Assembly (NCBI RefSeq): GCF_017431965.1
Contig: NZ_JAFRKB010000027.1
Location: 1-64,000 of the forward strand
Length of the DNA: 64,000 nucleotides
From: Methanobrevibacter sp.
Lineage (GTDB): Archaea; Methanobacteriota; Methanobacteria; Methanobacteriales; Methanobacteriaceae
Reading direction: 5' to 3'
This document shows positions 1 to 64,000 of the stretch, piece after piece (positions within the stretch are counted from its first letter, which is position 1; the number at the start of each line of letters is the position of its first letter). Made by a program: the position numbers and the translations under genes. The notes under the pieces are model-generated. The model ran no database searches. It was given only the letters and a program-made list of their open reading frames with translations, and was not told where the DNA came from.

Positions 1-30
1 AAAAAATAAATGAAAAAAAAGAAAATAAGG

Positions 31-1530
31 TTAATAATTATAACCCATTTCCAAACTTAATTGTTCCTGGCGTTTAATTTCATCCTCTTCCTTTTTCTTA
101 ATGTCTGCAAAAAATGAAATTATGTCCATATCATCACCATGGCGACGACCTTTGAACTCATCTATCTTAACAAGAGTAGGAACTTTGCTCATTAAACCTA
201 AAACAATAGCTTCACCCACATTTAAGGAAGGAAGCTGATTAACCAGATCCTGTGATAGGCTTTCGCTTGCTGATTGGACATGCCTTTGGTCTTCAGGCTC
301 GACAAGCCTTAAGATAATCATGTTATTCATTTGAGACAGTGCATCATGGTCAACTGTCTTTGGAGATTGACTTACTAAACACAAACCCAAACCGAACTTA
401 CGGCCTTCCCTTGCAACTCTTTGAATCCAACGTTTTGAGTCTGAATCACGTTTATTAGGAGCCAAAATATGTGCTTCTTCCAAAATAAAGAATACTGGAA
501 AATCTAATGTATCAGTATCATTTCCATGGACTGCATTTTTTCTTTTTTGAAGAGAATTTCTCATGACATGACTTACCAAAACATTAGCGACAGATTCATC
601 GCTTTGACTCAAATCCAATACATTTACATATCCTATTTTAATGTTGCTCAAAATGTTTCCGATATTATTGTCGAACAAGTTGGAATATTTTTCCATTGAA
701 TCATCGATTTTATTCATGACATCAACAATCTGTTTATCTGAGCCCTCTTCTTTAGATTCTACCTCCAGAATATCATAAATCAACTGCAAGAAATTATTAG
801 TAGGTGCTGTACTATCCCTAACCTGATTTTTAGCAGCGTTAAATGCTTTTCGGAAGTGTCTTTCCTGAATGTAACCATTGCTTGGAATTTTTACTAACTT
901 CTTGATTTCATTAAAAGACATGTATGTGGGATTTAATTTAGGCTTAATAACATTTATATCACCGTTCGAGAAATCCGCACCGACATATTCCCCATGCATA
1001 TCAAATACAAATACCGGCACATCATATCCTAAAAGCTGGTCTATCAATACAGAAACAGTATTTGATTTTCCCGCACCAGTCATTGCCAAAATGGCCAAAT
1101 GCCTTGATAGAATAGGATTTGCTTCAACATTAACATCAACATCACTTTGATTGACTAGAGAACCTAACTTTATAGGATTTTTAACCTTAAAGATTTCCTT
1201 TAAAATTTCATTATCAGCCAATTGAATTTCAGTTCCCGGAAGCACGGGAGTTCTAGGCAATCTTAAATTATCATTGACATCCCCAAGGATCTTAACCTTG
1301 CCACGAATATAATTGTCCTCAACACCAATTTTGGAAATTTTTTGAATAGCTTTAAAGTCATTAATATCAACATTTAAAGCGTCATTACCCCTTACTAAAT
1401 TTTCAATCATTCCTAAAACTTTTTTTCCGTCATATTCTATTGTAACATATTCGCCGACTTTCGGCATTTTATCAGAGATAAAAGTAACTTCGGAAAGTGA
1501 TGTTTCACCGACACAAATTCCAACTACCAT
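31..1530 (-). CDS. herA: HerA-family DNA helicase/translocase
   Basis: This is a hexameric ATP-driven DNA translocase that works with the NurA nuclease in archaeal DNA end resection. The protein has an N-terminal HAS-barrel region (about 1-120) and a RecA-like FtsK/HerA core. The core has a Walker A motif (TGAGKS, near residue 155) and a Walker B stretch ending in ILEEAH (near 351-356). I chose the ATG at 1530, seven bases after a GGAGG ribosome site. A TTG two codons further out lies too close to that site. The nurA gene ends 11 bp upstream on the same strand, so the two are an operon. Length (about 499 aa) fits the family. Family assignment is secure; the partner role is inferred from the pairing. 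Confidence 0.93.
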   Translation of the reverse strand: MVVGICVGETSLSEVTFISDKMPKVGEYVTIEYDGKKVLGMIENLVRGNDALNVDINDFKAIQKISKIGVEDNYIRGKVKILGDVNDNLRLPRTPVLPGTEIQLADNEILKEIFKVKNPIKLGSLVNQSDVDVNVEANPILSRHLAILAMTGAGKSNTVSVLIDQLLGYDVPVFVFDMHGEYVGADFSNGDINVIKPKLNPTYMSFNEIKKLVKIPSNGYIQERHFRKAFNAAKNQVRDSTAPTNNFLQLIYDILEVESKEEGSDKQIVDVMNKIDDSMEKYSNLFDNNIGNILSNIKIGYVNVLDLSQSDESVANVLVSHVMRNSLQKRKNAVHGNDTDTLDFPVFFILEEAHILAPNKRDSDSKRWIQRVAREGRKFGLGLCLVSQSPKTVDHDALSQMNNMIILRLVEPEDQRHVQSASESLSQDLVNQLPSLNVGEAIVLGLMSKVPTLVKIDEFKGRRHGDDMDIISFFADIKKKEEDEIKRQEQLSLEMGYNY

Positions 1531-1541
1531 ATTCAAACCTC

Positions 1542-2609
1542 CTATAACATTTCCCTGTTGGTTGTTTCATAAATTTTAGCAATCTTCAATAGCTCTTTGA
1601 TATTTCTATCCGTAATTACAACATCATTATGCGCTTTACTGAGCAGATATGGATAACCCTGAACTGACAAAACATTGATTTTTTCAACGATTTTGACAAC
1701 TTCGCTTATGGATGCCTTGTAAGGCAATTCAACTTTCAATACATTTTTATTATCCTGAAGCCTTACGTAAAAGACTGTAAACTGCAACTGCTTGAAAAAG
1801 TCATTGAAATACGGAAAAGCTGCACTTTTATAAACGCGCCTATATTCTATTTTTGAAATTCCCTGTTTTTTATCCGTGAACTTATCCAGAATTGCAATAT
1901 CCGGAATATTCCAATTGAACAAATCATTGTCGGAAGATGTTTTTGATATGGAAATTATCCTTTTTTTCTCTTGCAATAACTTATATAATAAAATTATCTT
2001 CTCTACAGATGCAAGATGAAGGTCAAAATCTTCCTTGTTTTCATATTTTTCATCAACACTGACATCAGCAAGTATTCTATCTTTTATTTGCGGAAATACG
2101 AATCCATATGGAGTAATATCCAATCTTCTTTCAAATTCATTTAGTAATGTTTCATCCAGATTATCCCTTATTTTGGATGGAAGCTCCACCCCTCTTGGAT
2201 ATGCATTTTCCAGATCCCCCAAAATGGATCCATCGAACATATAATAATCTACATCATATTCGTTAATTGCCCTTAGTGCACATTTCAATTCATAAATTGA
2301 CATGTAATTGCTTAAAAGCTCATCTAAAAACGGAATATGGGCTATTTCGAAAATATCCGAATCATCAATTTTTTTGATATCACCATCATATATTATGGAT
2401 TCAGCCCCAACAGCGCAGAAGTTAACAGTTAAGAATTTCTTTTTGTTGAAACTCCCGTCTCCGGCAGCAATAGAAAAATCATCAGTGCTTTCGCTGAAAA
2501 CCCTATTAAACCAGTTATATTCCAGTTGAGATTCCAGATTGTTATCCGATTCAATTTCCTGAATATATCCTCTTTTAGCGATGGCTTTTTCATACAGTGA
2601 ATTTAACAT
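1542..2609 (-). CDS. nurA: NurA-domain nuclease
   Basis: The protein is a NurA-like 5'-3' nuclease expected to act with HerA in double-strand break processing. A conserved acidic segment AAGDGSFN near residue 50 and a second acidic site MFDGSILGDLE near 125 match the RNase H-like NurA active-site pattern, in which aspartates bind the metal. Length (355 aa) is usual for the family. It stands directly upstream of herA on the same strand with an 11 bp gap, the standard archaeal nurA-herA order without mre11-rad50 next to it. NurA proteins diverge strongly, so the call leans on both motif and neighbour. Confidence 0.85.
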   Translation of the reverse strand: MLNSLYEKAIAKRGYIQEIESDNNLESQLEYNWFNRVFSESTDDFSIAAGDGSFNKKKFLTVNFCAVGAESIIYDGDIKKIDDSDIFEIAHIPFLDELLSNYMSIYELKCALRAINEYDVDYYMFDGSILGDLENAYPRGVELPSKIRDNLDETLLNEFERRLDITPYGFVFPQIKDRILADVSVDEKYENKEDFDLHLASVEKIILLYKLLQEKKRIISISKTSSDNDLFNWNIPDIAILDKFTDKKQGISKIEYRRVYKSAAFPYFNDFFKQLQFTVFYVRLQDNKNVLKVELPYKASISEVVKIVEKINVLSVQGYPYLLSKAHNDVVITDRNIKELLKIAKIYETTNREML

Positions 2610-2663
2610 AATATTTCCTATGTTAATAAATTAATAAAAAAGTGTGGTAAGAGCAGTTGAAAA

Positions 2664-3416
2664 CTACTCTAGTGAAGCTTTTTTAATAGCTCCAGTTATT
2701 TCTTGAATTTTAGCTTGAACATTTTCAACTTCTTCTACAACAGTACCTGTTACGATAATATCTCCACCGGCTTTTGCTGCCATATAAGCTGCCTTGCCGT
2801 CACGAATCCCTCCACCAACAACAAGAATATTTTTTGGAGCGGCTCTTTTGGAATAAGCAACCATTTCTGCAGGAATTGGTTCATCCACACCGGATCCTGC
2901 TTCAAGATAGAAAAATTTGATTCCGAACAGTTCTGCTGACATTGCATAAACGGCAGGTATTTTAGGCTTGTTTCTAGGCACCAAATTTGCGTCTCCAACC
3001 CATCCGACAGTTCCACCAGGTGCGACAACCATATAATGCATAGGCAAAATTTCCATTCCTGATGCTTTAACTGCAGGTGCGGCAATCGCCTGTGCGCCGT
3101 TAATCCAATGAGGATTTCTGGAGTTAACATAACTCATGTAAAAAATCGCATCAGCATACTTACTTACACTACTAGTATTTCCAGGGAAAATAATAATTGG
3201 AACTGCAATGTTTTCAGATAAGATTTTGCAGGTGTTGTCTACATCGTCACCATTAACGGTAGACCCTCCAATCATGATTCCATCGGTTCCACCTTCAATA
3301 GCCGAAGTAGCTATTTCAAGAGCTTCTTCAGGAGTTTGTTCATCAGGATCAATTAAAGTAAAGTGTAATTTCCTTGTTTTTAATATATCTCTAATATAAT
3401 TTTCAACGTCTTTCAT
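2664..3416 (-). CDS. Geranylgeranylglyceryl phosphate synthase (GGGPS)
   Basis: This enzyme joins sn-glycerol-1-phosphate to geranylgeranyl diphosphate, the first ether-bond step of archaeal membrane lipid synthesis. The 250-residue protein shows the TIM-barrel landmarks of the family: FTLIDPDEQ near residue 20, GTDGIMIGGS near 45, FYLEAGSG near 170-177 and VVGGGIRDG near 203-211. The phosphate-binding glycine loops are intact. It lies downstream of the L40e gene on the same strand with about 105 bp between them, an arrangement consistent with cotranscription. No irregularity is seen. Confidence 0.95.
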   Translation of the reverse strand: MKDVENYIRDILKTRKLHFTLIDPDEQTPEEALEIATSAIEGGTDGIMIGGSTVNGDDVDNTCKILSENIAVPIIIFPGNTSSVSKYADAIFYMSYVNSRNPHWINGAQAIAAPAVKASGMEILPMHYMVVAPGGTVGWVGDANLVPRNKPKIPAVYAMSAELFGIKFFYLEAGSGVDEPIPAEMVAYSKRAAPKNILVVGGGIRDGKAAYMAAKAGGDIIVTGTVVEEVENVQAKIQEITGAIKKASLE

Positions 3417-3521
3417 AAAAATACCTAAAATAAGTTTTATTGAAAATGATATATTAAATTAATTGTTTTAAAAAAAATATGAAAATAAAAAATAATAATA
3501 AAAAAAGTAAAGAGAATAAAT

Positions 3522-3668
3522 CTATCCTCTTGGTTCTTTAGCTTTAAATCTTAAACCTTTGTAACCACATTTTCTGCAAGTAGTTGCACCAGCAGGGTTA
3601 CGAGCATTACATTTTAAGCAGATTTTTACATTGAACATTCTGTTTTCTGCTTCTTCAAATCTTGCCAT
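3522..3668 (-). CDS. rpl40e: 50S ribosomal protein L40e
   Basis: This is a small zinc-binding protein of the archaeal large ribosomal subunit, 48 residues long. The two CxxC pairs (CLKC at 17-20 and CRKC at 31-34) form a zinc ribbon, followed by the basic tail [11 protein letters not shown]. The start ATG follows a GGAGG-like site (aggaggagttatta). Sequence and length match archaeal L40e closely. It is the upstream gene of the pair with GGGP synthase, and its leader contains a 9 bp inverted repeat (described separately). Confidence 0.95.
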
Positions 3669-3718
3669 TAATAACTCCTCCTATAATCATGAAACCTGTA
3701 AATTAATTAAAATAACAT

Positions 3719-3792
3719 GTTATGAAATAAAATGAGAAAAATTCACTTTTCATAACTATTAATAAATTATATTATCTTAATAGTATTTAAAG
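3719..3792 (-). promoter_or_regulatory. Promoter and hairpin leader of the L40e gene
   Basis: On the minus strand a TTTAAATA box at about 3785-3792 would place the transcription start near 3757-3760. The expected start of the leader carries a perfect 9 bp inverted repeat, GTTATGAAA at 3748-3756 (minus sense) with its partner at 3719-3727, enclosing about 20 bases. It could be a leader hairpin or an operator half-site pair. The box and repeat are seen; the function is inference. Confidence 0.35.
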
Positions 3793-3889
3793 GTTTAGAT
3801 AAAAACCCCCTAAATTAAAAAAAACATCGATTTTATTTTATAAAAAATTGACTTTCAATTTAATTGAAAATTAAAAAAAGATTAAAATT

Positions 3890-4420
3890 TTAATCTTGTG
3901 AATCAATGCCTTTTTCAGCTAAAAACTCATTTTGAACTTTGACAACATCCGCACTTGTATCAACTTCGGAATATCCTTCAAGCAGCTCATGGTTCAGCTC
4001 TAGAAAAGTATGGCCCCATTTAAAGCCGTTCAGAAGCTCGCGGGCCTCATCCTTAAAGCGAGTGATATATAAAGTGGCTGCAACAGCTTCAACAGTCGAT
4101 AAAATGCAGGGCTTTCCATAATTGACAGGATTTGTAGCTATCAAAAATGGAAGCGATCTGTGATATTTGGATAAGGAAAAGAATTTTTTAGAACTTGAAA
4201 CCTCATTCCATGAACAATCAAGCCCTACAATTCCCCTTCTTTTAACATATCTATAATCTTCATATGATACAGCCTTTTCAGCATACGGATTAAGAACAAT
4301 AGCTCCGCCAGGTATTTTATTGATGTTATAGACCAATTTACATTTGCCCAGCCTCTCCATTTTAATGGAAGTGCATTTTTTTCTGTCGCATTCATCCGCA
4401 TGAAAAACTGTAATGCGCAT
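3890..4420 (-). CDS. tsr3: Tsr3-like rRNA aminocarboxypropyltransferase (DUF367)
   Basis: The protein transfers the 3-amino-3-carboxypropyl group of S-adenosylmethionine to a hypermodified uridine in small-subunit rRNA. The N-terminal HADECDRKKCTS segment (metal-site-like RLI part), PGGAIVLNPYAEKAVS and GIVGLDCSW (near 64-72) are family hallmarks. So is the LIATNPVNYGKPCILSTVEA stretch around 93-112, which forms the SPOUT-like SAM site. The 176-residue length is typical for archaeal members. It lies 5 bp downstream of a membrane-anchored hypothetical gene and is probably cotranscribed with it. Confidence 0.9.
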   Translation of the reverse strand: MRITVFHADECDRKKCTSIKMERLGKCKLVYNINKIPGGAIVLNPYAEKAVSYEDYRYVKRRGIVGLDCSWNEVSSSKKFFSLSKYHRSLPFLIATNPVNYGKPCILSTVEAVAATLYITRFKDEARELLNGFKWGHTFLELNHELLEGYSEVDTSADVVKVQNEFLAEKGIDSQD

Positions 4421-4425
4421 TTTTT

Positions 4426-5076
4426 CTAATCTCCCTGTAATGCAGAAGTATTGCCTGATTTTACCTGTTGAATAAGATTCAGTTGTTGTGCAAATTCAGA
4501 TTCGGACAATCCAAATTCCTCATTAATCTTTGGAACATTGCTACTTTCTTTTAAGCTTAAACTTTTAAGCAACGGTTCAACATAGCTTATATAAGGTTCA
4601 CCGAAGGTGTTTAATGTCACGTTCAAATCGGTTTCAGGACCGACAATCATATAAACCAAGTATCCCTGATTTTCACCTTGAGACTGACAGATAACAACAT
4701 TAATTATATCTTCTGTATTATTTGCATGGTATGCCTGGGAGAAATAGATATTCCATTCATTACCATTGAATGTACGTTTCTCAGGGTTTTTAATTCCTTG
4801 CAGGTAATAAACATCCATCAGTGCAGAAGAATTATCTACTGTTGAAATATTATAAGTGATGTCATGTTGAGAATCTTCATATGACTGCATGAAATCGGAA
4901 GAGTTGTTTGCCAATTTGACATTTCCTGTGAATGTGCCTTCCATAAATGCATTGCTGAAAGGGGTTGTTGATCCATCAGCAGTCTTATTCAAAAATCCGG
5001 TGGATAACACAACACCTATAACCGCAATGATTGCAACAATAACCACTGCTATTATAATTAAATTTTTATTTTCCAT
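4426..5076 (-). CDS. Membrane-anchored extracytoplasmic protein of unknown function
   Basis: I do not recognise a family. The 216-residue protein begins with MENKNLIIIAVVIVAII, a short cytoplasmic head followed by one membrane helix (about 5-27). An outer domain of about 185 residues follows, rich in Asn, Ser and Thr and with several N-x-S/T sites. There is no lipobox cysteine. Such single-helix proteins with a PsbP-like or open-face beta fold are common in Methanobrevibacter, but I cannot fix the fold here. It is the first gene of a two-gene unit with tsr3. The divergent nadM gene starts about 180 bp away. Confidence 0.7.
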   Translation of the reverse strand: MENKNLIIIAVVIVAIIAVIGVVLSTGFLNKTADGSTTPFSNAFMEGTFTGNVKLANNSSDFMQSYEDSQHDITYNISTVDNSSALMDVYYLQGIKNPEKRTFNGNEWNIYFSQAYHANNTEDIINVVICQSQGENQGYLVYMIVGPETDLNVTLNTFGEPYISYVEPLLKSLSLKESSNVPKINEEFGLSESEFAQQLNLIQQVKSGNTSALQGD

Positions 5077-5232
5077 TATGAAAACTCCATAATTTATTAT
5101 AATAACTTTTAAGTAAATACTCTTTAATAAGTTTAATCAAAAAAGTATTTTTATTAAAAAGAATAAATTGGCTATTATATCAAAAATGCTCAATACAGGA
5201 TATTATCAGTCCTAATAACTGTGGAAAATTAA

Positions 5233-5793
<561 letters not shown>

Positions 5794-5841
5794 CAATAGT
5801 TATTTAATAAATGAAAGCATAATATTTATACGAGTGATAAA

Positions 5842-6279
5842 ATGGTTGTACGTGTTATAGAAGCAAAAGAAGATAAAGTGACAACAGCAGATTTAATAGA
5901 TGAACTAAAAAAAAGCAATAAAATAGACTATTCTGGTGCTATTTTTACTTTTGAAGGAATTGTACGTGGAAAAGAAGAAAACATGAACTTAAAAAAACTC
6001 ATTCTCAGCACTCCAGATAAGGAAAAAACAAAATCAGAAATTGAAAAGATAGTCGAAAACGCTAAAATAAAATACAACGTTCATGAAATATCAGTTGTTC
6101 ACTACATTGGCGAATTTTATACAGGAGACCTGCTGTTTTTGGTTGCGGTTTTAGGCGCTCACAGGGCAGAAACCCTTGACGCATTAAAAGAAGTGATTGA
6201 AACCGTAAAATATGAGGTTGAGTTTAAAAAAGAAGAGATCTCCGAAGAAGGTACAAAAACCATTCTTGCAGGAGGCTAA
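5842..6279 (+). CDS. moaE: Molybdopterin synthase catalytic subunit-like protein (MoaE)
   Basis: MoaE carries sulfur from MoaD to precursor Z, forming molybdopterin for formylmethanofuran dehydrogenase and similar enzymes. The 145-residue protein has the GAIFTFEGIVRG strand (near 32-43) and VHYIGEFYTGDLLFLVAVLGAHR (near 86-108). These correspond to the HRxG.l..Gd..v.v.v...HR core of the family. The lysine-rich tail VEFKKEEI replaces the usual KKE motif. No moaD is adjacent. The run of molybdopterin-binding Mop genes just downstream on the other strand fits a molybdenum/tungsten theme. Confidence 0.85.
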   Translation: MVVRVIEAKEDKVTTADLIDELKKSNKIDYSGAIFTFEGIVRGKEENMNLKKLILSTPDKEKTKSEIEKIVENAKIKYNVHEISVVHYIGEFYTGDLLFLVAVLGAHRAETLDALKEVIETVKYEVEFKKEEISEEGTKTILAGG

Positions 6280-6282
6280 ACC

Positions 6283-6417
6283 ATGATAATGAATATTATC
6301 AGGTTAATAATATTGTTTTTAATAATATATGCTGTCATTAAAAATCTAAAAACACTTTTAAAGGCAGCAGTGATAATATTTGTAATATTGTTATTGTTAG
6401 GAATAGCAGGATTTTAA
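6283..6417 (+). CDS. Small membrane protein, 44 residues
   Basis: A short open frame starts 3 bp after moaE stops, behind GCAGGAGG, a strong ribosome-binding site inside the moaE tail. The 44 residues are almost entirely hydrophobic and form two short membrane helices (about 3-18 and 27-43) around a small basic hinge (KNLKTLLK). The position and ribosome site support real translation coupled to moaE. No family is recognised and no function is proposed. Confidence 0.55.
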   Translation: MIMNIIRLIILFLIIYAVIKNLKTLLKAAVIIFVILLLLGIAGF

Positions 6418-6468
6418 TCCGCTTCCTAAACCTTTTGACAAATTTAATGATAGATTTTTTTAAATTGC

Positions 6469-6675
6469 TTATTTTCCAACAATTACTTCAGTTGATTTGA
6501 TTAAAGCGACTACATCATCACCTTCAGCTAAACCTAACTTTTCAGCAGACTCTTTAGTGATAACAGCAGTGATAACTCCAGGTTCTGAAATTTCAATTTT
6601 AACATTAGCCATTACAGCACCAAGTTCAACATTTGTAATTTTTCCATTCAATTGATTTCTTGCACTAATATCCAT
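6469..6675 (-). CDS. Mop-type molybdopterin/molybdate-binding protein, copy 5
   Basis: A single Mop/TOBE domain of 68 residues (molbindin family) that binds molybdate, tungstate or a pterin as an oligomer. It is the last transcribed of five tandem copies. The family core SARNQLNGKI, GAVMANVKIEI, VITAVITKESAEKLGL and GDDVVALIKSTEVIVGK covers the whole protein. This copy begins MDISARN where the others begin MKLSARN. A TAAAGGAG ribosome site precedes the ATG at 6675; the longer frame from 6696 is not needed. Confidence 0.9.
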   Translation of the reverse strand: MDISARNQLNGKITNVELGAVMANVKIEISEPGVITAVITKESAEKLGLAEGDDVVALIKSTEVIVGK

Positions 6676-6701
6676 TTTAATAACTCCTTTAAACAATTTA
6701 T

Positions 6702-6908
6702 CTATTTTCCTATGATCACTTCAGTTGATTTGATGATAGCTGCTACGTCATCACCTTCAGCTAAACCTAACTTTTCAGCAGACTCTTTAGTAATTACAGC
6801 AGTAAGAACACTAGGTTCACTGATCTCAATTTTAATATTAGCCATTACAGCACCAAGTTCAACACCAGTAACTTTACCTTTTAATTGATTTCTTGCACTA
6901 AGTTTCAT
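6702..6908 (-). CDS. Mop-type molybdopterin/molybdate-binding protein, copy 4
   Basis: A 68-residue Mop/TOBE protein, fourth of the five tandem copies in transcription order. It differs from its neighbours at a few positions (LKGKVTGVELG, PSVLTAVIT, VAAIIKSTEVIIGK). It has its own AAAGGAGG ribosome site. The closeness of the copies with conserved core residues points to recent duplication under selection. It is separated from copy 5 by 26 bp, so both are likely on one transcript. Confidence 0.9.
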   Translation of the reverse strand: MKLSARNQLKGKVTGVELGAVMANIKIEISEPSVLTAVITKESAEKLGLAEGDDVAAIIKSTEVIIGK

Positions 6909-6960
6909 TTCGAAATCCTCCTTTATATAATATATTAATAATTATCCAATAAAAATGTAT

Positions 6961-7167
6961 TTATTTTCCTACAATAACTTCGGTAGATTTTATGATAGCT
7001 GATACATCATCGCCTTCAGATAAACCTAATTTCTCAACAGACTCTTTAGTGATAACAGCAGTAATTACACCCGGTTCAGCAATCTCAATTTTAACATTAG
7101 CCATTACAGCACCAAGTTCAACACCAGTAACTTTACCATTCAATTGATTTCTTGCACTAAGTTTCAT
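6961..7167 (-). CDS. Mop-type molybdopterin/molybdate-binding protein, copy 3
   Basis: A 68-residue Mop/TOBE protein, the third copy. It is nearly identical to copy 2 (LNGKVTGVELG, VKIEIAEPGVITAVIT, ESVEKLGLSEGDDVSAIIKS). A GGGAGG ribosome site precedes the ATG. The 52 bp between copies 3 and 4 is the longest spacer in the array and is AT-rich, so it might hold an extra promoter. I see no clear TATA box there. Confidence 0.9.
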   Translation of the reverse strand: MKLSARNQLNGKVTGVELGAVMANVKIEIAEPGVITAVITKESVEKLGLSEGDDVSAIIKSTEVIVGK

Positions 7168-7191
7168 TTCGATTCCTCCCTTTTAATAAAT

Positions 7192-7398
7192 CTATTTTCC
7201 TACAATAACTTCAGTTGATTTGATTAAAGCGACTACGTCATCACCTTCAGCTAACCCTAAGTTTTCGACAGACTCTTTAGTAATCACTGCTGTGATAACT
7301 CCAGGTTCAGCGATCTCAATTTTAACATTAGCCATTACAGCACCAAGTTCAACACCAGTAACTTTACCATTCAATTGATTTCTTGCACTAAGTTTCAT
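7192..7398 (-). CDS. Mop-type molybdopterin/molybdate-binding protein, copy 2
   Basis: A 68-residue Mop/TOBE protein, second copy in transcription order, with the full domain and the ESVENLGLAEGDDVVALIKS variant near the C-terminus. A GGAGG ribosome site stands before the ATG at 7398. Only about 24 bp separate it from copies 1 and 3 on either side, so it must be cotranscribed. Confidence 0.9.
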   Translation of the reverse strand: MKLSARNQLNGKVTGVELGAVMANVKIEIAEPGVITAVITKESVENLGLAEGDDVVALIKSTEVIVGK

Positions 7399-7423
7399 TT
7401 TATATTCCTCCTTGATTTAAAAT

Positions 7424-7630
7424 TTATTTTCCTACAATAACTTCAGTTGATTTGATGATAGCTGCTACTTCATCACCTTCAGCTAACCCTAAGTTTTCGG
7501 CAGATTCTTTGGTGATCACTGCAGTAATAACATTTGGTTCTGAAATTTCGATTTTAATATTAGCCATTACAGCACCAAGTTCAACATTTGTAATTTTTCC
7601 ATTTAATTGATTTCTTGCACTAAGTTTCAT
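7424..7630 (-). CDS. Mop-type molybdopterin/molybdate-binding protein, copy 1
   Basis: First gene of the five-gene Mop array, 68 residues with the Mop/TOBE fold. It carries the ITNVELG and NVITAVIT variants, also seen in part in copy 5. The ATG at 7630 follows AAAGAGGT. A longer frame from 7654 would add a lysine-rich head not shared by the other copies. The promoter (TTTATATA, 7677-7684, minus strand) stands just upstream with a TATCGA motif between box and gene. Confidence 0.9.
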   Translation of the reverse strand: MKLSARNQLNGKITNVELGAVMANIKIEISEPNVITAVITKESAENLGLAEGDEVAAIIKSTEVIVGK

Positions 7631-7975
7631 TTTAATACCTCTTTGTGTTTTCACAATAATAAATTGTATCGAATTGTATATAAATGTTTCGGTTTTTTAC
7701 AAATAAAGAATTTTTAAATCGATTACCTAAAATGCTACATATCGATATAATTTTAACAAGATGAAAAATAAAAAAATTAATAATAAAACTATAAATTAAT
7801 TATAACTAACTAAAAATTTTAAAAAATAATAAAAAAAATAATTAAGTATCTTTTAATAATTTTGATAAATAATAATAAGTTATATTAAATTTTATCGAAA
7901 TTCATAAAATACTATCGAAACAGTATCTTCCATTTCTAGAAAATTTTATTAAAAAAATATTACAGATTATGAAAT
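7631..7975. promoter_or_regulatory. AT-rich gap with Mop-array promoter and repeated ATCGA motifs
   Basis: No gene is seen in this 345 bp gap between the divergent Mop array and trmO. A minus-strand TATA box (TTTATATA, 7677-7684) would start transcription near 7650. The motif ATCGA occurs five times: at 7668, 7718 (as ATCGAT), 7741 (as ATCGAT), 7894 and 7914. The last two lie in TATCGAAA repeats spaced 20 bp apart, two turns of the helix. In such AT-rich sequence the repetition suggests an operator, but no known regulator site is recognised. Confidence 0.4.
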
Positions 7976-8461
7976 ATGAAAATCGAAATGGAATCAATAG
8001 GCACAATCCATACAGAATTTACAGAAATTGAGGGAATGCCTATTCAACCGACAGGTGCAAAAGGAATCAAGGGAACTATTGAAATCAAAGATGAATATGT
8101 TGACGGTCTAAAAGATCTGGAAGACTTCTCCCATATCCATATAATCTATTTGCTCCATAAAGTAGAAGGATATATGCTTGAAGTCAAACCTTTTATGGAC
8201 AATGACACACATGGAGTATTTGCAACAAGATCTCCTAAACGACCGAACAGAATTGGAATGAGTGTTGTTAAAATTAATAAAGTTGAAGGAAACACCATAC
8301 ATGTTGAAAATATTGATGTATTGGATGGAACACCCCTTTTAGATATCAAACCTTACGTGCCTCAATTATATGAAGATACAATTGACGAGCTTAAAATCGG
8401 CTGGTTTGAAACTAAACATACAAAAGCCAAATCACAAAAATCAGACGATAGATTTAAATAG
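7976..8461 (+). CDS. trmO: tRNA m6t6A37 methyltransferase TrmO-like protein
   Basis: TrmO (TsaA/YaeB family) methylates N6 of threonylcarbamoyladenosine at tRNA position 37 with S-adenosylmethionine. The 161-residue protein shows GTIHTEF near residue 9, DFSHIHIIYLLH near 49-60 and the signature ATRSPKRPNRIGMS near 82-95. DGTPLLDIKPYVP follows near 118-130. All are family landmarks. It lacks the C-terminal domain of the Escherichia coli enzyme, as archaeal members do. No clear ribosome site precedes the ATG, so a leaderless mRNA is possible. A second ATG at 7988 is an alternative start. Confidence 0.88.
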   Translation: MKIEMESIGTIHTEFTEIEGMPIQPTGAKGIKGTIEIKDEYVDGLKDLEDFSHIHIIYLLHKVEGYMLEVKPFMDNDTHGVFATRSPKRPNRIGMSVVKINKVEGNTIHVENIDVLDGTPLLDIKPYVPQLYEDTIDELKIGWFETKHTKAKSQKSDDRFK

Positions 8462-8602
8462 AAATCTATCCAATTACTTTTTTATCTGTTTGCAGCCCAT
8501 TTTTTTGAAATTCAAAAGCAAGCTACTACTAAAAAACAATATTAAAAATAAAAAAAAGGAAAGTATTGAATGATTAACCCATTAAATACAATCATTTAAG
8601 TT

Positions 8603-8893
8603 TTAATCCGCCGCCCATCTTTTTAGATTAGGAAAAACTTCCTGCATCATTGCAGTTGCCTGCTTTTTATCGATATCAGGATGAAGTTCAACCATTTTGT
8701 CAATGCAGAAATTCATCATTTCATCCATGGACATATCGGAAGTGAATTCCCCATCCTTATAGCAATAAATGCAATAATCCTCATTTTTTGAGCCATCAGC
8801 ATTAGTTCCATATAGTTCCTCGCCGGCTAATGGCATTGCGCATGACTGGCAGAATTTTTGGTCTTCAAAATTGTTAATGTTAACACCTTCCAT
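8603..8893 (-). CDS. Zinc ribbon protein (putative Zn_ribbon_2 family)
   Basis: A 96-residue protein with an N-terminal cysteine cluster: CQSC at 15-18, then CIYC near 41-44, which can hold one zinc ion. A helical acidic C-terminal half follows with MSMDEMMNFCIDKMVE. The pattern FCQSCAMPL...YCIYCYKDGEF matches the short zinc ribbon proteins found in many anaerobes, often annotated as transcriptional regulators without proof. Its start lies only 4 bp from the end of the M42 peptidase gene upstream, so the two are probably cotranscribed. Confidence 0.75.
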   Translation of the reverse strand: MEGVNINNFEDQKFCQSCAMPLAGEELYGTNADGSKNEDYCIYCYKDGEFTSDMSMDEMMNFCIDKMVELHPDIDKKQATAMMQEVFPNLKRWAAD

Positions 8894-8897
8894 TAGC

Positions 8898-9926
8898 TTA
8901 CAAATTGTTAATGGCTGCGGTAATCAGTTGGATTGTTGATTCAATATCATCCATACTGCATACACTTACAGGAGTGTGGATATAACGGGTAGGAACAGAT
9001 AAAACGCCAGTTGGAATTCCTTCACGGGTTAAATGAATTGCAGTTCCATCGGTTGTTCCCCCATCACTTACCTCCAACTGATAATCTATATCATTTTCAT
9101 CCCCTGCTTTAATGAGCATGTCTTTTATTGATTGCTGAGTTAAAATGCCTCTTCCACTAGCATCGGCCAATATTATGGCAGGACCTTTGCCCATTACTAC
9201 AGGCGCTTCTTCCGGTTTGATTCCAGGATGGTCTCCAGATAAAGTCACATCAAGCGCAATAGCTAAATCAGGGTTTAGCTTAAATGAAGAAGTTTTAGCT
9301 CCTTTAAGACCTACCTCTTCCTGAACGGTTCCAACACCATAAACTGTAGCTCTTGTATCGACTCTTTTTAAAACTTCCATCATCACATAACAGCCTACAC
9401 GATTGTCAAGTGCCTTACCCATTATTAAATTGTTAGGATATTCCGCAAAGAGTGCATTGAAGGTCATCTTATCTCCTATTTTAACCATCTTTTCTGCATC
9501 TTCCTTGTCCTTTGCACCAATATCGATAAACATGTCTTCAGATTTAACAACCTTGTTTCTTTCTTCAGCTTTAGTGACATGAGGCGGTTTTGAACCAATT
9601 ACTCCTACAACAGGCTCTCCCACAGAAGAGTGAATAGTTACAGTTTGGTTCATTAACATCTGATCGTTAATTCCACCAATATTTGAGAATTTAATAAAAC
9701 CGTTATCATCAATGTATCTAACCATTAGGCCAATTTCATCCATATGAGCTGCAAGCATTACAGAAGGGGCTTTCTTTTCACCTTTTTTAGTGGCAATCAA
9801 GTTTCCCATGCTGTCCTTTTCAATTTTATCAGCTACATCTTCTAATTCACGTGTAATAATTTTAGCTATTTCCTCTTCAGAGCCGGATACTCCCGGTGCT
9901 AAAGAAAGCTCTTTCATTAATTCCAT
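8898..9926 (-). CDS. M42 family metallo-aminopeptidase
   Basis: A cytoplasmic dinuclear-metal aminopeptidase of the tetrahedral TET/FrvX group, which trims peptides from the N-terminus. Metal ligands are all visible: His in AAHMDEIGL (near 60), Asp in [10 protein letters not shown] (near 171), the catalytic pair in [10 protein letters not shown] (near 203), Asp in ALDVTLSGD and His in [10 protein letters not shown] (near 316). The 342-residue length is typical. It is divergent from the EFR1 gene upstream and followed by the zinc ribbon gene. Confidence 0.93.
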
Positions 9927-10073
9927 CGTATCACCAAATATTCTTTATTAATTTAATTATATTAAATAGTTTCTAAAATATGAAATTAAAAATTATGAAT
10001 GGAAAAATAAGGTAAAGAAATATTCGAAATTTATAAGTTTGCTGATTGAATAATATATTAAATAGGTGAGAGA

Positions 10074-10832
10074 ATGTCAAATATCATTAAAATTTTCTTC
10101 AGTCCATCGCAGACCACAAAAAAAGTTGTAGAACAAGTTGCAAGCAATTTCAAAAAAGAAGGCGAAACATACGATTTATTGAATTTTGACTCCGAAAAAG
10201 AGTTTTCACAGGATGATGTTGCAATTGTTGGAATGCCTATTTTTGCAGGAAGACTTCCAAAAAGCGGACGTGACAGATTAGCCAAATTAAAAGGAAACAA
10301 TACAAAAGCAATAGCTATTGCAAACTATGGAAACGCACAGGTAAAAGACGCATTGCTTGAATTGGTAAACATTTTAAAAGAAAATAATTTTGATGTGATT
10401 GCAGCTGCAACAACAGTTAGCCACCACTCAATATTTGACGGCGTTGCAGTCGGAAGGCCCGACAGTGAAGATATCAAAAAAATCAATGAATTTGCCGAAA
10501 AGTGTCAGGAAAAAATAGAATCCGGAGAAAGCTTAACTTCAGAAATACCCGGAAATGAAGAATACACACCATACAAGCAGTTGCCTTTTATAATAAATTG
10601 TGATGAAGCAGTATGCTCATTCTGTTATGATTGTGTTTCAATCTGTCCTGAGAAGGCCATACCTGATGACGATCCAATAAACACTGATTTAGAGTCATGC
10701 AGCAGATGTACCGCATGCATCAGCATATGCTCTGAAGATGCTCGTAAATTTACAGGAGAGGCATTTGAAAGCAAAAAACCAGCCTTTGAACAAGCAAATA
10801 GCAAAAGAAAAGAACCGGAGTTTTATCTATAA
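10074..10832 (+). CDS. EFR1-type ferrodoxin (flavodoxin plus 2[4Fe-4S])
   Basis: A 252-residue redox protein of the EFR1 family. An N-terminal flavodoxin-like domain (about 1-150) has the phosphate loop FSPSQTTKKV. It is fused to a C-terminal ferredoxin with two complete clusters, CSFCYDCVSICP (about 183-194) and CSRCTACISICS (about 210-221). It probably shuttles electrons in the cytoplasm; its partners are unknown. A GGTGA ribosome site precedes the ATG. Its 3' end overlaps the convergent HEAT-repeat gene by 6 bp. Confidence 0.9.
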   Translation: MSNIIKIFFSPSQTTKKVVEQVASNFKKEGETYDLLNFDSEKEFSQDDVAIVGMPIFAGRLPKSGRDRLAKLKGNNTKAIAIANYGNAQVKDALLELVNILKENNFDVIAAATTVSHHSIFDGVAVGRPDSEDIKKINEFAEKCQEKIESGESLTSEIPGNEEYTPYKQLPFIINCDEAVCSFCYDCVSICPEKAIPDDDPINTDLESCSRCTACISICSEDARKFTGEAFESKKPAFEQANSKRKEPEFYL

Positions 10833-12329
10833 ACTCATTCTCTTTTTTGCCACATTTCTTACATATTCACTGTCATCATTAATAGAAATGTCTTTTAAAA
10901 CCTTTTTACTGACAATATGCTTAACGGCAGCTTCACGAACCCTCCATTGGGGATCCTCTTTAGCCACTTTCGTTAAGAATTTCTGGTCTTTGACCCTGGA
11001 AACTGCCCTTACGGAAATTTTTTCAGAAATGCCCTGTTCATAAATTTTAATCAGACATTTTTCAATATTGATTTTATTTAATGCCTTTAATGAAAATTCT
11101 TCATCCCTATTGGCTAAAACAATTTTAATTAACGTTTCTAAATCATCAATATCATCCAAAGTGCTTTTCCTAATATTTTCCAACTGAGCCTCATTTAGAA
11201 TCTTAATAAATGCCTTTTCATCAGTTATATGCTTCATTGCTTCACTGGCCGTATCCTCATGAGTCGAATTAATTACAATGTCCAAATAGTCACTTTCATC
11301 AACTAAATTAGGATTTTTGATAGCATGATTTCTGACAAACTGGTCTTCATCATTTAATGCAATGTTAACTAAATCTTTAGGATTTTTAAGGTTATTTACT
11401 GCAATTTGGCGAACAAATCTATCATCATCGGAATTAATAATCTTCAGCAATGTTTCTTCTTCCGTAATCTTTTTAACAGCCTCGCTTCTAACAATCTTAT
11501 CGTCATCATTCAATGCAATGCGAGTAAGCAAATCCTCATCATCAATTTTAGAAACCAAATCTAAGCGAACATCAGACTTGTCGGAATTTAAAACAATATC
11601 CTTTAATATGTCTACGTCATCTATTTTTTCAAAAATAATTGACCTGATTTTTGCATTTTCTTCGCTTTTGGCAATCATGGCCAGTTTTTCGCTATCTGCA
11701 ATTTTATTGATGGCGGCTATTTTAACCCCTTCATCCTTTTGACTGACTGCTACTTCCTGAAGAACATCCTCATCACTGAAAGCCTCTTTATTTATTGCTG
11801 CCTTTTTAACAAGATTATCATTTGCCTTGAAAACTAAATCCTGCAATACTTCCGGAGATTCTATTCTTTCAACAGCCTCATTTCTATATCTTTTATCCTC
11901 AGCATCGATTGCAATCCATTCAAGAGTTTCCTCATCTGCAATCTTATTGAAAATTTCATCCACATTGGGATTTTTCTTTGTATTTATTACAATTTCAGCA
12001 ATGGACTTATTGTTTTCGCCTAGCCTCTCATATGCAAAACTCCTAACATCAAAAAACGGTGAATTTTCAGCTGCATCCCAAAGCAAATTTTCATCTTTAA
12101 CCTTATTTATAGCTATTAAACGGATAGCCCTATCCTTTACAGTTTTAGACAAGTCCAAAGCCACATACTGATTTGTGATATTATTTGCTGCAACCGCCCT
12201 TTTATTTCTATCCTTATCAGTTGTAGCAATCTTTTTTAATAACAGCTGATCTTCTTCTATTTCCATATCTTTTGGAATGGATTTTGCCTCTTCTTTTTCT
12301 TTTTTCTTGAATCTGTCAAAAAGTCCCAT
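10827..12329 (-). CDS. HEAT-like repeat protein
   Basis: A 500-residue soluble, acidic protein made almost entirely of degenerate alpha-helical repeats of roughly 22-30 residues. The recurring core resembles D(D/E)xxVRxxAVxxIxDEE. Clear examples are DDKIVRSEAVKKI and DDRFVRQIAVNNL in the middle of the chain. A basic-acidic head (MGLFDRFKKKEKEEAK) precedes them. Such arrays are binding scaffolds. It begins 1 bp after an RNase H-fold nuclease gene ends, so the two are almost certainly coexpressed. This suggests a nuclease-scaffold pair, but no function is established. Confidence 0.8.
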   Translation of the reverse strand: MGLFDRFKKKEKEEAKSIPKDMEIEEDQLLLKKIATTDKDRNKRAVAANNITNQYVALDLSKTVKDRAIRLIAINKVKDENLLWDAAENSPFFDVRSFAYERLGENNKSIAEIVINTKKNPNVDEIFNKIADEETLEWIAIDAEDKRYRNEAVERIESPEVLQDLVFKANDNLVKKAAINKEAFSDEDVLQEVAVSQKDEGVKIAAINKIADSEKLAMIAKSEENAKIRSIIFEKIDDVDILKDIVLNSDKSDVRLDLVSKIDDEDLLTRIALNDDDKIVRSEAVKKITEEETLLKIINSDDDRFVRQIAVNNLKNPKDLVNIALNDEDQFVRNHAIKNPNLVDESDYLDIVINSTHEDTASEAMKHITDEKAFIKILNEAQLENIRKSTLDDIDDLETLIKIVLANRDEEFSLKALNKINIEKCLIKIYEQGISEKISVRAVSRVKDQKFLTKVAKEDPQWRVREAAVKHIVSKKVLKDISINDDSEYVRNVAKKRMSL

Positions 12330-12330
12330 T

Positions 12331-13374
12331 TTAATTTACATCCATATACATTTTCTCTAAAAAGGCTGCAAGCGAAACAATATCCTGCCTATTATGCTCG
12401 ATTATAGGTACAATAGGTCCAATATTATTTTCAGACAAGTAAGTGTCATAATATCCCGGAATATACTGGCCCGGAACGTCATCGTGTCTTTCAATGCCAA
12501 AGAATTCTCTTTCAATTGTTTGAAGTTTGTAATTAGGAAGCTCATCCTTCCACAAATTTTTTGCAAAATGCATTAAGTCCAAGTGCGGCAAATCTAAATT
12601 GGCCTCTATTCTATTATATGTACATCTATTCTTAATAAATGGTACATCAAAACTTTTGCCATTAAAAGTAACATGAACTGAATCTTCATCCAAATGTGAC
12701 AAATATGCGTCCAAAAGGGCATCCTCTTCTGTGTAATTCCTTAAAAAATATTGTGAGCATATTATATCCTTGCCCTTTATCTCTGCAACACCTATCAATA
12801 TTACTGGAACATTGGACAGTCCTTTGGTTTCAATATCCATAAATTTAAAGTTTTCACAATCAGTAAGGCTTATGCATTTCAATAGATTGTCCCTGCATCC
12901 TTTTGAGTATTTATTCCGGTCAAGCAAATTCATTATTTCACAAAAAGGCATTTCATCAATTTCATCTAAAAATTTGGATGCAATATCCCCGTAGGCATCA
13001 TGGCCTTTAAGGGATTCGATTGTGTCATAACCATTGTTTTTAAGGTTTTCCTCTTTTTTTATACCAATTTTCGGAAGCAACTTCAAATTATGGTTTATCT
13101 GATTTTTAAAATCGTTGTCCTCAATTTTAAAATCTATTTTTTCTGTTGTGGTGATTTTTAATGTATCTCCAAAATTTGTTGAAATTATTTCGGAGTTTTT
13201 AATATCCGTCAATTTTTTTCCTTCAAAATCCAACAGCAATCTTCTCTTCAAATCCTCAAAATATAATGGAGATTTCTCCCGAGCCCTTTGTTTTGCTTTT
13301 TCGGAAGGATTTCTAGAAGAAATTGAGTTTGCAAGTATTCTTTGATAATAATTTTCTTGATTTTCATTATACAT
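12331..13374 (-). CDS. RNase H-fold exonuclease (YprB-like)
   Basis: A 347-residue protein with a helix-hairpin-helix-like segment (about 105-150) followed by a DEDD-type exonuclease domain (about 175-345). The acidic motifs are in order: FMDIETKGLS (D,E), VTFNGKSFDVPF (D) and EHNRQDIVSLA (D). They match the RNase_H_2/YprB family of predicted ribonuclease H-like exonucleases. The first 60 residues look like an unrelated basic head. It leads the two-gene unit with the HEAT-like repeat gene. The substrate is not known. Confidence 0.85.
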   Translation of the reverse strand: MYNENQENYYQRILANSISSRNPSEKAKQRAREKSPLYFEDLKRRLLLDFEGKKLTDIKNSEIISTNFGDTLKITTTEKIDFKIEDNDFKNQINHNLKLLPKIGIKKEENLKNNGYDTIESLKGHDAYGDIASKFLDEIDEMPFCEIMNLLDRNKYSKGCRDNLLKCISLTDCENFKFMDIETKGLSNVPVILIGVAEIKGKDIICSQYFLRNYTEEDALLDAYLSHLDEDSVHVTFNGKSFDVPFIKNRCTYNRIEANLDLPHLDLMHFAKNLWKDELPNYKLQTIEREFFGIERHDDVPGQYIPGYYDTYLSENNIGPIVPIIEHNRQDIVSLAAFLEKMYMDVN

Positions 13375-13455
13375 ATTTCAAGTTTATTTTAGTAAATTCC
13401 AGGATATATAATTTTTTAGTAAAGTATACTTGAATTTTAATAAAATATAAATAAG

Positions 13456-13463
13456 TTTATATA
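13456..13463 (+). promoter_or_regulatory. TATA box of the candidate RNA at 13488
   Basis: TTTATATA in a purine-rich context, about 25 bp upstream of the G that opens the first hairpin. This is the spacing expected between an archaeal TATA box and its start site. Confidence 0.6.
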
Positions 13464-13487
13464 CTTGAACAAATATAATAAATAATT

Positions 13488-13618
13488 GGCTACAACGTAG
13501 CCGGAGAGATAGATTAAACAGCCAAATTTTAAAATTCATTTCTCTAAAAGCTTGTAAAAACAAGTTGTTAGGTAGATAATTGCATAATTATTTACCTAAC
13601 CATCCCAAAACTTTTTTT
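13488..13618 (+). ncRNA. Candidate structured non-coding RNA, about 131 nt
   Basis: No open frame explains this locally GC-richer stretch. It folds into four stems on paper. Stem 1 is GGCTAC/GTAGCC (13488-13502, three-base loop). Stem 2 is AGAGA (13505-13509) with TCTCT (13541-13545). Stem 3 is AGCTTGT/ACAAGTT (13549-13566). Stem 4 is a 15 bp stem with one G-U pair and loop GCAT (13567-13600). A run of seven T residues follows at 13612-13618. A TATA box stands at the right distance upstream. It may be an independent RNA or a leader regulating the membrane protein gene at 13715. No known family is recognised. Confidence 0.6.
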
Positions 13619-13714
13619 AAATTCAACTAAAAATTACCGCCTTAAATCAAGTTAGAAAAGTATTTAATATTTCTAAAACAAAAATAATATTAGTAATTTT
13701 TTAAGGTTTAAAAT

Positions 13715-14098
13715 ATGAATATGAAATTGGCCATTGTTTATGGAGTGTTGACTTGGGTTTTAATATATCTTCTTACAGAAGTTTTTTACCCCCTTTTTAT
13801 AAATTTCATTCCAAATTTCAACATAGCCATTCCATTAATCATTATTATTGTAACAGGATTCTTTGGAATACTTTATATAAGAAATATTGAAGAAAATGAG
13901 GTTGTTGAAGGAATTCTGATTGGAATGGTTTTTATTATAATTGACATAATGCTTGATTACATAGTCTTTATTTTGCCACAACATACAAATATAATTGTTG
14001 AGAATTATTTTATTCATCTTATTTCAATGATTATAATAACTTTACTTATAACAACATTTTTAGGATACTTGGCTCAAATGAAAATTGATTTAAAATAA
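13715..14098 (+). CDS. Small multi-pass membrane protein
   Basis: A 127-residue protein with four predicted membrane helices (about 4-26, 32-50, 62-85 and 95-120) and short loops. No motif or family is recognised. It lies about 95 bp after the candidate RNA terminator and 16 bp before the phosphopantoate ligase gene, so it could share a transcript with the CoA genes. The extreme AT richness of its codons reflects its Ile/Phe/Leu content. Confidence 0.7.
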   Translation: MNMKLAIVYGVLTWVLIYLLTEVFYPLFINFIPNFNIAIPLIIIIVTGFFGILYIRNIEENEVVEGILIGMVFIIIDIMLDYIVFILPQHTNIIVENYFIHLISMIIITLLITTFLGYLAQMKIDLK

Positions 14099-14114
14099 TA
14101 AGGAGATATCAAAA

Positions 14115-14858
14115 ATGATACCTAAATCACATCCCCGTTACGAATCATTACTATTAAGAGATAAAATTGTCAAAGCCGCTCAAAAAGGATACTTGGCTGA
14201 TTCAGGAATGATTGCTCATGGCAGAGGAGAAGCTTTTGACTATCTGATTGGTGAAAAAACAACTTACCCTGCAAAAAGGGCAATGTATGTTGCTGTTGCC
14301 GCATTGCTCCTATCCAATAATCCAGTCATTTCTGTTAATGGAAATGCTACAGCCCTTGCAATTGATGAAATAATCGATTTAGCAAAAGCAATCAATGCCA
14401 AAATCGAAATCAACTTGTTTTATAGGACTGATGAGAGAGTAAGATTAATAACAAAACTATACAAGGACCATGGATATAAAGACATACTCGGATCATTGGA
14501 TGATGACATGGAATATATTGATGACATCAAAAATAATAGGGCTTCAGCAAGCAAAAACGGAATTTATTCAGCCGATACCGTGCTGGTCCCACTCGAAGAC
14601 GGAGACAGAGCAGAAATCCTAAAAAAATCCGGCAAAAAAATTATTACAATTGATTTAAATCCACTTTCAAGAACATCAAAAATGTCCGATATATCCATTA
14701 TGGACAATATTGTAAGAGCGATTCCATTTATGACAAAAATCGCTGAAGACTTAAAGACTCAGGACAAGAAATTCTTAATCGATTTAGTCAATGAATTTGA
14801 CAATGAAGAAAACCTAAAAGAATCATTACAACAGATTAAAATTAAAGAGGGAGAATAA
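14115..14858 (+). CDS. 4-phosphopantoate--beta-alanine ligase
   Basis: This archaeal phosphopantothenate synthetase joins 4-phosphopantoate and beta-alanine with ATP in coenzyme A synthesis, replacing the bacterial PanC route. Landmarks are IPKSHPRYESL at the start, DSGMIAHGRGEAFDYL (about 30-45) and SVNGNATALA (about 75-84). NLFYRTDERV and the acidic site DLNPLSRTS follow. Length (247 aa) fits. The ATG follows AAGGAGAT. The stop overlaps the ATG of the next kinase-like gene, so both are translated from one message. Confidence 0.93.
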   Translation: MIPKSHPRYESLLLRDKIVKAAQKGYLADSGMIAHGRGEAFDYLIGEKTTYPAKRAMYVAVAALLLSNNPVISVNGNATALAIDEIIDLAKAINAKIEINLFYRTDERVRLITKLYKDHGYKDILGSLDDDMEYIDDIKNNRASASKNGIYSADTVLVPLEDGDRAEILKKSGKKIITIDLNPLSRTSKMSDISIMDNIVRAIPFMTKIAEDLKTQDKKFLIDLVNEFDNEENLKESLQQIKIKEGE

Positions 14859-15397
14859 TGAGAATTATTGGAATTTCCGGAATGCCAGGATCCGGTAAAA
14901 GCATAGTTTCTGAAATGGCTATTGAAAAAGGAGCCATTATCGTCAGTATGGGAGATATCATTAGAGAAGAAGCTAAAAAAAGAGGAGAAACTACTGGCGA
15001 AACTGCAACCAATTTAAGAAAGGAATATGGAGAATATATCGTTTCTGAGCTAACAATTAAAAAAATTAAAAAACTTCAAGAAGAAGGAATAAAAAATTCC
15101 ATTGTTGTTGAAGGCATTAGAAGCCATCATGAAGTAGAAATGTTTAAGGAAAGCTTTGAAGATTTCATTATAGTGTCCGTATTTGCAAATTCAAACTTAC
15201 GTTTTAACAGACTAAAGGAAAGAATGAGAGAAGACGATTCCCAGGATTATGACGGATTTTTAGTACGAGATTTCAGGGAATTGGGCTTCGGTTTGGGTTA
15301 TGTGATTGCACTTTCCGATAAGATACTCATTAACGAAAGCGATATAGAAAGCTTTAAAGAAAAAATAAATGAATTTTTTGAAGAAATTAATTTTTAA
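14858..15397 (+). CDS. P-loop nucleotide kinase-like protein (UPF0200 family)
   Basis: A 179-residue P-loop protein with Walker A GMPGSGKS at residues 7-14, MGDIIREEAKKRG (about 31-43) and VVEGIRSHHEVEMF (about 85-98). It resembles adenylate and dephospho-CoA kinases and belongs to the archaeal UPF0200 group. Its substrate is not established. Sharing one base with the phosphopantoate ligase gene hints at a role in CoA or nucleotide metabolism. The established archaeal dephospho-CoA kinase is a different, GTP-dependent family, so that role should not be assumed. Confidence 0.8.
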   Translation: MRIIGISGMPGSGKSIVSEMAIEKGAIIVSMGDIIREEAKKRGETTGETATNLRKEYGEYIVSELTIKKIKKLQEEGIKNSIVVEGIRSHHEVEMFKESFEDFIIVSVFANSNLRFNRLKERMREDDSQDYDGFLVRDFRELGFGLGYVIALSDKILINESDIESFKEKINEFFEEINF

Positions 15398-16078
15398 TTA
15401 TTTTTCTTCAAGAATCGCATCTTCAATAATATAAACGCCACTGTCAAGATGCCATTCCTTTTTATCTTTTAATATTTTAAGTCTCTTTTTAAATATTGGA
15501 CCATCAACAGCTAATGTTTCGGCTTCACCGCCTTCAAAGGCAATGTTAACCTGATACTTTTCATTGATTTCAACAAGCTCATCGATAGCTTCATCATCAA
15601 TGACCCTGCCTAGCCAGGATTCATCAAGACCCCATGCCGCAACACCTGAAATAATAACTTTAAAACCTAAAGAGACAATTTCCCTCATGTACTCCAGTTC
15701 ATCGACATGCCAATAGGGAGATATGATTTTCAATCCGACTTGCGAACCTAATTTTTCAATCCTCGATTTTTGATAAACGGAATAAAGGGCTCCAGTATAT
15801 ATAGCTTCAACACCTAAACTTTTAAGGTTTTCAAATTCCCTTTTCAAATCTTGAAGTTCCTCTTCCTTAACTCCTTGAGTCACTGCGGAAATTATGGGAA
15901 TATCAAGTGCCTCTGCAAGCAAATCGGTGATATGAATGTTTGGGACATGAAACATGTATGACTCATCATTGATGGATTTCATGGAAAGAAGATATTTCAC
16001 ATCCTCTTTCTCTTTTAAAGCATAGTACAGAGCCATAGTACTATCTTTTCCTCCGGAAAACAGAACAGCCACATTCAT
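15398..16078 (-). CDS. dph6: Diphthine--ammonia ligase-like PP-loop ATPase
   Basis: This adenine nucleotide alpha-hydrolase completes diphthamide on elongation factor 2 by amidating diphthine. The PP-loop FSGGKDST lies at residues 7-14. EAIYTGALYSVYQKSRIE (about 94-111) and the C-terminal hallmark FEGGEAETLAVDGP (about 180-193) match archaeal Dph6 (the TIGR00289 type). The 226-residue length is typical. It is 4 bp downstream of a membrane protein gene of the pilin-like locus and convergent with the UPF0200 gene. Confidence 0.88.
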   Translation of the reverse strand: MNVAVLFSGGKDSTMALYYALKEKEDVKYLLSMKSINDESYMFHVPNIHITDLLAEALDIPIISAVTQGVKEEELQDLKREFENLKSLGVEAIYTGALYSVYQKSRIEKLGSQVGLKIISPYWHVDELEYMREIVSLGFKVIISGVAAWGLDESWLGRVIDDEAIDELVEINEKYQVNIAFEGGEAETLAVDGPIFKKRLKILKDKKEWHLDSGVYIIEDAILEEK

Positions 16079-16082
16079 AAAA

Positions 16083-16889
16083 TTACCGTTTGCGTTTAGT
16101 GTTTAAGAACTTTTTGAAACGTCTGTAATAAACAACGATAGAGTCGAAATAAATTCCCATTAAACCTACTGCAAGACCAACTGCGCCTGTAACTAAAACA
16201 AAGTAAGAACTGGAAAGCATTGATGCATTTGTAGAGTCTATACTGCTTTGAACAGGCCCTTCCATCCTACTTGGAACAATACCCCTATCAAGCAAGTTAT
16301 CCTTAAATAAATCAATTGATGAAGAGGAAATAACCAGTTTTGCGTGAACCTGTGCATAATGCAGTGATCCGCCATAAACTAACTTATACCAATTTGAAAA
16401 AGATTTCAAAGCTTCAGTAGCTGAATAATTGTCCTCAAGTTCTATGGTAATGCTGCCGGAAGAATTTACTTTAAAATCCTTATAATGGGAATCTATGTTT
16501 CCAATAACGCTATTATAATAATTCATTTCCCTTTCGGAAAAACGCCACATCGGTATCGTAATGCTCTCTTCACTATAAGATTTAAAACCTTCGGTGCCTG
16601 ATAGATTTCGGGACAGTTCCTTTAAATCAGTTGAGGAAGACAAATCCAAATATAATGTCTCGTCATTGTCTGGCATGTTCTTTTCAACTAGGCTCATGAC
16701 TGAAGGCAGTTCCTGATAAATAGGTTCTAAAAAAAATGCCCCTCCAATAGATCCAATCAAAAAAGATACGAGAAGTACTAAAACAATTTCCTTTTTTGGC
16801 ATGAATGTTCTGAGCATACCTATTGAAAAAACAAATACCATCATTATAATAAATAAAACGATATAAATTATTGAAATAATAATATCCAT
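16083..16889 (-). CDS. Membrane protein of pilin-like locus, unknown function
   Basis: A 268-residue protein with two N-terminal membrane helices (about 3-25 and 35-55) and an outer or inner soluble domain of about 150 residues rich in Ser and acidic residues. One C-terminal helix follows (about 228-248) with a strongly basic end YYRRFKKFLNTKRKR. No family is recognised. It follows a class III signal peptide protein and a prepilin peptidase on the same strand, so a part in assembling a small pilus or secreted fibre is plausible but unproven. Confidence 0.7.
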   Translation of the reverse strand: MDIIISIIYIVLFIIMMVFVFSIGMLRTFMPKKEIVLVLLVSFLIGSIGGAFFLEPIYQELPSVMSLVEKNMPDNDETLYLDLSSSTDLKELSRNLSGTEGFKSYSEESITIPMWRFSEREMNYYNSVIGNIDSHYKDFKVNSSGSITIELEDNYSATEALKSFSNWYKLVYGGSLHYAQVHAKLVISSSSIDLFKDNLLDRGIVPSRMEGPVQSSIDSTNASMLSSSYFVLVTGAVGLAVGLMGIYFDSIVVYYRRFKKFLNTKRKR

Positions 16890-16952
16890 ATATTCACAGC
16901 CATATAACTATTATACATAATATTTTAAATAACTACATTAAAATAACTTTTG

Positions 16953-17381
16953 CTAAAATTGACTATAAATCAACATTTTTTCGCTATTTATAGGCCATTC
17001 AACAACTATTGTATTTTCACCCTCATGAACATATATCGAAGATGATTTTAAATTAGACCTGCATGAAACCTTTAACATTTTGTTAGTGTCTTTTAGATTT
17101 AGATTTGAATATAAGCAATCCCCAGCAATATTTACCTTAAAAGATTTGGCCGTGTGGATGTTAACTGTTTGTTTTGATCCCTGGCCCTCTCCATACACAT
17201 TGTTAATGGCTGAAGCTATTTTAGATAAATCAGACTTGACATTTATAGAATCATAAACATCAAATGCAGTTTCCATACTCTGATTTACCAGTGGCAGGGT
17301 AAAAACAATCAAGATTATTAAAGAGATTGAAAATATCAGCAAATACTCAAATGACACCTGACCGCGATTATCCCCAACCAT
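16953..17381 (-). CDS. Class III signal peptide protein (type IV pilin-like)
   Basis: A 142-residue protein with the archaeal class III signal peptide. The short head MVGDNRG is followed by QVSFEYLLIFSISLIILIVF, where cleavage is expected before the Q and E at +5 is kept. The remaining 110 residues form a small soluble domain with two cysteines (near 90 and 103) and no recognised family. The prepilin peptidase gene ends 1 bp upstream, which strongly supports the assignment as its substrate. Confidence 0.85.
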   Translation of the reverse strand: MVGDNRGQVSFEYLLIFSISLIILIVFTLPLVNQSMETAFDVYDSINVKSDLSKIASAINNVYGEGQGSKQTVNIHTAKSFKVNIAGDCLYSNLNLKDTNKMLKVSCRSNLKSSSIYVHEGENTIVVEWPINSEKMLIYSQF

Positions 17382-18248
17382 CTAAATCACCAGAAAAACA
17401 TTTTTTGTAAAAAGCATTATTATATCCCCATAGAAAATTGCAATCATCAGCCCCAAAAGGATTGAAGGAGTGAAAGGAAATGAAATCTTAACCGAAATCT
17501 GGTCTGAAATAAACCCCTGGTCAGATAAAATTTTTAATAGATACATCTCTTTGGCCGTTATCCCGCCGGCACTCTGAGACTTAAAATAAAATCGATAGTC
17601 CTCATCATCACTTCTATAGATTTTCAAATTGCCGTCAATCTCCATAATCAGCTCGCAAATGTAGTCATTGTTGAAATAATATTTATTGACAATAGCTCCC
17701 TCCTTTATATCCTTTACATAGATTAACCTGTTAAGTGTAGACTCTATTAAAATTTTAACGCTTGCTAAATTGAAAACATTAAATAACAAGTCCGAATTTT
17801 TTTTAAAAGCATTATTTTTAACTACCAGATACAAAACAAAAACGAGCAAAAATGGAAATGAAACCAGAACGCTGTTAATCACAACGCTGAATGAAAACGG
17901 ATAAATGGACAATTGAGGAAAAATATTCAAAAAGCCTATATTGAAGCCAAATGGTATTACTGAAGCAATCCCAGTGAATAGCTTAACATCACCCCCTCCC
18001 CAAATATTCAATTGCCACATCAAATAAGTTATAGTATATGTGATGCTTATTGAAATAATTGAAGATAAAATGAATTTAACGTTAGATGAAAACCATGCCA
18101 AAACAACGTTAGAAATCAGCCCGAAAAATAAAAGACTATATGTTAACCAGTTCGGAACAATACCCTTCCTAACATCAAAAATTGTGGCTAAAATACAAAA
18201 TAGAATTGTAATTATTATTTGAAACAAAAATATAAGACCATAATTCAT
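17382..18248 (-). CDS. A24 family prepilin peptidase
   Basis: A 288-residue membrane aspartic peptidase that removes class III signal peptides. The two catalytic aspartates are visible in ATIFDVRKGIVPNWLTY (near residue 25) and the GxGD motif NIWGGGDVKLF (near 87-90). The usual six-helix core is interrupted by a hydrophilic insertion of about 90 residues (about 165-255) before the last helix, longer than in minimal members. The next gene downstream encodes a class III signal peptide protein. Confidence 0.88.
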   Translation of the reverse strand: MNYGLIFLFQIIITILFCILATIFDVRKGIVPNWLTYSLLFFGLISNVVLAWFSSNVKFILSSIISISITYTITYLMWQLNIWGGGDVKLFTGIASVIPFGFNIGFLNIFPQLSIYPFSFSVVINSVLVSFPFLLVFVLYLVVKNNAFKKNSDLLFNVFNLASVKILIESTLNRLIYVKDIKEGAIVNKYYFNNDYICELIMEIDGNLKIYRSDDEDYRFYFKSQSAGGITAKEMYLLKILSDQGFISDQISVKISFPFTPSILLGLMIAIFYGDIIMLFTKNVFLVI

Positions 18249-18343
18249 GATAATAATCTTATAGGAACTATAATATTAATTAGATAGAAAATAAACTCGT
18301 AAAATTGATTTTATAATATAAAATTATATAAAAAAAGAAAAAA

Positions 18344-19945
18344 TTAATTTTTAGAATACTCATAAATAGCTTCTAAAAATGATTTGAATAATGGATGAGG
18401 CCTATTAGGTCTAGATTTAAATTCAGGATGGAATTGACAACCTATAGCCCATGGATGATTTGGCAATTCAATAATTTCAACTAAAAAGTCATCAGGACTG
18501 GTACCGGAAATTATTAAACCTTTATTCTGCAAATCTTCTCTATAATCGTTGTTGAATTCATATCTGTGCCTGTGGCGCTCTTCAATGTCCAATTCACCAT
18601 ATGCCTCATGGGTTTTAGTACCTTCAATGATTTTACAATCATAAGATCCCAAACGCATGGTTCCGCCCATATTTTTGATTTTCTTTTGTTCCTCCATCAT
18701 ATCGATAACAGGGAACTCCAAATTGTCGTCAAATTCTGAGCTGTTTGCATTAGGATATCCGTTTTTCCTTGCAAATTGAGTAACCATGGACTGCATTCCG
18801 AGACATATTCCGAATAAAGGCACATTATTCTCCATCGCATAATCGATTGCATCCAATTTGCCCTCAAATCCTCTTTCACCAAATCCGCCAGGGATCAAAA
18901 TTCCGTCAAAGTCCTTAAGGTCATTTTCATCCAATGATTCAACATCGGAACTTAAGAATTTGATGTTGGCCTTTACGCCAATGCTGGCAGCCGCATGAAG
19001 CAATGATTCGCGAATACTGATATAGGAATCTTCAAGCTCAACGTATTTTCCTACAATACCTATTGTAACTTGAGGGTCTGTAATTCTAAGAGAATCTACA
19101 ATTTCTCTCCATTCATCCAATTTAGAAGAATCCGGCTCAATATCCAAACCTATTCTATTAACAATCAACGAACCAATATTTTTTTCTTCCAAAACCAAAG
19201 GCACTTCATAAATTGTTCCAGCATCCGGAGTATTTACTACTGCCTTGAAGTCCACATCACAAAAGTGAGCCACTTTTGCCAAAAGAGCATCATCAATGTG
19301 AACTTGAGATCTACACACAATAACATCAGGATTTATACCGACACTTCTCAATTCCTTTGTAGAGTGCTGGGTTGGTTTGGTTTTGAATTCTCCAGCTGCA
19401 TTTAGGTAGGGAATAAATGTAACATGGACAAACATAACATTTTCACGGCCTTCCTCATTTCTGAGCTGCCTTAATGCTTCAAGGAAAGGTTGACTTTCAA
19501 TATCTCCAACTGTACCACCAAGTTCTACTAAAACCACATCATAATCAGAGCTTTCGGAATTTTCTCTAATCATTTCCTTGATTCTATTTGTAATATGTGG
19601 AATTACTTGAACACATTCTCCCAAGTATCCTCCTTCTCTTTCCTTGGCGATTACAGATTCATAAACTTTACCGGTAGTAATATTAGCTATTCCATCAAGT
19701 TCAACATCTAAAAATCTTTCGTAGTGACCAAGGTCCAAATCAGTTTCCATACCATCATGAGTTACAAACACCTCTCCATGCTGATATGGATTGAGTGTAC
19801 CTGAATCCCAGTTCAAATAAGGGTCTATTTTAATAGCTGAAACTTTCAAGCCGTATGACCTTAAAATTCTTCCCATAGATGCAGAGGTAATACCCTTACC
19901 TATGGAACTAACTACCCCACCAGTTATAATAATATATTTTGTCAG
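18344..19945 (-). CDS. pyrG: CTP synthase, apparent CTG start
   Basis: The enzyme converts UTP to CTP with glutamine-derived ammonia. The N-terminal synthetase domain carries IDPYLNWDSGTLNPYQHGEV. The C-terminal glutamine amidotransferase has the nucleophile loop GICLGMQ and the catalytic H-x-E in CQFHPEFKSR. The first ATG in frame (19876) would remove the essential P-loop. The frame before it encodes TKYIIITGGVVSSIGKGITS, the standard family start. No ATG, GTG or TTG precedes that segment before an upstream stop at 19967-19969. A CTG at 19943-19945 stands nine bases after AAGGAG. This gives 533 residues, the normal length. Confidence 0.93.
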   Translation of the reverse strand: MTKYIIITGGVVSSIGKGITSASMGRILRSYGLKVSAIKIDPYLNWDSGTLNPYQHGEVFVTHDGMETDLDLGHYERFLDVELDGIANITTGKVYESVIAKEREGGYLGECVQVIPHITNRIKEMIRENSESSDYDVVLVELGGTVGDIESQPFLEALRQLRNEEGRENVMFVHVTFIPYLNAAGEFKTKPTQHSTKELRSVGINPDVIVCRSQVHIDDALLAKVAHFCDVDFKAVVNTPDAGTIYEVPLVLEEKNIGSLIVNRIGLDIEPDSSKLDEWREIVDSLRITDPQVTIGIVGKYVELEDSYISIRESLLHAAASIGVKANIKFLSSDVESLDENDLKDFDGILIPGGFGERGFEGKLDAIDYAMENNVPLFGICLGMQSMVTQFARKNGYPNANSSEFDDNLEFPVIDMMEEQKKIKNMGGTMRLGSYDCKIIEGTKTHEAYGELDIEERHRHRYEFNNDYREDLQNKGLIISGTSPDDFLVEIIELPNHPWAIGCQFHPEFKSRPNRPHPLFKSFLEAIYEYSKN

Positions 19946-20042
19946 ATAAATCCTCTCCTTGTTGAGTTAAATACATTTATAATTTTAGTTTTTTATGATA
20001 TATAAAAATTTAATTAAACTTATAAAAAAAAGGAAAAATTAG

Positions 20043-20432
20043 TTACCTACTATTTTTCCAATGATACAGTTTATTTGAAATAGACCTTCCGGTTTCATTA
20101 AACTGATACTGTCCGCTATCACCATAACTTGCAAAATGGGATTCCGGTGAAAACTCAAAGCAGGAATCCCCCGGACCTTCTGTAGGATAACCTTTTCTGC
20201 AAATCATACCATGGGAAGCTCCATAAGGACTTACAGACCAGAATGTACAGTTTAAACAAATTTCATCCCCATTGTTTATCATTGAGTCATAATCCACTTC
20301 TTCAAATCCAAATGATTCATTATCACCATATGAATCATCACTGCAGTCTAAATCTGAATCATCCATAAACTGCATGCATTCATCGCAATAATTATCTTCA
20401 TCAAGCTCATTTCCGCAATTAGGACATCTCAC
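20043..20432 (-). CDS. Zinc-ribbon and cysteine-rich protein, unknown function
   Basis: A 129-residue acidic protein. The N-terminus has a zinc ribbon with CPNC (3-6) and CDEC (16-19). An aspartate-rich linker follows, then a second cysteine cluster (CLNCTFW, CRKGYPTEGPGDSCFEF) around residues 60-95. No known family is recognised. The second half resembles small archaeal proteins with a conserved C-x-x-C...C...C pattern and might bind zinc or an iron-sulfur cluster. Its ATG follows the esterase stop by about 10 bp. Confidence 0.7.
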   Translation of the reverse strand: MRCPNCGNELDEDNYCDECMQFMDDSDLDCSDDSYGDNESFGFEEVDYDSMINNGDEICLNCTFWSVSPYGASHGMICRKGYPTEGPGDSCFEFSPESHFASYGDSGQYQFNETGRSISNKLYHWKNSR

Positions 20433-20441
20433 AATATCACC

Positions 20442-21218
20442 CTAAATCAATGTTTTAATGAATTCCTTACTATATTTATCACAGAATTCCCAGGTATGTT
20501 CCCCTTCATCGCCAATGAAAGTGGCATCAATATTTTTACTATTTAAAAACCTATAGAAATCTGCATTTTTTTCAAACAGAAAATCGTCAATGCCACAGGC
20601 CATAAAAATATCCGGAATATCCTCGCAGTTTTCAATCAATGCTTTCGGATCCATATCAGAACCTTTCAGTTTGTTTAAATCCCCGAAGATAGATTCATAA
20701 AATTGTCTTGAGCGCAGGACATTGGTGTCATCTGTGTAGTTTATAATCTCATCAGTTATCAATGCGGCTGAAATCATTCCTATTTTGGAGAAATTTTGTG
20801 AGTATTTCAAACCGTTTCGAATGGCTCCATATCCCCCCATGGAAAAGCCTGCAATAAATGTGTCTTCCCTCTTATGAGATAACGGGAATATGTTTCTTGT
20901 AATGTCAAGAAGTTCCTGGCCAACATACTCGCCATAATAGGCATGAGCCTGTTCGTTGTCAACATAAAAACTGTTTTCACCGCACGGTATCACAATGGCT
21001 ATCCCATTGTCCTCAGCAAATTTCTGAATTGAAGTGTTTGCCAGGAAAATGTCATCGCTGCCGTACAAACCATGAAGCAGATATAATGTCTTGTAAGGCT
21101 GCGGAACGATTTCCTCTGTGTCCTGCAGGAAATGAATATTGTCCGCCGGCAAAATTACACTTATTGTTGTTCTTCTCTGTAAGCTTTTACACTTTATATC
21201 TCCCCTAAACAATACCAT
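20442..21218 (-). CDS. Alpha/beta-hydrolase esterase (tributyrin esterase type)
   Basis: A 258-residue esterase D-like hydrolase. The nucleophile elbow GFSMGGYGAIRNG (Ser near 124), the acid in CGIDDFLFEK (near 213) and the histidine in EGEHTWEFCD (near 240) give a complete triad. YLLHGLYGSDDIF (near 45-57) forms the oxyanion region. No signal peptide is seen, so it is cytoplasmic. The natural substrate is unknown; relatives hydrolyse short acyl esters or S-formylglutathione. The ATG follows AGGTG. The gene sits 8 bp downstream of a GNAT gene. Confidence 0.87.
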   Translation of the reverse strand: MVLFRGDIKCKSLQRRTTISVILPADNIHFLQDTEEIVPQPYKTLYLLHGLYGSDDIFLANTSIQKFAEDNGIAIVIPCGENSFYVDNEQAHAYYGEYVGQELLDITRNIFPLSHKREDTFIAGFSMGGYGAIRNGLKYSQNFSKIGMISAALITDEIINYTDDTNVLRSRQFYESIFGDLNKLKGSDMDPKALIENCEDIPDIFMACGIDDFLFEKNADFYRFLNSKNIDATFIGDEGEHTWEFCDKYSKEFIKTLI

Positions 21219-21226
21219 CTAAACAC

Positions 21227-21634
21227 CTATGTCCATAAATCAGTGATGAAAAGCGGACTGGCATCATCAGCCTTTTCAAATCCGCAATTTTCGTAAAATC
21301 CAACTTCCTCATCGTATCCTACGACGACTATTCTTAGATAATCCCTGTAAATATCTTTAACCTTATTAACTAAATGCTTTCCTATTCCCCTGTCCTGGTA
21401 TTCAGGCCTCACAAGCAAATAATGAACGTATGCAGTCATGATTCCATCATCCATTGCACAAATCATGCCCACCAATTTGTCCCCATCCCATGCGGAGATT
21501 ACGGTTTCAAAGTTTCTCATAGCTATTTGAAGCTTGTCCGGAAAATGTCCTGAAGACCATTCAACAGATAAAAACAGATCTTTTAAATCCTCTTTTTCAA
21601 ATTCATGAATCTCTTTATATACAATTTCTGTCAC
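21227..21634 (-). CDS. GNAT family N-acetyltransferase
   Basis: A 135-residue acetyl-CoA-dependent acetyltransferase. The acetyl-CoA binding loop is clear in VRPEYQDRGIGKHLVNKV (about 82-99), and the C-terminal EVGFYENCGFEKAD matches the GNAT beta-6/alpha-4 region. The gene starts with GTG that shares one base with the stop of the MATE gene upstream, showing translational coupling. The substrate is not predictable. Confidence 0.88.
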   Translation of the reverse strand: MTEIVYKEIHEFEKEDLKDLFLSVEWSSGHFPDKLQIAMRNFETVISAWDGDKLVGMICAMDDGIMTAYVHYLLVRPEYQDRGIGKHLVNKVKDIYRDYLRIVVVGYDEEVGFYENCGFEKADDASPLFITDLWT

Positions 21635-22989
21635 TAAACCACCCTATATTCCGTCCATTTGTTTGAGAAATATCTGTAAACATAAATTCCCGCTCGCACA
21701 TACCAATCTATAAACATAGCTATCCAGGTTCCAAATACTCCGATTCCCATCCAATCTGCAATAACATAGGATAATCCTATTCTACATATAAACATTACCG
21801 CAAGGCTAATATACATTACTGACTTTGAATCTCCCGCACCTCTGAATGTTGAAGGCAGGGTAAATGATATTGGCCAAATTATGATTGCAAAAATACCATG
21901 CCAGATTACCATTTCAGTTGTCATTGCAGCAGTTTGAGCAGATAAATTATAAATTCCCAATATAAACGGCAATCCTGCAAAAATCAGCAGATTTATGAAA
22001 ATGTGCGAAACGATTACAATAATCAGACATTTCTTGTTATAATATCTTGCCTGTTCATAGTCATTAGCACCGACACATCTTGAAATGACCGCAGTCAATC
22101 CCAGATTAATTGCAAAACCGGGTAAAACTGAAAATATTCCAATGGCGTATCCTACTGAATTTGCAGCTATCGCCATTGTTCCGAATGTTGAAACCAGACT
22201 TAAAACCAACACTCTTCCCAATTGGAACAGTCCATTTTCCACACCATATGGAATGCCAACCTGCAATACCTTTTTAAGGATTTTAATGTCAAATTTGTGT
22301 TTTAAGGTTCTTTTGATATGCAATTTATAATCTTCATCAACAACAAAGTATAAAATCAAAATTGCAGATAATGCCCTTGATATTACTGTCGGAATAGCTA
22401 CTCCACGCACGTCCCAACCCAAATAATAAATGCAAATGGCATTACCAATAACATTTAAGACATCACATACAAGCAAGATATTCATCGGCAGTGATGCATT
22501 ATTGGTTGTTCTGAAAATGGCTGCTCCTGCATTGTAAATTGCCAAAAATGGAATTGACAATGCAACAATATATAAATATATCTCGGCATTTGCCCAAACG
22601 TCCGCTTCAATCTGGCCAAACAAAAGCCCGATTAAAACTTGCCTTAAGATAATTACCGCAATCATCAAGACTGTAGACAAAATTGTGGAAAACCATACAA
22701 GTTGCGTTGCGGAGTTCTGCGCTTTGTCAACCTGATTGTCACCTAAGTATTGGCCCGCTACAACGGCACCCCCTGTTGCCAAAGCGGAAAACGAGAAAAT
22801 GACAAGCTGAATTAAAAAATCAACTAAAGAAACTCCCGAAATGGCCGCTTCACCTAGAGATGCAACCATTATGGAGTCGGCTAGGCCGACACAGAATTCC
22901 AAAGCATATTCTATTAAAAGAGGAATAAATAAAGCAAGTAATGCTCTATTTGAATAAATATAACCTTCAGGAGTTTTGAATATATTCAT
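21634..22989 (-). CDS. MATE family efflux transporter
   Basis: A 451-residue membrane protein with about twelve helices in two MatE halves, typical of Na+ or H+ driven exporters of drugs and other cationic compounds. Characteristic segments are GLADSIMVASLGEAAISGVSL in the first helices, ATGGAVVAGQYLGD near residue 80 and PSTFRGAGDSKSVMY near 377. It lies between a flavoprotein gene (3 bp upstream) and a GNAT gene (1 bp overlap), forming a tight four- or five-gene unit with the esterase. Confidence 0.92.
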   Translation of the reverse strand: MNIFKTPEGYIYSNRALLALFIPLLIEYALEFCVGLADSIMVASLGEAAISGVSLVDFLIQLVIFSFSALATGGAVVAGQYLGDNQVDKAQNSATQLVWFSTILSTVLMIAVIILRQVLIGLLFGQIEADVWANAEIYLYIVALSIPFLAIYNAGAAIFRTTNNASLPMNILLVCDVLNVIGNAICIYYLGWDVRGVAIPTVISRALSAILILYFVVDEDYKLHIKRTLKHKFDIKILKKVLQVGIPYGVENGLFQLGRVLVLSLVSTFGTMAIAANSVGYAIGIFSVLPGFAINLGLTAVISRCVGANDYEQARYYNKKCLIIVIVSHIFINLLIFAGLPFILGIYNLSAQTAAMTTEMVIWHGIFAIIIWPISFTLPSTFRGAGDSKSVMYISLAVMFICRIGLSYVIADWMGIGVFGTWIAMFIDWYVRAGIYVYRYFSNKWTEYRVV

Positions 22990-22992
22990 AAT

Positions 22993-23628
22993 TTATCTAA
23001 TGAAGTTTGTACGTGCTTTAGGCTCTTCTTCCAAAGTCAGTCCACTTTCAACACCAGCTTCAATGCATTTCAAGAAAAATGCCATATTGCGGCCCAATTG
23101 CCTCATTGTGGATAAGCCTTCTTCATCCTGAAGCACTTCTTCCGGAGTGTTTCCATGAACCATATTCCAATAGTAAGATGAAATGATTGGCATGCAGGAG
23201 ATTCCCAGGTATTTAATCAATTGGTCATAAGTTGAGGTTGTGCCCGCACGTCTTGCAGAGCATACTACTGCCCCAGGCTTGTTTTTGAATGCATTTGCAC
23301 CGTCACCATGGGAGTTTGAGTAAAATGCCCTATCCAAGAATGAAACCATTGACCCGTTTGCACCAGCATAATATACCGGTGAGCCGAATACAAATCCATC
23401 CGCATCATATGCCTTTTTGACAAACTCGTTTACGACATCATTGTCAAATGTGCATTGGCCTTTTTCACCGCATTTCATACAGGCAATGCAGCCGGTAATA
23501 GGTTTTGTCTTAATCCAGAATATTTCTGTTTCAATATCATTTTCATTCAAAGTCTTTGCAACTTCACTTAAAGCAGTATAGGTACAACCCTCTTTGTGAG
23601 GGCTGCCGTTAACCAATATAACTTTCAT
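22993..23628 (-). CDS. Flavodoxin-fold NADPH-dependent FMN reductase
   Basis: A 211-residue flavoprotein with the FMN phosphate loop NGSPHKEGCTYTAL near residues 5-18. A cysteine cluster CIACMKCGEKGQC (about 47-59) marks the iron-sulfur flavoprotein group. GFVFGSPVYYAGANGSM (about 80-96) forms the flavin-binding loop. I chose the ATG at 23628, preceded by GGAG. The longer frame to 23646 adds six residues of overlap with the gene before it. It is probably a cytoplasmic electron carrier or reductase. Confidence 0.87.
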   Translation of the reverse strand: MKVILVNGSPHKEGCTYTALSEVAKTLNENDIETEIFWIKTKPITGCIACMKCGEKGQCTFDNDVVNEFVKKAYDADGFVFGSPVYYAGANGSMVSFLDRAFYSNSHGDGANAFKNKPGAVVCSARRAGTTSTYDQLIKYLGISCMPIISSYYWNMVHGNTPEEVLQDEEGLSTMRQLGRNMAFFLKCIEAGVESGLTLEEEPKARTNFIR

Positions 23629-23629
23629 T

Positions 23630-24841
23630 TTAATAATCTCCATCAATTAATCTTTGAACCAGGAAATGACCTTTTTTAAATTCAAGTGAACCCTTTTTAA
23701 CACCTTCCTCATCAAAGGATTCGCATTCATCACCTTCACGTGCAGAATCATAAATAACAAGAGGCACATCATCACGGGTATGTGTTCCGACACTGATTGG
23801 GGTCGGATGGTCCGGCAAAATTGCCGCCCTGAAGTCTTCACCTTCCAAACTTTCAATTATAGGCCCGACAATAAACTCGTCGATTCTTTCAATGGCCTTT
23901 ACTTTCTCTTCGATATTTTGGGCATGTCCCGCTTCATCAGGAGCTTCTATATGAATCAACAATAAATCTGTCTCTTTTAAGGCTTCAATTCCATATTCGC
24001 CTTTTTTTTTGTAATCAGTATCAAAGTATGCAGTTGCTCCAGGCACGTTTACAATGTTCATACCTGCGAAGTTTCCAATCCCCCTAAGCAAGTCAACACC
24101 TGTGATTACTGAAGCGGTTATTCCGTAAGTTTCTTCAAAGTTAGGCAATTTAGGTGTTACGCCTTGACTCCATAGCCATACCATATTTGCAGGTATATCT
24201 CTTTTTTGATTAACTTCAGCATCTTTAAGGTACTCTTTTGACTCAAACATGATTTGTTGGATTTCTCTAGCCAGTTCACAGTCTCCAAATAAATTATCAA
24301 CTAGCTTTTCACCAACCATGTCATGAGGAGGGACTGTTCTGATGCTAGATAAGACCTTTGCCTCCTCTACACTGTCACAGGAGTAGATAAATAAATGCCT
24401 ATAGCTTACTCCAGTATAGAACTTACCCTTAAAATCAGGATATTTTTCTGCAAAATAATCGTTTAATCCTTTCAACAATTCATCAGCTTCTTCAGTTGAA
24501 ATATGGCCTGCATTAAAGTCATCCATTTCACCATTTTCACTGTATATTGTATTGCATCTGAATATCACATCACAGGGAGTTGTTGGAATTCCTTCACTGC
24601 CCGCTTCAAGAGGTCCTCGACCGGTATAGTAACAGGCGGGATTGAATCCGAAAATGCTCATATTTGCCACATCAGAACCTGGATCATATTGCTCCGGAAC
24701 ATTGTTTGTAAATCCTCCAAAACCACCTTTGGCAAGTTTGTCAATGTTTGGAGTTTTTGCCGCCATCAAAGGAGTTTTTCCATCCAATTCATCTAAAGGG
24801 TAATCGCTTGACCCGTCAGGGATAAAAATTACGTATTTCAT
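23630..24841 (-). CDS. apgM: 2,3-bisphosphoglycerate-independent phosphoglycerate mutase, archaeal type
   Basis: The enzyme interconverts 3- and 2-phosphoglycerate in gluconeogenesis. The 403-residue protein is of the archaeal ApgM class in the alkaline phosphatase superfamily. Metal-site motifs are IPDGSSDYPL (near 7-16), the catalytic serine region DVANMSIFGF (near 58-67), HIEAPDEAGH (near 293) and DHPTPISVGTHT (near 346-357). Hom lies 33 bp upstream on the same strand. In methanogens related enzymes can also serve serine/threonine routes, but the mutase role is the safest call. Confidence 0.93.
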   Translation of the reverse strand: MKYVIFIPDGSSDYPLDELDGKTPLMAAKTPNIDKLAKGGFGGFTNNVPEQYDPGSDVANMSIFGFNPACYYTGRGPLEAGSEGIPTTPCDVIFRCNTIYSENGEMDDFNAGHISTEEADELLKGLNDYFAEKYPDFKGKFYTGVSYRHLFIYSCDSVEEAKVLSSIRTVPPHDMVGEKLVDNLFGDCELAREIQQIMFESKEYLKDAEVNQKRDIPANMVWLWSQGVTPKLPNFEETYGITASVITGVDLLRGIGNFAGMNIVNVPGATAYFDTDYKKKGEYGIEALKETDLLLIHIEAPDEAGHAQNIEEKVKAIERIDEFIVGPIIESLEGEDFRAAILPDHPTPISVGTHTRDDVPLVIYDSAREGDECESFDEEGVKKGSLEFKKGHFLVQRLIDGDY

Positions 24842-24874
24842 GTTATCAAAAAAAGTAAAAAAAAAAATAATTAA

Positions 24875-25894
24875 TTAGTTTTTGTTTTTCAAAATACTAA
24901 TTAAGTCAGTCAACATCGCAGAAGCGGTTTCAAGTGAACCTGCTCCAAGTCCTATTACAGATACCTCATCAGCCAAGTCAGTTTTGACTGTAGCCATGTT
25001 TAAGGTTCCGCTTACGTCATAGGAACTTCCCCTTTTAACCAAACGAGGGGATACCTGTAAGTTTTCAGGAGATACTTCAGCTATCAATTTGATTAGATAA
25101 TCATCTTTTTTAGCCAGTTCAATAGCTTGTGCATTTATATTTGAAATGCCCTCTACCTTAACGTCACTGTAAGTCGCATCAATTCCCAAAAGTGAATTGG
25201 CTAAAATTACAGTTTTACAGGCCGCATCAATACCTTCGACATCCTGGGTTGGATCAGTTTCAGCTATTCCAAGCTCCTGTGATTCCTTTAAAATGACTTC
25301 ATAGTCGGAACCTTCAGAGGTCATTCTTGATAGGATGTAATTTGTAGTACCGTTCAGGATACCTTTAATTGACTTGATTTCACATGATGCCAATGTATCC
25401 CTTGTGAAATTAATAATCGGCATTGAACCGCCGACACTGGCTTCATATTTAAATTCAACTCCTGCCTTTTCGGCAGCTCCAACAACTTCCTTGAATTTGA
25501 GTGCCAAGTGTCCTTTATTTGATGTCACAACATCTTTACCCTGTTCAAATGCCTTGAGTGTTAATGACAATGCAGGTTCTGCATCTTTAATATTTGTAGG
25601 AGTTGCTTCTATAAGACAATCATATTCAACAGCATCCAAAACATCCAAACCATTAGTATCGCATCCGAATTCAGGATAAGCGGATAATTTTCCTTCATTC
25701 TTTTTAGTTTCAACAAGTAGTTTCTCATCCAATCCATCCTGTGATATTGCAGATGTAGATGAGTCGGCAGCTGCAACTACTTTAACAGCCACTCCGGTTT
25801 TATCTTTAATTAAATCTTTCTTCATGGAAATTGCATTGGCTACACCTTGACCTACTGAACCAAATCCCATGATAATGACTTTGCATTCATCCAT
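24875..25894 (-). CDS. hom: Homoserine dehydrogenase
   Basis: The enzyme reduces aspartate semialdehyde to homoserine for threonine and methionine synthesis. The NAD(P) loop [13 protein letters not shown] lies near the N-terminus and the catalytic domain shows [17 protein letters not shown] and [15 protein letters not shown] (about 157-195). There is no C-terminal ACT domain of its own (about 339 residues). A separate ACT-domain protein is encoded immediately upstream and likely takes the regulatory role. The ATG at 25894 is preferred because GTGA stands just before it; a GTG at 25903 is the alternative. Confidence 0.93.
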
Positions 25895-25903
25895 AATAAT
25901 CAC

Positions 25904-26389
25904 TTAAACTTCATTAATAACTAATAACTCTTTTTCTTCGGCAATTTCTGCAATTCTATCAAATACAGCTTTCTTCAAACCAACATCAGCTTCAATATTA
26001 ATCAGTGCAGTAGACTTTTCTTCACCATTCAATTTAATATCGAATGCCACTATTACAACACCGTCAAGCGCATTGATTCTATCCATGGTGTCCCTTAAAT
26101 CCTGATCGACAATATGGCCGAATAAAATAGTAGTTATCTTTTCTTTTTTGACAACACCATCCATTTCAATAATGGTGAATCCTAACTCTTCAAACTTATT
26201 AACTATATTTTTAAGGTCTTCATGTTCTCCTTCCAAAGTAAGTTGAACTGGAACCCTACCATCATCATTTTTATAGTCCCTTTTGTGGATAATAGTTACT
26301 AAATTGACACCAATAGTACTGATTGGTTCCAATACTTTAACTAATTGTCCAGGAGCATCTAAAAGTTCTAGAACTAAGTTAATTCTCAT
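25904..26389 (-). CDS. ACT domain protein, probable allosteric partner of Hom
   Basis: A protein of about 161 residues with an N-terminal ACT domain (RINLVLELLDAPGQLVKVLE, about 1-75) and a second ACT-like half (TTILFGHIVDQDLRDTMDRI, about 85-160). ACT domains bind amino acids to regulate enzymes. The gene ends directly before hom and starts behind GAGTGA. Because this Hom lacks its own ACT domain, the pair probably forms a split threonine-sensitive enzyme. The context supports this; ligand and contact are inferred. Confidence 0.87.
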   Translation of the reverse strand: MRINLVLELLDAPGQLVKVLEPISTIGVNLVTIIHKRDYKNDDGRVPVQLTLEGEHEDLKNIVNKFEELGFTIIEMDGVVKKEKITTILFGHIVDQDLRDTMDRINALDGVVIVAFDIKLNGEEKSTALINIEADVGLKKAVFDRIAEIAEEKELLVINEV

Positions 26390-26400
26390 ATAAATCACTC

Positions 26401-26616
26401 TTAATTAGTCCATTCTGCAATTTTAACTTTGAGATTTCCATCTTTATCAATATTAGCATTTCTCAATATTTTTTCCGGATTTTTCTCATGAGATTCATCT
26501 TCACGGGTTAAATTTAAATTATCGGTAATATACCAGGTTTCATCTGAATCCGGAATATCTTCCAAGATTTTTGAGAATTTTTCTATAATTTCTTCGGCAT
26601 CTTTTTCGATTGTCAT
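26401..26616 (-). CDS. Small acidic protein, GatC-like
   Basis: A 71-residue protein upstream of the ACT gene and 11 bp from it. The N-terminal helix EKDAEEIIEKFSKILEDIPD and the middle segment ETWYITDNLNLTRED resemble the small archaeal proteins annotated as aminoacyl-tRNA amidotransferase subunit C (GatC). The end AEWTN lacks a strong functional motif. It heads the unit with the ACT gene and hom. The GatC-like label is tentative, and in this context it may simply be a partner of the Hom complex. Confidence 0.5.
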   Translation of the reverse strand: MTIEKDAEEIIEKFSKILEDIPDSDETWYITDNLNLTREDESHEKNPEKILRNANIDKDGNLKVKIAEWTN

Positions 26617-26678
26617 AAATTAAACTCCTTAAATATTAATTAATAATATATTTATTATGTTTTTTAATATTAATAAAG

Positions 26679-28130
26679 TTAAAGATTCAAGTAAGAGCTA
26701 ATGTCGGTGTCTTTCAAAATCCTTTTTCTTAAAATCTTATCAATTCCCGTTCCATACTGGGCCGCCTTTTTGGGCCTGTATGCTATATCATAATCAAGGC
26801 CTTCTTCAAAAGCCAATTTTCTTAAAAAGCTTTTTCTCATATCATCATGCATTGAAACTATCTTTTTGTTATCTGGAATATTCAATACCAATTCAACTAA
26901 CTTTTCATCCAAAAACGGCAATCTCAACTCAACCGAATTGAGCATGGAACATGCATCATCCCTTTCAAGATTGACATGGTACATGTTTGAAATGTCCTGC
27001 CTTAGTTCAAAATTCAGGGTTTCATCAATGAAGCTTTTAAGATACCTTTTATATCCTCCGAAGAGTTCATCTGCACCCTGACCTGAAATGGCTACCTTTA
27101 TTCCATCACGGGCAACCATTTTAGTTGCAAAATAAGTTGTTAATCCGACACCAACCTTCATGAGATTATCGTCGCCTATTGCATGAACAACCTGAGGCAG
27201 GCTTTCACGAATCATGTCTTCTGTGACTTCGCATATCTCCAAAGGCAAATTTAGGGACTTTGATGCTTTAATTGCCGCCTCGACATCTTTTGAGCCTTCT
27301 ACCCCTACAGCATAGAGAGTGATTTTCAATGGTATATTTTCAGACATTTCCCTTAAAAGCAATGCCAGATACGAACTGTCGACACCACCTGAAAATATTA
27401 CACCGACCTCCCTTAATCCGTCAACCCTTTTGACCAGACTTAATCTTAATAGTTTGTCTATTTTATCTACATCACCGTCAAAGACCTTTTCATAAATTGC
27501 CTGTGCTGGAGATATATCTTCCCAGTTATAAAGTATGTGTTCCGGCTTTAATGTGCTGATGTCAGTGAATCCGGCTTCTTTCAGGGAATCTTTTGTAGAG
27601 GCAAATCCTTTTGAATTTTGATTTTCTGCATAAAACAGAGGTTTGACCCCTAACGGATCTCGCGCAATGGCCAGATTTTCACCGTCATACACCGCAAAGG
27701 CATAATCCCCATCGATTAATTTAATTGCCATCTGAACCGCTTTCAGCAAATCTCCCTTATTGTAAAAATCAATTAAATAAAGTAAAGCTTCACTGTCTGA
27801 AGTGATTTGCGCTTCAACACCAACCTTCTTAACCAGATTCCTGATTGTTGCGAAGTTATATAGCTCACCGTTGAAAACCAAAACCAGATTGCCGTTTGAA
27901 ATCGGCTGGGGTTTTGATACCCTGTCATTATTATCATAAATGGAAAGCAAATTATGGCCAAAAGCTATTTTATACTCATTGTCATCCTGAAACTCATCCA
28001 GATTAATGTCTAAAATAATATCATCAAAATAAACACCGGATGCATCCGGACCCCGATTTTTTGAGGTTTTTAACATTCTTATTATATCATTGCCATTAAA
28101 ATTACCTTGTAAACCTACAATTGAACACAT
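26679..28130 (-). CDS. asnB: Asparagine synthase (glutamine-hydrolysing)
   Basis: A 483-residue enzyme that amidates aspartate using glutamine and ATP. The N-terminal class II glutaminase starts MCSIVGL, where Cys2 is the nucleophile, and includes FNGELYNF near 90. The C-terminal synthetase domain has the pyrophosphate loop FSGGVDSSYLA (near 247-257) and GQGADELFGGYKRY (near 350). Length is somewhat shorter than in bacteria but normal for methanogens. It stands alone between the ABC operon and the hom unit. Confidence 0.92.
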   Translation of the reverse strand: MCSIVGLQGNFNGNDIIRMLKTSKNRGPDASGVYFDDIILDINLDEFQDDNEYKIAFGHNLLSIYDNNDRVSKPQPISNGNLVLVFNGELYNFATIRNLVKKVGVEAQITSDSEALLYLIDFYNKGDLLKAVQMAIKLIDGDYAFAVYDGENLAIARDPLGVKPLFYAENQNSKGFASTKDSLKEAGFTDISTLKPEHILYNWEDISPAQAIYEKVFDGDVDKIDKLLRLSLVKRVDGLREVGVIFSGGVDSSYLALLLREMSENIPLKITLYAVGVEGSKDVEAAIKASKSLNLPLEICEVTEDMIRESLPQVVHAIGDDNLMKVGVGLTTYFATKMVARDGIKVAISGQGADELFGGYKRYLKSFIDETLNFELRQDISNMYHVNLERDDACSMLNSVELRLPFLDEKLVELVLNIPDNKKIVSMHDDMRKSFLRKLAFEEGLDYDIAYRPKKAAQYGTGIDKILRKRILKDTDISSYLNL

Positions 28131-28184
28131 GATTTAATATTAAACCTTAATATTACTTAAAATTAATTTAAAAAAAAAGATGTT

Positions 28185-28910
28185 TTAAAGTGAAACATCC
28201 TTTTTAGTAAAGTAAATGTATGAAATAGCTAGCCCGATAATGAAAGTAGTCAAAATAATTCCATAAGACACAAAAACGCTTGTGCCGTATTCGGCTATCT
28301 CACCTGATGCAATCAGATACGGACATACCCATGGCACGAACGGAGCCCAGCTTTGACCATAGACCATCAGGTTTACCAGTGACAAAGCGGCTCCCCCGAC
28401 CATTGCAGGAACCATATTGGTAATGAATAGTGATAAAAATACGAACGGGGAGAATGTCAGGAATAACAAAACGTTTGCGAAGAGAAGTTGGGCAAAGCTA
28501 TCGACAAATATCTTTAATGCAAATCCTTCAAGACCTGCAGCAAAGCCGAATGCAAGTGTTGACAAGCTTGTAACAACCGTTAAAATCAAAATCCACGCCA
28601 AAAACATTACATACTTAGACAGTATGAACTTTCCCCTTGATATCGGAATGGTCAGCATGGTTTTTAATGTGTGCTCGTTGTATTCCCTGCCGAACAGGTA
28701 TGATATGATTATCGCAAAGATAAGAACCGCAAACATTGCAGACATGTACATATTCACATTGCTGAACAATGCTTCAAAAGTCTGGCCCTCATCAAAGGAA
28801 GTGACAGCAATAAACATCAGCAACGGCGGCAGAATGGCTCCCATCAAACTCAATAAAAATATCTTTGATCTTTTAAGCTTTAAAAATTCCATCTCTATGA
28901 AAGTCAACAT
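28185..28910 (-). CDS. ABC-2 type transporter permease
   Basis: A 241-residue membrane protein with about six helices, starting MLTFIEMEFLKLKRSKIFLLSL, typical of ABC-2 family permeases that move lipids, peptides or drugs. The loop REYNEHTLKTMLTIPISRGKFI (about 76-97) is the usual coupling segment. It lies 9 bp downstream of its ATPase and is the last gene of an operon led by an XRE-type regulator. Confidence 0.9.
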   Translation of the reverse strand: MLTFIEMEFLKLKRSKIFLLSLMGAILPPLLMFIAVTSFDEGQTFEALFSNVNMYMSAMFAVLIFAIIISYLFGREYNEHTLKTMLTIPISRGKFILSKYVMFLAWILILTVVTSLSTLAFGFAAGLEGFALKIFVDSFAQLLFANVLLFLTFSPFVFLSLFITNMVPAMVGGAALSLVNLMVYGQSWAPFVPWVCPYLIASGEIAEYGTSVFVSYGIILTTFIIGLAISYIYFTKKDVSL

Positions 28911-28919
28911 ATAATCACC

Positions 28920-29834
28920 TTAATTATTTGAAACAAACCTTGTAAAGAAATCCTCAAGATTTTCCTCACACAGATTCACTTTTCTTACATCAATTCCCGA
29001 ATTGACAAACAATGCATTGAACTTGTCCCTCAATTCCAGATTGGAATACAGCCGAATCTCATTATCTGTAAAAGTGAAATCCCTGTTTTCCCTAAGCCCC
29101 AATTCCTTAAGGACAATAACAGCCAAATCAATATCGGACACTTCGAATTCAACAAATTTATTCAATCTTTTATATAAATCCTCCTTTGAAATCTCATCAA
29201 TCAATACGCCATCATCCATGAATCCGATGACATCGGCGATGTTTTCTATTTCGCTTAAGATATGGCTTGAAATCAAAATTGTTATTCCATATTCACGTGA
29301 CAGCCTTTTAAGCAATGTTCTTATTTCCTTGATTCCAAATGGATCAAGACCATTTATTGGCTCATCCAATATCAGCAATTCCGGATTGTGCATAATTGCG
29401 GCCGCTATCCCCAAGCGTTGCTTCATGCCTAATGAGAAATCCTTATATTTCTTTGATTTGGCATTTTCCAAGCTAACCATTTCAAGAACCAATTTAATTT
29501 TAACCGGATTATATTCACCCCTCAGCTTGGAGATGATTTTTAGATTTTCATAAGCTGTCAGGTTCTCGTAAAATCCCGGTGTTTCGATAATGGAACCTAT
29601 TTTTGAGTATACATCCTTTGAATTTTTAGGACTCTCTCCAAAAAGATATACTTCACCACTGCTCGGATACGTAAGGTTTAAGAGCATGCACATGGTAGTG
29701 GTTTTTCCAGCCCCATTTTTTCCTAAAAGCCCGTATATCTTTCCTTTTTCAACATGCATATTGACTGAATTTACAACCTTATTTTTGGAATATATTTTTG
29801 ACAAGTTGTTTGTTTCGATGACATAGTCTGGCAT
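28920..29834 (-). CDS. ABC transporter ATP-binding protein
   Basis: The ATPase of the exporter encoded with the permease at 28185. It has Walker A LLGKNGAGKTTT (near 33-44), the signature FSLGMKQRLGIAAAI and Walker B LLILDEPINGLDP. A C-terminal regulatory extension follows (about 225-304), as in bacitracin/nisin-type resistance ATPases. I chose the ATG at 29834 because GGAGG stands eight bases before it. It is separated from the DUF4013 gene by about 60 bp. Confidence 0.92.
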   Translation of the reverse strand: MPDYVIETNNLSKIYSKNKVVNSVNMHVEKGKIYGLLGKNGAGKTTTMCMLLNLTYPSSGEVYLFGESPKNSKDVYSKIGSIIETPGFYENLTAYENLKIISKLRGEYNPVKIKLVLEMVSLENAKSKKYKDFSLGMKQRLGIAAAIMHNPELLILDEPINGLDPFGIKEIRTLLKRLSREYGITILISSHILSEIENIADVIGFMDDGVLIDEISKEDLYKRLNKFVEFEVSDIDLAVIVLKELGLRENRDFTFTDNEIRLYSNLELRDKFNALFVNSGIDVRKVNLCEENLEDFFTRFVSNN

Positions 29835-29894
29835 TGATAAAACCTCCAATAATAACTTAAAAAAAGAAAAGTAGATGTTTTGAAAACATCCTAA

Positions 29895-30731
29895 CTATTT
29901 AATTGATTCCCTGTATATTGATCCGCATACCCTGTTGAAGAATAATGTTCCATAGGAGTCAACGAATAATCCTTCAATTATTGCAATGAAAATTGATATG
30001 ATGAAAGCCTGGTTTGATACAACTGCTATGAATACTCCGGTTATGAGGCTTAATATGAAGCTTACCGCAACCATGATAATCATGTATACTATAATTGTAA
30101 AGAGGATTATTCCAATATATTTGCCCCATCCAAGATTAGCAATGTTATCAATGATTTCCCTTAGGTCAAATGCCTTTTTAATGCTATCATATGCAATCAT
30201 GTTGTTTAATGCCATGACCAGGAGGAAATATGCAATTATGAACAGTACCGCTGAGACTAGGAAAATGACCATCAGCATTGATGAATCGCCAACCAGCACT
30301 ATTGCGCCTATCAATACAAGCATTGGAATAATATTGTAGGCAACTGTTACAATGAAATATTTTATTCCTTTGATAAACATTCCCAATATATCGCTAAAGC
30401 CCGGAAGGTCTTCTTTTTTATCAATTGAGAATTTTACTATATTGTATTGATATCCGAATATGAACAGAGATATAATAAATCCGATAATAGCCAAACCGGC
30501 TACAAGATAAATGTCGCCTGCAGGCAGTTGTGAAAACGGAACCTGTGACAGGGACCCTGTAGTATTTTCAACTATATGTATGGTTGTTCTGAAAATATCA
30601 AATGACTTGGCACCGATGAATACGGATATCGCACTCATCAATGCAAACAGAACGCCGCATCCTAAAAGTTTTTTGATGTCGTTGAAAGGATATTTCAACC
30701 CTTCAACAACACAATCTGTTATGCTTGCCAT
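29895..30731 (-). CDS. DUF4013 membrane protein, second copy
   Basis: A 278-residue protein with six or more membrane helices. The segment LPGFSDILGMFIKGIKYFIVTVAYNIIPML (roughly residues 108-137) matches the DUF4013 pattern of methanogens. It is a paralogue of the gene upstream, 9 bp away. The function of DUF4013 proteins is not known. Their recurring place beside ABC exporters and small repressors suggests membrane sensing or export assistance, which is inference. Confidence 0.82.
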   Translation of the reverse strand: MASITDCVVEGLKYPFNDIKKLLGCGVLFALMSAISVFIGAKSFDIFRTTIHIVENTTGSLSQVPFSQLPAGDIYLVAGLAIIGFIISLFIFGYQYNIVKFSIDKKEDLPGFSDILGMFIKGIKYFIVTVAYNIIPMLVLIGAIVLVGDSSMLMVIFLVSAVLFIIAYFLLVMALNNMIAYDSIKKAFDLREIIDNIANLGWGKYIGIILFTIIVYMIIMVAVSFILSLITGVFIAVVSNQAFIISIFIAIIEGLFVDSYGTLFFNRVCGSIYRESIK

Positions 30732-30740
30732 GAAATCACT

Positions 30741-31472
30741 TTATATCTGCATTGAATATAACAATCCGATGGATCTTGAATTGAATATGCTTAAGTATGG
30801 CCCGACGATGAACAGGGTTATTGCTGAATTTATCAGCGCTCCCAAAATGAATATTCCGCTTGGGTCAACACCTAAAACTGCACCTGAAACTCCAAATACT
30901 GTAAATATTCCATAAACGATTGCAGTTACAACAAGTGATATGACTAAGGTAATTATGATTAATCCCAAGTATGTTGCAATGCAATTGAACCATCCGATTT
31001 CGTCAATTACTTCCTTGATTTCCTTTATCGCAAATGCTTTTGAGAATGCCCCCTCGTTATATGCCATGTGACATATTCCCATTTGGTCCATCAGGCATGC
31101 CACTACAAAAAGGGCAAATGTTATCAAACATCCGACAATCATTAATGCGGATGACAAGATGCCTGTCAGTTGTCCTGCAACAATTGCAAATATCAAAAAC
31201 ACGATTACAGGGACAAGCACGTAGGCTATTTGAACTATTACCACTTTGACCCCATCTACAAACATGTCTATCAAATCTTCAAAGCCAGGCAAAGGATCCC
31301 TTCCGTTGATTACCCCATGAACGGCTGTATTGATGACTCTGTAATTATATCCTGTAATTAAAAAAGCTGGAAGCAATAAAAAACTGAACAAACAGATTAC
31401 ACCCAATATCACTAATGTCTTCCAGTCTTTTGCTGAATATTCCAATGAATCTTTGTATATGTCTAAAATCAT
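30741..31472 (-). CDS. DUF4013 membrane protein, first copy
   Basis: A 243-residue multi-pass membrane protein with the same plan as its downstream paralogue. The DUF4013 hallmark DPLPGFEDLIDMFVDGVKVV lies near residues 59-78 and is followed by long hydrophobic helices. The first helices begin at about 17 and 85. It starts 12 bp after the XRE regulator gene, so it belongs to the same operon. Substrate and role are unknown. Confidence 0.82.
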   Translation of the reverse strand: MILDIYKDSLEYSAKDWKTLVILGVICLFSFLLLPAFLITGYNYRVINTAVHGVINGRDPLPGFEDLIDMFVDGVKVVIVQIAYVLVPVIVFLIFAIVAGQLTGILSSALMIVGCLITFALFVVACLMDQMGICHMAYNEGAFSKAFAIKEIKEVIDEIGWFNCIATYLGLIIITLVISLVVTAIVYGIFTVFGVSGAVLGVDPSGIFILGALINSAITLFIVGPYLSIFNSRSIGLLYSMQI

Positions 31473-31484
31473 TTTTTCAAACTC

Positions 31485-31721
31485 CTAATAGTAATCATCG
31501 TCAAAGATGAAGATTTCTTCCATAATGAAATACTTTTCCCGATCACCTTTGAACATCATTTTGTTAAAGACTTGGGTTATCTCATAAGCTAAAAATAAAG
31601 ATGGGTTATATCTACCATTTTCCAGCGCATTAATGGTTTGACGGGTAACGCCAACTTTATCCCCAAGTTCTTTCTGGCTCATCTTGAGCTCTTGTCTTAA
31701 ATATTTAATCATGGTTCTCAT
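31485..31721 (-). CDS. XRE/Cro-type transcriptional regulator
   Basis: A small DNA-binding protein of about 78 residues. The helix-turn-helix is clear: MIKYLRQELKMSQKELGDKVGVTRQTINALENGRYNPSL. The C-terminal part ends in an acidic FDDDYY tail. I prefer the ATG at 31721. A longer frame to 31772 would run through the likely promoter. It leads the DUF4013-DUF4013-ABC operon and probably represses it. Two palindromes at the promoter are candidate binding sites. Confidence 0.87.
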   Translation of the reverse strand: MRTMIKYLRQELKMSQKELGDKVGVTRQTINALENGRYNPSLFLAYEITQVFNKMMFKGDREKYFIMEEIFIFDDDYY

Positions 31722-31734
31722 AGTATCCCACATA

Positions 31735-31799
31735 ATAACGTTATCTTTTATGCAAAAGTATTTAAGTACCAAAGTAATTATGTTAAAAACTAATTACTT
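31735..31799 (-). promoter_or_regulatory. Promoter and candidate operators of the XRE-DUF4013-ABC operon
   Basis: On the minus strand, CTTAAATAC at about 31758-31766 can serve as the TATA box. The perfect palindrome ATAACGTTAT (31735-31744) lies at the expected start site. A perfect 9 bp inverted repeat AAGTAATTA/TAATTACTT (31772-31799) lies just upstream of the box. These positions suit a repressor that controls its own operon. The repeats are directly seen; the binding is inferred. Confidence 0.5.
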
Positions 31800-32012
31800 A
31801 TGTTAATGTTATATTACATAGTATTTAAACTTTATGGTTTTTAATAAAATAAATAATTTTACTTAAATTCAATAATAAATAATTATTAATAGTTTATTTT
31901 TATTATATAAATTAATTTAAAATTAGATTAAAATTTAATTAATTAATTATAGTTTAAATAAAAAAATATTGCTTATGAATGCTTTTTATATTATAAAATT
32001 AAAAGCGAAATA
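31800..32012. other. AT-rich gap without a visible gene
   Basis: This stretch between the repressor promoter and the candidate RNA promoter is almost only A and T. I see no open frame with a ribosome site and no strong stem. It probably holds only upstream promoter elements. Confidence 0.5.
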
Positions 32013-32020
32013 TTTATATA
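32013..32020 (+). promoter_or_regulatory. TATA box of the candidate RNA at 32045
   Basis: TTTATATA preceded by GCGAAATA, which resembles an archaeal BRE. It stands 25 bp upstream of the first base of a stem at 32044-32045. Confidence 0.55.
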
Positions 32021-32044
32021 TTAAGTAAAACATCTTTAACATAT

Positions 32045-32160
32045 GTAACATTTCTATAACAGATTTTCATGTTACACAACAATTTCCAGACAGAATTCAA
32101 AAATGAACCAAAACATCAACCCAATTTCCTCTTGAAAAATATAATTCTGTTTGGAAAAAA
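32045..32160 (+). ncRNA. Candidate structured RNA convergent with the giant adhesin gene
   Basis: About 115 nt with no convincing open frame. Stem A pairs TGTAACAT (32044-32051) with ATGTTACA (32069-32076), 8 bp perfect. Stem B pairs CCAGACAGAATT (32086-32097) with AATTCTGTTTGG (32143-32154), 12 bp with one G-U. A run of A then T follows at 32155-32165. A good archaeal promoter lies at the correct distance. Transcription would run toward the 3' end of the giant adhesin gene. A ten-codon frame in the loop (32103-32135) is probably chance. Confidence 0.45.
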
Positions 32161-32205
32161 TTTTTAAAAAAAAAAGTTAAAGGAGAGAGTGAAATTCTCC
32201 TTTTT
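32161..32205 (-). terminator. Terminator of the giant adhesin gene
   Basis: Read on the minus strand, AAAGGAGA pairs with TCTCCTTT around a short loop directly after the stop codon and is followed by a run of about ten T. The same hairpin and T-run follow the other three adhesin loci. Confidence 0.7.
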
Positions 32206-35200
32206 AGATTTTAACGATATTTATATTTGCGGTTGTTCCGCAATATTTAAAGTTTCCACCATATGAACTGCTTATGGAGTTTACAACCAAATCCAAATCG
32301 GCAACTGACAATCTGACTTGACCCAATTTATCTGTTTTTAAAGCAGTTTTTACACCGTTTATGTTAAATACTACTGTTGCTCCTTTAATGAGCTGGCCGG
32401 TTTCGTGGTTGATTAATGTAGCTACTGCCTCTTGGGTTTCATTGTCATAGGTATTGGAAAGTCTAGTTGCTATTTTTCCTTCAATAATTTTTATTGATGC
32501 TGTGGATTTGAGGTATTTGCTGTTTCCTCCATATGAAATGCTTGCACTTTGAATGTTAGGATCCGCATCACCGATTAATAATCTTGCTTGGCCTTGCTTA
32601 TCAGTCTTTATAGATGTTTTCACACCATTATAATTGAATACAACATTAGCGCCTTTAATGGCCTGACCTGTTTCACTGTTAATTAAAGTAGCAACCAATT
32701 CTTTGGTGGAATTATCATAATAGAGTGAAATACTGGTTGTTATTTTACTTACAACAATATTCGCAGTTATAGAAGATGAATTATACTTGCTATTACCATC
32801 ATAAGAAACAGTAACAGGATAAGCACCTAAAGCCAGGTTGGAAATGGTCAACTTAGCCTGACCGGCAGAATCAGTTTTAACACTATATTTCTGGCCATCA
32901 ACCTCAAATCTTACATTAGCACTCCTAATAGCCTGACCTGTTTCACTGTTAATTAAAGTAGCAGTCAATTCCTTAGCAGGATTATCATAATACACTGAAA
33001 TACCAGTTGCTATTTTACTTACAACAATATTTTCAGTTATAGAAGATGAAACATACTTGCTATTACCACCATAAGAAACAACAACTTCATAAGTGCCAAA
33101 ATCTAAATCGGAAATGTTCAACTTAGCCTGACCATCAGAATCAGTTTTAACACTATATTTCTGACCATCAATCTCAAATCTTACATTAGCGCTCTTAATA
33201 GCCTGACCTGTTTCACTGTTAATTAAAGTAGCAGTCAATTCCTTAGCCGGATTATCATAATCCACTGAAATACCGGTTGCTATCTTATTTACAACAATAT
33301 TCAGGGTTTTAGAAGATGAACTATACTTGCTATTACCACCATAAGAAACAACAACTGGATAAGTGCCAGAAGCTAAACCAGAAATGGTCAACATAGCCTG
33401 ACCATCAGAATCAGTTTTAACACTGTATTTTTGGCCATCAACTGTAAATTTAACATTAGCGCTCTTGATAGGCTGACCTGAAGCCTCACTGGTTAAAGTA
33501 GCAACCAATGTAGCATCACTGCCATATCCAACAATGACATCTTCAGCGGCAATATCTGTTTTTAATTTAGCGATGAGGATATTTGAATAAGCAGGATCAA
33601 TAAGATAAGCTGGATTTACATTTACAACAGCAACATACTCACCGTCCTCTAAATCCACAACCCATCCGTCACCGCTCAAACAATAATAAGTTCCTACTAG
33701 ATCATCATTTTTATAAACGCTAATTGAAGCATTGACATTTGCAATTGGGATTCCTTTTGAATTGGTTAAATTAACCATCAACTTATCACCGGAATTATAA
33801 TAAGATGTGAAATCAGAAACACTTAAAAGGGTAAGAATCTCAGTATTATAGACATCATCTCCATCTAAACCTGCAACATTATCCTGGAAGTAACACCAAT
33901 CAGCATAACCATAACAAATAGCACCGCCATAACTACCAGCGGAATTGCTGATAAAACTAGAGTTTTCTATAAGGCCATCATTTTGCATATAGATAGCACC
34001 ACCATAATTAGCAGAATTATCAGCAAAATCAGACAAAACAACATAACATTCTCCACCGGAATAAATGCCTCCACCATAATTATCAGCACAATTACTAGTA
34101 AAGTCACAAGAATTAACACTTAGATTTCCAAAACTAATAATAGCAGCACCGGATAGAGCAGAATTATCAACAAAATCAGAATCAACAACATAACATGATT
34201 CAGATGAATAAATGCCTCCTCCAGACTTATCAGCACAATTACCAGTAAAGTCACAAGAATAAATTCTCATATCTCCCTCATTATCAATAGCACCACCCCA
34301 ATTAGCAGAATTATCAGTGAAACTTGAATTTTCTACAATGCATTCAGATTTTGAATAAATAGCACCACCATCACTAGAAGCGGAATTATTGATAAAACTA
34401 GAGTCTTCTATAACACCCTCAGTTTGTAGATAGATAGCTCCACCCCAATTAGCAGAATTATCAGCAAAATCAGATTCAGCTACATAACATTCTCCACCGG
34501 AATAGATGCCCGCACCGGACCTATCAGCAGAATTATTAGTAAAATCACAAGAATAAACACTTAAATTTCCAAAATTATTGATTGCACCGCCATAATTAGC
34601 GGAATTATTATCAAAACTTGTATTTGCTATAACGCATTCAGATTTTGAATAGATAGCACCACCACTATCCGCCGAATTATCAGCAAAACTAGAGTTTTCA
34701 ATAACACCATCAGTTTGTAAATAGATAGCACCACCATAAATAGCGGAATTATCAACAAAGTCAGATTCAGCTACATTACATTCTCCACCGGAATAGATGC
34801 CCGCACCACCTTTATCAGCAGAATTTTTAGCGAAATAAGATGAATAGACACTTATATTTCCTTCATTGTCAATAGCACCACCATAAATAGCGGAATTATT
34901 AATAAAACTGGAATCGTAAACATCCATAATTCCATCATTCTCAATAGCACCGCCATACTTACTAGCAACATTATCCATAAATGTACAGTTTTCCACTAAA
35001 TTCGGATTATAAATAGCTCCACCAGTTTCAGCATGATTGCCCATGAATGTAGAATCATAATAGTTTGACTCAGCGAATTTTGTAACGGCCATCTCTGTTT
35101 CTGAAGAATCCTCTTTTATCATCTGCAGCGGAGTAGTATAAACGGCTCCGCCAGACTTGGAAGCAGAATTATTGATAAAGTTGGATCCGTAAACATTTAG

Positions 35201-38200
35201 ATATTTGGTAATATAAAGAGCTCCACCGGAAGTTACAGCATGATTATCGATGAAATCGGAATTGTAAATGTTCAACTCATTATATGAAATAATTGCACCG
35301 CCACCTAAACCACTGCCATCAGGAGACTCTTTTCCTGTGACTGAATTGTTGATGAAATGTGAATCATGCACATTGACTTTATTATGGACATTTAAAGCTC
35401 CACCGGACTCATTTGCAGAATTATTTACAAAATTACAATTAATAAATTCATTTACCCGAGCATTGGAAAATACTGCACCGCCGGAGTTGGCGCAATTATC
35501 TACGAAATTACAGTCAGTGAAATAATTGGATGAAACACTGGAAAATACTGCACCGCCATTATAATTCGCCGCATTATCAGTGAAATTAGTAGATGAAACC
35601 AAAACATTTCCAGCACCGACCATATAAATTGCTGCCCCATGTACATCAGCAGAGTTATTTTCAAAGCAGGAATTTTCAATATGGCTAGTTTCAGTACTCA
35701 TCAAATATAATCCTCCACCCATATTAGCGGAATCATTGATAAACTTACAATTGTTTAAGTTTATATCGAATAATGAATAGATTGCTCCTCCAGATTGGGT
35801 TGCTGAAGAATTGATAAAGATACAGTTGTTTAAAGTGACATTGCGTCCGGCAATATATATTCCACCACCATTGACGGAAGAGGTATTGACAAATACAATA
35901 TCATTTAAAACGACATTATTGGAAGAGATATATAAAGCTGTGGCCTTGTTCAATCCATCAAGAACATGTCCGTTACCGTTAATGGTTAACTGCTTATCAA
36001 TACGGACACCATAATCACCATCATCCACATACTCATCATAAACATAATCATGGTTCAAGGAGATTACGGATTTGTCTGGCGCACTGTTAACAATATCTTG
36101 GATAGCATTAAATGAATATGACTCCTTAGTGGCATCAACAATGAAATTTAATTTAACAATATTGGATTCGTATAAATTATCCTTATACTGTGCAGATAAA
36201 GTGTGGATTCCGTCATCCAAATTAAGGTTTAGACAAGCCACACCATTTTTAATTTGAGCATAATAAGTTTTATCGTCAACAATGAACTTCAACAAACAAT
36301 AATTGATGGAACTTATATCCTCGAAATCATCAAAACTGACTTTAATATTGAAATTCTTAGTATTAATTGTTTTAACATCATTTGTGCTAATCCTTATTCT
36401 TTTTGGATTGATGTTTTGAGTGAAAGCTTTTATACAGGCCACATGGCAACTGTCAACATAATCATGCAAATCATACCATGTTTCACCATCCAAACTTACA
36501 AAAGAAACATTATCATTAAATGTCTTTTTGGTAATTTCCTCAGCATAACAAAGAGGAATGCAACTGTAACCTTTAGCATTGTGATTATGAACTGCAATGC
36601 TGAATTTATCATCCTTATTTAGCTGTATGAAGTTATTGAACCTAATTGTATAATATCCTGCAGCGGAAGTTCCGTTTTGAGCGAAAACAAACTCGTCATT
36701 AACATAAACACTTACGGTATAATCTGTTTGTGTATCAAAATAAGTTGAAAACGCAGACAATAGACTATCATCTTCAGCTACAAATGTATTTTTGAAATAG
36801 ATTGAACCAGGATAATGGTAAAACTGACTTACGCCTGCAAAATCATACTGATAGACTTTAGCATAAGGATTTGCATCACTGAAAACGAAAGTGTAGGCAT
36901 GCATGCCCGGATCAATCTGTTCTGATATTTTCTGATTATAGGACAGATATCCGAAACCGTTGTTTTCCCAATCTTCACCAAAACTGTTTTTAAATATCCA
37001 GGCACCATTTGCCTTATTGCCTATGGAGTCATATCCAACGTAATCATCATCCCATCCCACAAGGGAAACTGCGTGATAATCCTTGCCCCATTTAAAGATT
37101 ACTGAAACAGCACCATAATCCATAATTGCAATTTTGTACAAGTCATTGTCGCTGCTGTCTGAACGGGCTGGCAGAAACTTAATGTTTTGAATATGGAACA
37201 TCGGATTTTCCAGAACGGATATTGTTGAATAATCATCATAGCTTTCTGTAGACTCGTCAATCGGACCCAGCCAGCTTGTCAGATAACTCATCATCATGGA
37301 GTCATATCCACCAAAGTTGGTTTCGATTTTTATACCATAAACGGAGTACGCAGCCATCAGGTTTTTAGCGTTTTCTTCTGAAAAGTCATAAGTGACTCCT
37401 GTTGCCTTTTTAATACATGTTTCTAGAGTTGCAAGACCAGCAAAAGCCCAACAGTTACCACCATTCTTTTGATCCTTAACAGAACTAACAAAACCATAAT
37501 CATTAGAATCGTAATATGCCGGCAATGTCCTGACATCAGAGGAGTTGGAAGATGAATCATTGATTAATGTAACCGGCGAGAAGGAATTATCCTCATAAAG
37601 GTTATCGGATTTGATACTAAAGTCTACTGCATAGGATTCTATAAGATTGTTATCAGACAAATCTATACTATAAGTTTTAATGATATTATACCCATCAAAG
37701 AGACTTTCTCTTGAACCGGAATATACATTAGTGTCATCTTTTCTATCAAAAAATACTCCACTGTTGAAATCTTCCAACAAATAAAGATTCAAGACAGGAT
37801 TGTCAAACTCCTCACTAAAGCTAACTTTAGCAGAAACGTTACGAATCACATTACCAGTAGCAATTGAAGAAATATTTGAAGCATCATCATTATCATAAAT
37901 CACAATACTGACCAAACCATCATCCACCTCAAAAATAGGGTATGGCAAATACAACTTCGGATTCTCTTCAGAAGACAGTTGATAATACAAAGGATTACTT
38001 ATTAAGTAATAATTCTCATCATCTAAAGTTGCCTTAAACTCAGCAAAAAGATGATAATTATTACCAAATGAATTAAAATAAGAACCCAAACTTTCTTTCT
38101 TTCCATCGAAAAATATTACTGCTCCTTCTTGAGCAAAAGAATCACCAAAATCATTGGAATATAAACTAATATTATTTGTAATCCTGGTATATATGGCCCC

Positions 38201-41200
38201 TCCGATTAAAGCGTGACTTAGATTGAACCTATTTTTGAAAAAGTTTAGAGTGCCATAAATATCATAGATTACTCCTCCATAATAGTTTGCGAAATTATCA
38301 CTATAATTGGAGTTATATGAATCTAAGATTGAATTTATATTACAGATGGCACCACCAAATTCAGCATCATTGCCATCAAAAATTGAATTGAAAATGCTTA
38401 ATTTACCTTTTGAATTATAAACAGCCCCGCCACCATCGGTTAAAGATAAAGAATTGTCAAAATTGCTTTCTTCAATAGAGATATATGAATTTAATGAAGC
38501 GATGCATCCTCCAAAACTGAAAGATACTGAACCGTTAAAATTAGATTGGTGCATATAAATATCACAATTTTCACAATAGATTGAACCGCCATAATAAGAA
38601 GTATAATCATCATACCTGCCTACATTGGAATCCCCAACACTGGAAATGGTAAATGGAGTAAATTGAGAATCATGGATATTTAAATTAGAGTTAACAGAAT
38701 ATATTGCACCACCTTTGTAAGTAGCGGAATAATACATAAACACAGTATTTGAAATGGAAATATCTGAATTTATAGCAGCAATAACCCCTCCGTTGAAAGC
38801 ATCATAGACCTCATCAAACCAACATCCGTCTAAAATTAAGGTAGATCTAACATTGTTTGGAGCATCACAAACAATCACTCCACCATAAGAGCTGTCAAAT
38901 AGGCCGGAACCTGATTCGATTTTTGGAAGATTTTTCAAATCAAATACATCATTACCTTCAAAATAGGAATCCTTTGCAAGTAATGTAGCATGATTGAGAA
39001 TATTTATATTATTCAATTGTAGGTTATTTAACTCCAGATATGAGTTTTCCTTGATTATAAAATCATACTGATTGGACACTCTAGAGTTAATAACAGCATC
39101 AGAAGTTTTACCTATTAATTTTGCTCCGTCAATTATACAGGTAGTGTTTAAATCATATGTTCCCTTTGCAAAGTAAGCAGTGACTCCAGGAGTGATCCTG
39201 CTAGGGTATAAATATTTGTATGGATTGTTTTCAGATCCGTCTCCGTCCTGTTGGGCGGATGCATCAAAGTAAATAATATTGTTATCATATAAAGAGTCTG
39301 GAATTATGGTATTGTATGTATCGTTTCCATGACCTCCTGCTTTATTGTCTTTGAAAATGCAGTTGGTTGCGGATTCGCCATACATTGCTCCACCGTTTTC
39401 TGTTGCTTCATTATCCTTGAAGTAACTATCTTTAGCTTTAACCTGGTATGTGGCACCACCATTTCTGGCAGTGTTATTTATAAACCTGCATTCATTTGCA
39501 GTATCATCAATACCATATATTGCACCGCCGAAATCAGCAAAGTTTTCAATGAAACTGCAATTTTCAGTGCTAATTCCATCATATATTGCTCCGCCATAAT
39601 CAGCATAGTTTTCAGTGAAACTACAATCAATAGAAGTACTGGCATATGATGCACCACCAAAAATTGCGTAATTTCCTGTGAAAATGCAATTTTTAGCTGA
39701 ACCCTCTTTCATTGCACCACCGTAATCCGCATAGTTTTCCGTGAAATTACAATTCACACAATTGACACCATAGACTGCACCTGCTTCCCATAATGCTGAG
39801 TTTCCAGTGAAATTACAATTCCTAATAGTGCCACTGATTACAGAATCTACAGCACCTCCAACGTTAGCAGAATTTTCAACGAAAGTACATTCAATGATAA
39901 AGTTCATAAAATTTGAAATTGCCCCACCTCTGTATGCTGAATTTCTTGTAAAAATACAATTACTAAAAGAACCATGAACTGCAGCACCACCACTATAACT
40001 CGCTGAATTTTCAGTGAAACTAGAATTCACAACAGAATTAGACTTGTAACTAGAGCCATACATAGCCCCACCAGAATAAGCAGAATTGTTAACAAAACTA
40101 CAATTTACAATAGAACTATAGTCATAACGGGAATGATAGATAGCACCACCTGAATCAATTGCAGAATTGTCAATGAAAATAGAATTCACAGCAATATAAC
40201 TAGACCTAGAACTGGAATCATATATAGCACCCCCATTCCTAGCAGAATTATTAATAAAAGTACAATTATTAGCGTGACCATATTTCATTGCACCACCACT
40301 CTCTGCAGAATTATTAATAAAACTAGAATTTACAGCAGAACCACCATAAACAGCACCCGCGGTACTTGCAGAATTATTAATAAAAACACAATTCAAAATA
40401 GAATTAATACTATCAATAGCACCACCCCACTCAGCAGAATTATTAATAAAAATACAATTCACAGCAGAATCACCATAATACATAGCACCACCATAACGAG
40501 CCGAATTATTAATGAAAGTACAATAAACAGCAGAATCGCCCTCAAAAGCACCACATACATTAGAAGCAGAATTATTAATGAAAGTACAATTAAAAGCAGA
40601 ATCACCACCTTCTACAGCACCCCCATTCATTGCAGAGTTATTAATAAAAATACAATTACTAGCAGAATCACCAAACATAGCACCACCCCACTCAGCAGAA
40701 TTATTAATGAAAGTACAGTTCACAGCATCACCACCATAATCCATAGCACCACCAGAATCACTTGCAGAATTATTAATAAAAATACAATTCACAACAGACC
40801 TAGATTTCTGCCAATACCCAGTGATAGCACCACCACTTCCTGCAGAATTATTAACAAAACTGCAATTCAAAACATTAAAGTCCTCATATGAACAAATTGC
40901 ACCACCATCGTATGCAGAATTACTGATGAAAATACAATTGATAACACTCACAAAATCATATACAGCACCACCATCAGTAGCAGAATTATTAATAAAAGTA
41001 CAATTCAAAGCAGATCCTCCATTAATTGCACCACCATATCGATTTTTACCATTCACAAAAACAATATCCATAAAAGCAACTTTATTATTAGCATTAAAAA
41101 TACCCGCAGTATTATCACCATCAATAGTAAAACCATTACCATGAATTGTCACAACACGGCTAATACGAATACCATATTTAAAACTATAATCTGTACTTAA

Positions 41201-44086
41201 ATCAAATGCATAATCATCATTCAAATAGACATCCTCATCATTATTGTCGTTTATTAGTTCATTTAAATCCCAGAACGATTTGATCAATTCATTATCAAAC
41301 CAAGTTACATTATATGTGTTTTTTCCATTAGGGATGTAATTCTTTTTAAATTTAGAATTAATGGATACTTTAGCACTATATATTGCCGCACCATAAGCAG
41401 TTGCATTATTATAATAAAATGTACAGTTAGTGGCTTTACCTTTACTCATTGCACCACCATTTTCTGCAGAATTATATTCAAATAAACAGTTAGCTACTAA
41501 AACCTCACAAACCGCACCACCCCCATTATTAGCGTGATTTTTTGTGAAATTGGAATTGACGGAAATGCCGCCGTACATTGCTCCACCATTTTCTGATGCA
41601 ACATTATCACTAAAAGTACAGCAATAAGTTCTGATCTGATATGTTGCTCCACCATTAGTAGCACTATTATTAATAAACACACAGTAATTTGCATCATCCC
41701 TATCATCATAGGCCGCTTCACTATACATCGCTCCACCAAGTGCAGCAGTATTATTAATAAAAGTACAATTTACAGCCGTGATATTAGAATCAGAACTAGA
41801 ATCATAATCATACATAGCACCACCATAATGTCCTGCAGAATTACCAACAAAACTACAATTAAAAGCAGAAGCACCATCCATAGCACCACCATCACGGTCT
41901 GCAGAATTACCAACAAAACTACAATTAAAAGCAGAACCGTCAACCATGGCGCCACCATTTCTTGCAGAATTACCAACAAAACTACAATTCACAGCAGAAA
42001 CACCAACAAGAGCACCACCATCATTAGCAGAATTATTAACAAAACTACAATTCACAGCAGAACCAGATTCATACATTGCACCACCACTCGCAGCAGAATT
42101 ATTAACAAAACTACAATTCACAACAGAACCACCATAAATGGCACCACCATAAAGCCTTGCAGAATTACTAACAAAACTACAATTCACAGCAGAACCACCA
42201 TAAATGGCACCAGCCCACCAGAAACCATAATTATTAACAAAACTACAATTTACAGCAGAACCACCATAAATTGCACCACCTTTCCTTGCAGTATTGCCCA
42301 TAAAACTACAATTCACAGCAATTGAACTAGAATTAGAAACACAAACCGCACCACCATCACTTTGAGCGTTCCCATTTACAAAAACAATATCTCTTAAAAT
42401 TACATTACCACTAGAAGCAAATAAAATACGGGCAGAATAGGCTCCATCAATTGTATGGCCATTACCATGGATAGTCATATCACGACTAATTACAATACCC
42501 TCTTTAAAACTAGAATCTGTAGTTACATCAAAAGCATAATCATAATTCAAATAGATATTTTTATCATCATTGTTGTTTATTAACTCATTTAAATCAGTGA
42601 ATGTTTTAATAGTATCAAACCAAGTTACATTATATGTGTCTTTTCCATGAGGGGCGTAATTATTTTTAAATTTGGAACTTGTAGATACTTTAGCATTATA
42701 TACTGCACCACCATAAGCTGTTGCATTATTATAATAAAATATACAACCAGTGGCTCTACCTTTACTCATCGCACCACCATTTTTCGCAGAATTACTAACA
42801 AAACTACAATTCACAGCAGAACCATCATACATAGCACCGCCATCATTAGCATGATTTTTTGTGAAATTAGAGTTAAAAGAAGCATGACCATAAACTGCTC
42901 CCCCATTTTCTAATGCAGTATTCTCATTAAAAGTACAGTAATTATTAGTGACCTGATATGTTGCTCCACCATTAGTAGCACTATTATTAATGAACACACA
43001 ATAATCTGCAGCAATCATATCACCAAACATAGCACCACCATTAAAATCTGCATGGTTATCTTGGAAAACACAATTAGAAGCAGACACACGGCATAATGCA
43101 CCACCATCATCTTTGGCAGAATTGCCCGTAAAACTACAATTCACAGCAATAGAACTATAATTATTATCAGAATCATAATCAAACAGAGCCCCACCATTTT
43201 TTGCAGAATTATTAATAAAAGTACAATTCACAACAGGACTAGAACTAGAAACACGCATAGCACCACCTGCCCAATCCGCATAATTATTAATAAAAGTACA
43301 ATTCACAGCAGAACCCTCATACATAGCACCGCCAGTATCGGCAGAATTATTAATAAAAGTACAATTCACAGCAGAACCCTCATACATAGCACCTCCCCAA
43401 TATTCAGCAGAATTACTAATAAAAGTACAATTCACAACATTAGCGCTTCCATCTTTTGAAGAAATAGCTCCCCCATCTCCTGCTGCATAATTATTAATAA
43501 AAGTACAATTCACAACATTAGAACTCTTACCTTCCGAATAAATAGCTCCTCCATTCTTGCTAGCATAATTATTAATAAAAGTACAATTCACAAAAGAACC
43601 ACCAAATACAGCACCGCCACCTCTATATGGAGAGTTACCATTCATAAAAACAATATTCCTAAAAACAACATTACTATCAGAAACACCATAATAAACCATA
43701 AAAATACTGGTAGCATTCGCTCCATCAATTGTATAACCATTACCATGAATAGTCACGGCACGATTAATGCCAATACTTCCTAAATCAGAATCAGTATCTG
43801 GATTATAAGTATAATTACAATTTAAATAAATATGAGTTTTAGTATTGCCATTAATAAGATTATTCAAGTCAGTGAATGTTTTTGGATTTGCATTTAAAAC
43901 ATCATCATCAATGATTGAAGTTAAATCATTATCAATTTCACTTGTTATATTACCATCTTGATTTTGGACACTAACAACATCACCCGTAACATTATCTGCA
44001 GCATTTACAGCAGAAACTGCAAGCAAACAAGTAAGAATAATTGTTAGCATTATTATCTTTTTATATCGCAAAATGTTTTCCCCCAT
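32204..44086 (-). CDS. Giant adhesin-like protein with embedded papain-like protease
   Basis: A secreted surface protein of 3960 residues. A signal peptide (about 1-29, ending AVSAVNA) is followed by three right-handed beta-helix blocks. Each opens with the same cap (FTDLNxLI...TIHGNGxTIDG) near residues 69, 494 and 935, with dozens of VNCTFINNSA/GGAMY coils of about 20 residues. A less regular region follows (about 1600-2100). Next comes a C1A peptidase with Gln2206, Cys2212, His2338 and Asn2367, then a lectin-like domain (about 2410-2555). A fourth beta-helix starts near 2659 and six Ig-like repeats run from about 3440 to the end. A TTG at 44071 (start MRYKKIIML, as in the other adhesins) is an alternative start. 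There is no C-terminal anchor helix. Confidence 0.92.
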   Translation of the reverse strand: MGENILRYKKIIMLTIILTCLLAVSAVNAADNVTGDVVSVQNQDGNITSEIDNDLTSIIDDDVLNANPKTFTDLNNLINGNTKTHIYLNCNYTYNPDTDSDLGSIGINRAVTIHGNGYTIDGANATSIFMVYYGVSDSNVVFRNIVFMNGNSPYRGGGAVFGGSFVNCTFINNYASKNGGAIYSEGKSSNVVNCTFINNYAAGDGGAISSKDGSANVVNCTFISNSAEYWGGAMYEGSAVNCTFINNSADTGGAMYEGSAVNCTFINNYADWAGGAMRVSSSSPVVNCTFINNSAKNGGALFDYDSDNNYSSIAVNCSFTGNSAKDDGGALCRVSASNCVFQDNHADFNGGAMFGDMIAADYCVFINNSATNGGATYQVTNNYCTFNENTALENGGAVYGHASFNSNFTKNHANDGGAMYDGSAVNCSFVSNSAKNGGAMSKGRATGCIFYYNNATAYGGAVYNAKVSTSSKFKNNYAPHGKDTYNVTWFDTIKTFTDLNELINNNDDKNIYLNYDYAFDVTTDSSFKEGIVISRDMTIHGNGHTIDGAYSARILFASSGNVILRDIVFVNGNAQSDGGAVCVSNSSSIAVNCSFMGNTARKGGAIYGGSAVNCSFVNNYGFWWAGAIYGGSAVNCSFVSNSARLYGGAIYGGSVVNCSFVNNSAASGGAMYESGSAVNCSFVNNSANDGGALVGVSAVNCSFVGNSARNGGAMVDGSAFNCSFVGNSADRDGGAMDGASAFNCSFVGNSAGHYGGAMYDYDSSSDSNITAVNCTFINNTAALGGAMYSEAAYDDRDDANYCVFINNSATNGGATYQIRTYCCTFSDNVASENGGAMYGGISVNSNFTKNHANNGGGAVCEVLVANCLFEYNSAENGGAMSKGKATNCTFYYNNATAYGAAIYSAKVSINSKFKKNYIPNGKNTYNVTWFDNELIKSFWDLNELINDNNDEDVYLNDDYAFDLSTDYSFKYGIRISRVVTIHGNGFTIDGDNTAGIFNANNKVAFMDIVFVNGKNRYGGAINGGSALNCTFINNSATDGGAVYDFVSVINCIFISNSAYDGGAICSYEDFNVLNCSFVNNSAGSGGAITGYWQKSRSVVNCIFINNSASDSGGAMDYGGDAVNCTFINNSAEWGGAMFGDSASNCIFINNSAMNGGAVEGGDSAFNCTFINNSASNVCGAFEGDSAVYCTFINNSARYGGAMYYGDSAVNCIFINNSAEWGGAIDSINSILNCVFINNSASTAGAVYGGSAVNSSFINNSAESGGAMKYGHANNCTFINNSARNGGAIYDSSSRSSYIAVNSIFIDNSAIDSGGAIYHSRYDYSSIVNCSFVNNSAYSGGAMYGSSYKSNSVVNSSFTENSASYSGGAAVHGSFSNCIFTRNSAYRGGAISNFMNFIIECTFVENSANVGGAVDSVISGTIRNCNFTGNSALWEAGAVYGVNCVNCNFTENYADYGGAMKEGSAKNCIFTGNYAIFGGASYASTSIDCSFTENYADYGGAIYDGISTENCSFIENFADFGGAIYGIDDTANECRFINNTARNGGATYQVKAKDSYFKDNEATENGGAMYGESATNCIFKDNKAGGHGNDTYNTIIPDSLYDNNIIYFDASAQQDGDGSENNPYKYLYPSRITPGVTAYFAKGTYDLNTTCIIDGAKLIGKTSDAVINSRVSNQYDFIIKENSYLELNNLQLNNINILNHATLLAKDSYFEGNDVFDLKNLPKIESGSGLFDSSYGGVIVCDAPNNVRSTLILDGCWFDEVYDAFNGGVIAAINSDISISNTVFMYYSATYKGGAIYSVNSNLNIHDSQFTPFTISSVGDSNVGRYDDYTSYYGGSIYCENCDIYMHQSNFNGSVSFSFGGCIASLNSYISIEESNFDNSLSLTDGGGAVYNSKGKLSIFNSIFDGNDAEFGGAICNINSILDSYNSNYSDNFANYYGGVIYDIYGTLNFFKNRFNLSHALIGGAIYTRITNNISLYSNDFGDSFAQEGAVIFFDGKKESLGSYFNSFGNNYHLFAEFKATLDDENYYLISNPLYYQLSSEENPKLYLPYPIFEVDDGLVSIVIYDNDDASNISSIATGNVIRNVSAKVSFSEEFDNPVLNLYLLEDFNSGVFFDRKDDTNVYSGSRESLFDGYNIIKTYSIDLSDNNLIESYAVDFSIKSDNLYEDNSFSPVTLINDSSSNSSDVRTLPAYYDSNDYGFVSSVKDQKNGGNCWAFAGLATLETCIKKATGVTYDFSEENAKNLMAAYSVYGIKIETNFGGYDSMMMSYLTSWLGPIDESTESYDDYSTISVLENPMFHIQNIKFLPARSDSSDNDLYKIAIMDYGAVSVIFKWGKDYHAVSLVGWDDDYVGYDSIGNKANGAWIFKNSFGEDWENNGFGYLSYNQKISEQIDPGMHAYTFVFSDANPYAKVYQYDFAGVSQFYHYPGSIYFKNTFVAEDDSLLSAFSTYFDTQTDYTVSVYVNDEFVFAQNGTSAAGYYTIRFNNFIQLNKDDKFSIAVHNHNAKGYSCIPLCYAEEITKKTFNDNVSFVSLDGETWYDLHDYVDSCHVACIKAFTQNINPKRIRISTNDVKTINTKNFNIKVSFDDFEDISSINYCLLKFIVDDKTYYAQIKNGVACLNLNLDDGIHTLSAQYKDNLYESNIVKLNFIVDATKESYSFNAIQDIVNSAPDKSVISLNHDYVYDEYVDDGDYGVRIDKQLTINGNGHVLDGLNKATALYISSNNVVLNDIVFVNTSSVNGGGIYIAGRNVTLNNCIFINSSATQSGGAIYSLFDINLNNCKFINDSANMGGGLYLMSTETSHIENSCFENNSADVHGAAIYMVGAGNVLVSSTNFTDNAANYNGGAVFSSVSSNYFTDCNFVDNCANSGGAVFSNARVNEFINCNFVNNSANESGGALNVHNKVNVHDSHFINNSVTGKESPDGSGLGGGAIISYNELNIYNSDFIDNHAVTSGGALYITKYLNVYGSNFINNSASKSGGAVYTTPLQMIKEDSSETEMAVTKFAESNYYDSTFMGNHAETGGAIYNPNLVENCTFMDNVASKYGGAIENDGIMDVYDSSFINNSAIYGGAIDNEGNISVYSSYFAKNSADKGGAGIYSGGECNVAESDFVDNSAIYGGAIYLQTDGVIENSSFADNSADSGGAIYSKSECVIANTSFDNNSANYGGAINNFGNLSVYSCDFTNNSADRSGAGIYSGGECYVAESDFADNSANWGGAIYLQTEGVIEDSSFINNSASSDGGAIYSKSECIVENSSFTDNSANWGGAIDNEGDMRIYSCDFTGNCADKSGGGIYSSESCYVVDSDFVDNSALSGAAIISFGNLSVNSCDFTSNCADNYGGGIYSGGECYVVLSDFADNSANYGGAIYMQNDGLIENSSFISNSAGSYGGAICYGYADWCYFQDNVAGLDGDDVYNTEILTLLSVSDFTSYYNSGDKLMVNLTNSKGIPIANVNASISVYKNDDLVGTYYCLSGDGWVVDLEDGEYVAVVNVNPAYLIDPAYSNILIAKLKTDIAAEDVIVGYGSDATLVATLTSEASGQPIKSANVKFTVDGQKYSVKTDSDGQAMLTISGLASGTYPVVVSYGGNSKYSSSSKTLNIVVNKIATGISVDYDNPAKELTATLINSETGQAIKSANVRFEIDGQKYSVKTDSDGQAKLNISDLDFGTYEVVVSYGGNSKYVSSSITENIVVSKIATGISVYYDNPAKELTATLINSETGQAIRSANVRFEVDGQKYSVKTDSAGQAKLTISNLALGAYPVTVSYDGNSKYNSSSITANIVVSKITTSISLYYDNSTKELVATLINSETGQAIKGANVVFNYNGVKTSIKTDKQGQARLLIGDADPNIQSASISYGGNSKYLKSTASIKIIEGKIATRLSNTYDNETQEAVATLINHETGQLIKGATVVFNINGVKTALKTDKLGQVRLSVADLDLVVNSISSSYGGNFKYCGTTANINIVKI

Positions 44087-44190
44087 GCAAAAAAGTTATA
44101 ATATGAAAAATATCTTTATTAATATTAGTATATATTAATTATGAAATAACCATAAAAACTAGACATTATTGATAAAATTATGGGAAAAAA

Positions 44191-44233
44191 TAAAAAAAAA
44201 GTTAAAAAGGAGAGAGTGAAATCCCCTTTTTTA
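44191..44233 (-). terminator. Terminator of the 789-residue adhesin gene
   Basis: On the minus strand, AAAAGGGGA with its AGGAG-CTTTTT partner forms a hairpin just after the stop, followed by a T-run. Same cassette as at the other adhesin ends. Confidence 0.6.
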
Positions 44234-46600
44234 GATTTTAACGAAATAAATTCTTGCAACAGACCCAGCGTATTTGCTATTTCCACCGTATGAACTGCTT
44301 ATATAGTACTCATCCGGATTTAAACCAGCAACTGAAAGTTTTACCTGACCAAGCTTATCAGTTTTTAAAGCAGTCTTTACGCCATTGAAATTGAATACAA
44401 CAGTTGCGCCTTTAATTGCCTGACCTGTTTCCCTATTAATTAAGGTAGCAACAACTTCCTGTGTTTCCTTGTAATAGAAATTGGAAATAACAGTTGAAAT
44501 TTTTTCAATTTGAAGCTTTATTGACCCGTATGAGCCTAAATATTTGCTGTTTCCACCGTATGAAAGACTTGCACTTTCAACAACAGGATCACCAATGTAT
44601 AATCTTGCCTGACCCTGCTTATCAGATGTCATGGCTGTTTTAACACCATTATAATTGAATACGATTGTAGCTCCTTTAATGCCTGCGCCTGTTTCACTGT
44701 TGATTAAAGTAGCAACCAACTCCTTAGTCGCCTTATCATAATATTGTGAAATGCTGGTCATCACTTTAGATATGGTAAAGCTTATTGTTTTAGTGGATGG
44801 ATTGTATTTGCTATTTCCATCATAGGAAACTGTTACGGCGTGAGCGCCTTGGGCTAAACTTGAAACTGAAACTTTAGCCTGGCCGTTAGCATCAGTCTTA
44901 ACGGTAGATTTCACACCATCAACCACAAACCTCACATTTGCATTCTTAATAACCTGACCGGTAACACCGTTAGTCAAAGTAGCAACCACTTCCCTAGCAC
45001 CATTATTGAAAACCGCTAAAAGGTTAGAGTTTGCTTTAACTGCAATGTCAATGCTTGCACTAGAAGAATCATACTTACTGTTACCTTTGAAAGTGGCAGT
45101 AACACGGTAAGTACCTGAATCCAAACTAGGAACAACCAATTTAGCCTGACCACTGGAATCAGTCTTAACCTTATAATTAACATTATTAATATTGAAAATA
45201 ACATATGCACCAGAAATTCCTTTACCAGAATCTGTCCTTGTTAATTTAGCAATTAAAGTACCATCATTATTCTGCAAAGTTATCTTAGTTTTTGGTTTAC
45301 CTATTATGGTAGTTCCATATGTATCATCTCCTTCTACACTAGCGGCATTATCCTTGAAAATACAACTATCAGCAGAACCATTGTACATTGCACCACCATA
45401 ACTTGCAGAATTACCAGTGAAATTACAATTCACAGCAGAACCACACCATATAGCTCCACCTTCATTTCCTGCTGAATTATTAACAAAAGTTGAACTGTAA
45501 ACATTTACGTTTCCAGCATTATTAATAGCACCACCATCACCACTATCAGCAGAATTACCTATAAAAGTAGAATTGTAAATGCTCACATCTCCATCATTAT
45601 CCATATCAATATCAATAGCACCGCCATCATCAACTTCAGCCCGATTACCTATAAAAGTAGAATTTACAAATAAACATTCAGTTTCTGAATAAACAGCACC
45701 GGCATCTTCAGCATTATTATCCTCAAAATTAGAATAATAAATTTCACTTACCCCATATGAATAAATAGCACCACCAGTTGAATAAGCCTCATTTCCAGTA
45801 AAATTAGAATTATAAACCTCCATGTGCCCATCATTATCGACAGCACCTGCAAATTCAGCCATATTTAAATCAAAACTTGAACCTACAATTAGCATTTCTC
45901 CCGCATTAAAAATAGCACCACCTGAATATCCTGCATAATTTAGAAGAAAATATGAACTATACACATCTAATTCACCACTAGATGCTATTGCTCCCCCATG
46001 AGAAGAGACATTTTCAATACCATACTCATATGCACTATTTTCTATAAAACTGCATGAATATACTATAAGAAAATTTGATGAATAAACTGCACCCCCATAA
46101 CGTACTGCAGTAGAATTTTCAAATGTACACTCTTCTAAATTCAAAAATCCATTATTATGAATAGTCCCACCATAAGACATAATAGCACTATAATTAACAT
46201 TGTTAACAAAATGTAATTCCTTAATAGTTACATCAGCATTTTCACCAATTTTGAAAGCACGTGCACCATTTGCATATATTGTGTGACCATTACCGTTAAT
46301 TGTCAAATCACTATTAATTTCAATACCATACTGGAGATTCTTATCGTTAGAAGTATAATAATAATCACGGTCTAAGTCAACAGTTGGACCACTTGAAGAA
46401 ATTATATTGTTTAAGTCAGTGAAAGTATTTCCACTTGCTTCTAAAATTACATCCTCCGTTTGTTCTAATTCATCATCTATCAATACATCATCAGCAATCA
46501 CTTCATCTGTAGTGTTTAAATCATTTGCACTAACTGTTGATAAAGTAGTGATTGTAAATATTAATAGAATTAAAACAAAAACATACCTTTTTTTAAACAT
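44231..46600 (-). CDS. Adhesin-like protein, beta-helix plus Ig-like repeats
   Basis: A secreted protein of 789 residues. A signal peptide (MFKKRYVFVLILLIFTITTL, cleavage near SAN) is followed by the cap TFTDLNNIIS near residue 60. A single beta-helix (about 60-430) is made of coils such as VYSSTFVNNSAGNEGGAIW. From about 440 onward four Ig-like repeats of about 90 residues carry the pattern VATLxNxxTGQxIKxAxVxF. The C-terminal 90 residues are almost identical to those of two neighbouring adhesin loci. It is probably bound to pseudomurein or held on the surface without a membrane anchor. Confidence 0.92.
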   Translation of the reverse strand: MFKKRYVFVLILLIFTITTLSTVSANDLNTTDEVIADDVLIDDELEQTEDVILEASGNTFTDLNNIISSSGPTVDLDRDYYYTSNDKNLQYGIEINSDLTINGNGHTIYANGARAFKIGENADVTIKELHFVNNVNYSAIMSYGGTIHNNGFLNLEECTFENSTAVRYGGAVYSSNFLIVYSCSFIENSAYEYGIENVSSHGGAIASSGELDVYSSYFLLNYAGYSGGAIFNAGEMLIVGSSFDLNMAEFAGAVDNDGHMEVYNSNFTGNEAYSTGGAIYSYGVSEIYYSNFEDNNAEDAGAVYSETECLFVNSTFIGNRAEVDDGGAIDIDMDNDGDVSIYNSTFIGNSADSGDGGAINNAGNVNVYSSTFVNNSAGNEGGAIWCGSAVNCNFTGNSASYGGAMYNGSADSCIFKDNAASVEGDDTYGTTIIGKPKTKITLQNNDGTLIAKLTRTDSGKGISGAYVIFNINNVNYKVKTDSSGQAKLVVPSLDSGTYRVTATFKGNSKYDSSSASIDIAVKANSNLLAVFNNGAREVVATLTNGVTGQVIKNANVRFVVDGVKSTVKTDANGQAKVSVSSLAQGAHAVTVSYDGNSKYNPSTKTISFTISKVMTSISQYYDKATKELVATLINSETGAGIKGATIVFNYNGVKTAMTSDKQGQARLYIGDPVVESASLSYGGNSKYLGSYGSIKLQIEKISTVISNFYYKETQEVVATLINRETGQAIKGATVVFNFNGVKTALKTDKLGQVKLSVAGLNPDEYYISSSYGGNSKYAGSVARIYFVKI

Positions 46601-46705
46601 GATTAATAATATTTAACTTATTCAATATAAATCTATTTAAACTAACCCAATTTTTGAAAAAAGATGTATCATTTAATAACAACGACCAAAAACGAATAGA
46701 AATAA

Positions 46706-46742
46706 AAAAAAGTTAAAGGAGAAAAAATATCCTCCTTTTTTA
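46706..46742 (-). terminator. Terminator of the broken adhesin locus
   Basis: On the minus strand, AAAGGAGGA pairs with TCTCCTTT-like sequence after the stop codon, then a T-run. The cassette is retained although the gene in front is broken. Confidence 0.6.
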
Positions 46743-47653
46743 GATTTTAACGAAATAAATTCTTGCAACTGATCCGGCGTATTTGCTGTTTCCACCGTAT
46801 GAACTGCTTATATAGTATTCATCCGGATTTAAACCAGCAACTGACATTTTGACCTGACCAAGCTTATCAGTTTTTAAAGCAGTTTTAACGCCATTGAAGT
46901 TGAATACAACAGTTGCTCCTTTAATTGCCTGACCTGTTTCCCTATTAATCAGGGTAGCCACTACTTCCTGTGTCTCTTTGTAATAGAAATTGGAAATGAC
47001 AGTTGAAATTTTTTCAATTTGAAGCTTTATTGAGCCGTATGAGCCTAAATATTTGCTGTTTCCTCCGTATGAAAGACTTGCGCTTTCAACAACAGGATCA
47101 CCAATGTATAACCTTGCCTGACCCTGCTTATCAGAAGTCATGGCTGACTTACCGCACCACCGTAGCCTAGAGCAGAATTGCTTATGAAAGTACAGTTTAT
47201 GGAAGTACATTTACCATCAATAGCACCACCGTTATCAACTGTTTTACCATTTATAAAAACAATATCCCTCACTATTACATCCGCATTGGTCGGCGAAAAG
47301 ATTCTTGCAGCATTGTTCCCATTTAAAGTATAACCGTTACCCCAAATTGTCACGACACGACTAATATTGATCCCTTCCTTAAAGTCAACATCAACATTTG
47401 GGTCAAATGTATAATTACAGTTCAAATAAACTTCGCTGCCACTATTGCCATTAATAAGATTATTCAAATCTTTAAAGGTATTTTGTGTTTCTTTTAAAAT
47501 TTCAGTGTCTGTGCTTTGATAAATTGCAATATGCCCTTCATCGGTTGCTAATTTATCAGTGAATTCAGTTGTTAAATCACTTGCACTTACTGAAGATATG
47601 GTTCCTATTATTAGAAGTAAAACTAATATTAAAAAAACCCTTTTATCAAACAT
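46740..47653 (-). pseudogene. Broken adhesin-like gene (internal deletion with frameshift)
   Basis: The first part (47653 down to 47138) codes a signal peptide (MFDKRVFLILVLLLIIGTISSVSASD), the cap TFKDLNNLINGNSG and the first coils, ending GYGGAVSQP and a stop. The second part (from about 47145 to 46740) continues in another frame as the last two Ig-like repeats, beginning SAMTSDKQGQ. Near the join, beta-helix coil sequence passes directly into Ig repeat sequence. A recombination that removed the middle left the halves out of frame. The second part matches the end of the 789-residue adhesin almost residue for residue. A secreted 171-residue fragment could still be made. Confidence 0.85.
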
Positions 47654-47840
47654 GAATTAATTTATATTTTTCGATATATTTAAATCAATACAATTTGTAG
47701 AACTTTTAATTAATAACTTTAATATATACTGAAAAGAATATACAAAAAACATCAATTTGAATTTTTTTTAAAACATCCCATATTTTTTTACATCTCAAGC
47801 AAAAACCAAAAAAAAGTATATTAATGGACATGCACAAATA

Positions 47841-47880
47841 ATTATATAAAAATATCATATTGTTAAATATCTAACAATAT
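47841..47880 (+). promoter_or_regulatory. Promoter and palindrome before the DUF11-type gene
   Basis: TTATATAAA (about 47843-47850) can act as TATA box with a start near 47872. A perfect 9 bp inverted repeat ATATTGTTA/TAACAATAT (47857-47880, six-base loop) spans the expected start site, a position suited to a repressor. Confidence 0.45.
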
Positions 47881-47934
47881 CGATGAACATTCAAAAATAT
47901 GCTGAAGCGATTTGGTATATTGACTGGTGAAAAT

Positions 47935-49008
47935 ATGAAATTTAAGTATTTTTTTGCATTAGTCTTGCTCACAACAGTCATATTATCACTTGGAACCGCA
48001 GCGGCCAGTGAAAATATTGATTATAATGCAAGTTCTTCAGATGATACTTCTTCGTCTATCACCCTTCAGAGTCAATCCGTTGATTCCACTTTGGATGCCA
48101 GCGACGATGAAGTTGATTTATATGTTGATATGGAACTTGGTGACATCAAAAGGGAAACCTTTGCCATCGGATCCATGACCTTTGAAATTCCGTTGATTAT
48201 AACTGTCAACGCCAACAATGGGACTGCAAAAAACGTGAATGTCTATCATACCATTCCTGATGACTTCATTTATCTTTCATCCGATGCAACTGCTGGAAGC
48301 TATGACAGTGAAAGTGGAATATGGCACATTGGCGATATGGGCAGTGCAACTAGTGCAACATTGACAATATTGACAAAACTGGAAAAGTCTGGAACATTTT
48401 TCATATTTGTCAATGCAACAACAGATTCCGATGATGTAGATTTAACAAACAATGATTTAAAATCTACCATTACAGCCAATACAAGAATTTCATCAAATAC
48501 AACTAGGACAAGTGCTGATCAGGGCGGAGCCAGCCATGGTCTTCGCGGAAACAATCATGGACCTAAAGTTGTAAAAAGAGATGACCAAACCTCAAATAAT
48601 CAAAATCAGGAATCTGGAAACGGAGAAAACTCCAACAATAACGAAGGAAGCAACAACGGAGAAGGCTCCAACAGCAATAACGGGGAAACTAACAACAACG
48701 GAGAAGGCTCCAACAGCAATAACGGACAAAGCAACTACAACAATAATGGAGCAAGTTCAAACAGCAACAACAGGGAAAATGAAAATTCCGGATTAACCAA
48801 ATCCACTGAATCATTAACTGATGCAATTTCAGATACATTGGTATCCATAAGGAACATATTTAATTCAAATTCCTCTGATTATAACTTAACTCCAGAAGTT
48901 GTTAAAGCTATTTCAGCTCAGGATTATACAAGAATTCCTATCTTGATTTTTATAGCGCTCCTAATTATTATATCCGGCTCTGTTGCTTACGATAAAATTA
49001 AAACTTAA
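47935..49008 (+). CDS. Membrane-anchored DUF11-type surface protein
   Basis: A protein of about 357 residues. A signal peptide (MKFKYFFALVLLTTVILSLG) comes first, then a conserved-repeat (DUF11-like) beta domain (about 45-165, with NGTAKNVNVYHTIPDDF). A long Asn/Gly/Ser/Glu-rich linker (about 190-290) follows, then a C-terminal membrane helix (IPILIFIALLIIISGSVAY) with a short basic tail. The linker probably spans the pseudomurein wall. I chose the ATG at 47935, behind GGTGA; the longer frame from 47899 would hide the signal peptide. Unlike the adhesins, it has a real membrane anchor. Confidence 0.85.
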   Translation: MKFKYFFALVLLTTVILSLGTAAASENIDYNASSSDDTSSSITLQSQSVDSTLDASDDEVDLYVDMELGDIKRETFAIGSMTFEIPLIITVNANNGTAKNVNVYHTIPDDFIYLSSDATAGSYDSESGIWHIGDMGSATSATLTILTKLEKSGTFFIFVNATTDSDDVDLTNNDLKSTITANTRISSNTTRTSADQGGASHGLRGNNHGPKVVKRDDQTSNNQNQESGNGENSNNNEGSNNGEGSNSNNGETNNNGEGSNSNNGQSNYNNNGASSNSNNRENENSGLTKSTESLTDAISDTLVSIRNIFNSNSSDYNLTPEVVKAISAQDYTRIPILIFIALLIIISGSVAYDKIKT

Positions 49009-49101
49009 ATTTTTTATTTTTTTCTTTTTTTATAGCTTAAATTGACTTACATATCTAAAAATCCTTATTTTAAAAAAAAGTAATAATTTCCTAGATGAAA
49101 A

Positions 49102-49965
49102 TCAGGAAGATATCACATAATCATCTGTGGAAATTACGTTATTGTTTAAATCAATCAATTTAAAGCCAACATGTGTTGCATTATCAGCATTTATATCTCC
49201 TTGCCACATTATTCCTGACTTAAACTCATCTGCTGTGGAGTTTACTTCAAAAAGCATATTGTCCTGAGCATCGAAGAACTTAATGTTCATGACATAATTT
49301 TGACTGTCGGAAGGCAAATTATAAGATTCGCCATGGACAATGTAGTTGGTTCCGCTGACATCAACATCAGTAATGTTCATGGAAAACAAACCATCACCAG
49401 TAGTATTCTGCCCCATAGGCAAAATCAAGAAGAAATAAACCAAAACCAATGCTATAACCACCGGAATGGCTATTTTAATATATTTCTCAATTTTATTTTC
49501 CCTTTTTCGAGGATTGATCTCGTCAAAAAAGCTGACAGATTCAGAATCAATCTTTACCTTGCTTACAGGCTTTCCTACGATTTCGGAAGTTTTCTTAACT
49601 AGTGTCTCTAACTGCCTTTTGGAATATGGGAATGAATTTACCACAACCTGGTTTTCCAGAATAAATTCCAGATTTCCTCCTATTTTCGTATCATCAATTT
49701 TGTATACAACAATCGGTATCTCTCTAGAAAATGCAATGTCAGCTTCCGTAAGGACATAATTTGTATCCTTCGTATGCTTGGAAAAGACCAAAAGAAAACA
49801 TTTAGAATCTGCAATTGCATTGGTTATCTTATCAACACTGTCAGCAGAAGACATATGTTTTGATTTAATCCAGGATTTAATGTTGTTCTTTTCAAATACG
49901 CGGTAAATCTCTTCACCAACTTCCTTATTCTCATTATCATAGCATATATAAACATCATGACCCAT
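49102..49965 (-). CDS. Membrane-bound TIR protein with outer domain
   Basis: A protein of about 287 residues. The N-terminal TIR-like domain (about 1-135) shows HDVYICYDNENKEVG, a strand FLLVFSKHTKD and the conserved glutamate in NYVLTEADIAF (E77 counted from the GTG). A linker leads to one membrane helix (about 165-187) and an outer beta-rich domain of about 100 residues with several N-x-S/T sites. The TIR domain is predicted inside and the sensor part outside, a receptor-like plan. The ATG at 49965 is preferred over a GTG at 49974. It is the third gene of a three-gene operon. Confidence 0.82.
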   Translation of the reverse strand: MGHDVYICYDNENKEVGEEIYRVFEKNNIKSWIKSKHMSSADSVDKITNAIADSKCFLLVFSKHTKDTNYVLTEADIAFSREIPIVVYKIDDTKIGGNLEFILENQVVVNSFPYSKRQLETLVKKTSEIVGKPVSKVKIDSESVSFFDEINPRKRENKIEKYIKIAIPVVIALVLVYFFLILPMGQNTTGDGLFSMNITDVDVSGTNYIVHGESYNLPSDSQNYVMNIKFFDAQDNMLFEVNSTADEFKSGIMWQGDINADNATHVGFKLIDLNNNVISTDDYVISS

Positions 49966-49979
49966 ATCAATCACAACTG

Positions 49980-50819
49980 TTACAATCTAATATATTCATC
50001 ATATAAGTATGAGAAAATCTCATCATTTGAAGAAGTGAACCTTAAAACTGATTTTCTTGTTAAGAATTCATTTCTGATTACCAGTCCATGGATTACGGCT
50101 ATAATCCAAAATATTAAAGCCAAAACGACAAACAATACGAATATTGGATAATAAAGGAACAACAAATCTATTATTTCAAAATAAAATGCAAAACACATCA
50201 GAAGTGGAATGGCATAGAGTAAACCCATCAGAACCCATAACTTTTTGGTGGCGACAATTCCCATATAGAAAAATGAAGCCCAATAAAGAACAGGTATTGC
50301 CAGCAACACAAGAGATATTATATCTTTTTTATGACTGGACAAATCTTTTTGATTATAATTGCTTAAATCAACAGTGACAGGAGTGTCCTTTTTTTGTTTG
50401 CATAACTCAAATGCATTTTCAACGACTTCCTTTAAATCATCATTAGAATCAGGATCTATCGGTAGCCATTGAGTTACCTTTAAAAAATATTCCATATCTT
50501 CCTTAGGAAGAGAATCATCAATATTTACGGACAAAAGAGGCTTATTGTGAGAATATGCCATATTAATTTCATTGTTAACATATTTTGATGCCTGAGAAAA
50601 CTCGGAGTAAATTAAAACTACAATTTTAGTTGACCTGATTGCATCTGCAATAGCATCAATGTAGACTGTGCCCGGAGGAATATTTCTAGGAGCAATCCAA
50701 CATGGAAGACCATTCTGTTCGAGAGCATAACGTATTTTATTTGCAACTTCACTGTTTCTTGTAGAATAACTTATAAATACCTTATGTTTATCATCATCGA
50801 AAGATTTTTCAGGACTCAT
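49980..50819 (-). CDS. TIR-domain multi-pass membrane protein
   Basis: A 279-residue protein with an N-terminal TIR domain (about 10-140). KVFISYSTRNSEVANKIRYAL opens the fold, PCWIAPRNIPPG forms the BB-loop region and YVNNEINMAYS carries the conserved glutamate (E84) used by NAD-cleaving TIR enzymes. Four membrane helices follow (about 168-246), then a short cytoplasmic tail. Its ATG overlaps the stop of the upstream gene (ATGA), and the next TIR gene starts 14 bp downstream. Enzyme activity is not proven. Confidence 0.85.
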   Translation of the reverse strand: MSPEKSFDDDKHKVFISYSTRNSEVANKIRYALEQNGLPCWIAPRNIPPGTVYIDAIADAIRSTKIVVLIYSEFSQASKYVNNEINMAYSHNKPLLSVNIDDSLPKEDMEYFLKVTQWLPIDPDSNDDLKEVVENAFELCKQKKDTPVTVDLSNYNQKDLSSHKKDIISLVLLAIPVLYWASFFYMGIVATKKLWVLMGLLYAIPLLMCFAFYFEIIDLLFLYYPIFVLFVVLALIFWIIAVIHGLVIRNEFLTRKSVLRFTSSNDEIFSYLYDEYIRL

Positions 50820-51310
50820 AATACCACCCGACTGTTAAATGCTGAATCTGTAACAAAATTCCTGTTGTTCCCTTCAAATAGATATACTGTTGCAGAATCA
50901 TTAAATGTAAAATCATTCTTGTTGAATGAATCAATAGGGATAACCATGGAATGATATTTAAAACCAGAACCATCATCAAATTCAACTGTAACTAGATAAC
51001 TATTTTCATTTAAGTAATCAACACCACCTTTACCGAAATTTGCATAATGATTTATCAGATTTGTTACCCTTTCGTTTGAAGAGTTTAATTTACTAACATC
51101 CATATTGTAAAAATCGTATAAAATATTTCTAAATTCGACAGTATCCCCATTAACCTTATAAGAAGAGCTTGTAGGGTGATACATGGCTATTGAATCAGTT
51201 ATGTTATCTTCCCTTTCAGGGTATTTATAACCCATCATGGTCGCAAAACCATATATCAATAATACAATTACTGTTGCAATAATTAAATATTCAATTAGTC
51301 TTTTATTCAT
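50816..51310 (-). CDS. Membrane-anchored outer protein of the TIR operon
   Basis: A 164-residue protein with a single N-terminal membrane helix (EYLIIATVIVLLIYGFATMM, about 7-26) and an outer domain of about 135 residues. The outer domain has NLINHYANFGKGGVDYLN and several Asn sites. No family is recognised. It leads the operon and overlaps the first TIR gene by four bases, so the two are translationally coupled. It may be the ligand-binding or adaptor part of the TIR complex; this is inference. The ATG follows AGGTG. Confidence 0.75.
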   Translation of the reverse strand: MNKRLIEYLIIATVIVLLIYGFATMMGYKYPEREDNITDSIAMYHPTSSSYKVNGDTVEFRNILYDFYNMDVSKLNSSNERVTNLINHYANFGKGGVDYLNENSYLVTVEFDDGSGFKYHSMVIPIDSFNKNDFTFNDSATVYLFEGNNRNFVTDSAFNSRVVL

Positions 51311-51346
51311 CTAAACACCTAATGAACAGTTGAATAATAATTTAAA

Positions 51347-51355
51347 TTATATAAA
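51347..51355 (-). promoter_or_regulatory. TATA box of the TIR operon
   Basis: TTTATATAA on the minus strand would start transcription near 51322, giving a leader of about a dozen bases that contains the AGGTG ribosome site. Confidence 0.5.
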
Positions 51356-51530
51356 ATTAAATATATTTTAAATAATATTTAATATTACCTATTATTTTTT
51401 CAATTCAATAGATTTTAATTTTCAAACCCCTCCAACCTAATAAGTTGAGGCATTTGTGCACCATTAGATAAAAATAGAGTGACGACCATTAACAAAGTGT
51501 TTTTGACTTATTTAGTTTATCCTATCATTT

Positions 51531-51571
51531 TAAAAAAAAAAGTTAAAGGAGAGAGTGGAATTTCTCCTTTA
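51531..51571 (-). terminator. Terminator of the 1072-residue adhesin gene
   Basis: On the minus strand AAAGGAGAAA pairs with CTCTCCTTT after the stop codon and is followed by a run of T. Fourth instance of the adhesin terminator cassette. Confidence 0.7.
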
Positions 51572-54500
51572 TATTTTAACGAAGCTTATTCTTGCAACTG
51601 ATCCGGCATATTTGCTGTTTCCGCCGTATGAGCTGCTTATATAGTATTCATCTGGAATCAAATCTGCAACTGACAGTTTAACCTGGCCGAGTTTATCGGT
51701 TTTTAAAGCTGTTTTGACGCCATTGAAGTTGAACACTACAGTTGCTCCTTTGATGGCCTGGCCGGTTTCCCTGTTAATAAGTGTAGCCACTACTTCCTGT
51801 GTTTCTTTGTAATAGAAATTGGAAATAACGGTTGAAATTTTGTCGGTTACAATCTTTGTTGATGCATATGATTTGAGGTATTTGTTGTTTCCACCATATG
51901 AAAGGCTAGCATTATTAGCGCTAGGCTCACCAATATATAACCTTGCCTGACCAAACTTATCGGATTTAGCAGAGGTTTTTACACCATCATAATTGAATAC
52001 TATTGTAGCACCTTTAATTGCCTGACCGGTTTCACTATTGATTAATGTAGCAACAAGTTCCTGGGTTGACTCATCATAATATATAGAAATACTGGTCATA
52101 ATCTTAGTTATGGTGAAATCAACGGTTATACTGGATGGGTTGTATTTGTTGTTACCCAGATAATTGACTGTGGCTTCGTAGGTGCCTAATGCCAAGTCTG
52201 CAACGGAAACTTTTGCCTGACCGTTTGCATCACTCTTAACAGTGGATTTCACACCATTAACCTCAAACCTCACATTTGCATTCTTGATAACCTGACCAGT
52301 AACATCATTGATTAAAGTAGCAACAATCTCTCTAGCTCCGTTATTGAAGTCAATTGAAATAGCAGTTCTTGCTTTAACAATAACATCAACACTTGCGCTG
52401 GAAGGATTATATTTGCTGTTACCCTCATAAGAAGCGGTGACAGTGTAAGTGCCTGCGTCTAAGTTTGCAGTGGAATATATAGCCTTACCGCTAGCATCAG
52501 TTTTGACAGTGTATTTCTTATCACCAACTATAAATCTCACATTAGCGTTTTTAATGACTTGACCGGTAGCACCATTAGTTAAAGTAGCAACAACCTCACC
52601 AGTACCATCATTATAAACTGCAGAAATGTCAGTGTCTATTTTATTTACGGCAAATTCTGTAAAATCACTTGCAGCAAGATAATTTTCATCACCATCAAAT
52701 GATGCGAAAACCTCATAACTGCCTGCAGTCAAACCAGAAACAGATTGACTACCTTTACCATTTACAACATTTACTGTGTATTCAACATCATTAACATCAA
52801 CTAGAACATTACCATTTACTGATGTATCCATTAAAACATTGACAATTGCTGTTTCACCAACATTAATATCATCGACACTTACAGATAAGTTAGGATCCTT
52901 TTTAGAGACTACAATAAGACTTTCAACATCGAATTTTTTGCTTGCATCTGGATAATTACCATTTTGATAGACCAATTCTACTGTATGGTTGCCGTAAGCC
53001 AAATCACGTAAACTAAATACAGCATTTCCATCCTCAATTTGATCTGTTGCATTTTCAATATCATCTACAATTAATTTTACTGTTCCTGTTGCATCAAATG
53101 GCATTGCAACGAGTGCTGTAGTAGCTGACATTCCACCATCCTCAGTAATTATGCTTGGAACTTCAAATTTAATGTAAGTCACATTGAATGAATCATGAGC
53201 ACTTGAAGGTTTAAAGTAGTCATCACCGGAATATTCGAACAGGACATCATGCATTCCGAAATCCAAATCAGATGTATCGACTTCAGCAAAAGCGTCACCA
53301 TACTCAACTTCTACATCACCATAATATACATCATCAACATATATGGATACTACACCTTCAGCAATGAATGGGAACTCAAAAGCAGCATCATAAGTTTGAC
53401 GACCTTGAATGACATTCTGATTGAAGTTATGGTATTCACTGAATGTAATGTTATAATCATCAGTGATATTTTCGTCCGGATCCACCTCTTCTTCAGTTAC
53501 TTCCAAAGTATCTGTCCAACTGTATTCTCCATACCTTCCATCACCGGAATATACTACTTCAATTTCATAAGACCCCGGTATAAGCTCAAATCCTTCCAAC
53601 TCATTTGCATAAATTTCATAATACCAACCATAATTTGGCATAGGAACATCAACAGTATAGCATGGCTCTTCAGCTCCATCTATATAAACACTGATATTAC
53701 CTTCTGCAGACTGAGGGAACCAATACTCAATTACAGTGCCGTTAACATCCTCATAATAAATTAAATCAACAATGATGACATCCGGATCCTCAATATAAGT
53801 ATCATCACCATCTATACCTGCAGTGTTATCCTCGAAAATACAGTCAGTTTCAAAACCGTTAAATATTGCTCCACCATAATTTTCTGCAGTATTTCCAATG
53901 AAAGTAGATTCTAAAGCATCTCCAGTATCCAATGCACCGCCACATTGCTCCGCGTAATTTTCTGTAAATATGGCATTTAGGACAGGTTCATATGCAATAT
54001 AAATTGCTCCGCCATTTTGTGCGGTGTTATGTGTAAAACTGCAGTCTTCACACTCATAAACTTCATATATTGCTCCACCTAAAGAGTAAGCCTGATTATC
54101 ATTGAAGCTGGAATTTATAGCATCACTCTGATATATTGCACCACCGAAATCAGCAGTGTTGTTGTTGAAAATACAATTCTCAGCCACACAACCAAGAGCA
54201 GCACCGCCATAATAAGCAGAATTATCAGTGAAAGTACAGTCTATAGCATGGACTGAAGAAATAGCTCCACCATACTCCGCAGAATTGCCAGTGAAAGTGC
54301 AGTTTATCATTTTAGTATAATCAGAACCACTACCCCAGACAGCACCAGCAACGGGAGCCTCAAAATTATCAGCATTACCGTTTACAAAAATAATGTCTCT
54401 AAATTCAACAATAATTTCTGAATCAACAGTAAAAATTCTTGCAGCATTATACCCGTCGATTGTATGCCCATTTCCATTAATAGTAGTCATATTACGACTG

Positions 54501-54787
54501 ATAACAATACCTTCAATTAAATCGGAATCCTCATAATCATCATAGCGATAATCACTGTCTAAATAAATAGTTTCATTTTCACCAGAATTAATTAGATTAT
54601 TCAAATCAGTGAATGTTGCCCAAGATTCCTTTAACACATCATTTGAAGAAGATAAATCATTATCAACTTCAAGTACATCTCCGTTATCATTTATTCCAAC
54701 AGTTGCATCATCTTGTGCACTTACAGCACCAATCGTCAAGAGTGCAAGTAAAAGACAAGACAATAATATTAACTTTTTATATTTCAT
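51569..54787 (-). CDS. Adhesin-like protein, short beta-helix and long Ig-like stalk
   Basis: A secreted protein of 1072 residues. A signal peptide (MKYKKLILLSCLLLALLTIG, cleavage near SAQ) is followed by the cap TFTDLNNLINSG near residue 60 and a short beta-helix (about 60-330) with CTFTGNSAEYGGAIS-type coils. The rest is a stalk of about eight Ig-like domains. The early ones are diverse (VDLIYYEDVNGT, NVGETAIVNVLM) and the last four carry the standard VATLINxxTGQ repeat. The last 90 residues are nearly the same as in the 44231-46600 adhesin. It lies upstream of the TIR operon on the same strand. Confidence 0.92.
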   Translation of the reverse strand: MKYKKLILLSCLLLALLTIGAVSAQDDATVGINDNGDVLEVDNDLSSSNDVLKESWATFTDLNNLINSGENETIYLDSDYRYDDYEDSDLIEGIVISRNMTTINGNGHTIDGYNAARIFTVDSEIIVEFRDIIFVNGNADNFEAPVAGAVWGSGSDYTKMINCTFTGNSAEYGGAISSVHAIDCTFTDNSAYYGGAALGCVAENCIFNNNTADFGGAIYQSDAINSSFNDNQAYSLGGAIYEVYECEDCSFTHNTAQNGGAIYIAYEPVLNAIFTENYAEQCGGALDTGDALESTFIGNTAENYGGAIFNGFETDCIFEDNTAGIDGDDTYIEDPDVIIVDLIYYEDVNGTVIEYWFPQSAEGNISVYIDGAEEPCYTVDVPMPNYGWYYEIYANELEGFELIPGSYEIEVVYSGDGRYGEYSWTDTLEVTEEEVDPDENITDDYNITFSEYHNFNQNVIQGRQTYDAAFEFPFIAEGVVSIYVDDVYYGDVEVEYGDAFAEVDTSDLDFGMHDVLFEYSGDDYFKPSSAHDSFNVTYIKFEVPSIITEDGGMSATTALVAMPFDATGTVKLIVDDIENATDQIEDGNAVFSLRDLAYGNHTVELVYQNGNYPDASKKFDVESLIVVSKKDPNLSVSVDDINVGETAIVNVLMDTSVNGNVLVDVNDVEYTVNVVNGKGSQSVSGLTAGSYEVFASFDGDENYLAASDFTEFAVNKIDTDISAVYNDGTGEVVATLTNGATGQVIKNANVRFIVGDKKYTVKTDASGKAIYSTANLDAGTYTVTASYEGNSKYNPSSASVDVIVKARTAISIDFNNGAREIVATLINDVTGQVIKNANVRFEVNGVKSTVKSDANGQAKVSVADLALGTYEATVNYLGNNKYNPSSITVDFTITKIMTSISIYYDESTQELVATLINSETGQAIKGATIVFNYDGVKTSAKSDKFGQARLYIGEPSANNASLSYGGNNKYLKSYASTKIVTDKISTVISNFYYKETQEVVATLINRETGQAIKGATVVFNFNGVKTALKTDKLGQVKLSVADLIPDEYYISSSYGGNSKYAGSVARISFVKI

Positions 54788-54984
54788 TTAAACAACCTCG
54801 TATTAAAAATACTTATTTTAATAAAAAGATATGAATATATATGAGAATATGTTGTATTTATATATACAACATTTAATTTCATTAAGAAAAACAGAACAAA
54901 TTAAATACATCAAAATAAAAGTGATAGACATTGTACTAATTGCAACAGTCTTGTGGAAATAATTTTACAAAAACATTTAGAAAA

Positions 54985-55302
54985 TTAAAAAAACGGAACT
55001 ATTGAATAAACAGTAATCAATACAACCACAGTTAAAATTACAATGGCTCCCATAGGCACCTTTTTCCAGGAAAGTCCGGCTGCAACAACCGCACCTATCA
55101 AACCTATATACCATAACTGATTGTCCACTGTTAATACTCCCGGACATATCAGGGCGGCAAGTGCAGTATATGGAATCAAATTCAGGAATTTTTCAAATTT
55201 TGGGCTGAAGTTGAGCTTATCTATGAATAATGCAGGAATCAACCTGGGGATAAATGTCACAAGTGCACATCCTAGAATGACCAAATTGACATAATCCATC
55301 AT
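54985..55302 (-). CDS. azlD: Branched-chain amino acid exporter subunit AzlD
   Basis: A 105-residue membrane protein with four short helices and the AzlD start NLVILGCALVTFIPRLIPALF. With AzlC it exports branched-chain amino acids or their analogues. Its ATG overlaps the azlC stop (ATGA), showing translational coupling. A typical small partner in size and arrangement. Confidence 0.9.
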   Translation of the reverse strand: MMDYVNLVILGCALVTFIPRLIPALFIDKLNFSPKFEKFLNLIPYTALAALICPGVLTVDNQLWYIGLIGAVVAAGLSWKKVPMGAIVILTVVVLITVYSIVPFF

Positions 55303-55991
55303 GAATCACCTGCCAGCAAATATTCATCATCAACAAGATACATTCCAATTCCGGCACCGACAAGTGTTGATACAATCAGGGACCAGTTTCCTAAAAATTG
55401 ACCCAGAACTACATTTAAAACGGCAGTTATCAAAACCAAAATGGCAATCTGTCTGTTTTCCTTAATGGCGGGTGTTAATATTGCCACAAACAATGCATAT
55501 AATGAAATGTTGAAACTGTTTGTTACAATTACAGGAAGCAAATCCAAAACAACAACACCAATGCCCGCACCCAGACACCAGCTTAACCATGCAGTTATCG
55601 CAATTCCAAGATATATCCAAATTGATGAATCCTCACTTAATGAAAACATTGCAAACGACTCGTCAACTGTCACATGGGCTGCCAAGATATTCAATGGAGT
55701 ATTTGACTCTTCAACTTGATTTAAGATGCAGGTTGACATTACAAAATATCTTAAATTGACAACGAAGTTTGTTAATATAATGGCCATTGCAGTCGCACCA
55801 CTTAAAAACATGGAAGCTGCAATAATCTGGCCTGCCCCTGCATAAACTAAAAAAGACATTGAGATTGTCTGCAAAGGCGTCAAGCCCGCTTTTATGGCTA
55901 TTGCTGCATAACCAATTCCCATTGGAACATATCCAAAAGTGATTGGAATACCCTTTTTAGCACCTTCAATAAACTTGGCTTTTCTAGAAAT
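55299..55991 (-). CDS. azlC: AzlC family exporter, no standard start codon
   Basis: The large subunit of the AzlCD branched-chain amino acid exporter, with six or more membrane helices. The segments VPMGIGYAAIAIKAGLTPLQ and VYAGAGQIIAASMFL are typical. The first in-frame ATG (55922) would cut into the first helix. The frame upstream (KKGIPITFGYVP) continues the family sequence back to a stop at 56004-56006 without ATG, GTG or TTG. An ATT at 55989-55991 stands eight bases after AAGGAG and gives 230 residues, the normal size. I use that position with reserve. Confidence 0.82.
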   Translation of the reverse strand: MSRKAKFIEGAKKGIPITFGYVPMGIGYAAIAIKAGLTPLQTISMSFLVYAGAGQIIAASMFLSGATAMAIILTNFVVNLRYFVMSTCILNQVEESNTPLNILAAHVTVDESFAMFSLSEDSSIWIYLGIAITAWLSWCLGAGIGVVVLDLLPVIVTNSFNISLYALFVAILTPAIKENRQIAILVLITAVLNVVLGQFLGNWSLIVSTLVGAGIGMYLVDDEYLLAGDS

Positions 55992-56036
55992 AGCAATGTC
56001 TCCTTAAAAATAATAAAAAAAGTAAAAATTAGCAAT

Positions 56037-57503
56037 TTAACTTAATAAATGGCTAATTTGGTCTGTTGTAATGATTCCCAATACTTCCATATCCTCATCA
56101 ACAACAGGAAGGGAAGAAATATCGTATTCGTTCATCATGCGAGCTACAGATTCGATGGAATCGTCGGCATAACAGTACTTGACTGTTGTGGTCATGATTT
56201 CACGCAACTGATTGGAATCTGTTGCAATGGATTTGGACAGGTCCCAACTTGTAACGATTCCAATTAATTTATAGCTTTCGGTAACCACCGGAATATGGGT
56301 AACCTGCTTATCCAACATTAGTTTGGCCGCATCAACAACATTCGCATCTTCCTTAATGGTTACTACAACCTCTTTCATCACATCACGAACAACATTGCTT
56401 GCCAGGAATTTTGATAGAATGAAATTTAGCTGCCCTTTTTCAAGCAAAAACGCATCATGGCCATAGTTGGACCTTATCTCTGAAAATGATACCTCAACAT
56501 CATTAGCGTTTAAGGCAGTTACGATATCATTGCTCTGTTCGGTTGGATACAGCCAATCGGAATCAACAGAAATGACTTCAACTTTAGCTTCAATCCCTTT
56601 AAATCCGTCGACTAAAGAATCATTGACTGACAGGTCAAACAAGTCCACGGCCTTTGTAATGAACAGGTAACTGTTTGCATCAAAACGCTTTACAAATGAT
56701 TCACCCTGGTGATGAAGGTAGCTTTCAACCTGGAAGTCCATTGTAAAGTCATAGCTGATTTCATCCTTGTCCTGAAGGCCACGTCCGAACTTGATGTCCA
56801 TTGACTCATCGCTTAGATAGGTAATATGGGCAATCATTCTAGCTAGTGAAAGACCGTTTTTTGGCTTTTTGCCAGTTTCGTAATAATTTCCCTTGTTCCA
56901 ATCCGGATCTGAGAAAATTGCCTGGCGACCCACTTCATTAAAAGCGATCTGCTGAGGTGAAGACATTGCGGCGGTAGCCATTGGTATGGCCTTTTTCATC
57001 ATTTGAGGATAAGTCACAAGCCATTGGAGAACCTGCATTCCACCCATTGATCCGCCTACAACAGCATACAGCTGGTCAATTCCAAACGAATCAACCAATT
57101 GCTTTTGAACTTCTACCATGTCCCTTATTGTAATTACTGGAAAATCGATTCCGTATTCCTTTCCAGTGTCAGGATTAATGGAGCTAGGGCCGGTTGTTCC
57201 TTTACAGCCGCCCAATACATTTGAACAGATAATGAAATATTTTTTAGTGTCCAAAGCCTTGCCAGGACCGATGACAATTTCCCACCATCCCGGCTTTTTA
57301 TCGCCTTCATGCCATCCGGCAGCATGCGCATCGCCAGTCAATGCATGACAAATTAAAATAGCATTGGATTTTTCCTTATTAAGTTCACCATAAGTTTCAT
57401 AGGCAACAGTGACATTTTTAAGAGTTTTACCACTGTCTAATTCAATTGGCTCTTCAATATTTAAATATTTTGTTTCGACAATGCCAACAGATTCCTTATT
57501 CAT
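56037..57503 (-). CDS. metX: Homoserine O-acetyltransferase with CBS domains
   Basis: The enzyme acetylates homoserine in methionine synthesis. The alpha/beta hydrolase core (about 1-365) has HALTGDAH (53-60), [15 protein letters not shown] (94-108), the nucleophile elbow GGSMGGMQ (Ser152), Asp in SVDSDWLYP and His in NYGHDAF. Two C-terminal CBS domains (about 370-488, ATSWDLSK-like and [10 protein letters not shown]) bind adenosyl ligands and may sense SAM, as in other methanogen MetX. Its start overlaps the rnc gene end by 8 bp. Confidence 0.93.
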
Positions 57504-58167
57504 TTAAAACACCTAACTTTTCAATAGCTACTTTAGCAGCGTTCTGTTCCGCTTCTTTTTTATTCTTTCCTCTGCCTACACCCATTTCCTTTCCGTCAAC
57601 CAAAATTGCTATAATGAATGTCTTATCATGAGGAACACCATATTCATGCAATATTTTATAGGAAATGTCTACCTCTTTAGCGTCCCCATATTCTTTCATT
57701 GTAGACTTGTAATCTTCAAAAAATACTGTATCGTTATCAATGTATTTGAAAATGACTTTAGATATGAATTCCCGTGCGAATTCAATGCCCTGGTCTAGAA
57801 ATATCGCCCCTAAGAATGATTCAAATATGTCTGCAGTAATGGATATCACTTCATTATGTGTCAGATTTGATTCCTCGGCAGATACGTTCAGATAATCCGG
57901 CAAGCCAAGCTCATGAGAATAATAGATCAAAGCATTCTGACAGACATAGTTTGCCCTTAACTTTGTAAGTTTTCCTTCTTCATATTGAGGATATTTCTTG
58001 AAGAGATACTCCGATACGATTAAACTTAAAACCGAATCGCCCAAGAATTCCAGCCTTTCGTAAGTATAATCCAGATTATGCTTTGTTCCATATGAACCAT
58101 GAGTAAAAGCCACCTCATATAAATGTTCATTTTCAGTTTCAATACCAAATTTTTCAAATAAATTCAT
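57496..58167 (-). CDS. rnc: Ribonuclease III
   Basis: A bacterial-type double-strand RNA endonuclease of about 223 residues. The catalytic signature [11 protein letters not shown] (about 35-45) and a second acidic site near [13 protein letters not shown] (about 105-117) provide the metal ligands. A C-terminal dsRNA-binding domain (about 150-223) ends [19 protein letters not shown]. RNase III is uncommon in archaea, so transfer is likely. I prefer the ATG at 58167; the longer frame to 58197 adds a hydrophobic head not seen in the family. It is coupled to metX by an 8 bp overlap. Confidence 0.92.
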
Positions 58168-58215
58168 GATTAAAAGCCCAAGTATATTTAATATCAATAT
58201 ATATTATTGAATTTT

Positions 58216-58255
58216 AGTTATATATAATTTATATATCATGCAATCATATATAACT
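58216..58255. promoter_or_regulatory. Divergent promoter region with perfect inverted repeat
   Basis: Between the divergent rnc and the gene at 58344, AGTTATATAT (58216-58225) and ATATATAACT (58246-58255) form a perfect 10 bp inverted repeat. Each arm holds a TATA-like box facing outward, so the repeat may simply be two symmetric promoters. Confidence 0.4.
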
Positions 58256-58343
58256 ATTGTTATAAATATTTCTTCTCAAATGCTCTAGCTTTTCGTTTAT
58301 ATTAATATCCGGACAAATTAATATCAAAAAAGGATTTGGTAAT

Positions 58344-58679
58344 ATGATTATAAACTGGCAAGAAGAAATAACAAGAATTGACCCGGACATAAAATTCAGA
58401 GCACAAGGCGGCTGGCTTAAAACAGTTGAAAAACTGGATAAAAGCGTCAAAAACGGATATTCCCTGGTTGGAGAATTCGTTCAGGCAGGTGACTTTGAAG
58501 AGGAATACCAAGAAGGAGTATACCTTGACTGCAACAAGGAAGGAACATCCAAAAAGCCCCAGCAGGACTACAGACTATTCAGATTTAAAGATGGAAAGGT
58601 AAGATTGCTGGATATGGTAATCGATGGCGGTCAGGGTTGGGCCCCTGAGCTATGGGAAGCCGTAGAAGATGAATTTTAA
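58344..58679 (+). CDS. Conserved-looking small protein of unknown function
   Basis: A 111-residue soluble acidic protein with the motifs FRAQGGWLKTVEKLDKSVKNGYSLVGEFV and LLDMVIDGGQGWAPELWEAVEDEF. Several Trp and Gly residues suggest a compact fold. No known domain is recognised. It is divergent from rnc and convergent with the small paralogous pair downstream. No partner is visible. Confidence 0.75.
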   Translation: MIINWQEEITRIDPDIKFRAQGGWLKTVEKLDKSVKNGYSLVGEFVQAGDFEEEYQEGVYLDCNKEGTSKKPQQDYRLFRFKDGKVRLLDMVIDGGQGWAPELWEAVEDEF

Positions 58680-58696
58680 AAAAAATGAAATAAAGA

Positions 58697-59086
58697 TCAT
58701 TCAGAAATTTTGCCTCTAGGTACAAATTTTGAAGATCTTTTTACCTGAATAAACTCTCCAGGCTTTGGACATTTATGGTTTTCAAGAAGAATAATCTTGT
58801 GGTCCAGGTTTTGAGAGAAGTTCTTTTCTTTTCCTTCAATAATTCCCCTGAAGTTTACACCGAATTCCCCTGTATCACCAATATCAACAGTCAATTTTCC
58901 GGAAGAATCCAAATTGTCAAAAAAGTCTTCAAGTTCCATTGTTTCAAATAATGGTGCCTTATAGCTGAAAGCCATAAGACCATTTTGATTTTCCCTTATT
59001 TGAGTTCTTCTCTGATCAATTTCAATGAATTCCCTTGTTTTAACATTGGTAATTTTAATCTTGTTTGAAAATTCCTGATTTAACAT
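58697..59086 (-). CDS. Small beta-rich protein, paralogue of the gene at 59096
   Basis: A protein of about 129 residues without a known family. It shares with its upstream neighbour the middle pattern LExFFxxL...GKL/EKF...I...TG...RG, which suggests an old tandem duplication. The C-terminal third is basic (RSSKFVPRGKISE). The ATG at 59086 follows GTGA. It starts ten bases after the upstream gene stops. Confidence 0.7.
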   Translation of the reverse strand: MLNQEFSNKIKITNVKTREFIEIDQRRTQIRENQNGLMAFSYKAPLFETMELEDFFDNLDSSGKLTVDIGDTGEFGVNFRGIIEGKEKNFSQNLDHKIILLENHKCPKPGEFIQVKRSSKFVPRGKISE

Positions 59087-59095
59087 AATTATCAC

Positions 59096-59506
59096 TTATC
59101 CGATATGGCAGAATTCACAACACTCACAGCTTGGCTCGAAGTATGAATCATCGGGAACCACAATAGCTTTCTGCATGAACAAAGTTACGTTAAACTTTGA
59201 ATCATACTCTGGGCTTACTTCCTTAGTAATTGGAGACAATCCCCTATAATATACCGGCCTGTAGCCTGTTTGTGAAATATTGAAATAGAATTTTTCACCA
59301 TTCTGAAACTTTTTAAAAAAGTTCTCCAGTTCCTTAGTCTGCTTTGGGCTTAAAGAAAATCTGACGCCCATAGTATCGTCTGCTCTCTGTTTGATTCCGA
59401 CACTGCTGATGTCTACAGACAGTATATCATCATTGTCCTTGATAAAAACAACGGAATCTTCCAAATTTACATCATTATCCCGAGCAACATCACTTAAGCT
59501 AGTCAT
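59096..59506 (-). CDS. Small protein with cysteine-rich tail, paralogue of the gene at 58697
   Basis: A 136-residue protein of unknown function. Its core (about 30-110) aligns in pattern with the neighbour (LENFFKKFQNGEKFYFNISQTG and YYRGLSP). Unlike it, the end carries five residues of a metal-type cluster: CECCEFCHIG. This tail could hold zinc or iron and may distinguish the two copies. The ATG follows an AGGTATC-like site. Confidence 0.7.
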   Translation of the reverse strand: MTSLSDVARDNDVNLEDSVVFIKDNDDILSVDISSVGIKQRADDTMGVRFSLSPKQTKELENFFKKFQNGEKFYFNISQTGYRPVYYRGLSPITKEVSPEYDSKFNVTLFMQKAIVVPDDSYFEPSCECCEFCHIG

Positions 59507-59643
59507 GATGATACCTCCAAGTATAGCTTAATCAAGTATATTATTTAAAAAAAGTAGTTAATAAATTAGACAGTGATTGAAAAGTAACTTGAAAAATAGA
59601 TTTGAGAGAAGATTATTTAAATAATCTTCAAAGCATTACCAAC

Positions 59644-59832
59644 CTATACTAGTCTTTGTCTAGTAGTTGGTTTTTTATTTTGCCAACTGTACCTTCTTAG
59701 TTTTTTGGATTTACCGAATCCGCAAGAAGCACAGACTTTTTTACGTATATGATAAGTGTTTCTACCACACCTTCTACATCTGATATGGGTCTTTTTATTC
59801 TTTTTACCCATTGATGGAGTTCCCTTTGACAT
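59644..59832 (-). CDS. rpl37e: 50S ribosomal protein L37e
   Basis: A 62-residue basic zinc ribbon protein of the large ribosomal subunit. [22 protein letters not shown] at the start and [20 protein letters not shown] in the second half give the CxxC pairs. Length and sequence match archaeal L37e. It lies about 60 bp downstream of the LSm gene, the common archaeal arrangement. Confidence 0.95.
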
Positions 59833-59891
59833 CGATACACCTCCCTAGTTATCGCTAAAAATATAATCTCGAAATAAGTATTGAATAATAT

Positions 59892-60427
<536 letters not shown>

Positions 60428-60907
60428 ATGAACTTCGATAAAGACACCTACATCAGATTAATAATATATATTTTGTCCAAATGCTACAATAAGCCACATG
60501 TAGGAAAGACTGTGCTCTGCAGCATACTGTATTTCATTGATTTCAGTTATTACGAAAAATATGGGACATTGCTTACAAAGGAAACATACATCAAATCCAA
60601 AAAGGGAATCAAGCCCAAACATTTTTCAGAAGTGACTCAGGATCTGATTGACAAAAATAAGCTATTTTTAAGAAAGGAACCCTACTACAGCAGGACAATC
60701 CACAGATATTATCTAACAATCATTCCACAGGCAAAATTCAGTGAAAAGGAACTTGAAATAATAAACCTAAACATAAACAAATTAATCAACCACAATGCAA
60801 GTTCAATGGCAAAATACATAAGAAACGATGCTCCATTCAGCATTGCAGATTTGGGGGAAAATATAGACTGCAAACACGTTTTTTCAAGAAAAAATAATAT
60901 GAAGTAA
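60428..60907 (+). CDS. Panacea (SocA/DUF4065) domain protein, orphan
   Basis: A 159-residue protein with the Panacea/SocA-like pattern: LIIYILSKCYNKPHVGKTVLCSILYFIDFSYYEKYG at the start (about 10-45), then KSKKGIKPKHF (about 58-68). Panacea domains act as antitoxins that neutralise many unrelated toxins. No toxin-like gene is adjacent on either side, so the gene may be a remnant, a solitary regulator, or a partner of a toxin elsewhere. Confidence 0.75.
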   Translation: MNFDKDTYIRLIIYILSKCYNKPHVGKTVLCSILYFIDFSYYEKYGTLLTKETYIKSKKGIKPKHFSEVTQDLIDKNKLFLRKEPYYSRTIHRYYLTIIPQAKFSEKELEIINLNINKLINHNASSMAKYIRNDAPFSIADLGENIDCKHVFSRKNNMK

Positions 60908-60916
60908 ATCCTAAAA

Positions 60917-60938
60917 ATGAATAAATTTATTTATTCAT
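60917..60938. repeat. Perfect hairpin after the Panacea gene
   Basis: ATGAATAAA and TTTATTCAT flank a four-base loop directly after the stop of the Panacea-domain gene. It may serve as a terminator or as an operator for the following PUA-arfB unit. Confidence 0.35.
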
Positions 60939-60979
60939 AGTATAAATATATTATTCATTAAAATATATGGGCAAAAAAC

Positions 60980-61462
60980 ATGAGCATAAAAGTTAAAAAA
61001 AGAAATTTCCTAAAAAAGAAGAAAATTAAAGAAATAAAAGCCGAATTGGGAGAATACGGCGATTTACTTCAAAATAAAAAGAATGTAGAAATACTTGAGG
61101 CAGAGCCTAACTCATTCATTTTAGTTGACGGCGAACCTTACATCATAATGATTGAAGACAAGCCATTCCCAACCCTGAAAGCCGCTCTTGCAAATCAAAT
61201 CGACAGCAAAAAAGTAACTGTCGATATGGGAGCCATCAGATTTGTAAGCAATGGTGCAGACATTATGAGTCCTGGAATCGTAGCTGCCGATGAAGGAATT
61301 GAAGAAGGAGACATCGTTTTAATCATTGACGAAACACATGGAAAACCGTTGGCCATCGGAGTAAGTCTGATAAGCGGCGAAGAGATGGTTGAAAATGACT
61401 CAGGAAAAGCTGTTGCAACCAAACATTATGTCGGCGATGACATTTGGAACTTTGAGCTATAA
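60980..61462 (+). CDS. PUA domain RNA-binding protein (MCT-1/Tma20-like)
   Basis: A 160-residue protein with a basic N-terminal part (KVKKRNFLKKKKIKEIK) and a C-terminal PUA domain (about 75-155, KVTVDMGAIRFVSNGADIMSPGI and GDIVLIIDETHGKPLAIG). The domain order resembles MCT-1/Tma20 proteins involved in translation initiation or recycling. It is followed 9 bp later by arfB, so the two share a transcript. Confidence 0.87.
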   Translation: MSIKVKKRNFLKKKKIKEIKAELGEYGDLLQNKKNVEILEAEPNSFILVDGEPYIIMIEDKPFPTLKAALANQIDSKKVTVDMGAIRFVSNGADIMSPGIVAADEGIEEGDIVLIIDETHGKPLAIGVSLISGEEMVENDSGKAVATKHYVGDDIWNFEL

Positions 61463-61471
61463 GGTGATAAC

Positions 61472-62164
61472 ATGGCAGAATTAAGATATCGTGCAGGAAA
61501 AATCAGAGACCCTGGAGTTCACAAAATCGGAATAATAGCACTTGGATCACACATGGAAAACCACGGCCCGGCCCTTCCAATAGATACGGATGCAAAAATT
61601 GCCGCCCATATCGCATTTCAGTCATCCCTTCAGACAGGAGCCAAATTTTTAGGAATAATCTTTCCAGCCTATGAATTGGATGAAATAGACCACGGAATCC
61701 ATGTATCCCTTGATGAACTTAAAAATAATGTTATTGAAACACTTAACTCCGCTAAAAAATATTTGAATATAGAAAAGGTCGTTATTGTAAATGCTCATGG
61801 CGGAAACATCCCATTAATGACTGAATTATGGGATATTGAAGATAAGACAGGTTTATCAATCACATTCAACAACAAGGTAATTTCCTCAGAAGGACCTCAC
61901 GGAGGAAGCGGTGAGCTGTCAATGGCTAAAGTTTTGGGCATCATAAATGAGGATGAAGTTGTAAATCAGGCAAACGTTGATGAATATGAGGAAGTTGGTC
62001 TACATGGATTTAAGAAAGCACGTGAAAATGATCCAAACATTGAAAATGGTGCAATAGACATTGAAGAAAATGGGGTCTATGTAGATGAAGTTTACGGAGA
62101 AAGACTCTTTAACCTAGCTATTAACACAGTAATTTTAGACGTTGAAAAATTATTGGATTTTTAA
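61472..62164 (+). CDS. arfB: FAPy deformylase ArfB of the riboflavin/F420 pathway
   Basis: A creatininase-family metalloenzyme that removes formate from the ring-opened GTP product in archaeal riboflavin and F420 synthesis. Metal-binding residues stand in LGSHMENHGPALPIDTD (near 25-41) and NAHGGNIP (near 107-114), with GPHGGSGELSM (near 140-150). The 230-residue length matches the methanogen enzyme. The ATG follows AAGGTGAT. Confidence 0.93.
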   Translation: MAELRYRAGKIRDPGVHKIGIIALGSHMENHGPALPIDTDAKIAAHIAFQSSLQTGAKFLGIIFPAYELDEIDHGIHVSLDELKNNVIETLNSAKKYLNIEKVVIVNAHGGNIPLMTELWDIEDKTGLSITFNNKVISSEGPHGGSGELSMAKVLGIINEDEVVNQANVDEYEEVGLHGFKKARENDPNIENGAIDIEENGVYVDEVYGERLFNLAINTVILDVEKLLDF

Positions 62165-62182
62165 AAAAAGAAAGGATAATGA

Positions 62183-62569
62183 TTATCCTACAGTAGTTTC
62201 TACATTAGGGGTAGGACCTTGACCAGAGCCAGAACCTTGCCCACCTCCAGAACTAGAACCCTGTCCGCTTCCGGAACCTGAAGATTGTTGACTGGATCCG
62301 CTGGAATCATCTGTAGTTGTTTCTACATTGCTTGATCCGGAATCGCTAGATGAACTACTATAATAATTAGAATCATCATAACCATAACTATTGCCAGTAT
62401 CCCCACTACCATCAGTAATGGCTGACAGATTATCTAAAATGCTTCCCCCTTCGGTTTCATTTGGGAAAATTGATATCGGTCCGGTCATAGCGCCAAAAAC
62501 GCTAGCTAGACAAAAAGCAATGACTGCTATTACAAATATCACCAATACAGTAGCTGATCTACTTGTCAT
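62183..62569 (-). CDS. Membrane-anchored Ser/Gly-rich protein
   Basis: A protein of about 128 residues with one N-terminal membrane helix (SATVLVIFVIAVIAFCLASVF). A low-complexity outer part is made of Ser, Gly, Gln, Thr and Asp repeats (SSGSGSGQGSSSGGGQ). No folded domain is evident. It could span or decorate the pseudomurein wall. The ATG at 62569 follows AGGTG; the frame to 62578 is an alternative. Confidence 0.75.
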   Translation of the reverse strand: MTSRSATVLVIFVIAVIAFCLASVFGAMTGPISIFPNETEGGSILDNLSAITDGSGDTGNSYGYDDSNYYSSSSSDSGSSNVETTTDDSSGSSQQSSGSGSGQGSSSGGGQGSGSGQGPTPNVETTVG

Positions 62570-62635
62570 TATAAACACCTGCGAAATTAATTAACTATAA
62601 TATATTTGATTAATTATATAAATATATAGGGTACT

Positions 62636-63235
62636 ATGAAAACTATAAAAGAAGCGGTTCAATGTGAAATAAATGTGAAAAAATCCCAGTTTATCTGCTC
62701 TTTATTTCCAACTAAAACCAAAAAGGAATCAAAGGAAATCATTCAAAAGCTAAATGAACAGTACAGCGATGCCACACACAACTGTACAGCCTATATCGTA
62801 AGTGATGGGGAAGGATTTGATGATGATGGCGAGCCGGGGGGAACTGCGGGAAAGCCTATGATTAATGTTTTAAGGAAAAATGAACTTCACAATGTAACTG
62901 CAATAGTCACAAGATACTTCGGCGGAATCAAATTGGGTGCCGGAGGACTTGTAAGGGCTTACTCCAAATCAGTGCTTGAAGCCATCGGCGAAGCTGAAAT
63001 CGTTGAAATTGAAGAATATGACGTTTATAAAATCACTTTTGAATATTCAGACATCAAAACTGCCGACAGTGAAGTTAGAAACAATCAGCTAATCACCATC
63101 GATAAGGATTACAGCGATAAGGTAAGCTATGATATCGTATCCCGAGACAATAGGGACATTGAAAAAATATTTGAAAAATATTCCGGCAAAATCCGTGTCG
63201 AATATAAAAACAAACAGTTTTTGGAAAAAATTTAA
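62636..63235 (+). CDS. YigZ/IMPACT family protein
   Basis: A 199-residue protein with the IMPACT N-terminal domain (about 15-120). ATHNCTAYIVSDGEGFDDDGEPGGTAGKPM and VTRYFGGIKLGAGGLVRAYS are the family signature. A C-terminal DUF1949-like half follows. Bacterial YigZ and yeast Yih1 relatives affect translation or redox control; the archaeal role is unclear. No operon partner is seen; the rubredoxin cluster converges from the right. Confidence 0.9.
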   Translation: MKTIKEAVQCEINVKKSQFICSLFPTKTKKESKEIIQKLNEQYSDATHNCTAYIVSDGEGFDDDGEPGGTAGKPMINVLRKNELHNVTAIVTRYFGGIKLGAGGLVRAYSKSVLEAIGEAEIVEIEEYDVYKITFEYSDIKTADSEVRNNQLITIDKDYSDKVSYDIVSRDNRDIEKIFEKYSGKIRVEYKNKQFLEKI

Positions 63236-63254
63236 AAAAAAGAAGTGAAGAACC

Positions 63255-63365
63255 TTATTGTTCTTCAAAGTTTTCACGACCTACACCGCACATTGGGCAG
63301 GTAAAGTCGTCCGGTAATTCATCTGCTTCATGAACGTATCCACATACTTTGCAAACAAAAGCCAT
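63255..63365 (-). CDS. Short rubredoxin-like protein, 36 residues
   Basis: A very short rubredoxin fold with the two iron-binding pairs CKVCGY (5-10) and CPMCGV (23-28). The long middle loop of a full rubredoxin is missing, as in the C-terminal domain of rubrerythrin. It probably carries one electron on a mononuclear iron. The ATG follows GGAGG. It lies 12 bp after its neighbour. Confidence 0.87.
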   Translation of the reverse strand: MAFVCKVCGYVHEADELPDDFTCPMCGVGRENFEEQ

Positions 63366-63377
63366 ATTATTTCCTCC

Positions 63378-63497
63378 TTATTCTACTTTTTCAAACATGT
63401 CAGCGGTAGCGCCGCACATAGGACATTTGTAGTCTTCTGGGAGTTCTTCAAATTCTTCAGTTACAAAACCGCAAATTTTACATTTAAATTTTGCCAT
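63378..63497 (-). CDS. Short rubredoxin-like protein, 39 residues
   Basis: Close relative of the downstream gene, with CKICGF (6-11) and CPMCGA (25-30). Also lacks the central loop. It leads the pair, behind a GGAG ribosome site and a TATA box (63565-63572). Probable small iron redox protein in oxidative stress defence or electron transfer. Confidence 0.87.
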   Translation of the reverse strand: MAKFKCKICGFVTEEFEELPEDYKCPMCGATADMFEKVE

Positions 63498-63564
63498 GAT
63501 AACAATCTCCTAAAATTTTCATTAAATTATGCAATTTAATTAATATTACTTTATAACTTATGAG

Positions 63565-63572
63565 TATATAAA
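63565..63572 (-). promoter_or_regulatory. TATA box of the short rubredoxin pair
   Basis: TTTATATA on the minus strand, in the gap after the 53-residue rubredoxin, with a start expected near 63540. Confidence 0.5.
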
Positions 63573-63573
63573 A

Positions 63574-63735
63574 CTATTCAACTTTTTCCATCATGCTTTT
63601 AGGCATGCGGCATTTAGGGCATTTGAAGGAATTCGGCAAATCCTCAAATCTGGTTCCGTCAGGAATGTTTAAACCCTCTTCAATGTTATCTTCATCAAAA
63701 ACATATCCGCAAATTTTACATTTATATATTGCCAT
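63574..63735 (-). CDS. Rubredoxin, 53 residues
   Basis: A full-length rubredoxin with both knuckles, CKICGYVFDEDN (6-17) and FKCPKCRMPK (37-46), and the central loop containing GLNIPDGTRFEDLPNSF. The second knuckle reads CPKCRMPK rather than the usual CPxCG, so a conserved glycine is replaced by arginine. It probably carries electrons to peroxide or superoxide reductases. It has its own promoter-like box upstream (near 63773-63781). Confidence 0.9.
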   Translation of the reverse strand: MAIYKCKICGYVFDEDNIEEGLNIPDGTRFEDLPNSFKCPKCRMPKSMMEKVE

Positions 63736-63797
63736 AATATAATCTCCTTAATCTTATATTGTAATATCAAAATATATAATGTTTTGGTATTTACGAA

Positions 63798-64000
63798 CTA
63801 AAATCTGTTTGGAACTTTCAAGTGATCCGGAAGCGGCTTGATGCGGGCTGGAGTTCCAATGGCCAAGTAGAATGGCGGAACGGAATGTATTACAATAGCT
63901 CCCGCAGCGACAATGGAACCTTCCCCAATTTCAACATTTGACAGGAAAGTTGTATTACCACCAATGGATGCGCCACGCCTGATTCTAGGTCCCTGAAGTT
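63798..64000 (-). CDS. Hexapeptide-repeat acyltransferase, cut by window end
   Basis: Only the last 67 residues lie in the window. They show left-handed beta-helix turns ([26 protein letters not shown]) and the end [10 protein letters not shown], typical of acetyltransferases of the LbH/WbbJ type that modify sugars in surface polysaccharides or glycans. The start lies beyond the window. Confidence 0.85.

Follow-up and report, generated by a model that had tools for sequence, protein, structure and literature searches.

A structured locus conserved across Methanobrevibacter very probably encodes an independent small noncoding RNA

We analysed a 64,000-nt stretch of DNA from Methanobrevibacter sp. 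(the window) and focused on the spacer between two divergent genes. On the minus strand lies a gene for an RNase H-like/DEDD exonuclease (12331-13374; PF13482, E 1.6e-39), which adjoins a gene for a 500-aa HEAT-repeat protein (10827-12329, minus strand); most loci extending to this point keep the pair. On the plus strand, a gene for a 127-aa membrane protein (13715-14098), which is without a Pfam or NCBIfam match and is given here as context outside the RNA, is followed by a gene for 4-phosphopantoate--beta-alanine ligase (14115-14858, plus strand; PF02006, and NF041123 above its cut-off). The third downstream gene codes for an AAA/adenylate-kinase-like protein. A preliminary description of this DNA had referred to the downstream genes as CoA genes, and we found that assignment to be secure for the ligase but not for the others, the match to CoaE being weak.

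Within the spacer we found the parts of a gene for a small RNA of about 131 nt (13488-13618, plus strand), delimited by a predicted start and the end of a T run and backed by its fold z-score, 56 homologues and covariation. The TATA box of the RNA gene, TTTATATA (13456-13463, plus strand), begins 32 bp before G13488, and the first stem opens at this G. At the other end is a run of seven T residues (13612-13618, plus strand), a probable archaeal terminator, and the membrane protein gene starts 96 bp past it. All three elements lie where the preliminary description had placed them. In nearly all of the 56 loci the TATA box precedes the first paired base by about 30-33 bp (for L059 and L061 the value was counted from TTGACT, and for L037 the script used a wrong anchor), and a spacing of 30-33 bp is what an archaeal start at the first hairpin, P1, predicts. 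Because the spacing is fixed in nearly all loci, we conclude that the opening of a stem at the expected start is a conserved property. The 3' end is kept as well, with a run of five or more T beginning 8-20 nt past the last hairpin, P4, in 52 of the 56 loci. Upstream, the palindrome AAGTATACTT (13422-13431) lies between the two divergent promoters, those of the exonuclease gene and the RNA, and is found upstream of the RNA in most loci, intact or nearly so. The site AAGTATACTTGA has no second copy in its own genome, and the window contains no other even when one mismatch is tolerated. With no more than two sites per genome, this palindromic promoter element was rejected as a regulon marker.

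To describe the fold, we computed the structure of 13488-13618 and obtained an energy of -36.2 kcal/mol, compared with a mean of -16.5 +/- 3.5 kcal/mol for shuffled sequences (z -5.69). None of the 200 shuffles folded as low. Across the 56 homologues the z-score ranged from -3.8 to -11.1, with a median of -6.6. The fold consists of four hairpins, all on the plus strand, and the stem counts given earlier, including that of the 15-bp stem, were correct. P1 (13488-13502, GGCUAC-AAC-GUAGCC) has 6 bp and a 3-nt loop; it is much longer in L059 and L061. The P2 domain (13503-13545) has an outer stem of 8 bp formed by GGAGAGAU and AUUUCUCU and encloses a large loop. P3 (13550-13565, GCUUGU-AAAA-ACAAGU) has 7 bp and a 4-nt loop. 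Although found in most homologues, P3 is missing from L046, L053, L054 and L056 in the alignment and is thus dispensable. P4 (13567-13600) pairs 15 bp around the 4-nt loop GCAU. In L043 (genome G097) the 3' half of the RNA is partly duplicated in tandem, about 60-185 nt past the core; a second AATTCGTTTCTCT is followed there by a P3-like and a P4-like hairpin, all of them after the first set.

An alignment of relatives, which the preliminary description had proposed as a way to find compensating base changes, did reveal such changes. Over the whole structure, 93.4% of cells paired among the 56 sequences and 15 of the 34 pairs had two-sided changes, whereas in slid controls 35-53% of cells paired and at most nine pairs had two-sided changes. 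The two-sided changes were found in P1 (98.2% of cells paired; two of its six pairs) and in P4, where they affect all 11 outer pairs. We conclude that in P1 and P4 the shape counts more than the sequence. In the P2 stem variation was one-sided, and no two-sided change was detected. The assignment of P2 and P3 is based on single-sequence folds and conservation. RNAalifold alone returned only P1 and P4, and we regard the P2 stem as likely, though covariation does not prove it.

Primary sequence conservation was distributed differently along the RNA. Mean pairwise identity was 90% in the P2 loop, 62% in P4 and 36% just downstream, and the maximum of the RNA falls in P2. A loop segment of P2, AAACAGCCAA (13516-13525, plus strand), is nearly invariant in the 56 sequences (99% identity), and a second segment, AAUUCAUUUCUCU (13533-13545, plus strand), which is the 3' arm of P2, is almost invariant (99%) though its pairing partner varies. 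The A/T spacer that joins the two segments is variable in length. Judged by this conservation, AAACAGCCAA is likely the site of function.

Homologues with the same order of parts were identified in 56 of 67 Methanobrevibacter genomes by a DNA search and a covariance model, so the stems, whose absence from close relatives the preliminary description would have counted against the RNA, are for the most part kept in the genus. The DNA search, run over the family, gave no convincing match outside the genus. The model (R1) was built from the 56 sequences and run on the 67 genomes of the genus and on 83 others in the order. Among these 83 we detected no confident homologue; three weak matches (E 0.06-0.08) were rejected as they are without the core motif, as were second matches in G072 and G076. 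When 84,980 species were searched, with one genome per species, the exact core motif gave 39 matches, all in Methanobrevibacter records and with M. thaueri and M. millerae among them, and the motif was not found in viral contigs. The RNA is single copy in the genomes that carry it, including that of the window, and the exonuclease gene adjoins it wherever the locus extends far enough to reveal the neighbour. In a tree of the exonuclease, the distribution of the RNA is consistent with a single gain followed by a single loss: G101, G064 and G059 branch outside the RNA-bearing genomes, and G083 represents a nested loss. The exonuclease and membrane protein genes are still adjacent in G101 and G083, with the RNA absent. 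Other genes occupy the place in G064, the sequence reads N in G059, the locus stops at a contig edge in G044, and six genomes of the genus gave no exonuclease match; the absence of the RNA is therefore certain in few genomes.

We compared the RNA with known families. As the label "unassigned" in the preliminary description implied, it belongs to no Rfam family: at the gathering cut-off, Rfam 15 gave no match in either the window or the 12 homologous loci searched, and other matches were at chance level (E 4 and above). Archaeal C/D and H/ACA guide RNAs are, like this RNA, small, stable, intergenic and structured. A C/D box guide RNA was rejected, since box C (TGATGA, UGAUGA in the RNA) occurs in none of the 56 sequences and the CTGA of box D (CUGA) occurs in 12 of 56 and is not conserved. 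An H/ACA guide RNA was rejected because the alignment has no ACA box 3' of P2, the would-be pocket hairpin; UCUCUAAAA stands there instead. The locus does have a promoter and a 3' end of its own, no conserved open frame, and a fold with compensating changes, which are the marks of intergenic small RNAs of archaea. Going by these sequence features, it is a new RNA family of this known kind.

Small RNAs of other methanogens offer a comparison. sRNA154 of Methanosarcina mazei is conserved in its genus, and its loops are proposed to pair with mRNAs, one of them through an anti-RBS sequence, and to mask the ribosome-binding site (Prasse 2017, as reviewed in PMC5867862). Compared by description, both it and the Methanobrevibacter RNA are intergenic methanogen RNAs that are conserved in a single genus and have a stable hairpin fold. 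sRNA154, however, is tied to nitrogen starvation, and nothing about the Methanobrevibacter RNA points to nitrogen. Another methanogen sRNA, sRNA162 of M. mazei, is described in PMC3510493 as reaching cis- and trans-encoded mRNAs with separate domains, whereas pairing with adjacent genes is unsupported here. Our literature search found no published description of this RNA and no paper on a conserved small RNA in Methanobrevibacter. A survey of human microbiomes predicted 3,161 structured RNAs, including five archaeal candidates that, like this RNA, are conserved intergenic structures without an Rfam match (PMC8040213). M. smithii, a gut species, may be the source of some of these. Because the main text of that survey leaves the five unnamed, an earlier machine prediction of this RNA is possible.

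We searched for target RNAs using the conserved parts of P2. Exact complements of AAACAGCCAA revealed no conserved target in seven genomes (that of the window being searched with TTGGYTGTTT). Each of six relatives has 6-14 perfect complements, a number that includes the RNA gene; those that recur outside the RNA gene are few, lie in coding-aligned sequence and not before start codons, and were rejected. A search with TTGGCTGTTT, which covers long conserved sites with seeds of about 9 nt or more, found no orthologous site near a start codon. Likewise, the search with the P2 3' arm (AGAGAAATGAAT) found no site shared at translation starts, and the complement of this arm occurs one to four times per genome, including once in the RNA gene. 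A zinc-ribbon gene located behind argD in the genome of the window has a 5' UTR (L002:1498-1525) that is complementary to the P2 loop at 21 of 22 nt just before the ATG. This mRNA was rejected as a target, because the site is absent from relatives and the match is thus attributed to chance. The P2 loop paired with neighbouring 5' UTRs at mean energies of -7.7 and -8.1 kcal/mol, close to the -6.4 and -6.6 obtained for shuffled UTRs, and the 5' UTR of the exonuclease gene showed no excess of pairing with the P2 loop; these UTRs too were rejected as targets. In the genomes examined for pairing with ribosomal RNA, the rRNA genes read N or gave no match.

The position of the RNA upstream of an operon could also be explained by a cis-acting leader, and the preliminary description had left the choice between a riboswitch-like leader and a stand-alone small RNA. 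Acting on the membrane protein/CoA operon, a riboswitch or attenuator would stop transcription at the T run or let it read through into 13715. The hairpin followed by a T run resembles an attenuator, the gene order is constant in every locus showing it, and the distance from the T run to the gene is usually about 70-110 nt. However, the operon has a separate promoter-like site, TTAGAAAAGTATTTAATATTT (13652-13672, plus strand), which is conserved at a distance of about 55-65 nt upstream of the membrane protein gene and was present in all RNA-bearing genomes in which the start of that gene was located. In addition, about 0.5 kb is inserted between the RNA and the operon in G041 (L047), and an insertion of about 1.6 kb with two ORFs lies there in G087 (L057). 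(The two ORFs, of 280 and 73 aa, have C-terminal ends that are alike, and the longer one looks like a transposase/nuclease-type protein.) The downstream gene is retained without the RNA in G083 and G101, and PPS is visible in G083. There is no conserved alternative pairing either, as UUGGCU:AGCCAA is broken in the seven genomes with GAC in P1. With its own TATA box and T run set apart from the promoter-like site of the operon, and with these insertions, the RNA is unlikely to be a leader, and we consider that reading improbable. The stand-alone RNA, which the fixed promoter spacing, the covariation, the T run and the genus-wide conservation favour, was the alternative that held. We also considered that the divergent genes may be separated by an element acting as DNA, for instance a boundary or a site bound by a regulator, with the RNA-like fold as a by-product. 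The invariable position between two promoters and the adjoining palindrome would suit such a site, but compensatory changes in P1 and P4, invariant unpaired bases, a fixed TATA spacing and a T run where the 3' end is expected all fit a transcript, making this explanation very improbable. Finally, a 59-codon frame with a TTG start overlaps the locus on the minus strand and could suggest a short conserved peptide, for which we see practically no chance: the plus strand has no ATG, and both strands lose the frame among relatives. Since the gaps in the aligned core are not multiples of three, we conclude that the core is non-coding, and the alignment refutes the peptide for this locus family. We are therefore highly confident that the locus is an independent noncoding RNA gene of Methanobrevibacter; sequence comparison shows the gene and its parts, and shows that it is conserved and independent of the operon.

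What this RNA does can be proposed with less certainty. Transcription would proceed from the TATA box, start near 13488 and end in the T run past P4, yielding about 131 nt. The conservation pattern suggests that P1 and P4 protect the two ends as caps and that P2 is the working part, displaying AAACAGCCAA and AAUUCAUUUCUCU across the variable spacer. By analogy with the loops of sRNA154, the P2 loop may pair in trans with short stretches of mRNA, and our guess as to pairing mode and targets follows that model. We favour such a trans-acting regulatory RNA as the best explanation, with middling confidence; against it stand the lack of a conserved target in the searches above, a P2 3' arm conserved beyond what pairing requires, and G083, which does without the RNA. 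Alternatively, a protein could read the two-part P2 motif of AAACAGCCAA and AAUUCAUUUCUCU, so that the RNA would act as an RNP scaffold or decoy with no target RNA. In favour of this reading, the two invariant segments stand on either side of a spacer whose length varies, the 3' arm is more conserved than pairing with its varying 5' partner requires, and no long complementary target is conserved, but no partner protein is known and the motifs of guide RNAs are absent. We regard this as a tentative possibility. As the target searches gave no shared site, a protein-binding RNA follows close behind the pairing RNA, our first choice. A narrower idea, a lineage-specific RNP RNA whose P2 motif is recognised by a protein dedicated to it, seems to us unlikely; if true, the genus would possess its own structured RNA machine and not an ordinary antisense regulator.

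In the human gut and the rumen, species of Methanobrevibacter are major producers of methane. The RNA described here is a candidate for a new Rfam family. Found in most Methanobrevibacter species and nearly invariant in its core, it offers a defined point from which to study post-transcriptional control in these archaea.

Follow-up and report, generated by a model that had tools for sequence, protein, structure and literature searches.

Paired membrane TIR proteins next to adhesin genes in Methanobrevibacter: a candidate surface-sensing system

The three-gene unit and its surface-protein neighbours

In a Methanobrevibacter genome (an assembly of 2.05 Mb in 78 contigs), three minus-strand genes, g1, g2 and g3, form an overlapping unit at positions 49102-51310 of the window, which is the whole 64,000-nucleotide stretch of contig C73 that was analysed. 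As a preliminary description of this DNA had reported, the three ORFs overlap or nearly touch: g1 and g2 share 4 nts (ATGA), and g2 and g3 lie 5-14 nts apart, depending on the start chosen for g3. A probable ribosome-binding site of g1 (AGGTG, 51316..51320, minus strand), proposed from the sequence and from a comparison of upstream regions, is kept in most orthologues, and an A+T-rich promoter-like stretch lies upstream of it.

The first gene, g1 (50816..51310, minus strand), encodes a protein of 164 aa with an N-terminal membrane anchor (residues 3-26) and a predicted outer alpha/beta domain, as judged from AlphaFold models, PDB neighbours and orthologues. Searches of g1 against Pfam and, by sequence, against the PDB returned no match. 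The best AlphaFold model reached a pLDDT of 85.1, two of the five models being poor, and its nearest PDB folds were PsbP, BT_1490 and Tsi3, with E-values of about 1e-3 and modest TM-scores of 0.38-0.45. The top structural matches, PsbP and Tsi3, combine a match probability of 0.99-1.00 with that weak E-value, and a PsbP/Mog1-like fold of the outer domain in the C-terminal part of g1 is tentative.

The product of g2 (49980..50819, minus strand; 279 aa) carries a TIR domain of the CWIAPRN lineage (residues 12-140), recognised by Pfam TIR_2 (PF13676; 72.8 bits, E 4.4e-20, cut-off 28), by alignment and in orthologues. Its catalytic-type glutamate, E84 in the sequence YVNNE (codon at 50568..50570, minus strand), is invariant among aligned orthologues and follows an aromatic residue in a Y80-x3-E84 arrangement, and the BB-loop motif is canonical. 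Helix counts are based on hydropathy, which yields three peaks in the membrane part of g2, the third one long. The four membrane helices of the preliminary description, with a cytoplasmic C-terminus, are nevertheless favoured by the length of the third peak, by the basic tail 'RNEFLTRK' and by the lack of N-glycosylation sequons in this tail. Some small multi-helix proteins are weakly related (E 1e-4 to 1e-6) to the transmembrane region of g2. At one locus (L174:2430-4011; L175-L176 are similar), such relatives adjoin a TelA gene, confirmed by Pfam in L174, and loci of this type also hold a zinc-ribbon membrane protein and a two-helix protein.

The third gene, g3 (49102..49965, minus strand; 287 aa), encodes a TIR domain of the KxRD lineage that a single membrane helix connects to an outer seven-strand beta-sandwich. 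Comparison with orthologues places its start at the ATG at codon 4 (49965) rather than at the GTG at 49974, which would add three residues. The TIR domain matches Pfam TIR_2 with 45.2 bits (E 1.6e-11, cut-off 28), and its catalytic-type glutamate, E77 in YVLTE (codon at 49744..49746, minus strand), again stands in an aromatic-x3-Glu arrangement (Y73-x3-E77). Its BB loop is degenerate and lacks the usual motif, for which reason the g3 TIR may be inactive. The AlphaFold model, built with alignments of relatives as input (mean pLDDT 87.8), shows the TIR domain, a helix at residues 157-183 (49426..49506, minus strand; also seen in hydropathy) and the outer sandwich, modelled with a pLDDT of about 88-96. 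The modelled TIR domain superposes on SARM1 (9mw2_A) with a TMt of 0.82 and an rmsd of 1.9 A, and on AbTir (7uxu) with a TMt of 0.72.

The predicted topology is supported by the distribution of sequons, with fewer than expected in the inner parts of g2 (8 against 14.6) and g3 (5 against 14.4) and more than expected in its outer domain (39 against 17.6). Several points of the preliminary description are borne out: both TIR domains keep the helix glutamate, g3 consists of TIR, one helix and an outer beta-rich domain, and the outer domains of g1 and g3 are modelled as folded, not as random coil. The outer domain of g3 is conserved to about the same degree as its TIR domain (56% and 53%). Genomes that lack these TIRs encode zinc-ribbon/one-helix surface proteins with weak similarity to this outer domain; examples from TIR-free relatives, with an outer domain of the g3 type, are found at L014:1306-2007 and L015:1303-2007.

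Surface-protein genes lie on both sides of the unit. Convergent to g3, the plus-strand gene g4 (47899..49008) encodes a surface protein of 369 aa with a signal peptide (likely start 47935), a DUF11 domain (Pfam, 9.2e-16), a low-complexity stalk and a C-terminal membrane anchor. Upstream of g1, at a distance of 258 nts, lies a minus-strand gene for an adhesin-like protein of 1072 aa with Big_3_5 and PMP repeats (51569..54787; Pfam). Two overlapping ORFs at 46740..47653 (minus strand) are the remnant of a broken adhesin gene, as seen from a comparison with genome G002, and relatives carry an intact adhesin beside the TIR operon at this place. Elsewhere in the window, positions 32204-44086 encode a 3960-aa adhesin-like protein whose repeats are interrupted by a papain-like cysteine peptidase motif (QKNGGNCWAFAGLATLE). 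At 6469-7654, four small paralogous ORFs, each of about 68-77 aa, follow one another in tandem; the one tested (7192-7398) is a lone TOBE domain of the kind seen in molybdate-binding proteins.

Conservation and the pairing of two TIR lineages

The survey of conservation covered 151 genomes of the order Methanobacteriales, many of them metagenome assemblies. Full-length g1 was found in 11 genomes and full-length g2 in the identical set of 11, nine of them in the genus of the window and two, G109 among them, in its sister genus. The preliminary description had staked its idea above all on the three genes staying together, and they do: g1, g2 and g3 are adjacent and in the same order in all 11 carriers, across two genera, with g1 identities of 43-77%. 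The 4-nt overlap of g1 and g2 is exact in each carrier, and the spacing of g2 and g3 ranges from -4 to 27 nts. Conservation of the set is well beyond chance. In the genome of the window, g2 and g3 are the only TIR_2 matches, and in the collection of named genomes full-length relatives of g2 occur only in gut or rumen Methanobrevibacter, which places the window in this genus, broadly defined. One pair of g3 proteins, from contig G035:C314 and from G124, is 80% identical across genera; this contig may be a contaminant.

Beyond what had been described before, the comparison brought out a conserved surface gene, adhesins inside the operons of relatives and a systematic pairing of TIR domains. The surface gene is g4, whose family (E<1e-70) is present in nine of the 11 carriers and in none of the 140 other genomes, the next matches being partial and at 1e-26 or weaker; by a simple count, uncorrected for relatedness, the probability of this confinement is ~6e-13. 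In most relatives g4 follows g3 on the same strand, and in G035 the two overlap by 4 nts; the convergent g4 of the window is closer to the second g4 copy of G002 (60%).

The association with adhesins, suggested earlier from the window alone, is real and stronger than had been claimed. A same-strand adhesin-like gene adjoins the operon at nine of 11 loci, with smallest gaps of 3-35 nts, a count that includes G002, in which the adhesin follows g4, and excludes G014, in which it lies on the opposite strand. In G087 and G065 the order is g3-adhesin-g4, with gaps of 35 and -4 nts, and in G025 and G023 an adhesin precedes g1 by 3-24 nts. The background rate of such adjacency was taken from the published count for M. 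ruminantium M1, in which adhesin-like genes make up 105 of 2217 ORFs, or about 5% (PMC2812497). With adhesin genes so frequent in these genomes, an operon would sometimes have one as its neighbour anyway, but not at nine of 11 loci and with operon-like spacing.

Searches with g2 and g3 revealed related operons in the same genus, referred to here as types B and C, the g1-g2-g3 operon being type A. Type B encodes two TIR/one-helix/outer proteins and an anchored outer protein of 240 aa, and in several genomes it is accompanied by one and the same cluster of housekeeping genes. At all eight readable type B loci a same-strand adhesin gene lies directly upstream, and at five loci or more this is an adhesin of ~690 aa that is similar over its full length (40-66% identity). 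The small outer protein of type B was rejected as a homologue of g1, the profile alignment (probability 59%) covering only the membrane anchor and the start. Type C encodes a g1-like protein, a TIR protein with four membrane helices and then either a TIR-TIR-helix protein or a TIR protein with two helices; with a probability of 92% in profile comparison, its small protein is likely homologous to g1. Two near-identical type C operons in one genome (L055 and L056, at G002:C90 and C119) precede tandemly repeated genes for a small secreted protein (five paralogues of 140-175 aa) and probably reflect contigs that were duplicated or split in the assembly.

In all 27 intact operons, one TIR of the CWIAPRN lineage (VFISYS...CWIAPRN) is combined with one or two TIRs of the other (VYICYD...CWxKxRD), when small variations of each motif are tolerated in the assignment. 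The two kinds form separate lineages with 100% support in a tree of all rows, the diverged KxRD member L047 included, whether the BB loop is removed or not. The catalytic glutamate is present in 84 of the 88 TIR domains that cover the site, with aspartate in the other four, and an aromatic residue stands four positions before it in most. The operon of the window fits this pairing class, with one TIR of each lineage plus g1. The distinctive invariant of the family is this obligate pairing of two TIR lineages and not a Toll-like order of domains. Some genomes hold several copies of the operon. In G087, which carries five paired membrane TIR operons, two adjacent genes on contig C11 (L070:8164-11966) each encode four tandem TIR domains, a mixture of APRN, KxRD and a third kind.

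A possible surface-sensing mechanism and its alternatives

The explanation that we consider best, at about even odds, is an adhesin-linked signalling system in which a hetero-TIR pair would respond to events at the cell surface. On the outer face of the membrane, g3 would expose its beta-sandwich and g1 its PsbP-like domain, together with the DUF11 protein g4 and, in most cases, an adhesin from a neighbouring gene; inside would be the two different TIR domains of g2 and g3. The trigger, either the adhesin binding its target or injury to the wall or membrane, could be relayed through g1 and g3, upon which the g3 TIR (KxRD, degenerate BB loop) would gather with the g2 TIR (CWIAPRN, intact BB loop). 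The assembled TIRs would then cleave NAD+, leading to a cyclic-ADP-ribose-type signal or to loss of NAD+, with the four-helix domain of g2 holding the enzyme in the membrane and perhaps serving as sensor or output as well. Both the outside-in activation and the NAD+ chemistry are inferred. The glutamates, the aromatic-x3-Glu arrangements and the modelled fold of g3 suggest that the TIRs are of the NADase type, and we infer that most of the catalysis would fall to the g2 TIR, whose BB loop is intact, with the g3 TIR acting as the receptor arm, a division of labour that parallels the Sau-Thoeris system. More tentatively, the operon may be a Toll-like archaeal surface receptor in which the adhesin and outer domains sense a cell or virus and an obligate, membrane-bound pair of TIR enzymes, drawn from two old lineages, produces a NAD+-derived signal.

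As to purpose, one rather unlikely form of the hetero-TIR surface receptor is abortive defence, in which virus adsorption, wall lysis or a contact attack would activate the TIR pair, deplete NAD+ and stop the cell. TIR domains serve abortive defence in CBASS and SPARTA. They act in the same way in Thoeris (PMC11312562), and a defence role would suit the patchy distribution of the operon (11/151), its several copies in some genomes and the divergence of its proteins, which are 44-88% (mostly 44-77%) identical between species with RpoB identities of 90-97%. This divergence tracks RpoB poorly, identity within the genus being hardly above that across genera, and the cross-genus g3 pair adds to the same picture. 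Against defence, the window holds no defence genes around the operon, a generic ABC ATPase being the sole match, and the genomic linkage is to adhesins; type B keeps the same housekeeping cluster nearby, and the outer domain of g3 is conserved like the TIR, unlike a fast-diversifying ligand site. No relatives of g1 or g2 were present in the viral contigs searched, on which ground a viral origin of the operon was rejected, and no link to viruses or mobile elements was found.

Only marginally less probable is a role in partner contact: attachment of the adhesin to rumen bacteria, protozoa or other cells would be reported by the TIR pair, with altered metabolism or adhesin expression as the output rather than killing of the cell. 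The adhesins beside nine of 11 type A loci and all eight readable type B loci argue for such signalling between partners, as do the conserved outer domains and the behaviour of M. ruminantium M1, which co-aggregates and upregulates six adhesin-like proteins in coculture (PMC2812497). However, NADases of the TIR type usually act in responses to damage or death, the unit includes no transcription factor or other regulator, and the distribution is patchy.

It is improbable that the TIRs serve as a scaffold only, organising surface proteins as adaptors, as in animal Toll receptors, without NAD+ chemistry. The missing BB-loop motif of g3 and the aspartate in four related TIRs would agree with this, but both TIRs of the window and 84 of 88 overall retain the glutamate, most have the aromatic residue four positions before it, and the modelled g3 TIR fits NADase TIR structures well. 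Finally, a chance co-location of unrelated surface and TIR genes, to which the abundance of adhesin genes in the window and its relatives and the local rearrangement shown by the broken adhesin (46740-47653) might point, is very improbable, and for g1-g2-g3 and g4 it is already contradicted by the adjacency of the three genes in 11 of 11 carriers with non-identical surroundings and by the confinement of g4 to carrier genomes.

Should the hetero-TIR surface-sensing system be real, it would constitute a TIR pathway separate from Thoeris that senses outside the cell and has branched into three or more architectures in a single family of gut methanogens. Rumen methanogens matter for methane emission, and little is understood of how they interact with partners, hosts and viruses. 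The pairing of two lineages also makes the idea of a sensor TIR plus an enzyme TIR directly testable biochemically.

Comparison with known TIR systems

The preliminary description had noted that no Thoeris, CBASS or Argonaute gene adjoins the operon, and searches of neighbours and genomes rule out these types. PADLOC found no CBASS or Argonaute gene among 26 window proteins, its single match being the ABC ATPase. The ThsA-type STALD domain (PF18185) is absent from ten of 11 carriers, its one match (G035:C49) lying on another contig than the operon; the macro domain of type II Thoeris was found neither in g1-g4 nor in the flanking adhesin, and the type III Thoeris model ThcB4 (NF058526, NCBIfam) scored 30.8 bits against a cut-off of 220. 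No recognisable receptor for a cyclic-ADP-ribose signal was detected near the operon. In the open-access literature, a scope that is not proof of absence, no description of a paired membrane TIR system was found, and the main text of the M. ruminantium M1 genome paper does not mention TIR (PMC2812497).

The domains of g2 and g3 nevertheless resemble those of Thoeris, being of the TIR_2/ThsB_TIR type with a catalytic glutamate. In Sau-Thoeris (ThsB1/ThsB2 and ThsA), a sensor TIR that binds the trigger recruits a second, catalytic TIR, and the likeness extends to the use of two different TIR proteins per system, one possibly a sensor and one an enzyme (PMC11312562). Unlike Thoeris, the TIRs of g2 and g3 are membrane-anchored and linked to outer domains, and surface proteins belong to the unit. 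A closer source of comparison by taxonomy is TcpO of M. olleyae, from the same genus as the window or a sister genus, which is a NADase that produces v-cADPR (PMC10022894, PMC10937652); in contrast to the proteins of the paired operons, TcpO has 341 aa and a C-terminal TIR (204-341). SARM1 and AbTir share with g3 the aromatic-x3-Glu motif and the TIR fold but are soluble or otherwise regulated, without outer domains.

The order of parts in g3 had been presented as the mirror of animal Toll receptors. That order is present, but it is nothing special: in a neutral search, 34 of 55 bacterial TIR ORFs had an N-terminal TIR, one helix and an outer region, so the resemblance is generic and its novelty is ruled out. 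Bacterial proteins such as those at L109, L121 and L154 have the same order of parts as g3, with other outer domains (PDZ, FGE-sulfatase, TPR). Single-chain proteins with TIR, one helix and outer region also occur in Syntrophomonadaceae metagenome assemblies (L158:3458-4357, L163:1971-3629), where the outer region begins with a stretch of the 'SGAGTLRWAL' type that recalls beta-helix surface proteins and, in L163, has a weak Ig (Big_6) match; these are possibly fused TIR-surface proteins in a bacterial group that lives with methanogens.

With Toll-like and IL-1 receptors, g3 shares a single membrane helix that joins an outside domain to a cytoplasmic TIR, as well as the assumed TIR-TIR pairing, and the Ig-like beta-sandwich outside recalls the IL-1 receptor in outline. 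It differs from animal Toll-like receptors in its N-terminal TIR and in its small outer domain without LRR; it is likely a NADase rather than an adaptor, and there is no sign of specific descent. To our knowledge, the prokaryotic TIR immune systems (Thoeris, CBASS and SPARTA) all detect their triggers intracellularly. Were a TIR pair to work together with outer domains and a co-encoded adhesin, TIR sensing would move to the cell surface, as in animals.
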